A stretch of 31,678 nucleotides of DNA from a virus. Position 1 is the first letter of the stretch. Each line of letters begins with the position of its first letter. Shown one piece after another: positions 1-31,678 of the stretch. The translations under genes were made by a program, and so were the position numbers. The stretch is from positions 1 to 31,678 of the IMG/VR virus record IMGVR_UViG_3300027985_001790; one strand, given 5' to 3'. The notes beneath the pieces were generated by a model. It ran no database searches, was not told where the DNA came from, and was given only the letters and a program-made list of their open reading frames with translations.

Positions 1-85
1 GACCTTTCCCCTGCTAATTCTTCACGGCGTTTGGCTATCAAGATAGCAGAAGGACGAATCATGTCGCAACGAAGGAGTATATGTG

Positions 86-184
86 ATGGAAAAAACTAAG
101 CCTGAAAATCACTTTGATGAAGTGGTGAAAATTTTGGCTACCGGCATTGTGCGGCTACGAATGAAAAAGCGGGACGCGAAGTAA
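86..184 (+). CDS. Small basic protein, 32 aa, upstream of the methyltransferase
   Basis: A short ORF begins with ATG at 86, eight bases after a clear AAGGAG ribosome site at 72-77. Its TAA stop overlaps the ATG of the methyltransferase in a TAATG arrangement, which suggests translational coupling. The product has an acidic start, a central ILATGIVRLRM segment that looks like one amphipathic helix, and a basic tail (KKRDAK). I recall similar tiny 'ILATG..RLR' proteins near recombinase genes in other prophages, but I cannot assign a function. The ribosome site and the coupling support real translation. Confidence 0.6.
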   Translation: MEKTKPENHFDEVVKILATGIVRLRMKKRDAK

Positions 185-1887
185 TGCGGTATGGCAGTAT
201 CTGCAGCGGCGTCGAATCTGCAACCTTAGCCTGGGAACCCTTGGGCTGGCAAGCGGCGTTTTTCGCCGAAGTCGAGCCGTTTCCCTGCGAAGTATTGTGG
301 CAGAAGTTCGGGGCGACTAAACCTTTGCGTCCGCTTGATCCGACTGAGGCAACCTCATCGCAGGACCGTAAACAGCGCGAAAATTGGGCGCGTTATATCG
401 CAAAGATGCCGGAAGGCGGGAAAATCAGGAATCTTGGCGATTTCACGAAGATCGCAAGGGAGGATTATGACGGAGACATTGACCTGCTGGTTGGCGGAAC
501 ACCTTGCCAGGCCTATTCGGTTGCCGGACTGCGAAAGGGCCTTGCTGACCCGCGCGGCAACCTCGCGCTGGAGTTTGCGCGACTGGTTTTCCGAACTGGA
601 ACGAAATGGACGCTATGGGAAAACGTCCCCGGCGTTTTATCGAGTAACGGCGGAAAAGATTTTGCCGCCTTCTTATCGTTGCTCTGCGGCTGGGAAATCG
701 AAGTGCCAATTGTCGGACATTCCAAAGGCGAACCAGTACAGCGCTGGTTCAACTCCGGAATCATCACCGGAGCCCCCGGCTGCTACGGACTGGCATGGCG
801 AATTATTGACGCTCAGTACGCCCGAGTGGACGGCTTTCCACGGGCCGTCCCGCAGCGACGCAGGCGTTTGTTCCTTGTCGGATGTGCTGGAGGTTGGGAG
901 CGTGCCGCCGCAGTACTTTTTGAGTCACCGCAGCTGCTTGGGAATACTCCGCCGCAGCGCCAAACGGGGTCGGGCGTTGCCCGAAATCTTACGGCGAGCC
1001 TTGGAGGCGCAAGTGGCAAGGAGCAGCAGTTCACGTTCGTAGACGACAACGGCACCCCGCTGAACGCGCTGTGCATGTCAACCAGCAATTCCAATGCGGA
1101 AATAGCTGAAAACCATGCAACAACCATAACATGCCGGCATGAAGCCCCGATCATTTGCCGTGAATCAGGACAGGGTTTCTGGCAAAAAGATGAAGCGGCA
1201 GGAACCGTGAAAGTCAATGGCGCGGAGCCGACGACGGTGGTGTGCTACGACGCTCGCGGCATGGGAAACGGCGAAGTTTCGCCGAACATCACAGGAGATC
1301 ATGCCGCCCGAACCAACGATTACATGCCGGTAGTCGTGGAAGAAAAAAGCGCGTTCGGATTTCTGCCGGGACAAGGTTCCGGGGCGGGTTCCATCGGCTT
1401 CGAAAAAGAACTGTCGCCGACGCTCCGCAGCAGTTGTGATTCGTATGGGGTCCTCAGTTTCGGGATTGCGGAAAACATCATTGACCGGCTGCCGGAAAAT
1501 GGTGGCAACGGTAGCGGAGTCAATAAGGATGTGCAGTTCACGCTGAACGCCACTGGGGTTCATGGCGTCTGCTGTTTCACTCAGAACGACGCCGGACGGG
1601 ACTGCTCGGATAACATTGCGCCGACTTTGCGGAGCGGCGGCAGCGACGGCGGGGCCATCAATCCGGCGATCGCTTCACATGGAACCGTGCGGCGACTGAC
1701 TCCGGTTGAAGCTGAACGGTTGATGGGATTTCCGGACAACCACACTCGAGTAGAATGGAATGGCAAAGCGGCAAACGAATGTCCGGACGGCGTCAGATAC
1801 AAGGCCTGCGGAAATTCAATGTGTGTTAACGTGATTCGCTGGCTGGGGTTGCGGATTCAAATGGTGGAGTATTTTGATCATGAATAA
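184..1887 (+). CDS. DNA (cytosine-5-)-methyltransferase
   Basis: This protein transfers a methyl group from S-adenosylmethionine to cytosine C5 in DNA. The family motifs occur in the usual order: the N-terminal SAM-binding region (GSICSGVESATLAW), the catalytic PCQ loop with Cys at about residue 108, the ENV motif at about 146, QRRRR at about 224, and a C-terminal GNS at about 543. Between QRRRR and GNS lies an unusually long variable region of roughly 265 residues. It contains repeated short units of the form (A/S)-x-T-(I/L/V), such as SPNITGDH, SPTLRSS and APTLRSGG, and should hold the target-recognition part. At 567 aa the protein is longer than a minimal enzyme of this class. It is translationally coupled to the ORFs on both sides. 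In a phage it would protect the genome from host restriction. The family is certain; the recognition site is unknown. Confidence 0.94.
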   Translation: MRYGSICSGVESATLAWEPLGWQAAFFAEVEPFPCEVLWQKFGATKPLRPLDPTEATSSQDRKQRENWARYIAKMPEGGKIRNLGDFTKIAREDYDGDIDLLVGGTPCQAYSVAGLRKGLADPRGNLALEFARLVFRTGTKWTLWENVPGVLSSNGGKDFAAFLSLLCGWEIEVPIVGHSKGEPVQRWFNSGIITGAPGCYGLAWRIIDAQYARVDGFPRAVPQRRRRLFLVGCAGGWERAAAVLFESPQLLGNTPPQRQTGSGVARNLTASLGGASGKEQQFTFVDDNGTPLNALCMSTSNSNAEIAENHATTITCRHEAPIICRESGQGFWQKDEAAGTVKVNGAEPTTVVCYDARGMGNGEVSPNITGDHAARTNDYMPVVVEEKSAFGFLPGQGSGAGSIGFEKELSPTLRSSCDSYGVLSFGIAENIIDRLPENGGNGSGVNKDVQFTLNATGVHGVCCFTQNDAGRDCSDNIAPTLRSGGSDGGAINPAIASHGTVRRLTPVEAERLMGFPDNHTRVEWNGKAANECPDGVRYKACGNSMCVNVIRWLGLRIQMVEYFDHE

Positions 1888-2740
1888 GAGAATCATCGTT
1901 TCGCTTTCTGGCGGCAAAGACAGCACGGCCATGCTGCTCCGGGGTCTGGAGCTTGGACTTCCCGTTGACCATGCTGTGTTTTTCGATACCGGCTGGGAGT
2001 TCCCGCAGATGCTCGATCATATCGACCTTTTGGAGCGGCGGACCGGCGTACGGATTGTACGTTTGCGTCCGTCCGTACCATTTTGTTATCAGGCATTTGA
2101 ACATCCGGTGAAACTATCGCGGGCTCCACTGGCAAAAATGAGTCACGAAGAACTCCAGGACAAATTCGTGATGATGCGGAACCGCGGATGGATTGCAGGC
2201 GAAATCCCTGCAACTCGTAAAGACCTGATCGATGCAATGGCAGGAAAGATTCACCGCATCGGCTATGGCTGGCCATCGGTGTTCCGTCGCTGGTGTACCA
2301 GGACGAAAGTCGAGGTCGGCATCAACCGGTATTTTCGCGGATTGGAACAGAATTTCATCTGCTGGGTTGGATTTGCCGCTGACGAAAAGCATCGGATGGA
2401 ACGCCCGACGATTCACCAATCGGGATACGAGAAATCCTTTCCGCTGGTGGAGTGGAACATGACCGAAGCTGATGCGCTGAAGTATTGCCGGGATCGCGAT
2501 TACGACTGGAGCGGGCTCTATGACGTGTTTGACCGGGTAAGCTGTTTCTGCTGTCCGTTACAACGCCTAAGTGAACTGAAAAAATTGCGGCAATATTTCC
2601 CTGAACTATGGCAAAAGATGCTGGCTTGGGAAGCCAGCTACGAGGAACGATGTCCGAGGATGAATCGTGGCTTCCGCGATTACGATACCGTCCATGACTT
2701 GGAAAAACGCTTTGCCGAAGAGGAGAAACACCATGAGTGA
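1880..2740 (+). CDS. PAPS reductase-like PP-loop (adenine nucleotide alpha hydrolase) family protein
   Basis: The N-terminal SGGKDS motif (residues 10-15) is the ATP-pyrophosphatase P-loop of PAPS reductases, DndC and related enzymes. A CxCC cluster (about residues 222-225, in RVSCFCCPLQ) and an earlier Cys in RRWCTRTK could bind metal or an Fe-S cluster, as in several phage-borne members. I prefer the ATG at 1880 to the TTG at 1874, because the TGGAG at 1865-1869 is about 10 bases from the ATG and too close to the TTG. It overlaps the methyltransferase by 8 bases, so the two are coupled. Phage members of this family are rarely in sulfate assimilation. A role in nucleic-acid modification is an inference from the neighbour. 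The substrate is unknown. Confidence 0.85.
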   Translation: MNKRIIVSLSGGKDSTAMLLRGLELGLPVDHAVFFDTGWEFPQMLDHIDLLERRTGVRIVRLRPSVPFCYQAFEHPVKLSRAPLAKMSHEELQDKFVMMRNRGWIAGEIPATRKDLIDAMAGKIHRIGYGWPSVFRRWCTRTKVEVGINRYFRGLEQNFICWVGFAADEKHRMERPTIHQSGYEKSFPLVEWNMTEADALKYCRDRDYDWSGLYDVFDRVSCFCCPLQRLSELKKLRQYFPELWQKMLAWEASYEERCPRMNRGFRDYDTVHDLEKRFAEEEKHHE

Positions 2741-2930
2741 AGTTGACATTGAAAAGGCGATTCGAGAGAACGCTACCGGGCCGAAAAGCGCCAGGAGCGA
2801 TGCCGGTGAAGTCGAGCAGCATTCACTGCCGGAACAGATCGAAGCGGATCGTTATCTGAATTCGAAAGCAGCGATGAAGAAGCCCGGGCCGGGATTCAAG
2901 ATTACCAAAATGAGCGCATCGGGAGCATAG
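2733..2930 (+). CDS. Small conserved phage protein preceding the portal
   Basis: A 65-aa protein starts at ATG 2733, seven bases after AGGAG (2721-2725), and overlaps the previous gene by 8 bases. A longer frame from 2667 has no comparable ribosome site. The sequence (GPKSARSDAGEVEQHSL, then a PEQIEADRYL segment) matches the small proteins I recall directly before lambda-type portal genes. They sit where the gpW-like head-tail joining protein would be, and their role is not established. The portal gene follows after two bases. It contains no enzyme motif or membrane segment. Confidence 0.75.
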   Translation: MSEVDIEKAIRENATGPKSARSDAGEVEQHSLPEQIEADRYLNSKAAMKKPGPGFKITKMSASGA

Positions 2931-2932
2931 AC

Positions 2933-4387
2933 TTGTTTAACTTTTTGAACACTATTTTCAAAGGCAAAGCCAAGGCGGAATCGACGTCGCTGGAACGTAC
3001 CGGGCGAATCGTCCGGGCGCGGTTCGATGCGGCGCAGACCACGCACGATAACCGGCGTCACTGGGCGGCGGCCGAGTGTTTGAGCGCCGATGCCGAAGCC
3101 TCGTCGAGCGTCCGGCAAACCTTGCGCAACCGGGCGCGTTACGAGATTTCCAATAACTCGTATGCGAAAGGCATCGTGTTGACTTTGGCGAACGACACCA
3201 TCGGTACCGGGCCACGCTTGCAGATGTTGACCGAGTATGACGAGTTGAACCGGCAGATTGAGCGCGATTTCATGATGTGGTCGGCGGCGGTGCGCCTGCC
3301 GGAAAAGCTGCGGACGATGCGCATGGCCCGTTGCCAGGACGGCGAAGCGTTCGCGATCATGGGGTCGAATCCGCAGGTGTCGCATGAAGTTCAGCTTGAT
3401 CTGATGCTGGTGGAAGCCGATCAGATCACCAGTGGGTTCGGCCGTTCGCTGGATGAACACGAAGTCGACGGCGTGATTATGGATGATTTCGGCAATCCAC
3501 AATCTTACCGGGTATTGAAGTATCATCCGGGCGGGACGCAGTTTGGGCGTTTCGACGATGCGCTGATGATTCCGGCCAAGTCCATGTTGCATTGTTTTCG
3601 CATGGATCGTCCGGGACAGCATCGAGGCATTCCGGAATTGACGCCAGCCCTGCCGATCTTCTCGCAACTTCGGCGGTTCACGTTGGCGGTGCTTTCGGCA
3701 GCGGAAGCCGCAGCCGACTTTGCCGGGATTCTGTATACCGATGCTCCGGCGAATGGCGAGGCCGATGAAGTCGATCCGATGGCAATGGTTGAACTTGAGC
3801 GGAATATGCTGGTGACGATGCCGGGCGGATGGAAAATGGCCCAACTGGATCCTAAGCAACCGGCCACAACTTATGCGGAATACGTGGAGCAGCTTATCAA
3901 TGAAGCCGTTCGGTGTGTTATGATGCCGTCGAATCTTGCCAGGGGCAATTCGGACCGAAGCAGCTATTCCAGTGCCCGGCTCGACATGCAGCAGTATTTC
4001 CGCTGTCTCCGTGTCGATCAGGCTTTTATTGCCATGTCCGTGCTGGATAAGATTCTGGCGGCATGGTTGAGAGAATTCTTCCTGCTTCATTCGCCGGATG
4101 ACTTCACGATTCGTTATCCGCTACCGCATCATACGTGGTTCTGGGATGGAGCGTTATCAATTGATCCGCTTAAAGAAGCTAAATCTCTGGAAGTTAAGCT
4201 AAAAAACCGTGTCACCAACTTGTCCCGCGAATATGCGACGCTGGGGATGGATTGGGAGGTGGAACTTCGGCAAATGGCTCGCGAAAAGAAGCTCATGCAA
4301 GAACTCGGATTAAACGAATCGGATGTGATTCCGGCAGTGGATAAAAAAGCGGTAGACGAGGAGAACGAAATGGAAGAGGAAGAATGA
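2933..4387 (+). CDS. Phage portal protein (lambda-type family)
   Basis: The portal forms the dodecameric ring at the capsid vertex through which DNA is packaged and ejected. The 484-aa length fits the lambda-type portal family. Typical features are the N-terminal region rich in Arg and aromatic residues after 'NNSYAKGIVLTLANDTIGTG', the later RGIPELTPAL segment, and 'PSNLARGNSDRSSYSSARL' before the C-terminal clip and wing region. The C-terminus is strongly acidic (ENEMEEEE). The start is TTG at 2933, eight bases after GGGAG at 2920-2924; no ATG lies close by in frame. It is followed by the protease-capsid gene, the standard head order. Confidence 0.92.
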   Translation: MFNFLNTIFKGKAKAESTSLERTGRIVRARFDAAQTTHDNRRHWAAAECLSADAEASSSVRQTLRNRARYEISNNSYAKGIVLTLANDTIGTGPRLQMLTEYDELNRQIERDFMMWSAAVRLPEKLRTMRMARCQDGEAFAIMGSNPQVSHEVQLDLMLVEADQITSGFGRSLDEHEVDGVIMDDFGNPQSYRVLKYHPGGTQFGRFDDALMIPAKSMLHCFRMDRPGQHRGIPELTPALPIFSQLRRFTLAVLSAAEAAADFAGILYTDAPANGEADEVDPMAMVELERNMLVTMPGGWKMAQLDPKQPATTYAEYVEQLINEAVRCVMMPSNLARGNSDRSSYSSARLDMQQYFRCLRVDQAFIAMSVLDKILAAWLREFFLLHSPDDFTIRYPLPHHTWFWDGALSIDPLKEAKSLEVKLKNRVTNLSREYATLGMDWEVELRQMAREKKLMQELGLNESDVIPAVDKKAVDEENEMEEEE

Positions 4388-4447
4388 CAGTAACACGATC
4401 ATGGGCACTGCAAAGGTGAAATTTTAACCTAAAACAAGGAATGAAGT

Positions 4448-6445
4448 ATGAACGAATTTTTGCTTATTGAAGCTACGGCGGACGGAGGCAATCCGAAGGT
4501 GGTCGGGCTGGCCTATGGCGGCGGCAAGATGAATCTGCCGGGCTGGAAATTTCCGGTGGTCGTCGATCTGGCCGGGCTGGAACTGCCCGAAAGCGTACCG
4601 CTGCTGGCGAACCATGAAAACAAGGTCGGTTCAAGAGTTGGAATGGTGGCTGCCAAGGTAGTCAACAACACGCTGGAAATCGAGGGAGATATTGTTGCCA
4701 AGGGAGATCAGGCAGACGGCATTGTCGAACAGGCCAAGGCCGGGGCCGACTGGCAACTCAGTATCGGTGCTGAAGTTGTCGAATCCGAGTTGGTCAAAAA
4801 CAAACGCACGGTCAACGGCCAGGAGCAGACCGGCCCGTTTTACCTGATTACCAAGTCGATTTTGCGCGAAGTTTCTGTGGTCGCGGTCGGGGCCGACTCC
4901 GGCACTCGACTGAAGGTCGCTGCGAGTTTCGATCTCGGTAAGGAGCCGGAGGAAAAGGCTCCCGAAAAAGTCCAAGCCGAAAACAACATCCATATAGAAA
5001 AAACGAACCCCGAAAAGGAGAATAATACTGTGGAAAATGAAAAACAAACCAACCCGGTGCCGGAAAAACAGCAGCCGGTTTTCCCGCTTGCCGCGGATGC
5101 AGATGTCGCCGTTCAGGCGATCCGTGCCGAACGCGAACGGGTTTCGCAAATTCAGGCGATCTGCAACGGTGAATTTGCCGATCTCGAAAAACAGGCCATC
5201 AGCAGCGGCTGGACGGCCGAAGAAACCTCGCAGAAAGTTCTGAAAGCCCTGCGTGATTCCAGACCGACCGCCGACGTGAATATCGTGGTCAAACGCAAAG
5301 TTCAAGGAGTTGCAATGCGCCAGACGCTTGAGGCTGCAATGTGTCTTCGTATCGGTATTCCTGGAAACGATTTGATCGCGGAATATGGAGACGAGGCGGT
5401 ACATCGAGGTGACGAAATCTGCGATATGCCAGTCAAACAGCTCCTGGTTGAATGCTTGAACCTCGAGGGTATTGCGGCTCCGCATTCTTTTGGCAACGAG
5501 ACTATACATGCAGCGTTTTCCACGGTGAGTTTGCCGGGGATTCTAAGCAATGTTGCCAATAAAAAATTGTTGCAGAGTTATAACGCTCAACCGATCATAG
5601 CGATGAGGCTGTGCAGTACCGGTGATTTGAACGACTTCAAAGAAAACGAACGCTTTCGCTTGACTGATGCCGGCGACCTTAAGCCGATTGGTGCTGACGG
5701 GGAGATTAAGGACGGCGGATTTTCTGAAGAACGTGCAACTAACCAGCTTGAAACTTATGGCAAGAAATTTTGCCTGACCCGCAAGATGGTGATGAATGAC
5801 GACCTTGGTGCGTTTATGAAAGTACCGGCGGCGATGGGTAATCGCGCCGCACGTTTGATTGATCAACTTTTTTTTACTCGCCTAATGTCAAATCCTACTC
5901 AGGGCGACGGCAAAACTCTGTTTTCTGTCGATCATCACAACCTGTTGACAGGTTCTGACAGCGTTCTTTCTGCCGAAGGATTGCGCCTGGCAGTCCAGAT
6001 GTTTCTCGATCAGGTCGACTCTGATGGACAGCCTATTAACATTGAACCGTGCTATCTCTTGGTGTCAACTGCGCTGAAGCACACCGCCATAGAGTTGACC
6101 AAGGGGGCGACATTGATCATTGCGGGAGGAGATTCCTCGAATGGATCCGCTCCGACAATTCGTCCTGCGTTGAATTCTCTAGTAGACGAAAACCTGAGTG
6201 TTGTCAGCTCTCCGTACCTCGCGAACAGCACTTACCCTGGATTCAGTGCGGCCGCCTGGTATCTCTTTGGCGATCCCAATCAGGTGGATACATGCGAGAT
6301 AGGGTTCCTTCGCGGCAAACGTACTCCGACAGTTGAGCAAGGCGACACTGATTTTAACACCCTCGGGCTGTGGTTCCGCGTCTACTTCGACCTCGGCGTT
6401 CGCGAGCAGGATCACCGCGGCATGGTCCGTAGCGCGGGAGTTTAG
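4448..6445 (+). CDS. Prohead protease / Mu gpT-like major capsid protein fusion
   Basis: Residues 1 to about 160 resemble an HK97-type prohead protease, with candidate catalytic His at 56 (ANHEN) and Ser at 105 (LSIGAEV). Residues about 165-220 form a charged linker rich in Glu, Lys, Asn and Pro. The remaining 440 or so residues resemble the Mu gpT-type major head subunit, with MRQTLEAAMCLRIGI and the late SVDHHNLLTG and GVREQDHRGMVR segments. Protease and capsid shell would be made as one 665-aa chain, a fusion known in other phages. Inside the linker, AAGGAG at 5015-5020 is followed nine bases later by an in-frame GTG at 5030. That would give a separate 471-aa capsid protein. The outer start is ATG 4448, after AAGGA. 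Confidence 0.9.
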   Translation: MNEFLLIEATADGGNPKVVGLAYGGGKMNLPGWKFPVVVDLAGLELPESVPLLANHENKVGSRVGMVAAKVVNNTLEIEGDIVAKGDQADGIVEQAKAGADWQLSIGAEVVESELVKNKRTVNGQEQTGPFYLITKSILREVSVVAVGADSGTRLKVAASFDLGKEPEEKAPEKVQAENNIHIEKTNPEKENNTVENEKQTNPVPEKQQPVFPLAADADVAVQAIRAERERVSQIQAICNGEFADLEKQAISSGWTAEETSQKVLKALRDSRPTADVNIVVKRKVQGVAMRQTLEAAMCLRIGIPGNDLIAEYGDEAVHRGDEICDMPVKQLLVECLNLEGIAAPHSFGNETIHAAFSTVSLPGILSNVANKKLLQSYNAQPIIAMRLCSTGDLNDFKENERFRLTDAGDLKPIGADGEIKDGGFSEERATNQLETYGKKFCLTRKMVMNDDLGAFMKVPAAMGNRAARLIDQLFFTRLMSNPTQGDGKTLFSVDHHNLLTGSDSVLSAEGLRLAVQMFLDQVDSDGQPINIEPCYLLVSTALKHTAIELTKGATLIIAGGDSSNGSAPTIRPALNSLVDENLSVVSSPYLANSTYPGFSAAAWYLFGDPNQVDTCEIGFLRGKRTPTVEQGDTDFNTLGLWFRVYFDLGVREQDHRGMVRSAGV

Positions 6446-6579
6446 GAGAGGGAATCGCCTCTTTCGCCGGCGGGGCGACCGGCAAGGTGCCGGTGCCGGA
6501 TACTTAGCGGGATTCGGCGGAAATATCCGCTCGAATCCCGCTAAGGGACGCCAGTTAAGAAAAGAATGGAGATGTGGTT
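6446..6579 (+). promoter_or_regulatory. Structured intergenic RNA element A, downstream of gpT-like capsid gene
   Basis: The 134 bases between the capsid stop and the next gene hold ordered inverted repeats. TCGCC 6464-6468 pairs with GGCGA 6474-6478. CCGGCA 6479-6484 pairs with TGCCGG 6488-6493. A perfect 14-bp stem joins 6503-6516 to 6532-6545 and encloses a GCGGA/TCCGC hairpin with an AATA loop (6517-6530). No T-run follows, so it is not a normal terminator. The position directly downstream of a gpT homologue is the one for which the candidate RNA Mu-gpT-DE was named. Membership is an inference; a covariance-model search would decide it. Confidence 0.7.
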
Positions 6580-7095
6580 ATGATTGCGAAATATGTGTAT
6601 CGCGGAGAGTCTATTGATTATATTCCGGAGAGTGATGTTGCGGCCGGAAGCGTGGTGGTAATCGGCAGTTTGATTGGCATTGCCAAGCTCGACATCAAGG
6701 CCGGAACACTCGGCGCTCTGGCGCTGGTAGGAGTGTATGACATTGTCAAAGCGACCGGTGACGGCACCGCCATTACCAAAGGGGAGAAAGTATACTGGAA
6801 TGCCACGGCGCAAAAGGTAACGTCAGTCACCAGTGGAAATGTGTATCTCGGGGAAGCAATTGCTGCTGCAGCGGCAGCCGATACGACCGCAAGAATTCGT
6901 CTTGGCGGACCGGCCATCCCGACAGTCGGTAATTCGATTGTTCATTTGTCTGATAATTCCACAGGAACCGCATCCGATACGATTGCGGCAGTAACGGATG
7001 TGGCGTCTGCGGCCAACGCCATTGCCGGAAATACCACCAAGATCAATGCGATCCTTGCCGCACTTGAAGATTACGGCGTGATTCGTTCCGCGTAA
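6580..7095 (+). CDS. DUF2190 family capsid decoration / head fibre protein
   Basis: The first 110 or so residues fit DUF2190, a small beta-rich head protein family found next to capsid genes. The alternation of AAGSVVVIG, GTLGALALVGVYD and TKGEKVYWNA is characteristic. After a short linker, residues about 118-171 form a second part ending in a helical TKINAILAALEDYGVI segment, like the C-terminal domain of proteins annotated as head fibres. I place the start at ATG 6580, eight bases after GGAG at 6568-6571; the in-frame GTG at 6574 is too close to that site. Its stop overlaps the next ATG as TAATG. The protein would decorate the outer capsid. Confidence 0.82.
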   Translation: MIAKYVYRGESIDYIPESDVAAGSVVVIGSLIGIAKLDIKAGTLGALALVGVYDIVKATGDGTAITKGEKVYWNATAQKVTSVTSGNVYLGEAIAAAAAADTTARIRLGGPAIPTVGNSIVHLSDNSTGTASDTIAAVTDVASAANAIAGNTTKINAILAALEDYGVIRSA

Positions 7096-7463
7096 TGGCT
7101 GACCTGATTAAAGACGCTATGACCTGGCTGGAGGCGCGACGGCGGGAGCATCTTTCCATTCCTATTATATATAGGCGCGGAAATGCTTCCGCCGCCATCA
7201 CCGCCACCATCGGCAAGACAGTGTTCAAAGTCATCGACGACTATGGGCGCTATCAGCACATCGAAAGCCGCGATTATCTGGTGAATGCATCAGATCTGGT
7301 TCTGAACGGCCAGGCTATTCAGCCTCAATCCGGGGACGAAATCGAAGACTCCGGCTTCGTTTACGAGGTCATGGCTCCCAACGGTGAACCGGAATGGAGG
7401 TACTCCGACAGTTACCGACAGTGCTGCCGGATACACACAAAATTCATAGGAGAAACAGAATAA
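7095..7463 (+). CDS. Putative head-tail connector (head completion) protein
   Basis: This 122-aa protein starts at an ATG that overlaps the previous stop. It begins with a helix (LIKDAMTWLEARRREHL) followed by a beta-rich body (YRRGNASAAITATIGKT, IESRDYLVNASDLVL, QPQSGDEIEDSGFVYEV). Size, fold pattern and position between the decoration protein and the tail-completion genes fit a head-closure or connector protein. I recall similar 'W-rRrxHlsxxVxYrRG' proteins in other prophages at this place. It has no catalytic motif. The role is inferred mainly from gene order. Confidence 0.65.
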   Translation: MADLIKDAMTWLEARRREHLSIPIIYRRGNASAAITATIGKTVFKVIDDYGRYQHIESRDYLVNASDLVLNGQAIQPQSGDEIEDSGFVYEVMAPNGEPEWRYSDSYRQCCRIHTKFIGETE

Positions 7464-7706
7464 ATGCCCAATGGAAGCGATGACCCCGATCTGCGCGATG
7501 TCTGGGTGGCTGTAAACGAGTCGCGCCGTGAGCTTGCCGAGATGAAAGGAATGTTGTCGGTTCACTTTGCGGATCACAATATCCATCACAGTCCGCCGTG
7601 TCATGCTGCCGAGGATATGCGAAAAACCATGTTGTCCGCGGCCGGTGCCGCACTGCTGGCGTTGCTGGCGGCGATCGGATCGATAATAACGACTATGGTG
7701 AGGTAA
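7464..7706 (+). CDS. Small C-terminally membrane-anchored phage protein
   Basis: An 80-aa protein starts at ATG 7464, preceded by AGGAG. The N-terminal half is charged and helical (VNESRRELAEMKGMLSVHF). The C-terminal 25 residues form one hydrophobic segment (AAGAALLALLAAIGSIITT) with a short positive end. This soluble helix plus C-terminal membrane anchor resembles XhlA-type phage membrane proteins, which are associated with lysis or host-membrane attachment. It lies among head-tail joining genes, so a virion or ejection role is equally possible. The family assignment is tentative. Confidence 0.6.
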   Translation: MPNGSDDPDLRDVWVAVNESRRELAEMKGMLSVHFADHNIHHSPPCHAAEDMRKTMLSAAGAALLALLAAIGSIITTMVR

Positions 7707-7708
7707 TG

Positions 7709-8128
7709 ATGGCGACGATCATCGACATTGCCAACGCGGTGACGGCCGACATCAATCGCGGTTCTTTTGATATCGAATTCACGGCGGCCATGTTGCTGCT
7801 GCCTGAGTTCGAGTTGAAGGATATGAAAACGCTCAAGGTAACAGTGGTACCGAAGGCGGTAAAGTCCGAAAACCTTACCCGTGATACGTCGAGCCGGGAG
7901 GTTCAGGTCGACATCGGGGTGCAACAAAAGACGGCCGATTCCGAACGGATCGCGGCGTTGCTGAAACTGGTGGAAGACATTATCGCGGTTTTCGAACGCA
8001 AGCGGCTGACGGATTATGCCAGAGCAGTCTGCGTCAAGGGCGAGAACGATCCGGTGTACGACCTGGAACATATGCGGCAGATGCGGCAGTTCACCAGCGT
8101 AATCACGCTGACATTCAAGGTGATCTGA
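7709..8128 (+). CDS. Putative tail completion / tail terminator protein
   Basis: A 139-aa alpha/beta protein (MATIIDIANAVTADI, then strands with TLKVTVVPKAV and VQVDIGVQQ, and a C-terminal MRQFTSVITLTFKVI strand). It lies between the connector and the HK97 gp10-like gene, where siphoviruses encode the tail terminator that caps the tube. Two adjacent ATGs exist at 7706 and 7709. The second gives a better distance from GGTGAGG at about 7698-7703. It overlaps or abuts the previous stop, so it is coupled. No sequence motif proves the function. Confidence 0.6.
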   Translation: MATIIDIANAVTADINRGSFDIEFTAAMLLLPEFELKDMKTLKVTVVPKAVKSENLTRDTSSREVQVDIGVQQKTADSERIAALLKLVEDIIAVFERKRLTDYARAVCVKGENDPVYDLEHMRQMRQFTSVITLTFKVI

Positions 8129-8129
8129 G

Positions 8130-8522
8130 ATGTTCGGCATGAAAGGGAAATCGTGGTTCGATCCGGAATACGTCAAACGCAAAGCGAATAGGGGCTGTTT
8201 CAAAAGCCTGAATCACGCCGCAGCCGCGATCCGCATCACGGCAAGAAGAAGTATCCGACGAAACAGGAAGGAGTCGCCGGCGGGAACGCCGCCGCATACG
8301 AGACGCGGCCAGTTGAAACGCGGTCTGCTGTACAACGTGGACCGGGCCAAGCTGACAGCGGTGATCGGACCGGCGTATACGTTCGTCGGGAAGTCGGGCA
8401 GTGCGCATGAATTCGGTGGGGAGTATTTCGGACGGAAGTACCCCGCGCGTCCCTTCATGGGACCGGCGTTACAAGCAAATCTGCATAAAATTCCTCCCAT
8501 GTGGGCAAATTCAGTTAAGTAA
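8130..8522 (+). CDS. HK97 gp10-like head-tail / minor tail protein
   Basis: This 130-aa, very basic protein ends in a pattern typical of the HK97 gp10-like family: a HEFGG segment, then PARPFMGPAL, then a final helix. The N-terminal half holds the usual amphipathic helix with Arg-rich turns (AAAIRITARRSIRRNRK). Proteins of this family sit at the neck and help join the tail to the head. It starts at ATG 8130, one base after the previous stop, and is followed by structured element D and the tail tube gene. Confidence 0.8.
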   Translation: MFGMKGKSWFDPEYVKRKANRGCFKSLNHAAAAIRITARRSIRRNRKESPAGTPPHTRRGQLKRGLLYNVDRAKLTAVIGPAYTFVGKSGSAHEFGGEYFGRKYPARPFMGPALQANLHKIPPMWANSVK

Positions 8523-8606
8523 AAAAACAATTTCGCACCGGGTCGTACCCGATCGCCCCCGCCGGCGATAGAGGCGGGCGCCGAAGGCGAAATCTTGGAG
8601 GTGTGT
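8523..8606 (+). promoter_or_regulatory. Structured intergenic RNA element D, before the tail tube gene
   Basis: The 84 bases between two genes can fold almost completely. An outer stem joins ATTTCGC (8530-8536) to GCGAAAT (8587-8593). Inside it are CGGGT/ACCCG with a CGT loop (8539-8551) and a GC-rich arm (CGCCC 8554-8558 with GGGCG 8576-8580). The outer stem ends four bases before the GGAGG ribosome site (8597-8601) of the tail tube gene. The CGGGT-CGT-ACCCG hairpin resembles hairpin 3 of element C, but the branching differs from elements A, B and C. The folds are my reading and were not computed. Confidence 0.55.
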
Positions 8607-9044
8607 ATGAGTTATAAGGTAGGTTTTGAGGCGAAAATCTTTTATGGAACAGCCGGAACCAAGGCGGCAACCGAACTGAAGCATGTTGCTGATTCGGTAT
8701 CGCTGAACATTGAAAAAGGCAGCGTCGAAGTGGCGGTTCGGTCGTCGGAATGGAAGAAGGTGCTGTCGGGCCTGAAGGACGCATCGGAGGAATTCACGCT
8801 GGCCGGAAATACGGCGGATGCGGGGTTCCAGGCGATCAAGACGGCATTTTTCGGCAACTCGATGATCGCGTTGTTCATCGCCGACGCCGAGACCGGCGGT
8901 TCAGGGCTGGATGCCGACTTCGAGATTACCACCTTCAATCGATCCGAAGGATTGGAGGACGTCATCAACTACGCGGTGACGGCAAAACCCTCGGCGAATT
9001 CCGAACGCGAACCGGCGTGGGTCGATGGTTCCAGCGGTACATAA
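8607..9044 (+). CDS. Major tail tube protein
   Basis: A 145-aa beta-rich protein with the look of siphovirus tail tube subunits: MSYKVGFEAKIFYG, a central SSEWKKVLSGLKDASEEFTL loop and strand, and a late DFEITTFNRSEGLEDV segment. Hundreds of copies would stack into the tail tube. The start is ATG 8607, five bases after GGAGG; an upstream in-frame TTG at 8595 overlaps that ribosome site. The place after the neck genes and before the tail assembly chaperone supports the call. No sheath gene is visible, so the tail is non-contractile. Confidence 0.8.
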   Translation: MSYKVGFEAKIFYGTAGTKAATELKHVADSVSLNIEKGSVEVAVRSSEWKKVLSGLKDASEEFTLAGNTADAGFQAIKTAFFGNSMIALFIADAETGGSGLDADFEITTFNRSEGLEDVINYAVTAKPSANSEREPAWVDGSSGT

Positions 9045-9141
9045 TCCAAGTTCATTTTCTTTCTGCTTCCGTAGCACAAAGCGCGGAGCTTGAAGAAGAA
9101 CTAACGCAATCCGTCGTATGGATAAAAAGGAGATCTGAACA

Positions 9142-9624
9142 ATGAAATGTTTTAAGGATAACGCGGGACGCAACTGGACGGTCAGCGTCAATGTCGCCAC
9201 GGTCAAACGGGTAAAGTCGCTGCTGGATGTAAACCTGATGGAAGCGGTCGAGGGCGACCTCTTGGAACGTCTGGCGCTGGACCCGATTCTGCTGTGCGAT
9301 GTGGTTTATGCGATCTGCAAACCGGAGGCCGATACGCAGAACGTGACGGATGAACAGTTCGGCGCAGCCATGGCGGGCGATGCCATCGAACATGCCACGC
9401 TGGCCTTGCTGGAGGAACTGGCGGATTTTTTCCCGGAGGGGAAGCGTCGGGTGCTGCGGAAGGCGCTGGACAAGCTGAAAAACGTGGAAGCGAAAGCAAT
9501 CAACGCGGCGAACATCTACCTCGAAAGCCCCGAACTGGAGAAGAGAATCGACGCCGAGCTGAGCAATATTACCGGCTCCTCTGGGAACTTGGCGGCACCG
9601 CCGGAGTCAGTCCCGAATCCCTGA
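9142..9624 (+). CDS. Tail assembly chaperone, G-like frame
   Basis: This 160-aa acidic protein lies between the tail tube and tape measure genes, where siphoviruses encode the G/GT chaperone that loads the tape measure. The N-terminal pattern (FKDNAGRNWTVSVNVATVKR, LLCDVVYAICKPEA, ADFFPEGKRRVLRKALDKL) matches a family I recall at this position. The C-terminus is Gly, Ser and Pro rich (PPESVPNP). The start is ATG 9142 after AAAAAGGAG. A second conserved frame, shifted by -1, runs through its 3' end into the T-like ORF. A perfect slippery heptamer, T TTT TTC, lies in phase at 9426-9432, although a later shift would keep more of the G part. Confidence 0.8.
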   Translation: MKCFKDNAGRNWTVSVNVATVKRVKSLLDVNLMEAVEGDLLERLALDPILLCDVVYAICKPEADTQNVTDEQFGAAMAGDAIEHATLALLEELADFFPEGKRRVLRKALDKLKNVEAKAINAANIYLESPELEKRIDAELSNITGSSGNLAAPPESVPNP

Positions 9625-9638
9625 CGCTGCGCGAATTA
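9477..9638 (+). other. Open -1 frame overlapping the 3' end of the chaperone gene
   Basis: In the frame one base behind the G-like gene the sequence stays open through this stretch. From about 9561 it reads QYYRLLWELGG and then VSPESLTLRELL, which continues straight into the T-like ORF and has the conserved look of GT proteins. I find no ATG or GTG in that frame here. Expression of the T part is therefore best explained by -1 ribosomal frameshifting. Candidate sites are T TTT TTC at 9426-9432 and G AAA AAC at 9477-9483; neither is proven. Confidence 0.6.
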
Positions 9639-9845
9639 TTGATCCTGGCGGAGAATGCTGAAAAGGCCCGATGGAATCACACGGCATCCATTCTGGCGAT
9701 GCTGTTCAACCTCAATCGCGACCCGAAAAAGCACCGTCTGGTTACGCCGGAAACGTTCAATCCCTACGCCGATCACAAAGTTAAAAAGGACAGTCAGATG
9801 GCCTTCGACGCGATGAAAGCCATCTGGGTAAAAAATCAGGCATGA
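9639..9845 (+). CDS. Tail assembly chaperone, T-like frame (likely made as a frameshift fusion)
   Basis: As an isolated ORF this begins only with TTG at 9639 and has no ribosome site in front, so independent translation is unlikely. The sequence NAEKARWNHTASILAMLFNL, then NRDPKKHRL and a PETFNPYADH segment, is typical of the T-like protein encoded after G in siphoviral chaperone modules. The conserved part extends upstream in the same frame to at least 9561. The functional product is probably a G-T fusion that binds the tape measure protein. Its stop lies inside a 10-bp overlap (9836-9845) with the convergent DUF2442 gene. Confidence 0.72.
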   Translation: MILAENAEKARWNHTASILAMLFNLNRDPKKHRLVTPETFNPYADHKVKKDSQMAFDAMKAIWVKNQA

Positions 9846-10231
9846 ATCAGATCGGTCTTTTTACGGGGGCGACCGCCCTTGGCTCCGTTGGCGCGAGAGG
9901 CGGCGGCTTTTTTGGTACTGACGGTAGATCCTCCGGTTTGTGCAAAGGTTTTCCGGGCTTCTTTGACTCTGACCGAAGCCCGAATTTTCCGCCAGCCGTC
10001 GAGCGACGGCAGTTTGCTGGCATTTTCCGGATGGCGCAACAGTTCAAGTTCCAGACCGATCACCGCATCCGGCCATTCCAAACCATCGCCGAGGAGTTCG
10101 ATATGTTTGATTTCACGTAACGTGCATTCTTCAAACCACGGATAACGTTTGAACGGGAGGATAAAAGTTTCAGCTCCCAACACCACGGTAATGTGGTCCA
10201 AGGAGACTTCAGTGACTTCCGGCTTAGGCAT
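9836..10231 (-). CDS. DUF2442 domain protein (partner of DUF4160)
   Basis: This 131-aa protein starts at the ATG complementary to 10229-10231, overlapping the end of the DUF4160 gene by 8 bases. The first 90 or so residues fit DUF2442, including the closing LEWPDAVIGLELELL pattern. The C-terminal 40 residues are Lys, Arg, Ala and Gly rich (RANGAKGGRPRKKTD) and look like a disordered DNA-binding tail. DUF2442 genes are often paired with DUF4160 genes in putative toxin-antitoxin-like operons; function is not proven. Both lie antisense within the late operon. The 3' end overlaps the convergent tail chaperone gene, with no terminator between. Confidence 0.82.
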   Translation of the reverse strand: MPKPEVTEVSLDHITVVLGAETFILPFKRYPWFEECTLREIKHIELLGDGLEWPDAVIGLELELLRHPENASKLPSLDGWRKIRASVRVKEARKTFAQTGGSTVSTKKAAASRANGAKGGRPRKKTDLIHA

Positions 10232-10457
10232 GAGCGTGATTCCATTCTTTGATGAGGTCATCCTGGTTCTCCTTAATAAACTTTTGAACGCGATGTAATT
10301 CCGCATTGGAGACTTTGCCTTTTACCGACAATACCTCGGCATCTTCCAACGCAATCCGAATGACAATGTCATCCTTGATTACATGTACATGAGCCGGGTC
10401 ATGGTCGCCAAACCAGATTACAATCGCCCATCCTTTGTATCGCGCAACAACAGGCAT
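10224..10457 (-). CDS. DUF4160 domain protein (putative toxin-like partner)
   Basis: A 77-aa protein with the hallmark of DUF4160: a small basic and hydrophobic N-terminus (MPVVARYKGWAIVIWFGDH) followed by DPAHVHVIKDD, then a short helix with basic and acidic residues. The HVH motif is the family signature. It is the first gene of a two-gene minus-strand operon and is coupled to the DUF2442 gene by an 8-base overlap. A good promoter lies just upstream at 10479-10507. The pair is likely a moron expressed from the prophage independently of the late genes. A toxin role is suggested by association only. Confidence 0.85.
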   Translation of the reverse strand: MPVVARYKGWAIVIWFGDHDPAHVHVIKDDIVIRIALEDAEVLSVKGKVSNAELHRVQKFIKENQDDLIKEWNHAHA

Positions 10458-10478
10458 TGCAATTTCTCGTTTCTGATA

Positions 10479-10507
10479 ATTATAACCTAACTTGTTTGGT
10501 TTTTCAA
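10479..10507 (-). promoter_or_regulatory. Sigma70-type promoter for the DUF4160-DUF2442 operon
   Basis: Read on the minus strand, TTGAAA (complement of 10502-10507) is followed after exactly 17 bases by a consensus TATAAT (complement of 10479-10484). The DUF4160 ATG lies about 20 bases further downstream. The local sequence is AT-rich compared with the tail genes. It is the cleanest promoter I see in the window and explains how the antisense pair can be expressed in a lysogen. Confidence 0.75.
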
Positions 10508-10540
10508 TCCCTGTTATTTAGAAAAGGACATAAATAAGCG

Positions 10541-12925
10541 ATGGCAACTTCGAGTTCCAACATCAAGACCGGACTGGCTTACATCGAGCTGACGGTCGAA
10601 AACAACGCGATGGTGCGCGGTTTGAAAGCCGCCCAAGCGAAGCTGAAAGCGTTCAGCGATTCGATCACGGCGACGGGGAAAAAGCTGCTGCTGATCGGTG
10701 GTCTGATTGCGCTTCCGTTTGCTGCCGGGGTCAACGCCTATGCCGACTTCGAAAAGCAGATGGCGAATGTCTCGACGATGTTGGACGAGCCCGCGAAGTA
10801 CATGGATGAGTACCGCAAGAGCATCCGGGAGATGTCCATCGAGTTCGGTGAAGGGACCGATACGCTGTCGAAAGGACTGTACGATATCCTTTCGGCGTCG
10901 GTCGATCCCGCCAAGGCGCTGGATGTACTGGCGGTTGCGGCGAAAGCTGCGAAAGGCGGAATGACCGACACCGGGATTGCGGCGGACTCAATCACTACCA
11001 TCCTGAACGCATTCGGGCTTTCGGCAGACCACGCGTCCGATGTTTCCGATCTCTTGTTCGCCGTGGTTAAAAGAGGCAAGACGACCTTTGCGGAACTGGC
11101 TCCGTCCATCGGCCTTGTGGCTACGACCGCCGCGACCGCCGGGGTTTCATTCGAGGAATTCGGTGCGGCAATCGCGACCATGACCCGGCATGGGGTACGG
11201 ACTGAGAACGCAGTGACGGCTTTGAACGCGATCATTTCGACCTTCCTGAAACCGAGTGACGAAGCGGCAAAATACGCCCGTACGCTCGGTTTTGAAATGT
11301 CTTCCGCGGCGTTGAAAAGCGAGGGGCTTGCGGAAATTTTTGAGAAGATCAAAAAGTTGTCGCCAGATGACATTGCCACCTTGTTCCCGAATGTCCGGGC
11401 GATTCGCGGGATCCTGCCGGCACTTAAAAATATGGAAGGCTTCAACTACGACATGGAGGTGATGCGCAAGCGCGGCGGCATGGCGGAGGTAGCCTATCAG
11501 AAAATGGCGGCTACGCTTTGGGAATCCATGGCGCGGCTGAAACAGGCAGGGATTCAGGTACTGACCGTAATCGGTGAGGCATTAGGGCCGATGGTCAAGA
11601 CCAAAACAGATCTCTTCGTAGCCTATCTCAAGCAGGTAATCGAGTGGATCAAGGCGCACAAGGAAGTGATCGTCACGGTAACGAAAATCGGCGCGGCAGT
11701 GACGGCGGCCGGGGCGCTTCTGGTCGGATTCGGCACCGTGTTGCAAGTAGCGGCGGTGGCGGCCGGATTGCTGGGCGGGGTGCTCAAAACGGTACTGTTC
11801 GTGATCGTCGGCGGCAGTAAAATCCTCTGGCTGCTGATGGCTCCGCTGGTCCTGATCAAAGCCGGGATTATTGCCCTTGGCGGCGTTCTTGGTGCGCTGC
11901 TGACGCCGGTGGTACTGGTCAAACTGGCCATCGTCGGAATCGTGGCTTATCTGCTATACGCGACCGGAGTAATCGGTCAGGTGGTCGATTGGGTGAAGGA
12001 AAAGTTTGCCGTCGTTTCTGAATTCGCGAAAACATCGTTTCAGGGAATCAAGGATGCTCTGGCGGCGGGAGACGTGATGCTGGCGGCAAAGATTTTCTGG
12101 CAGTCGCTGAAAGTTGCCTGGCTGGCCGGGATCAATGAACTGAAGCAGCTCTGGGTGACGTTCAAAAAGTGGTATCAGACGGTTACCTCGGAGACTTTTT
12201 ACGGCGCGATTTCGATCATCACCGACGCCTGGGCATCGCTGAAAACCGTCTGGATCAACACCGTTTCGTTCCTGCTGGATATCTGGAACATTTTTTTAAA
12301 AAGCCTGAAATCGGCCTGGATCGCGTCACAGGCATTTCTGCAGAAATGCTGGCTGGATTTCATGGGCATGATCGATCCGAGCATTGATGTGGAAGCGGCG
12401 AAAAAGCTGGTCGACGATGAGACCGAGATGAAGGAAAACGAGGCGCAAAGCGAGCTCAATAACAAATTGAAAGAATCCGCCGCATCCGCCAATCAGGACA
12501 AGGCGGCAATTGAAAAGGAACGCGCCGATAAACAGGCGATTATCGCCCAGCAGCAGGAAGCGGATAGAGCCGGAATCGACGCCGAAGCGAGTGACGCCAT
12601 GAAAGCATCCATGGACGCCTTGAAACAGGGCAAGGATGAATGGAAGAAAGCCATCGACGAAGCCAAGGCAAAGAAAGAATCCGGCGAGAAGCAGTCCGGC
12701 AAAATCGGCGAGTTGCAGGACAAGATCAAAAACGCCGCTCCAGAAGTCGCGGCAGCTCATGGCAAGACTGAAGTCGGCGGGACGTTTTACGCTGATGCAT
12801 TGAAAGCGCTGTCATCCGGCAACGCCGCCGAACGCACCGCGACTGCAACCGAGGAAATCAAAAAGAACACCAGGAAAACCAACCAGCTCCTGGAGAATAA
12901 TTCCAGCGGGCTGGTTTATGAGTGA
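10541..12925 (+). CDS. Phage tail tape measure protein
   Basis: This 794-aa protein sets the tail length and later helps DNA entry. It has the TP901-type tape measure core: GGLIALPFAAGVNAYADFEKQ, the MSIEFGEGTDTLSKGLYDI region, and TTILNAFGLSADHASDVSD, up to about residue 310. Hydrophobic segments follow (about 385-480), then a long Ala, Lys, Glu-rich coiled-coil region (about 620-760). The start is ATG 10541; the ribosome site is weak (AAAAGG, about 13 bases away). It follows the antisense pair, so late transcription must cross that insertion. At this length a tail in the 100 nm range is expected from the usual ratio; that is an estimate. Confidence 0.92.
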   Translation: MATSSSNIKTGLAYIELTVENNAMVRGLKAAQAKLKAFSDSITATGKKLLLIGGLIALPFAAGVNAYADFEKQMANVSTMLDEPAKYMDEYRKSIREMSIEFGEGTDTLSKGLYDILSASVDPAKALDVLAVAAKAAKGGMTDTGIAADSITTILNAFGLSADHASDVSDLLFAVVKRGKTTFAELAPSIGLVATTAATAGVSFEEFGAAIATMTRHGVRTENAVTALNAIISTFLKPSDEAAKYARTLGFEMSSAALKSEGLAEIFEKIKKLSPDDIATLFPNVRAIRGILPALKNMEGFNYDMEVMRKRGGMAEVAYQKMAATLWESMARLKQAGIQVLTVIGEALGPMVKTKTDLFVAYLKQVIEWIKAHKEVIVTVTKIGAAVTAAGALLVGFGTVLQVAAVAAGLLGGVLKTVLFVIVGGSKILWLLMAPLVLIKAGIIALGGVLGALLTPVVLVKLAIVGIVAYLLYATGVIGQVVDWVKEKFAVVSEFAKTSFQGIKDALAAGDVMLAAKIFWQSLKVAWLAGINELKQLWVTFKKWYQTVTSETFYGAISIITDAWASLKTVWINTVSFLLDIWNIFLKSLKSAWIASQAFLQKCWLDFMGMIDPSIDVEAAKKLVDDETEMKENEAQSELNNKLKESAASANQDKAAIEKERADKQAIIAQQQEADRAGIDAEASDAMKASMDALKQGKDEWKKAIDEAKAKKESGEKQSGKIGELQDKIKNAAPEVAAAHGKTEVGGTFYADALKALSSGNAAERTATATEEIKKNTRKTNQLLENNSSGLVYE

Positions 12926-13757
12926 GTCTGTGATGAGTACGAAAATCGAACCCGCATTTTATGACCGTTCGCAGGCGATCAACAGCGACGGCAGCTACTC
13001 CGGCGCGGAGATTCCGTACTTCGTGTTCGGAGTTGACAGCGAAGAATCCGCCCTGGCTTTTGCCTATGAAAATACCGACGCGTTCTATGCCGGACTGCCC
13101 CGCCAGACCGTTGAAATCGAAGAGCGGATCAATGCCGACACCTTTAAAGTCACGGTCAAATACCAGAGCAACTCCTACAGTGTTAATGCCGAAGACAACG
13201 AACCGGAACCGATGTTTTCCTTCGATACCGGCGGGGCGACCATGCACCTCACGCAGTCGCTGGAAACCATGGACTCATATCCCAATGATGCTCCCGATTA
13301 TGGCGGAGCTATCGGCTACGACGGCGAGAATGTGAATGGCGTTGATGTGGTCCAGCCGGTGATGAATTTTTCGGAAACCCACTATTTCAAACAGAGCCGG
13401 GTGACCACTTCATTCAAACGTACCATCGCCCGACTGACCGGCACCGTCAACAGCGACACCTTTCGCGGCTACACCGCCGGGGAAGTGCTGTTTCTGGGAG
13501 CCAGCGGTACCCTCCGCGGCAAAAGCAAAAAGGCTCTGTGGGAGATTACCTACAAGTTTTCGGTATCTACCACAAAGGAAGATTTCGATGTCGGGGACAT
13601 GACCATTTCCCGCAAAAGCGGCTGGGATTATCTCTGGGTCCGTTACTCCGACAAACCCGAAGACGGCGAAGTTCTCAAAAAACCCTCCGCCGCCTACATC
13701 GAACGCGTCTATGAACGCGAATCCTTCGCATCCCTCGGGCTTGGCAAAGGGGCATAG
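12918..13757 (+). CDS. Conserved tail protein, probably distal tail / baseplate
   Basis: A 279-aa beta-rich protein overlaps the tape measure gene by 8 bases. The position right after the tape measure fits the distal tail protein or hub. Recognisable stretches are FDTGGATMHLTQSLET, NFSETHYFKQSRVTTSFK, AGEVLFLGASGTLRGKSKK and GWDYLWVRYSDKPEDG, which match a family I recall from prophage-like clusters in Planctomycetota and relatives. I know no function for that family. An alternative ATG at 12933 would shorten it by five residues. A structured 308-base leader for the next gene follows. Confidence 0.72.
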   Translation: MSESVMSTKIEPAFYDRSQAINSDGSYSGAEIPYFVFGVDSEESALAFAYENTDAFYAGLPRQTVEIEERINADTFKVTVKYQSNSYSVNAEDNEPEPMFSFDTGGATMHLTQSLETMDSYPNDAPDYGGAIGYDGENVNGVDVVQPVMNFSETHYFKQSRVTTSFKRTIARLTGTVNSDTFRGYTAGEVLFLGASGTLRGKSKKALWEITYKFSVSTTKEDFDVGDMTISRKSGWDYLWVRYSDKPEDGEVLKKPSAAYIERVYERESFASLGLGKGA

Positions 13758-13882
13758 GAGAGTTTCGACTACGTCGACCAGCGCGTGCCCGCTGGACCGG
13801 CCCCGGGTACGACCCGGTGCGTGATTTCTTTGCGGAATTTGATGTGCTGACGCACCTCTAAATTTCGCAAAGGAGTGCCGCC
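13758..13882 (+). promoter_or_regulatory. Structured intergenic RNA element C
   Basis: The element has the same order of hairpins as elements A and B. TCGAC/GTCGA lies at 13765-13777. CCAGCG/CGCTGG lies at 13778-13795. CCGGGT/ACCCGG lies at 13803-13817. A 13-bp stem with one G-T wobble joins 13828-13840 to 13860-13872 and encloses GTGC/GCAC (13844-13855). It ends in GGAGTGCCGC, as element B does. The paired bases differ from element B while pairing is kept in hairpins 1, 4 and 5, which is the pattern expected of a conserved RNA structure. Confidence 0.7.
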
Positions 13883-14065
13883 AAACAAGAAAAATTCGGC
13901 CGCTCGTTGGATGAATCCGTTAAGCAAAAAACGGGTGCCGCAGGCGGTCTTTTTGGGTAGGATTCATTCAACAATAATGGTGCAGGCCAATGGCCTGCCG
14001 GGGGGTGTCGGGGCGAGGAGCCCCGGCTTGGGGTGCGGGGATTATTCCCCGCCAAGGGAGACAGC
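13883..14065 (+). promoter_or_regulatory. Chain of hairpins in the leader of the 312-aa gene
   Basis: No gene is visible here. Instead there are consecutive strong inverted repeats. A 13-bp stem with one G-T pair joins 13906-13918 to 13960-13972. It encloses a CCGC/GCGG hairpin followed by TCTTTTT, which looks like an attenuator. GCAGGCC/GGCCTGC lies at 13982-13998, CGGGGC/GCCCCG at 14009-14025, and GCGGGGA/TCCCCGC at 14035-14052. The last stem ends just before the AAGGGAG ribosome site (14054-14060). Together with element C this leader is almost fully folded. Confidence 0.6.
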
Positions 14066-15004
14066 ATGAATGATTTGGATAAGGTATCGGCCGGGCAGAG
14101 CTTTGTTCCCAGAGCTGGAGCATGGAACGCGTTCATTGACGCAGCCCGGTATGTGAAGAATATGCAGGGCGGTATGACCGTGGATGCCGGCAAACGTCAG
14201 GCACGGGCGGGAATCGTACTGATTCACAATATGTCGGACGATGACATGCTGGTGTTCGCTCCGATGTACATTTCAGGTCCGGTGGTGGAAGTGGAAGACG
14301 AGGAAACGGCGCTGAAGTTCATGGATGGATTTCCGGCGTTCACGGCAGACAAATTTACCGAAGAGGACGATTTAACCAAACCGCTGGTGATTTTGCAGCA
14401 GCCGATCAAGTCAGATGAAATGGGCAAGGCGCTGATTGCCGGGATCACGCCGGTACGACTGGTGGGTTCCGATGCCGATGATGAAAATGAATATGTCGTT
14501 CCCATCCTGGAGGATGCGACAGCGTTTAAAACGGCGGCAAGTGGCGATTGCCGGATAATCTGGAAGGGAGAAGGAGACGAAAGCTGGGCAATCGTACAGA
14601 TGAACACTGCGGCATCCGAAGACTACAACGGTCCGTTCAAAATTATCGATGGCGAGTCCGGAATTGAGGTTGTGGACGGACGCGGCCTCGATGAAAACTA
14701 TGCCGGATATGCGATGGGCAACGGCGAATTGGAAGCGATAGAAACTGGCGTTCCCGAAGGTACTGCGCCGGGCTATATCTGCCTCAAAGCCGAGTTCGAT
14801 GAAACCGAGGAAACCTTCTCCTGGTCGTATATCATTTCAGAATATCCAGAGATAGAAGTCACGGAAAGTATCGCCATTTACCCGCTCGGTTACGTAGATA
14901 TCGGAGAGGACGGCGAAAGCAGAAAAATCATTCAGTTTCATCACGCCGCACCACAGTTGTGGGTACTGGGCGAATGTGAAACTGACGCGAGTGCTTCATC
15001 ATGA
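14066..15004 (+). CDS. Tail-associated protein of unknown function, 312 aa
   Basis: I do not recognise the family. The start is ATG 14066, five bases after AAGGGAG. The N-terminus (DLDKVSAGQSFVPRAGAWNAFIDAARYVK) resembles the opening of virion proteins that precede Ser-rich or Ser-Gly-repeat proteins in related prophages. The rest is acidic and beta-rich (EDEETALKFMDGF, EDDLTKPLVIL, EVTESIAIYPLGYVDIGED). It has no membrane segment and no Cys clusters. The stop overlaps the next ATG as ATGA, so it is translated together with the Ser-Gly/Cys protein and is probably its partner in the tail tip. Confidence 0.65.
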   Translation: MNDLDKVSAGQSFVPRAGAWNAFIDAARYVKNMQGGMTVDAGKRQARAGIVLIHNMSDDDMLVFAPMYISGPVVEVEDEETALKFMDGFPAFTADKFTEEDDLTKPLVILQQPIKSDEMGKALIAGITPVRLVGSDADDENEYVVPILEDATAFKTAASGDCRIIWKGEGDESWAIVQMNTAASEDYNGPFKIIDGESGIEVVDGRGLDENYAGYAMGNGELEAIETGVPEGTAPGYICLKAEFDETEETFSWSYIISEYPEIEVTESIAIYPLGYVDIGEDGESRKIIQFHHAAPQLWVLGECETDASASS

Positions 15005-16944
15005 AAAAACTCTGGCTGAAAAACAATAAACTCATTATCGGCAACGGCAAGGCGACGATCTGCACGGAATGTCCCTGCGAACTGGATCTGTGCGATCTGC
15101 AGTTGAGCAATAATGGCGGAGACGAAGGCTACGCGGTTGATCTGCCGCTCAAAAACAGTGATAACGATACTCCGATCGGACTGAAACTGGTCACCTATTA
15201 TGTGAAAGACCGTCTGGTAATCTGCCTTGATCCGATTGCGAAAATCCCGTCCGGGACCATTACCGAAGCGGCGATTTCGGGTACCGTGCTTTATGACTCC
15301 GACTGCATCCGCACGAACAATACTCCGGTCTATGAACACCTTACCGTGCCCGCCGGTGTGAAGGAAGTCCGTCTGATCGTGATCCCGAACTGCGAAGGCA
15401 CCACCGGTACCGCCTGGACGTTGAACGTGGTCTGCTGCTGTTCGTGCGACGCGGACGGGGCTAAAGATTGCTGTCCGTGTTACGACAAATATCTGCTGTG
15501 GAAGGACGGCAAACTCGACGATTTTCGGACCGGCTGTTGCCCTTATATCGGCAAAAACGGCAAAAAAATCTGCGGTCCGTGTCCGCTGAATCCCGATGAG
15601 GAATCCAGCAGTTACAGCAGCTCCAGTTCCAGCTCCGATTCGGGATCAGGTTCAGGCTCTGGAAGTGGGTCTGGAAGCGGCTCAGGCTCGGGCAGCGGTT
15701 CCGGCAGTGGTTCAGGGTCTGGCAGTGGATCCGGTTCGGGCTCCGGCAGTGGTTCGGGTTCAGGCAGTGGCTCCGGTTCAGGGTCCGGGTCCGGGTCTGG
15801 TTCAGGAAGCGGCAGTGGTTCGGGCAGCGGTAGTGGAGGCTCCGGTTCCGGAAGTTCCAGCTCAGGTTCACCGCCGACCGGTTGTTACTGGGCGGTGTTC
15901 GCAATCTGCAAAAAGTTCATCAGCCAGTTGACGGGCAAATACACGAATTGCAACAGCCAGGCGATGATGTGCGAATGCTGCGACGGCGTGGTTTCGACCA
16001 TGACCGCGATGGGCAATATTCCGCTCGGCGGGTCGTTGTTGCTGAATGCGGAAGAATATACCGCCATTCAACTTTCGCCGGGGTATCCCGACTACATGAC
16101 GGCCGCGGTCAACGAGAAGGAAACCGCCTACATTCAGGATGCGGCGGACGTGTGTTGTCCGAAACTGCTGGCGCACGTGATCAGCCCAATCCGGTGCGCG
16201 AGCACGCCGGCCAATAACTATTTGACCTCGGATATCGCCACGGTGTCTTTCGAATGTCTGCCGGACAGCGAGGCAAAAGCGTCGGCGTTCGGCTGGAAGG
16301 GCGGTTGCGCCGACATGCAGTTTGAGCGAAAAGTAATCGTCGGCCCGTGCTGCGTTTATCCGGGCGGCGACGGTGTTCCCAACTCGTATAAGCAGAGTTG
16401 GAGCGCGGCCAACAGTTCCACGACGCTCAAATGTTGGCAACATTATGAAAGTTCCAGCAACTATTATTACAACGGCACGTCGTCGATGATGATGCATAAT
16501 TGTGGCGTCACCGAGACCAACAGTTGCGGCTCGTTTACCGGAACTTATTACAGCTGCGATTATTACAACAGCGACGAAGGCACGCTGATTCCGGTGGACA
16601 TGGGAACGCCGGATTTGTGGACGGTGCTGTATGCGCAGGTGGCGGCTTCCTGCGGCAAATACAACTGTTACGGCACCCCGTCCGTCTGGACCGACAACTA
16701 TCACGGCTGGTGCTATGCGATCACTTGCTGCAAGAAATGCGACAGCTATTCGGTTTCAACTTCGACTTACACGATGATGAAGAACCAGAACGGCGACTGT
16801 TATTCCTGCGGCGACACCTGCCGCTGGCAGTGCGGCGACTATCAAAGCAGCTGCTATCAATGGCTTAACAACTGTGCGCAATATGGAGGTTGCCCGGCGG
16901 CGTGCCCGGATACCTGCGTTTTCGACGAGTCTTCGTCGCAATAA
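15001..16944 (+). CDS. Cysteine-rich virion protein with a long Ser-Gly repeat
   Basis: A 647-aa protein in three parts. Residues 1 to about 205 hold many Cys in tight groups ([27 protein letters not shown]). Residues 214-290 are an almost pure Ser-Gly repeat. Residues about 293-647 hold a second Cys-rich part with many Tyr and Asn and repeated CxxC spacing near the end ([12 protein letters not shown]). I count 50 Cys in all, 18 before and 32 after the repeat. This suggests metal-binding knuckles or, after release, disulfide-stabilised domains joined by a flexible linker. Position between tail tip genes suggests a tail fibre or adhesin. It matches no named family that I know. Confidence 0.7.
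15640..15870 (+). repeat. Ser-Gly dipeptide repeat region with varied codons
   Basis: About 77 codons encode alternating Ser and Gly with one break (GG) near the end. At the DNA level the copies differ. Ser is written TCA, TCT, TCC, TCG, AGT and AGC, and Gly as GGA, GGT, GGC and GGG, with no long perfect tandem unit. The dipeptide is kept while the DNA has drifted, which points to selection on the protein or against recombination. Confidence 0.9.
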
Positions 16945-16978
16945 TATGATTCGCCACTGAAAAAAGGAGTATTTCAAA

Positions 16979-17776
16979 GTGTTTAAACTCGACCATACGT
17001 CGGATCTACCGTCGGAACTGTTGACGCTGTTTGCGCAGTCGTCCGACGGTCAGATGAACGTCGAAAAACTGATGACGATTCTCAATCTTTATGACGATCT
17101 GTTCGTGGTCGGCGGCGAAGTTGCGCGACTGAACGCCGAGCAGATCGCCGCTTATGAACAAACCCATCGCGAAGGGGTGAAAAAAGCGTTCATGTCAGGA
17201 CGGTTATTTCACCGCGATCCGATGCTCTGGCTGGCCCGCGCCGCCAAGCTGTCGGCGGCGATCAATGCGATCTATCAGGAACTTGCGGCTAAACAGAAAA
17301 AAGGCAGTTGCACTACCTGCGCCGTCAACCAGGCGGTGGCCCGCGTGATGCCGCTTTTAACGGAATTCTGGAAAGCCAATCCGGACTCTTCGGAGGCTGT
17401 CGAACTGTTGACTCCGGATTACGTCGAATACCTGAAAACCGGCACGGTTCCGGATGCGATTCTCAACGCCAAACTGCCGAAGTTTCTGCCGGGTCAACAG
17501 CAGAAAAACACATCGACTGTCGCTGCAAACCCGGTTAATTCCGAGCTGCAGAAAGATCGTCCGGCCTGCACGTTCTGTTTTTTGAAACACTTAGGTTCAG
17601 CGATTGTACTACTTAAAGAGGTCGCTTCCGGCTACACCCCTGAAAAAGGACATCCGCACTTCGCCCTGGCCTTGGCCCACCTAAGCGAAGCCGAAAACGA
17701 AATTATCGTGGCCGACTCCGCATCGGCCGCCGCAATCCGCGAAATCCGCTTGTCACTGACCGGCCAGGAAGGATAG
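16979..17776 (+). CDS. Tail-region protein with two CxxC motifs and a KHL domain
   Basis: This 265-aa protein starts at GTG 16979, nine bases after GGAG in an AAAAAAGGAG site. It has a helical N-terminal half with one CxxC (SCTTC, about residue 111) and a C-terminal part with CTFCFLKHLGSAIVLLKE followed by a HFALALAHLSEAENE helix. The CxxCxxKHL plus helix pattern is one I recall from uncharacterised proteins in marine phages. The two CxxC pairs could bind one zinc or iron. I know no proven function. Structured element B follows it. Confidence 0.65.
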   Translation: MFKLDHTSDLPSELLTLFAQSSDGQMNVEKLMTILNLYDDLFVVGGEVARLNAEQIAAYEQTHREGVKKAFMSGRLFHRDPMLWLARAAKLSAAINAIYQELAAKQKKGSCTTCAVNQAVARVMPLLTEFWKANPDSSEAVELLTPDYVEYLKTGTVPDAILNAKLPKFLPGQQQKNTSTVAANPVNSELQKDRPACTFCFLKHLGSAIVLLKEVASGYTPEKGHPHFALALAHLSEAENEIIVADSASAAAIREIRLSLTGQEG

Positions 17777-17920
17777 CGATTTCGCCAGCGGCGACCAGCG
17801 TTCCGACGCTGGACCCCGTCCGGGCAGCGCCCGGTGGCAGATTCGGCACTGAATTTGGCGGAAATATCCGCTCTAATTCAGCGCAGGAGTGCCGCATTAT
17901 TTTAGAAAGGAAAATGAATT
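17777..17920 (+). promoter_or_regulatory. Structured intergenic RNA element B
   Basis: The element has the same plan as elements A and C. TCGCC/GGCGA lies at 17782-17794. CCAGCG/CGCTGG lies at 17795-17812. CCGGGC/GCCCGG lies at 17820-17834. CTGAATT (17849-17855) pairs with AATTCAG (17875-17881). That stem encloses a GCGGA/TCCGC hairpin with an AATA loop, and the 17 bases GGCGGAAATATCCGCTC are identical to element A. It ends in GGAGTGCCGC like element C. The following gene has its own ribosome site (AAAGG) near 17906-17910. Confidence 0.72.
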
Positions 17921-18958
17921 ATGGTTGATAATCAAAATCTTGCCAATTCGATTTATGAACTGACTGCGGTGATGCCGGGACGGACAGAACCGCATTTCCC
18001 ACAAAGAAAGGAAGTCGAGCCGGAGATTCGCCGGGCGCTTATGCGGCTGGAAAGTTTTCTGCGGTATTTCAGCAAAATGGCAACTGCCCCGGATGCGGCG
18101 ACATTGCTGGCGGCAACCGATAAACTGCTGGCGCAGTACCGGCAGATAAGCTCGCAATCTTCTTCGGCGACGGCAGAGCCTGGAACAATTATTTCGCAGC
18201 GGCACGGTGCCGCCGCCCTCGGGGGCTCACCGGTGGATATTGTTTTCCCGTTGCGGACATTTTCGGCTCACGATGATAACCTTGAGCTGCGATATGCCTT
18301 GCGATCCATAGAAAAATATCTGACCGGTTACCGCAATATCATCGTGGTGTCCAAAGCCGCGCCGAGCTGGTTACGAAACATGACCGTGATTGATGCATTC
18401 GACGATTCGCAACGCAAAGAGATGAACTTCTTTATCGCAATTCTGGCGGCGGCAACGCAATCCGATGCCGACTATATCCAAGTTTGGTGCGACGATTTCG
18501 CGGTGCTGCGCGATCTTGATGCTGGCAACGTTCAGGCGCTGTACGGCAGACGCGATCTGACTGCCAATCACGGCGGGTCATCCGACTGGGGACGGCGGTT
18601 GCGGCTGACCGCCGCAGCGCTGAAGCAACGCGGCAAAACCACGATCAATTTCGAAAGCCACACGCCGGGCCTGTTCGAACGGAAAAAGTTCATCGCGTTG
18701 GCCGAGGAGTTCAAAACCGAGCGGCAGGCGGCTCCAGGGGTGACCTGTTATTCGCTCTATCACAACTACTACGGCAGTCGGGCATTGTCGATGAACCCAT
18801 TCAAAGCCACGTTCGAAAACGATGCCGGGGGAGTCGAAAACGTCGCGGCCCAATGTGCCGGAAAATTCTTTCTCGGCTACAACGACAAAGGCTTCGATTC
18901 CGGCGTAAAAGTGTTTTTGGAGCAGACGTTTCCGACACCATCACGGTATGAACAATGA
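17921..18958 (+). CDS. Stealth / glycosyltransferase-like protein
   Basis: This 345-aa protein has, from about residue 105, the layout of Stealth-type sugar-phosphate transferases and related glycosyltransferases: DIVFPLRTF, then DDNLELRYALRSIEKYL, IIVVSKAAPSWLRNMTVI, and an aspartate pair in WCDDFAVL that would bind metal and nucleotide-sugar. The first 100 residues are helical and not recognisable. Such enzymes transfer sugars or sugar phosphates. Here the gene lies inside the tail cluster, between structural genes, so it may glycosylate a tail protein or modify the host surface. The fold similarity is clear to me; the substrate is unknown. The start is ATG 17921. Confidence 0.68.
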   Translation: MVDNQNLANSIYELTAVMPGRTEPHFPQRKEVEPEIRRALMRLESFLRYFSKMATAPDAATLLAATDKLLAQYRQISSQSSSATAEPGTIISQRHGAAALGGSPVDIVFPLRTFSAHDDNLELRYALRSIEKYLTGYRNIIVVSKAAPSWLRNMTVIDAFDDSQRKEMNFFIAILAAATQSDADYIQVWCDDFAVLRDLDAGNVQALYGRRDLTANHGGSSDWGRRLRLTAAALKQRGKTTINFESHTPGLFERKKFIALAEEFKTERQAAPGVTCYSLYHNYYGSRALSMNPFKATFENDAGGVENVAAQCAGKFFLGYNDKGFDSGVKVFLEQTFPTPSRYEQ

Positions 18959-18968
18959 GAGGTAATTC

Positions 18969-20120
18969 ATGCATGTTATTCCCATTTATTTGAACATCGA
19001 CGGCCATGTCGCCACCCCAGTTGACGCTTACAACGCGGTCAGGAGTACGCCGCCGGCGCTGATGCGTGGTGTACGGGCGCTGTTGTGCCTGCGGTTGGTC
19101 GATGACGAAGGCAATCCGGACGATTCCGGGATTACCACGCTGGCGAACTGGGAGTTTGTGCTGGCTGGCGACTGGAACACTGCCACCGATCCCGAAATAC
19201 GGGTGGCGGAAGGAATTTCCATTGTTCAGTCCACGGTCGGCACAAAAACTTTCAATGAGATTCAGATTCCGCTGACGGAAATGAATACCGAGGAACTCAT
19301 TTCCAAACTGGGCAACAGCGCTAGCGCCGATCTGGGCGCAGAACTGGTGGGTTTCGATGACGGTGTGACCGATCCAGGCTTCCTGATCCAGTTCACCATG
19401 CGGGTGTGCAACCGCAGATCGACAGCTGGAACCGGAACCCCGACACAGGTTACGGACGGTATGTACTCAGCGGCACAGGTGGATAGCCTGCTTTATAGTT
19501 ATTGTACTACAATTGCAGTCAATGAAAAAATGAAGGGATATGCCCTGATCGATCACATCCATGACGGGGTCTATGCGACCATATTGCATCCCCACGCAAT
19601 CAGCGACATAACCAGTCTGCAAACTGTATTGGATACGAAAGCGGAAGGAACGATTGTCAGTACCCATCTTGCCAATACCGAAAATCCGCATGCCGTGACG
19701 AAAGCACAACTTGGCCTCGGTAACGTTGATAACACCGCTGATGTCGACAAGCCGGTTTCGACCGCGCAGCAGGCGGCGTTGGACGGCAAGGCGGCAATTG
19801 ATCACAATCACGACTCGGCGTATGCCGCGAAAAGTACCGAACATACGCACGGTAATCTGGCGGTATTGGACAAGTTTTCCGAGGACGATACCGGCTCGCC
19901 GCTGTACAACGGCAAAAGCATCGTCGGCAGTTCGGCGTCCGGAGGGGCGCTGCTGAGCTCCGATTTTTTCGCCGTTAACCCCGGAGTTGCCAAGTCGACG
20001 GTCATCAACGGAGGGGGCAGTTTCACCGGGGGACTGAGCGGCATCGCCGATTATGCGTCCGTGATTTATCAGGACTTTTTGACTTCAACATATCAAATCG
20101 CACAAGGAATACTACTATGA
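18969..20120 (+). CDS. Tail fibre protein with phage tail repeat
   Basis: A 383-aa protein. The N-terminal 170 or so residues form a beta-rich attachment domain (IPIYLNIDGHVATPVDAY). The central part holds the tail fibre repeat HLANTENPHAVTKAQLGLG followed by NVDNTADVDKPVSTAQQAAL. It is flanked by His-containing DHIHDGVYA and DHNHDSAYA units typical of trimeric fibre shafts that bind metal along the axis. The C-terminal 70 residues are Gly and Ser rich. It overlaps the next gene by ATGA, so shaft and spike are made together. The start is ATG 18969 after GAGAGG. Confidence 0.82.
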   Translation: MHVIPIYLNIDGHVATPVDAYNAVRSTPPALMRGVRALLCLRLVDDEGNPDDSGITTLANWEFVLAGDWNTATDPEIRVAEGISIVQSTVGTKTFNEIQIPLTEMNTEELISKLGNSASADLGAELVGFDDGVTDPGFLIQFTMRVCNRRSTAGTGTPTQVTDGMYSAAQVDSLLYSYCTTIAVNEKMKGYALIDHIHDGVYATILHPHAISDITSLQTVLDTKAEGTIVSTHLANTENPHAVTKAQLGLGNVDNTADVDKPVSTAQQAALDGKAAIDHNHDSAYAAKSTEHTHGNLAVLDKFSEDDTGSPLYNGKSIVGSSASGGALLSSDFFAVNPGVAKSTVINGGGSFTGGLSGIADYASVIYQDFLTSTYQIAQGILL

Positions 20121-22192
20121 CACTGCGCTTCGGAAGCGTTGATTACAACGTACTTTACGTCGATCCGTCAGCCGGAACCGCCGGAGATGGATCCTTGCCT
20201 GCTGCTCCGCTGATCGATTTGCCGATTCTGGCCAATTTATCGGATAAAACCTGCTTCATCATACGCCGGACGGCCTTGACTGCCGCCTGCCAGCACATAT
20301 ACGGAACCACTTCGACTATCCCCAACCTGATCTTCATGGGCATGCCGAAGGCAACCGATCCGATGTACCGTCGGATGCCCGCCGAGGCAAAATCCGCCTG
20401 GGAAGCCGACGCCGAGGATTTCGCCTGGATCAAAATTACCGGCAACCAGTTGCTGACCCTGAATTCGCTGAACAATTTGCATTGCCATCGGGTATGTTTT
20501 TTTCGTTCGATCGGCACAACGATCGGCAATTATTTCTTTTCCATCGGAGACAGCGCGATCGCCAATGTCAGTTTCGACAAATGCAAGTTCACCCATCAGG
20601 AAGGCGACATTCAGAACTATACGTCCGTGATTCCGGTGGACCGTTACGGTCGGTATTTTTATGCCAACGGCATTCACAGTTTCAACTTCAGCGACTGTGA
20701 GTTTCACCATGGCAATAGTACGGGTTATCACTCGGTATATATCCGTAATGCGCAGTACGGCAACTATTCCGGCAATGTCGTTTATGCGATCACCAGCCAT
20801 TATGATGCCGCCGCCGCCGATCTCTGTACCAACACTTCTTATCAGGGGCGATGCCTCCGGGCCAACAACAACAGGGTCTATTTTTATTGCAACGGAGCAC
20901 AGACTCTGAGTGAATACATCCCGCGCTTTTTCGTTACCGGATGCATGGATCGCGTCGAAGTCAAAGGCCTGACAATTACCTATGCCGGCACGCTTGGAAC
21001 CTATACGAAAACGCTGCAGTGCATTCGCAGCATCGTCGGTCTCGGTTGCGATCGCATGTTGCAGTACGATATTCAGGATGTCACGCTCAATCTGGAAAAA
21101 TGCTGGAATTTCGGCGATCAAAATCCGGCAGTTGTTATCGATCCGAGTTATTCCACCGACTGTACCGATTATAAAAACATCGTCCGCAACATCCTGATTC
21201 AGGCGGCGGAATCCGACGGCTACGGCGACTGCGCCACATATGACGTTGCCGACAATATCGACAGTTACAGCTGGCCACTGGCGATCTATATTCCTTACGC
21301 CTCCCAACATCTGGCGCTGGTTGAAAATATCACCGTCAACAATCCGCGCGGCAAGGCGGCGCGCCTGCAAGGTTGCAACGCTAAAAACGTTAACATTAAG
21401 GGCACGCTCTGGGTGGCGAACGCAATTGTTTCGGTGCCAACCCTGGAAACATGGTTCCCCGGTCGGGCCGTCTATTGCGCCTCCGGCGGCAATTTGTATA
21501 TCGGAACGGCTACGGTGAACAAGGTCAACGCAACCTATCCGTATAACGATGATACGCTGGCGATTTCCCGTCCGCCGCAACACGGATTTCTGTACGTTGA
21601 ACACTCAAACTCGCGGGTTTTCAACCTGGGAATGGCAAGTGACGATTTACATTCCAACGAGATGTTCGCGATGGCGGTCGGCAACGAAATCAGCGACGGT
21701 AATTTCAAGCAGCTGACCAACAACTACCAGTGCCAGACCTGGAATGTCAACCGGACAGGCGGCGCATCGGCCTGTTTGAAACTGGAGGGAACAACCAACT
21801 CCAGTTCTTCCACGTTCATGGCGATTGGACGCTACCCATACAAAGGCATTGAAATTACGCCGGCGCAGACTGGCCCGCATCTCGCCCGCGTACACATCGC
21901 AACCAAAGGGCTGTCCAGTTTCGATGCGCTCGAGGATAAACTTCAGATTGAAGTGGAAGTGAAAACCGCCTCCGGTTTGACGCAGACCTATCGCAGCAAT
22001 CTCTGCGGTGTTTGGAACGACGACTCTGCAAGCGTGTGGAATAACGACAGCGATTTGAATCAGTATGTTCTGGAAATGCCGATTGACGTCAAGCTGTTGG
22101 ATGCGGTTCAGTTCCGGATATTTTACAACTACTACAGCGCCGCCGGTTTTACCTATATCGATCCGGCCATTGAGCTCACTCCGGTGACCTAA
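20117..22192 (+). CDS. Putative tail spike / receptor-binding protein with beta-helix-like body
   Basis: A 691-aa protein following the fibre. It opens with VLYVDPSAGTAGDGSLPAAP, a motif common at the start of right-handed beta-helix proteins of the pectate-lyase type. It then shows many short strands with Asn, Cys and aromatic ladders (NVSFDKCKFTH, FNFSDCEFHH, NYSGNVVYAITSHY, KNVNIKGTLWV). The last 170 residues form a separate beta-rich domain (EMPIDVKLLDAVQFRIFYNYY). Spikes of this form recognise or cut surface polysaccharide. No catalytic residues can be assigned. The function is inferred from fold pattern and position at the end of the tail genes. Confidence 0.72.
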   Translation: MTLRFGSVDYNVLYVDPSAGTAGDGSLPAAPLIDLPILANLSDKTCFIIRRTALTAACQHIYGTTSTIPNLIFMGMPKATDPMYRRMPAEAKSAWEADAEDFAWIKITGNQLLTLNSLNNLHCHRVCFFRSIGTTIGNYFFSIGDSAIANVSFDKCKFTHQEGDIQNYTSVIPVDRYGRYFYANGIHSFNFSDCEFHHGNSTGYHSVYIRNAQYGNYSGNVVYAITSHYDAAAADLCTNTSYQGRCLRANNNRVYFYCNGAQTLSEYIPRFFVTGCMDRVEVKGLTITYAGTLGTYTKTLQCIRSIVGLGCDRMLQYDIQDVTLNLEKCWNFGDQNPAVVIDPSYSTDCTDYKNIVRNILIQAAESDGYGDCATYDVADNIDSYSWPLAIYIPYASQHLALVENITVNNPRGKAARLQGCNAKNVNIKGTLWVANAIVSVPTLETWFPGRAVYCASGGNLYIGTATVNKVNATYPYNDDTLAISRPPQHGFLYVEHSNSRVFNLGMASDDLHSNEMFAMAVGNEISDGNFKQLTNNYQCQTWNVNRTGGASACLKLEGTTNSSSSTFMAIGRYPYKGIEITPAQTGPHLARVHIATKGLSSFDALEDKLQIEVEVKTASGLTQTYRSNLCGVWNDDSASVWNNDSDLNQYVLEMPIDVKLLDAVQFRIFYNYYSAAGFTYIDPAIELTPVT

Positions 22193-22267
22193 AAAGTTGG
22201 CGGTAAAATCGTACCGGCATAGCCGAAATCTTTCATTCCCAACAACCCCTCAAAAGGAGGATTCATC

Positions 22268-22780
22268 ATGTCCCAAATCAACGTTCTTAACCTCAATCCA
22301 ACCCGGAAGGAACATCTCATGTCGGCAAAAAACAAACCTCTCAAAGCCATGATTCTGGCCGGAACCGCATGCGTTGCAGTTTCTCTGCTGACCGGATGCA
22401 ACTCGACCAGTACGATCACCGAGTACGATCTCGCCACCGGTAAACCGATCAAAGTCACCACTACCAGCGAATCCGTGATCGACCAAGTCACCAAGTCCAC
22501 CAAGGACAAAACCTGCTACGTCTGGACGAAGGGCTGGGGCGGCAAACTGAACGTCGCGTCCTGTACGACCGACAACCCGATTCCTGGCTTCGATGCCGAG
22601 CTGTTCAACCTCGATAAAGGCGCTCTGACCATCCACAAAGATCAGGCGAACATGGACAAGTTGGCCGACGTGATTAAGGCCTGTAACGCCACCGCCTTGC
22701 AGGTTTCGGCGGAGAGCATCAGCGGCGGTACTGGCACGGCCGCCGATGCTTCGAATGCCCCGGTAAAAACGACAAAATAA
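22268..22780 (+). CDS. Putative lipoprotein
   Basis: The protein holds a hydrophobic stretch MILAGTACVAVSLLTGC ending in a lipobox (LLTGC), so it would be lipidated at Cys and anchored in a membrane. The mature part is about 127 residues, with two Cys in KTCYVWTKGWGGKLNVASC. Two starts are possible. ATG 22268 has a strong AGGAGG site but adds 17 residues before the signal peptide. ATG 22319 has GGAAGGA and gives a normal signal peptide (MSAKNKPLKAM). I expect lipidation from the second start. The position after the spike, where lysis genes often lie, allows a spanin-like or superinfection-exclusion role; neither is shown. Confidence 0.75.
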   Translation: MSQINVLNLNPTRKEHLMSAKNKPLKAMILAGTACVAVSLLTGCNSTSTITEYDLATGKPIKVTTTSESVIDQVTKSTKDKTCYVWTKGWGGKLNVASCTTDNPIPGFDAELFNLDKGALTIHKDQANMDKLADVIKACNATALQVSAESISGGTGTAADASNAPVKTTK

Positions 22781-22818
22781 CCGGAAGTTCAAAACTCATC
22801 GCAACATAAGGAGTCCCT

Positions 22819-23247
22819 ATGTCAAAAGTAAAAGAAGTGAAAAAGCTGCTGAAACTGGTCGATAAGTACGATCTGGAAGGCCGCGAAATCCTGAAGAAAT
22901 ACACTCCGACGAAACTCGCCAAAATCTACAACGGCATCGGGCCGGACGCGTTCCCGGAATGGCTGCGTGAGGTCATCACTGACCTGCATCCGTCACTGGC
23001 CATTGTCGCCCTCATACACGATGTGGAGTGGTACGAAAGCGATAACACCGAGGCGAATTTTACCGCCTCGAACGACCGTTTTCGCCGCAACGGCTATAAA
23101 GTTGCCAAGGCCGAATACGGGTGGTGGAATCCTGCGCGGTATTTCGTAATGTGGGATGCCCGCAAGTTCGCCTGGGCCTGCCAAGAGTTCGGCTGGGGAG
23201 CCTGGCTTACCGATGGCATCGTTGCCCCGATTGCCGGTAAACGCTGA
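22819..23247 (+). CDS. Conserved small protein with HDVEWY motif
   Basis: A 142-aa protein starts after AAGGAG. The N-terminus is Lys-rich and helical (VKKLLKLVDKYDL). The central IVALIHDVEWYES and the following NFTASNDRFRRNGY segment have the spacing of 'HDxxY...aDxxFxxN' seen in small phage proteins sometimes related to phospholipase A2-like folds. Many Trp residues follow (EYGWWNPARYF, FAWACQEFGWGAW). It is the last gene before the late-operon terminator and next to the lipoprotein. A membrane or lysis role is possible, but the assignment is weak. Confidence 0.55.
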   Translation: MSKVKEVKKLLKLVDKYDLEGREILKKYTPTKLAKIYNGIGPDAFPEWLREVITDLHPSLAIVALIHDVEWYESDNTEANFTASNDRFRRNGYKVAKAEYGWWNPARYFVMWDARKFAWACQEFGWGAWLTDGIVAPIAGKR

Positions 23248-23270
23248 TTACGCATCTCTGAAAAACGGTC

Positions 23271-23296
23271 CCCGGCATCGGCAATCCGGTGCCGGG
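23271..23296 (+). terminator. Probable terminator of the late operon
   Basis: An 11-bp stem with one G-T pair joins 23271-23281 (CCCGGCATCGG) to 23286-23296, with a CAAT loop. It is followed by ATATCTTT. The T-run is short, so it may be an imperfect intrinsic terminator. It lies 24 bases after the last late gene and before a new promoter, which fits an operon end. Confidence 0.6.
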
Positions 23297-23342
23297 ATAT
23301 CTTTAAAAGTGTTTATACTGCGACTGTTGTGTGTATAAGTCG

Positions 23343-23371
23343 TTGACTATGTTTGACGTAGGATTTAACAT
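23343..23371 (+). promoter_or_regulatory. Sigma70-type promoter for the small accessory genes
   Basis: TTGACT at 23343-23348 is separated by 17 bases from TAACAT at 23366-23371. It lies between the late-operon terminator and the 64-aa ORF at 23420. The -35 box is close to consensus and the -10 box is moderate. It would let the small genes be expressed separately from the tail operon. Confidence 0.5.
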
Positions 23372-23419
23372 GATAACAGAAGCAGGATACAGAACCACAA
23401 CCCAAACGAGGGCAAAAAG

Positions 23420-23614
23420 ATGAGCAAGAACGAAGCCAGCAGGAAGATCAGAAAACACCCGCAATACACCGCCGCCGATTATGCCTACCTGAAAAATCGC
23501 GGTTACTCGAATGCCGAAATTTTGAAAGTTTGGGATCGGGATGCCGGGCTTGGCAAAGACCCCATCGAAAAGTTCGCCGCGATCCCGGATTTCGTCGGCT
23601 GGATGAACGCCTAA
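23420..23614 (+). CDS. Small protein of unknown function, 64 aa
   Basis: A 64-aa charged protein starts at ATG 23420 after a GAGGGC purine-rich site. It reads as two or three short helices (YTAADYAYLKNRGYSNAEIL, then KVWDRDAG), with a C-terminal PDFVGWMNA. The YLKNRGYSNAEILKVWDRD part looks like a helix-turn-helix-like or protein-contact motif, but I cannot assign a family. It is the first gene behind the promoter at 23343-23371 and is followed after 17 bases by the next small ORF. Confidence 0.6.
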   Translation: MSKNEASRKIRKHPQYTAADYAYLKNRGYSNAEILKVWDRDAGLGKDPIEKFAAIPDFVGWMNA

Positions 23615-23631
23615 ACAATGGAGGCCTGATC

Positions 23632-23871
23632 ATGAAGAACGCGACGGCCGAATACGAAAAACTCCAACGCCAGAACGCCAAACTGTTAACCCTGATCGCC
23701 ACCGAGTTAAAGAACCATGAAAACAAAGCCAAGGCCGGTACACTGACCTGGGGGCATTGCGGCGACCTGCAGCACGGAAAACAGTTGATGAAGGAAATGC
23801 TGACCTTTCTGCGCAACGCCTACGACGAAGAAAAAATGTATGCCCGGATCGAAGCGGAAATCACCGAATAA
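23632..23871 (+). CDS. Small helical protein of unknown function, 79 aa
   Basis: A 79-aa protein starts at ATG 23632, after GGAGG with about 7 bases spacing. It is almost all helix (ATAEYEKLQRQNAKLLTLIA, then EKMYARIEAEITE) with one Trp-Gly-His-Cys segment (TWGHCGDLQHGKQ) in the middle that could bind a ligand or metal. It has no known family. It shares a transcript with the 64-aa gene. A strong stem structure 109 bases downstream probably ends this transcript. Confidence 0.65.
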   Translation: MKNATAEYEKLQRQNAKLLTLIATELKNHENKAKAGTLTWGHCGDLQHGKQLMKEMLTFLRNAYDEEKMYARIEAEITE

Positions 23872-23979
23872 TCAGGCAGGAATTAAAACCTTAAAACAGT
23901 TTTGATCTCCGCTTGAATAGTCATGATACCGGCGACAATTATACTTACCGTAAAATCTTGGAAAGGACTTACGGGATTG

Positions 23980-24013
23980 GGGAGCGCGATTGGAGAAATC
24001 CGGTCGCGCTCCC
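23980..24013. terminator. Probable bidirectional terminator between convergent genes
   Basis: GGGAGCGCGA (23980-23989) pairs with TCGCGCTCCC (24004-24013). Inside, two T-G pairs and GGA/TCC continue the stem to about 15 bp, closed by a GAAA tetraloop. It lies between the end of the 79-aa gene on + and the end of the Fic gene on the minus strand. There is no long T-run on either side, so it may stall transcripts or protect 3' ends rather than act as a classic terminator. Confidence 0.5.
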
Positions 24014-24031
24014 TGCCTATTGCCGATGCTA

Positions 24032-25198
24032 TTATTCCGGCAATTCCATCCCAGTATTCAGCAGTTCGAGATAGCGGCGATAGCGGAACAGACGATTGCG
24101 TTTCTGACGAGTCAGTTCCTCAACAATTCCAAGTTCGACAAGTTGCCGCAATGCCTTGTTGACGGTTGCCGGCGTAAGACCGGTGAGGCGTACCAGATTC
24201 TGCGCCCCGGCAATAGGGTGTGGCAACAGGGACTGATATACCTGAATCACCGATGCGGCACCTCGCCCCAACGAATCGATATTTTTCCGATCCTCATCTA
24301 TCAACTGATGCAATTCGCCGATGATTTTGCATCCTTGACGCGCCCCGGCGATTACAGCGTCGGCAAAGAAGTCGAGCCACTTTTCCCAGTCACCGTTCAG
24401 GCGGACTTCATTGAGCAGTTCGTAATAGTATTGCCGATGCAATTTGAAATGGTAGCTGACATACAGCAACGGTTGGCGCAAAATACCGCCGGAACACAAT
24501 AACAAGGTGATCAGCAAACGCCCCAATCGACCGTTCCCGTCAAGAAACGGATGGATAGTCTCAAACTGCACATGCGCCAGCGCCGCTTTGACCAGTACCG
24601 GCGTTACGGTTTCATGATCGTGCAAAAACAACTCGAATTGCCCCAGGCACTCAGGAACGGCCTCCGGCGGCGGCGGAACAAATCGGGCATTGCCAGGACG
24701 GCTTCCGCCGATCCAGTTCTGGCTGCGCCGGAATTCTCCCGGCGTTTGTTGTTGTCCGCGTCCTTTTGCCAAGAGGACTTGATGGATTTCGCGCAGCAAC
24801 CGAAGCGATAGCGGAAAGCCTTCTGACAGGCGTTGAATGCCATGATTCATGGCGGCGACGTAGTTGCTGACTTCTTGAACATCATCCAGCGGCGTCCCCG
24901 GAGCTTCGTCAATTTCAAACATCAACAGATCGGAAAGCGACGATTGAGTCCCCTCAATCATCGAAGAAAGCACCGCCTCTTTACGGATGTACATATACAG
25001 GAATTGCCCGATGTCCGGCAGCAAGTCGGAAACGCTGTCAAGGCGTCCCAGTTCAAGCATCGCCAGGTCAAGTTTGTTCTGCAAGGCTCCGTCGATTTCC
25101 AGCGGCGGAACAGGCGGAAGCGACGCCGGAATAAACGCTTTTACCGTTTCTCCGACGGTGCTGACGGTTACATATTTGCCTTGCAGTTTGCGTTTCAT
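24032..25198 (-). CDS. Fic family protein (probable AMP-transferase)
   Basis: A 388-aa protein with the Fic catalytic motif HPFLDGNGRLGR (residues 216-227; His 216 would be the base). The upstream flap region is NWIGGSRPGNARF. An N-terminal SSMIEG (78-83) matches the inhibitory (S/T)xxxE(G/N) helix, so the enzyme is of the self-inhibited class with the inhibitory part in cis. The last 60 residues form a winged helix (LTGLTPATVNKALRQLVELG) that may bind DNA. Fic proteins usually transfer AMP to Ser, Thr or Tyr hydroxyls of target proteins. I choose the ATG at 25198; the frame extends to 25321 but runs across the promoter. Targets are unknown. Confidence 0.9.
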   Translation of the reverse strand: MKRKLQGKYVTVSTVGETVKAFIPASLPPVPPLEIDGALQNKLDLAMLELGRLDSVSDLLPDIGQFLYMYIRKEAVLSSMIEGTQSSLSDLLMFEIDEAPGTPLDDVQEVSNYVAAMNHGIQRLSEGFPLSLRLLREIHQVLLAKGRGQQQTPGEFRRSQNWIGGSRPGNARFVPPPPEAVPECLGQFELFLHDHETVTPVLVKAALAHVQFETIHPFLDGNGRLGRLLITLLLCSGGILRQPLLYVSYHFKLHRQYYYELLNEVRLNGDWEKWLDFFADAVIAGARQGCKIIGELHQLIDEDRKNIDSLGRGAASVIQVYQSLLPHPIAGAQNLVRLTGLTPATVNKALRQLVELGIVEELTRQKRNRLFRYRRYLELLNTGMELPE

Positions 25199-25594
25199 CG
25201 ATAACCCCGAAGTTAAAATATAAAAAACTCTTATTTTAATATAATAGCAAATACTAAAATAATCAAGCGCCGTGTTATACGTTGAAAGGAATTTTTCTTT
25301 GGCGACGCCGGGAAAGTTCATCCATTACGATTGATTTAATGTGCTTCCGCACCGGATTTGTTCAGATAAGCCCTGTTTATTCATGATTCCACCAGAATTT
25401 CCATGAAGCATGCCGTACCCGTCTCGGTCCCATTTTCAGACTCGCGCCAATGTTGGATTAATTGTTGTAAATACTTGGATATAAAGATTTTATGGAGTTG
25501 CTATATCGGCACACTGGATCAAACATATACACAGAAAGCAAGAGAAGCGCACAACGCCTTGAATAGCAACGAACAACAACGGAGCGACAAGAAA
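25199..25594. promoter_or_regulatory. Divergent control region between Fic and the amidoligase operon
   Basis: This 396-base stretch holds no gene I believe in. On the minus strand TTGATT (complement of 25261-25266), 17 bases, and TATATT (complement of 25238-25243) form the Fic promoter. A dyad overlaps it: TTATTTTAATAT (25231-25242) and ATACTAAAATAA (25251-25262) match in 11 of 12 positions. This is a good operator candidate for the winged helix of Fic. I see no convincing promoter for the rightward operon; TATAAA near 25480 lacks a good -35 box. Confidence 0.6.
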
Positions 25595-26488
25595 ATGAAC
25601 CTCAACGAACAGACCTTCGGAACGGAATTGGAATACGTAAGAATCAGCCGCGAGAACGCCGCCAAGGCGATCCAGAGTGTAGTCGGCGGCAGCGTCCGCT
25701 ACGCCGGTGGCCCCTACGATGCTTGGGAATGCCGCGCAATCGACGGTCGGGTGTGGCGGGCGGTCAACGACGCCAGCCTGATCGACGCCCCAAGCCACCT
25801 CCGAGCCGAAGTCGTTACGCCGATCCTTAAGTACGCCGACCTCGACACCTTGCAGGAAGTGGTTCGCGCCCTGCGCCGTGCCGGAGCCCGCGCCACTTCC
25901 TGCTGTTCGCAACACGTTCACCTCGGCATGGAAGACGCCACGCCGGAACAGATCGCCAACCTTGCCAAGATTTTCTACAAGCAGGAAGAGCTGATTCTGA
26001 AGTCCCTCGGCACCAGCGAAAGTCGCCTTAGCCACTACACCCAGCGGACCAACCCAGAATTCATCGAACGGATTTCCAACCGCAAACCACGTACCAGCAA
26101 CGAACTCAACCACGCCTGGTTTGGCTACAGCAACCCGGATCCAGCCCATTACGACTCAAGTCGGTATCGCGATCTTAACCTCGCCAACCTGTGGCGGATC
26201 AAGACCGCAGAAGTAAGGGCGGCGGAGGGATCGACCCACGCCGGCGAGGTCAAAGCGGTGATTGTCCTGTGTCTCGCCCTCGCGGTAAAAGCTAAGAACG
26301 CCAAAGCCGCCAGCTCCGCTAAACGCGAGTACAACGAAGCCAGTGCCAAGTACGACTTCCGAGTGTTTCTCCTCCGCCTTGGCTTGATAGGCGACGAATT
26401 CAAAGCGGTACGTCAACACCTGTTGAAACGCTTGCCGGGCAGCGCCGCGTGGAAGAACGGCAGACCGGCGGCTGCGGCCAATGCCTAA
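25595..26488 (+). CDS. Putative amidoligase (COOH-NH2 ligase family)
   Basis: A 297-aa protein with the pattern of the amidoligase family, which is related in fold to glutamine synthetase and joins amines to carboxyl groups with ATP. Typical pieces are FGTELEYVRI at the N-terminus (metal-binding Glu residues), WRAVNDASL, AEVVTPIL, SQHVHLGMED (the conserved HVHLG) and a late DLNLANLWRIKTAEVRAAEG with the substrate-side Arg and Glu. The start is ATG 25595 after GGAG; an upstream in-frame extension from 25403 is unlikely. The following genes encode a glutamine amidotransferase and a gamma-glutamylcyclotransferase-like protein. That neighbourhood is known for this family and suggests a peptide or amide conjugation and removal system. 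Confidence 0.88.
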   Translation: MNLNEQTFGTELEYVRISRENAAKAIQSVVGGSVRYAGGPYDAWECRAIDGRVWRAVNDASLIDAPSHLRAEVVTPILKYADLDTLQEVVRALRRAGARATSCCSQHVHLGMEDATPEQIANLAKIFYKQEELILKSLGTSESRLSHYTQRTNPEFIERISNRKPRTSNELNHAWFGYSNPDPAHYDSSRYRDLNLANLWRIKTAEVRAAEGSTHAGEVKAVIVLCLALAVKAKNAKAASSAKREYNEASAKYDFRVFLLRLGLIGDEFKAVRQHLLKRLPGSAAWKNGRPAAAANA

Positions 26489-26537
26489 ACAAAACAACGG
26501 GGGCGGCGACGCCCCCAACAAAACGGAGAATTTGACC

Positions 26538-27014
26538 ATGAAAGTACGTATCAACGAAACCGATCTTAACGGCAAGCCCATCCGCAATTCCGGTGAAATC
26601 CTGACCGGAGAAAACCATCTCGACATTGTTGACGGCATGAAGATGTCGCCGTTCACCGCCGGACTCGAACCTTTGGCCTACATGCGCGACGTGTTGGCCC
26701 GAAGCGGCAACCCCGAGTTCGTGTTGCCGGACGAACCGGAAGCGGCGGCAAAGGCCTTTCTGTTGAAACTGGCGGCAACGGGACTGGTCCAGTTTATCGA
26801 GGACGATCCGTACCCGCCGCGCCTGATGGAGGTCATCATTGCGATTCGGGATTCCGGCAAAACCAATATGCTGGACATTCCCGTGGTGGTTAAGCTCGTC
26901 CTTGAAAGCGGCGAAAACGAAGTCGCAAACTGGATCAACACTCACCATCGCGACTATGCCGAGATCATCTTTCACGGACGCCCGGCCAACCATCCAACAT
27001 CCGAGGTGAAATAA
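26538..27014 (+). CDS. DUF5049-type protein in the amidoligase operon
   Basis: A 158-aa protein starts at ATG 26538, nine bases after GGAG. The C-terminal 60 residues (VIIAIRDSGKTNMLDIPVVV, then NTHHRDYAEIIFHG) match the DUF5049 pattern. The N-terminal part (MKVRINETDLNGKPIRNSGE) is not known to me. It overlaps the glutamine amidotransferase start by one base in TAATG. Its constant place between amidoligase and amidotransferase suggests it is an accessory or substrate-binding part. A frame start at 26481 exists but has no ribosome site of comparable quality. Confidence 0.75.
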   Translation: MKVRINETDLNGKPIRNSGEILTGENHLDIVDGMKMSPFTAGLEPLAYMRDVLARSGNPEFVLPDEPEAAAKAFLLKLAATGLVQFIEDDPYPPRLMEVIIAIRDSGKTNMLDIPVVVKLVLESGENEVANWINTHHRDYAEIIFHGRPANHPTSEVK

Positions 27015-27787
27015 TGTGCGGACTTTGCGGCATCATTTTCGGGAAGGCTAACCGTAGTCACCGCGACTACGCCAAGCTGATCTCGGCATTCACCCGGTTG
27101 CTGGCCCTGAACGAAACCCGAGGCAAGGACGCGGCGGGCATGGCGGTGGTTCGCGACGACCGTGATTACTACCTGCTCAAACGGCCCGGACGGGCGATTG
27201 TGCTGATCGGCTTGCCGGAGTATTTCGACCGGCTGGAAATGGTTGATGACCACGCCGTTTTGCTGATGGGACATACCCGGTTGGCAACAGTTGGGCAAAT
27301 CGAACGCATGGACAACGCTCAGCCGCTCCGCGCCGGATCATGCATGGGGACGGTCAACGGCACGATCACCAACGCCGATGAACTGTTCTGTAAGCACAAA
27401 CTGCCCCGGTTCGCCGAGGTCGACAGCGAACTGATCGTGCGGCTGGCCGACAAAAGCATCGTCAACAATGACATCTCCCTGAAGCGGTTCATCCCGGCGT
27501 TACGATCCTGCCACGGACAGCTCAGCGCGGTCATCGTCAACCTTGGCAATCCCGACCAGATTTTGCTGTTGAAAGGCAATCGCCCGTTGACCGCCTACTA
27601 CCACGAGGATTTGAACGTGGTGGCGTATTCGTCGGAAGCCCGGCATCTGGATCGGGCGCTGTCCGACCTCGACGGCTGGTGTGATTTGGAACTCAAAGCA
27701 ATGACCTACGCGGCCTTCGACACTGACGATTTGTCGGAACCGAAGACTGGAACTTTCACCTTTAACGCCCATTCGGGCAGGAGGTAA
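27014..27787 (+). CDS. Class II glutamine amidotransferase
   Basis: A 257-aa protein begins MCGLCGIIFG. Cys 2 becomes the N-terminal nucleophile after removal of Met, as in class II glutaminase domains, which release ammonia from glutamine. Further signatures are ETRGKDAAGMAVV, GHTRLATVG, and GSCMGTVNGTITNADEL with the NGTITN oxyanion segment. It has no synthetase domain, so the ammonia must be passed to a partner. The amidoligase two genes upstream is the obvious candidate. It starts in a TAATG overlap with the previous gene and ends two bases before the next. Confidence 0.92.
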   Translation: MCGLCGIIFGKANRSHRDYAKLISAFTRLLALNETRGKDAAGMAVVRDDRDYYLLKRPGRAIVLIGLPEYFDRLEMVDDHAVLLMGHTRLATVGQIERMDNAQPLRAGSCMGTVNGTITNADELFCKHKLPRFAEVDSELIVRLADKSIVNNDISLKRFIPALRSCHGQLSAVIVNLGNPDQILLLKGNRPLTAYYHEDLNVVAYSSEARHLDRALSDLDGWCDLELKAMTYAAFDTDDLSEPKTGTFTFNAHSGRR

Positions 27788-27789
27788 TC

Positions 27790-28260
27790 ATGTGTAACAT
27801 AGCGATTTTCTGTTACGGTACGCTCCAGCGAAATTGTGGAAATCATCAATTCTGCCGCAATTCTGTCAGCATTGAACCGGCCACGGTTTGCGGACGGCTT
27901 TACCAGCTCAGCGTCGGTTACCCGGCGTTACTGGTTCCGACAGAAAACATTCTGAAAATTGGTACGAATTCGCCAAGCAAGGATGCCCGGACGCAGTATG
28001 ACTTGAATTCCAACCGGATCGATTTTCATGCGCCGGGTGGCTGGTATGAGGTTCATGGCGAACTGGTGACTTTTTCAGACCCGGAATTCAGTCTACCTCC
28101 GATCGATCGTTTAGAGGGCGTGCCCTGCTATTACCAGCGGGTACTTATCCCCGCACGTCGGGAAAAGGGTGGCATTACCACGGCGTGGGTTTACATCATG
28201 AACCGCGTTCCGTGTGGTTCAACGTTATTGAAAAACGGTCGATGGAATCCGTCGCATTAA
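27790..28260 (+). CDS. Gamma-glutamylcyclotransferase / AIG2-like protein
   Basis: A 156-aa protein with the cyclotransferase signature: YGTLQRN at residues 9-15, GRLYQLSVGYPAL, and a catalytic Glu at 109 in IDRLEGVPCYYQR. This fold turns gamma-glutamyl-amine bonds into 5-oxoproline. In an operon with an amidoligase it is expected to remove or trim gamma-linked amides. It starts two bases after the amidotransferase stop, with AGGAGG before it, so it is translated with it. The family is clear; the substrate is not. Confidence 0.87.
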   Translation: MCNIAIFCYGTLQRNCGNHQFCRNSVSIEPATVCGRLYQLSVGYPALLVPTENILKIGTNSPSKDARTQYDLNSNRIDFHAPGGWYEVHGELVTFSDPEFSLPPIDRLEGVPCYYQRVLIPARREKGGITTAWVYIMNRVPCGSTLLKNGRWNPSH

Positions 28261-28272
28261 TCCAGTTTAAAA

Positions 28273-28289
28273 TAATTGTAGTACAATTA
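28273..28289. promoter_or_regulatory. Perfect 17-base dyad, possible operator
   Basis: TAATTGTA-G-TACAATTA is a perfect 8-bp inverted repeat with a one-base centre. It lies between the cyclotransferase stop (28260) and the HARE-HTH start (28311), in an AT-rich leader. The inner ATTGTA-N-TACAAT also occurs at 19501-19513, inside the tail fibre gene, which may be chance. A regulator-binding site is the simplest reading. Confidence 0.4.
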
Positions 28290-28310
28290 AAAAGAAAAGG
28301 AATAAAGAAA

Positions 28311-28904
28311 ATGAACGCAAACGAAATCATCATCGGCAAGGATTACATCCTGAAAATCGCTCACAACGAAGTAAAAGTCAAAGTGCTGAGCAACGTCGGC
28401 CACAGCTGGATCGTCAAAACCGCAGGCAGCAAGGTCATGCCGGTCCAGAACGCTGACCGCTTTGTAAGGCCGTTGAACGTCGAACCGGAATCGGTAGCAT
28501 CGACAGGCGAAGTCTCGCTTCAATCCTCGGAAGCGGAGGGAACGACACCTCCTGCAACGCCTCCTGATGCCGAAACGACGGCCACTGCGGCGGCTATTCT
28601 GCCGGAACCAGTAACCGTTCCGACTTCGGCAACCCCGGCCACTGAAGCCACAGAATCGAAAAACAAGCTCACCATGCTGGATGCGGCGGCTCAGGTATTG
28701 AAAGATGCCGGGCATCCGATGTCGGTCAAAGAAATCATTGCCGCCATGGAAGATTCCGGCCTTTGGAAACCAGGGAAAGGCCTTATCCCGGCAAACTCGC
28801 TGGTGGCGGCAATCGGTCTTGAGATCCGCAAACGCACCACGCAACGCTTCCGCAAAACAGCACCGGGAACCTTTGAATTTGCAGGAGACGAACGCCATGA
28901 GTAA
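28311..28904 (+). CDS. HARE-HTH domain protein
   Basis: A 197-aa protein. Residues about 120-192 fit the HARE-HTH (HB1, ASXL, restriction endonuclease) domain: KLTMLDAAAQVLKDAGHPMS, VKEIIAAMEDSGLW, and a closing KTAPGTFEFAG strand. The first 55 residues form a small beta domain (GKDYILKIAHNEVKVKVLS), followed by a Thr, Pro, Ala, Glu-rich flexible linker. HARE-HTH domains are linked in the literature to DNA modification, restriction and chromatin proteins. In this place it may be a DNA-binding regulator or recruiter for the amidoligase operon or the recombinase. The start is ATG 28311 after AAAAGG. Confidence 0.8.
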   Translation: MNANEIIIGKDYILKIAHNEVKVKVLSNVGHSWIVKTAGSKVMPVQNADRFVRPLNVEPESVASTGEVSLQSSEAEGTTPPATPPDAETTATAAAILPEPVTVPTSATPATEATESKNKLTMLDAAAQVLKDAGHPMSVKEIIAAMEDSGLWKPGKGLIPANSLVAAIGLEIRKRTTQRFRKTAPGTFEFAGDERHE

Positions 28905-29373
28905 CGATAAAAACCGTACTGGCGTCCTCCGCCAGCTGGCCGCCTTGCAAACCATGAACCGCCAGGAAGTCGAGGATAAATGGCGCGACCTTTACGGTAC
29001 CGAACCGCCCCGCTTCAAACTTTCGTTCATCCAGCGGCGGTTGGCCTACCGCATTCAGGAACTTTTCTACGGCGGCATTGAACCGGCGGTCAAGGAAAAG
29101 TTTCAGGAATTGGCGGCCAGAGATCCGATGGCATCGCAACTGGTCCGGCCGCAACCGACAACGAATACCGAAGGGAAGATTCTTCCCGGCACCCGCTTTT
29201 TGCGGGAATGGAACGGCAAAGTATACGAGGCAACAGCCTTGGAAAAAGGATTCGAATACCGCGGCAAGCCTTATCGATCGCTGACCGCTATTGCCACCGA
29301 GATCACCGGAACAAAATGGAACGGCCCAATCTGGTGGGGAGTGAGAAAACGAAAGAAAACCGCGAACCGATGA
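28897..29373 (+). CDS. DUF2924 family protein
   Basis: A 158-aa protein overlaps the previous gene by 8 bases and starts at ATG 28897, nine bases after AGGAG. The order of MNRQEVEDKWRDLYGTEPPR, LSFIQRRLAYRIQELFYG, LPGTRFLREWNGKVYEAT and GKPYRSLTAIATEITGTKW is typical of DUF2924. Genes of this family are very often placed directly before a large serine recombinase, as here. They are thought to assist the recombinase, but this is not shown. It overlaps the possible ATG at 29370 of the recombinase. Confidence 0.88.
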   Translation: MSNDKNRTGVLRQLAALQTMNRQEVEDKWRDLYGTEPPRFKLSFIQRRLAYRIQELFYGGIEPAVKEKFQELAARDPMASQLVRPQPTTNTEGKILPGTRFLREWNGKVYEATALEKGFEYRGKPYRSLTAIATEITGTKWNGPIWWGVRKRKKTANR

Positions 29374-29384
29374 AAGGAACTCGT

Positions 29385-31325
29385 ATGACGGAAGTACAAA
29401 ACATCAAGCGTTGCGCCATATACACTCGAAAATCCCATGAAGAAGGTTTGGAACAGGCCTACAACAGTCTGGACGCCCAGCGGGAATCCGCTGAAAATTT
29501 CATCAAAAGTCAGAAACACAACGGCTGGATGATTTTGCCGGAGCATTACGATGACGGCGGATTTTCCGGCGGCAACATGGATCGCCCGGCGCTGAAACGC
29601 CTTCTGGGAGATGTCGAAGCCGGTAAAATAGACATAATTTTGATTTACAAACTTGATCGATTGTCCCGCTCGTTATTGGACTTTATGAAACTCGCCGAAA
29701 TGCTGGAACAGCACCACGTCAGTTTCGTATCCGTCACCCAGGACATCAACACTTCCACCTCGTCGGGACGCATGATGCTGAACATCCTGATGACGTTTGC
29801 CCAGTACGAACGCGAGGTCATTGCCGAACGCATCCGCGATAAAATAGCCGGAGCCAAGCGGCGCGGCAAATACTGCGGCGGGCCGCCGGTGCTGGGCTAC
29901 GATGCCGACCCGGAAAGTAAAAAGCTGGTGATCAATAAAGAGGAAGCCGCAATCGTTAGGGAAGCCTTTATCCTTTATGCCCGGTACGGTTCGGCCATGG
30001 AAACGGCCCGTCGCTTGAACGAAACGGGGTATCGGACCAAAGCGTGGATATCGCGGAAAAACATTTCTCACGGCGGGGAAATGTTTGATATCGGGACCGT
30101 TTACCGGATGCTGAACAATCCGCTTTATGTGGGGGATGTCTATTTCAAAGGTCAGTCGTTCCCCGGCGAACACGAGGCGATTATTGATCGGGGACTCTGG
30201 GATACCGTTCAAAAAGTGTTGAAAGACAATGCCCCGGTTGCCGCCGGATACCGAAAGAATACCATCACCTCACCGTTCAAGGTCCTTTTGCGTTGCGGCC
30301 ATTGCGGCGGGGCGTTCGGTATTTCGTACGCCAAAAACAACAAGAAAAACGCCGACAACCGCCGGTATATGTACTATCTCTGCATCAAGGACACTGACCG
30401 GGGAGAACGCTGCTGTCCGCTGTCGCGGGTTCCGGCCGGGGACATCGACCGCGTGATTCTGGAGCAGATGGCACGGATTTTCAAAACACCGTCGGTGTTG
30501 GCGAAAGTTTATGGCGAGTTGCGGCAGAACGAAATTCAACAGCGTAAGGTAGTACAGCAACAACAAGCGGTACTGGAGGGCAAACAGGAGAAAATCCGCA
30601 AGCAGCTTCTGGCCGGCAGCGATCCGACCGAACTGCGTCCGCAATTCGTCGAAATTGAAGCGCAAATTACCCAGATCAAGGAACAGGCCAAAGAACTCAT
30701 CCCGGAGACGGCGCTGAAAAATCTGCTGAAAACCTGCGATTCCATCGAGGCGATCTGGGAAGAATTGTTCCCTGTGGAACGTTATCGGCTGGCACATTTA
30801 CTGTTCGACCGCATCCAGATTTTTACCGATCATCTGGTCTTGGACGTGAAAACGGACGGGTTGAAATCACTGGTCAAAGAACTCGGCACCGACGAATCGA
30901 TTACGGTGGCGAAATCGGAGGAAGGCAACGGGCAGATTGTCCGGCTGACGGTTCCGCTGGTAATCCGGCGTCGCCATGGACGCAAAGTCGTCTTGGGCCC
31001 CGAGAACGCGGATCAGGCGAAAGTTGTCCCGGAAGTCGGAGAAAACGGTCTCAGCGCCATAGCGTTACATCTGGCCCGAGGCTATGCCTGGATGGAAATG
31101 ATCGAGTCCGGTAAGGTCGCGTCCATCGCGGAACTGGTAAAAATCCTTAATGTCGACAAAAACTATGTCGTCCGCGATCTGCGGCTGCTCAGTCTTGCCC
31201 CGGATATTCAGAAGCTGATCGCCGAAGGCAGGGAACCGGCAACTCTCTCCCTGATCAAGCTTCGCGAACCATTCCCGGATGATTGGGAGGCGCAGAGGGA
31301 GAGGTTTTTGGACGCAACGTCATGA
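29385..31325 (+). CDS. Large serine recombinase (phage integrase)
   Basis: A 646-aa protein that would integrate and excise the phage by cutting at attP and attB. The resolvase domain shows YTRKS with the nucleophile at Ser 17, SLDAQRESAENF, DDGGFSGGNMDRPALKRLL and ILIYKLDRLSRS. The recombinase domain follows (PPVLGYD, ARRLNETGYRTKAW, YRMLNNPLYVGDVYFKG). A zinc ribbon has Cys 304 and 307 (RCGHCGG) with further Cys at about 333 and 343-344, followed by a coiled coil. The C-terminal extension (about 540-646) is typical of the DUF2924-linked type. I prefer ATG 29385 (AAAGGAAC just upstream); ATG 29370, which overlaps the DUF2924 stop, is also possible. Confidence 0.93.
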   Translation: MTEVQNIKRCAIYTRKSHEEGLEQAYNSLDAQRESAENFIKSQKHNGWMILPEHYDDGGFSGGNMDRPALKRLLGDVEAGKIDIILIYKLDRLSRSLLDFMKLAEMLEQHHVSFVSVTQDINTSTSSGRMMLNILMTFAQYEREVIAERIRDKIAGAKRRGKYCGGPPVLGYDADPESKKLVINKEEAAIVREAFILYARYGSAMETARRLNETGYRTKAWISRKNISHGGEMFDIGTVYRMLNNPLYVGDVYFKGQSFPGEHEAIIDRGLWDTVQKVLKDNAPVAAGYRKNTITSPFKVLLRCGHCGGAFGISYAKNNKKNADNRRYMYYLCIKDTDRGERCCPLSRVPAGDIDRVILEQMARIFKTPSVLAKVYGELRQNEIQQRKVVQQQQAVLEGKQEKIRKQLLAGSDPTELRPQFVEIEAQITQIKEQAKELIPETALKNLLKTCDSIEAIWEELFPVERYRLAHLLFDRIQIFTDHLVLDVKTDGLKSLVKELGTDESITVAKSEEGNGQIVRLTVPLVIRRRHGRKVVLGPENADQAKVVPEVGENGLSAIALHLARGYAWMEMIESGKVASIAELVKILNVDKNYVVRDLRLLSLAPDIQKLIAEGREPATLSLIKLREPFPDDWEAQRERFLDATS

Positions 31326-31416
31326 TAGGGAATGCGCTAGACTCTGAAAACGGAGCTTGAAGTATAGACCATTGATCTATTCAAAATATGACCTTTTTCG
31401 ATGTTTAATTTCCGGT
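31326..31416. other. Gap between integrase and convergent gene, possible prophage end
   Basis: This 91-base region lies between the recombinase stop and the stop of the convergent DUF1524 gene. GTATAGACC (31362-31370) and GGTCTACAC (31414-31422) form a 9-bp inverted repeat with one mismatch. The attachment site of a large serine recombinase normally lies beside its gene, so the phage-host junction may be here. No core sequence can be identified without the other end. Confidence 0.35.
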
Positions 31417-31678
31417 CTACACGTTCATTGATAAATAATTGCAAAGCAATCTGGTTATTTCCATTCTTCGTTTTTCCGCCTGCGGTTTATTCCAAGTAGC
31501 AACCTCATTTTTAAGTTCTTGAACAGAAACATAACAACTTTGGGAATACGCTTCCGGTTTCTTTTTCCTGTCATTGCGAATAGAACGGTTGAGGGATTGC
31601 TCAAAAATTGTCAAATTACCAAGGCGATTCAACTCTTCCCCCCATTCGTTCCAGACAAGTTCACGGTCATTTTCATCC
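31417..31678 (-). CDS. C-terminal part of a DUF262/DUF1524 (GmrSD-like) protein, truncated by window edge
   Basis: The minus-strand frame is open to the window edge and ends at 31417, giving at least 86 residues. The pattern RLGNLTIFEQSLNRSIRND, then KKKPEAYSQS, and NKPQAEKRRMEITRLLCNYL is the C-terminal signature of DUF1524, the HNH-type half of GmrSD-like modification-dependent restriction proteins. In these, DUF262 supplies the NTPase half. The gene starts outside the window. Whether it belongs to the host or to another mobile element is unclear. A methionine-start ORF at 31632 exists but is internal. Confidence 0.75.
   Translation of the reverse strand, partial: DENDRELVWNEWGEELNRLGNLTIFEQSLNRSIRNDRKKKPEAYSQSCYVSVQELKNEVATWNKPQAEKRRMEITRLLCNYLSMNV

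Follow-up and report, generated by a model that had tools for sequence, protein, structure and literature searches.

Lytic podophages of the phiEco32/LUZ24 type carry cassettes that comprise a COOH.NH2 ligase, an amidoligase, a class II amidotransferase, an ATP-grasp protein, and a gamma-glutamyl cyclotransferase (PMC5498523). As summarized in papers that cite Iyer et al. (2009), these cassettes are predicted to alter peptidoglycan and to prevent superinfection in this way (PMC5498523, PMC10580990, PMC11253131). In the literature searched, the genes of phage amidoligase cassettes, predicted since 2009, are assigned no reaction, target, or phenotype, and neither altered peptidoglycan nor superinfection exclusion is demonstrated for the phiEco32 type. 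A further described set belongs to Phage-ZRK32 of a deep-sea planctomycete, for which an aid to nitrogen metabolism was proposed from growth data on the whole phage (PMC10945688).

The window analysed here is an entire record of 31,678 bases, IMG/VR virus IMGVR_UViG_3300027985_001790. Like the phiEco32/LUZ24 cassettes, it combines Amidoligase_2, a class II amidotransferase, and a cyclotransferase in a phage. Unlike them, its quartet of genes has a short free-standing amidotransferase and an added DUF5049 protein, and its carrier is temperate, with the operon at the integrase end. The ATP-grasp ligase and the second COOH.NH2 ligase were absent from the scanned open reading frames of the window, which may be a partial phage genome; because these two defining ligases are missing, the quartet is classed apart from phiEco32-type cassettes. 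Larger cassettes of the phiEco32/LUZ24 type were seen in three loci of our survey (L006, L007, and L018).

An earlier, sequence-only reading of this DNA had linked amidoligase neighbourhoods of this type to predictions by Iyer and colleagues, which is right in kind as judged from the citing papers. It also knew of no experiment on such a set. This holds for gene-level tests, but the similar set of Phage-ZRK32 has been tested for growth effects (PMC10945688).

Gene organization of the window

The window carries lambda-type genes for portal, capsid, cement, head-tail joining, and tape-measure proteins. Tail genes extend to about 22.2 kb and are followed by an accessory stretch; genes for a HARE-HTH protein, a DUF2924 protein, and a recombinase occupy the right end. 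The four-gene operon sits between the tail genes and the recombinase. The features considered below are:

184-1887, cytosine methylase or other DNA methyltransferase
24032-25321, minus strand, SoFic-type Fic AMP-transferase with C-terminal winged helix (Pfam Fic_N/Fic; PADLOC SoFic, E 4.6e-117)
25595-26488, plus strand, Amidoligase_2 (glutamine-synthetase-fold carboxylate-amine ligase), 297 aa (Pfam PF12224, E 1.9e-51; phrog_2443, E 3e-77)
26538-26828, plus strand, N-terminal domain of the DUF5049 protein, residues 1-97, without Pfam family (homologue comparison)
26829-27014, plus strand, DUF5049 domain, C-terminal part of the 158-aa protein (PF16468, E 1.7e-12)
27014-27787, plus strand, free-standing class II (Ntn) glutamine amidotransferase, 257 aa (GATase_6, E 2.3e-12; GlmS matches)
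27790-28260, plus strand, gamma-glutamyl cyclotransferase (GGACT/AIG2-like), 156 aa (PF06094, E 1.5e-17; motifs)
28311-28904, plus strand, HARE-HTH protein adjoining the operon downstream (PF05066, E 2.7e-11)
28897-29373, plus strand, DUF2924 protein accompanying the recombinase (PF11149, E 1e-43)
29370-31325, plus strand, large serine recombinase (integrase) at the prophage end (Resolvase/Recombinase/Zn ribbon; phrog_95, E 1.7e-123)
31420-31677, minus strand, C-terminus of a GmrSD-type restriction gene flanking the recombinase (GmrSD_C, E 3e-9)

The four genes that the sequence-only reading had placed at 25595-28260 were all found intact, with Pfam matches well above the cut-offs. The profile searches that it had named as a check matched Amidoligase_2, GATase_6, GGACT, and DUF5049 and no other families. 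The genes are separated by a 49-base gap, a 1-base overlap (TAATG), and a 2-base gap; the last two values (-1 and +2 bases) agree with the overlaps and gaps of 1-2 bases said to join the last three genes. A purine-rich stretch lies upstream of each of the four starts. Homologues place the start of the DUF5049 protein at 26538, the listed reading frame at 26481 being overlong.

The GmrSD-type gene at the right edge is presumably a host gene, and the prophage may be located beside or inside this defence gene. A 142-aa protein without Pfam family (GIGPDAFPEWLR...HPSLAIVALIHDVEW type) is encoded at 22819-23247 and again precedes the amidoligase in relatives from gut phages (L002, L003, L029, L041, and L100).

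The presence of DNA methyltransferases, both in the window (184-1887) and near the corresponding genes in Heliusvirales, would fit DNA base hypermodification through amide chemistry, but the methylase of the window lies 23 kb off, and the scanned reading frames of the window include no oxygenase, kinase, or glycosyltransferase of the known pathways. We consider such a role highly improbable.

Conservation of the operon

A search with an amidoligase alignment yielded 80 loci from genomes and 80 from viruses, in which gene order was determined with local HMMs. The quartet recurs in the same order in 16 loci from about seven phyla. Taxa with the same order and strand are Thermodesulfobacteriota, Pseudomonadota, Verrucomicrobiota, Kiritimatiellota, Planctomycetota, Ozemobacter, Armatimonadota, and a Chloroflexota-labelled MAG; part of the loci are MAGs, in which mis-binning is possible. 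Cultured isolates with the quartet include Desulfosarcina, Desulfobulbus, Desulfofustis, Ectothiorhodospira, and Thiohalocapsa. In Lentisphaerota and others, the set occurs in a version that lacks the DUF5049 domain.

Pairwise distances of the four proteins across the 16 loci correlate with r values of 0.89-0.98 (Mantel p 0.0002), a pattern that matches the expectation of co-inheritance. Since the four-gene set is conserved, a chance arrangement is excluded. A lack of repeated co-occurrence would have spoken against the joint pathway proposed from gene spacing; the neighbourhood survey found the quartet in 16 loci instead, and the proposal is strongly supported by the recurrence of same-order sets across phyla, the correlated divergence, and the domain fusion described below.

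Relatives were reached by the amidoligase alignment only: no close relatives turned up when viral contigs were scanned with the amidotransferase, the cyclotransferase, or the DUF5049 protein. The amidoligase tree groups the window with gut-type phage amidoligases in a well-supported clade of their own, away from the cluster of the other quartets. No amidotransferase was detected in the other sampled members of this clade, some of whose contigs end early. The position of the window amidoligase off the main quartet cluster implies one of two histories: the nearest kin of the window lost the set, or the set was put together anew with a second lineage of amidoligases.

Remnants without an amidoligase were observed as well. 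Loci L214, L215, and L216 keep DUF5049 and the amidotransferase, and L214 also the cyclotransferase; the remnant in L214 lies beside DISARM-like genes and that in L215 beside BREX genes.

Amidoligase

The window protein matches Amidoligase_2 (PF12224) with a score of 175.8 bits against a cut-off of 22. Its active-site residues are present (E11xE13, H107xH109, and E206xR208), and E11, E13, H107, H109, E206, and R208 are invariant or nearly so among 73 homologues; the loss of key Glu/His residues, which would have counted against a ligase, is thus not seen. A sequence search against the PDB gave nothing useful. The AlphaFold model (pLDDT 95.7) was matched by Foldseek to YbdK (E 2e-5) and glutamine synthetase (E 1e-4) with TM values of 0.4-0.5. 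Among PDB folds, YbdK/GCS2 and a related protein predicted to be a glutathione synthase came first and glutamine synthetase next, with Dop/PafA as weaker matches. Glutamine synthetase and gamma-glutamylcysteine ligases activate the gamma-carboxylate of glutamate, while PafA ligates Pup onto lysine. Because the model resembles YbdK, glutamine synthetase, and Dop/PafA, ATP-dependent carboxylate-amine ligation is the likely reaction of the window enzyme.

Proteins of about 230-260 aa beside DUF5049 in Firmicutes, which match amidoligases, were considered as second ligases and rejected. They have neither catalytic motifs nor a Pfam match, yet PHROGs assigns them to the same family (PHROG 2443), and they are therefore called dead homologues here. 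Such proteins adjoin DUF5049 or an active amidoligase in L011 (4108-4791), L009 (4146-4796), L014 (3558-4355), and many other Firmicutes phage loci, and one of them is annotated as 'virulence-related protein' in its record.

DUF5049 protein

This protein consists of two small domains, an N-terminal one of about 95 residues and a C-terminal DUF5049 domain. The match to DUF5049 (PF16468; 47.5 bits against a cut-off of 28.7) covers residues 98-147 only, and the Pfam search assigned no family to the N-terminal domain. AlphaFold (pLDDT 87) predicts a helical DUF5049 domain and a small beta/alpha N-terminal part; a fold search of the model against the PDB gave no significant match. DUF5049 is named nowhere in the literature searched.

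The surroundings of DUF5049 were sampled without reference to amidoligases in 297 Desulfobacterota and 148 Clostridia genomes. In 21 of the 25 sampled matches, the domain adjoins an amidoligase, a dead homologue, or an amidotransferase. Of the ten matches in Desulfobacterota, nine lie directly ahead of an amidotransferase and six are preceded by an amidoligase; for 12 of the 15 in Clostridia, an amidoligase or a dead homologue is no more than about 1.5 kb away. In Myxococcota and gut phages, the N-terminal domain is found on its own next to amidoligases. Among 193 Myxococcota genomes, it was matched 37 times, in 33 cases at 1.2 to 3.2 kb downstream of an Amidoligase_2 gene of the same strand. 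Among the other four are a frame-broken copy, a match at a contig end, and one that is weak and partial. Since these independent samplings each lead to amidoligases, both domains are separately coupled to them, and the window and its relatives carry the two fused in one protein. We regard this separate coupling as the strongest new result; it supports a role of the DUF5049 protein as a partner, and two function-less domains, DUF5049 and the unnamed N-terminal one, would thereby gain an assignment as dedicated partners of amidoligases.

A fusion of DUF4314 and DUF5049 was observed at L014 (4357-4767), and several loci from Firmicutes (L008, L098, and L144) have a DUF4314-like protein after the cyclotransferase. 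Weak matches to DUF5049 segments in L034-L036 were rejected after a full-length search. A C-terminal 'CADK' shared by the relatives was considered as a tag and likewise rejected, because the start of the following gene overlaps this ending and dictates it.

An obligate small partner would also fit protein tagging. The ligase would then put glutamate, ammonia, or a short peptide on a protein of the host or the virion, and the cyclotransferase would take it off again; the DUF5049 protein would act as adaptor or be the substrate that bears the tag. The resemblance of the ligase fold to the Pup ligase PafA and the depupylase Dop, together with the position of the operon after tail and baseplate genes in relatives, is consistent with such a scheme. 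However, YbdK and glutamine synthetase are matched better than Dop/PafA, the copies in Heliusvirales adjoin the terminase rather than tail genes, and with 'CADK' explained as an overlap artefact no conserved C-terminal tag sequence is left. Protein tagging is rather unlikely in our estimate.

Amidotransferase and cyclotransferase

The amidotransferase aligns to GlmS, and its N-terminal catalytic Cys and the Arg, Asn-Gly, and Asp that bind Gln are intact (N-terminal MCG, GHTR, VNG, and VDSE). It has no fused synthetase domain, and the amidoligase is its candidate ammonia partner by gene order only. A weak match to EgtC was also obtained. EgtC, which with EgtA forms the amidotransferase-ligase pair of ergothioneine synthesis, acts on a gamma-glutamyl amide. 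As far as the sequence tells, the window enzyme could release ammonia or, like EgtC, act on such an amide. Many related operons have no amidotransferase, so that it is not essential to the core chemistry. In L042 and L088, the catalytic Asn-Gly is replaced by Ala-Gly, and tyrosine-recombinase-like genes appear between ligase and amidotransferase in L088; these two enzymes appear to be decaying or repurposed copies.

Motifs of the cyclotransferase are intact (the substrate loop YGTL at 9, and DRLEG with the catalytic Glu at 106). Enzymes of the gamma-glutamyl cyclotransferase family act only on glutamyl groups whose alpha-amine is free; the enzyme could therefore remove a terminal gamma-glutamyl group, but not internal D-glutamyl bonds of peptidoglycan.

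The same enzymes might reroute glutamine, glutamate, and gamma-glutamyl compounds for the phage or the host, in nitrogen or glutathione-like metabolism. The similarity of the ligase to gamma-glutamylcysteine-type ligases and the parallel with EgtC-EgtA both point this way. A metabolic role was suggested for Phage-ZRK32, which has a similar set and promotes growth, but this effect is not tied to these genes (PMC10945688). Moreover, the dedicated small partners and dead amidoligase paralogues fit macromolecular targeting better, and no transporter or metabolic gene was seen to recur among the neighbours. We hold auxiliary metabolism to be unlikely.

Prophage setting and defence genes

We read the quartet as an accessory operon that a temperate phage carries close to its attachment end. 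Upstream genes in the closest quartet family encode Baseplate_J, Tail_P2_I, and DUF4815 proteins, and in relatives the operon ends a myovirus-type prophage. The complete genome of Desulfosarcina alkanivorans contains an element with terminase-like, primase-like, and tail genes and, at the far end, a DUF2924-recombinase pair like that of the window (translations read by eye). About 12 kb of this prophage are 96-98% identical in DNA among Desulfobacterota genomes, and the match breaks off at the cyclotransferase or close to it. Ectothiorhodospira and two MAGs share shorter stretches with the same degree of identity. A near-identical myovirus-type segment (about 1-12,250) was seen in eight loci of Desulfobacterota and Gammaproteobacteria (L023, L021, L022, L024, L026, L037, L050, and L056). 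With its exchangeable defence cargo directly after the amidoligase operon, this segment is possibly a broad-host carrier of BREX and restriction systems.

The downstream cargo varies and includes BREX (several BrxC families), type I restriction-modification, DISARM-like genes, methylases, and unrelated genes. At least one defence-gene match was found within 10 kb directly downstream in 18 of the 23 loci with readable sequence, loci that are not independent of each other. In DUF4815 prophages, the operon is part of the conserved core and the cargo begins after it; nearness to defence genes may thus only mirror the end position. PADLOC gave no matches for the four operon proteins.

The Fic protein of the window carries HPFLDGNGR (HPFxxGNGR motif). 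SoFic was reported to protect against phages via AMPylation and abortive infection (PMC12249575). The sequence-only reading had seen in this gene a second protein-modifying enzyme; a SoFic-type gene with a PADLOC match is indeed present, but it is not evidently part of the pathway. A 67% identical Fic adjoins the operon in Thiohalocapsa marina (L051), and the gene is missing from the loci of other relatives. Fic was therefore rejected as an operon member and is probably an independent defence gene.

SoFic, BREX, restriction-modification, and DISARM-like neighbours, as well as the pairing of forming and removing enzymes, would suit abortive defence, in which the ligase forms a harmful adduct that the cyclotransferase or amidotransferase neutralizes until infection upsets the balance. 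The ligase-free remnants with DUF5049, amidotransferase, and, in L214, cyclotransferase fit this scheme without proving it, but the operon lies within the conserved part of the prophage. Abortive defence appears very unlikely to us.

Proposed function

The four genes probably form a small machine for joining and removing amide bonds, and ligation, glutamine-derived ammonia, and reversal by the cyclotransferase make up a plausible chemistry as far as can be judged from the proteins encoded. Our main reading, which we put forward tentatively and at somewhat less than even chances, is that the quartet both forms and trims amide or gamma-glutamyl links on a target in the host cytoplasm, the benefit being exclusion of other phages. 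It builds on the identity of the genes, their intact active sites, the predicted ligase fold, co-inheritance, the coupling of the small domains to amidoligases, and the defence neighbourhood.

From these we infer the following reactions, target, partner role, and exclusion function. The amidoligase would spend ATP to activate a carboxylate and then join an amine to it. The amidotransferase would handle glutamine, either by releasing ammonia or by gamma-glutamyl transfer or hydrolysis. The two-domain DUF5049 protein would serve as a dedicated partner of the ligase, as adaptor or carrier. The cyclotransferase would take off terminal gamma-glutamyl groups as 5-oxoproline, and for this reason the modification would be both made and trimmed by one operon. 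No signal sequence was visible in the four proteins on inspection by eye, so the target should be cytoplasmic. The likeliest candidates are a precursor of peptidoglycan and a protein of the host; the gain would be exclusion of competing phages.

A further-reaching proposal, which is doubtful at present, is that the quartet is an unrecognised superinfection-exclusion or defence system of prophages that acts by reversible amide or gamma-glutamyl tagging with a partner built from two domains that are each independently linked to amidoligases. If true, phage amidoligases in general would gain new specificity modules in DUF5049 and the unnamed N-terminal domain. The position beside changing defence genes makes superinfection exclusion a concrete hypothesis. 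Prophages with the quartet reside in cultured and sequenced isolates (such as Desulfosarcina alkanivorans, Desulfofustis glycolicus, and Ectothiorhodospira shaposhnikovii), which renders the prediction directly testable.

Comparison with known systems

Addition and removal of a gamma-glutamyl group within one pathway is known from butirosin synthesis, in which the ligase BtrJ adds the group and the GGACT-type cyclotransferase BtrG removes it. Unlike the window ligase, BtrJ is an ATP-grasp enzyme, not one of glutamine-synthetase fold, and belongs to an antibiotic pathway. Heliusvirales and Clostridia prophages and conjugative elements share with the window the same amidoligase family (35-42% identity), an adjacent cyclotransferase, and, in some cases, a nearby DUF5049. 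They differ by having no amidotransferase, often a dead amidoligase homologue, and small DUF4314 or zinc-ribbon-like neighbours. Phage-ZRK32 resembles the window in its amidoligase, glutamine amidotransferase, and cyclotransferase (PMC10945688). It differs in having a glutathione-synthase gene and in being an extrachromosomal chronic phage, whereas the window represents a prophage with the set at the integrase end. By analogy, the quartet may work like the phiEco32-type cassettes, in a compact four-gene form that sheds complexity, with neither the ATP-grasp nor the second ligase, and is kept across several phyla.
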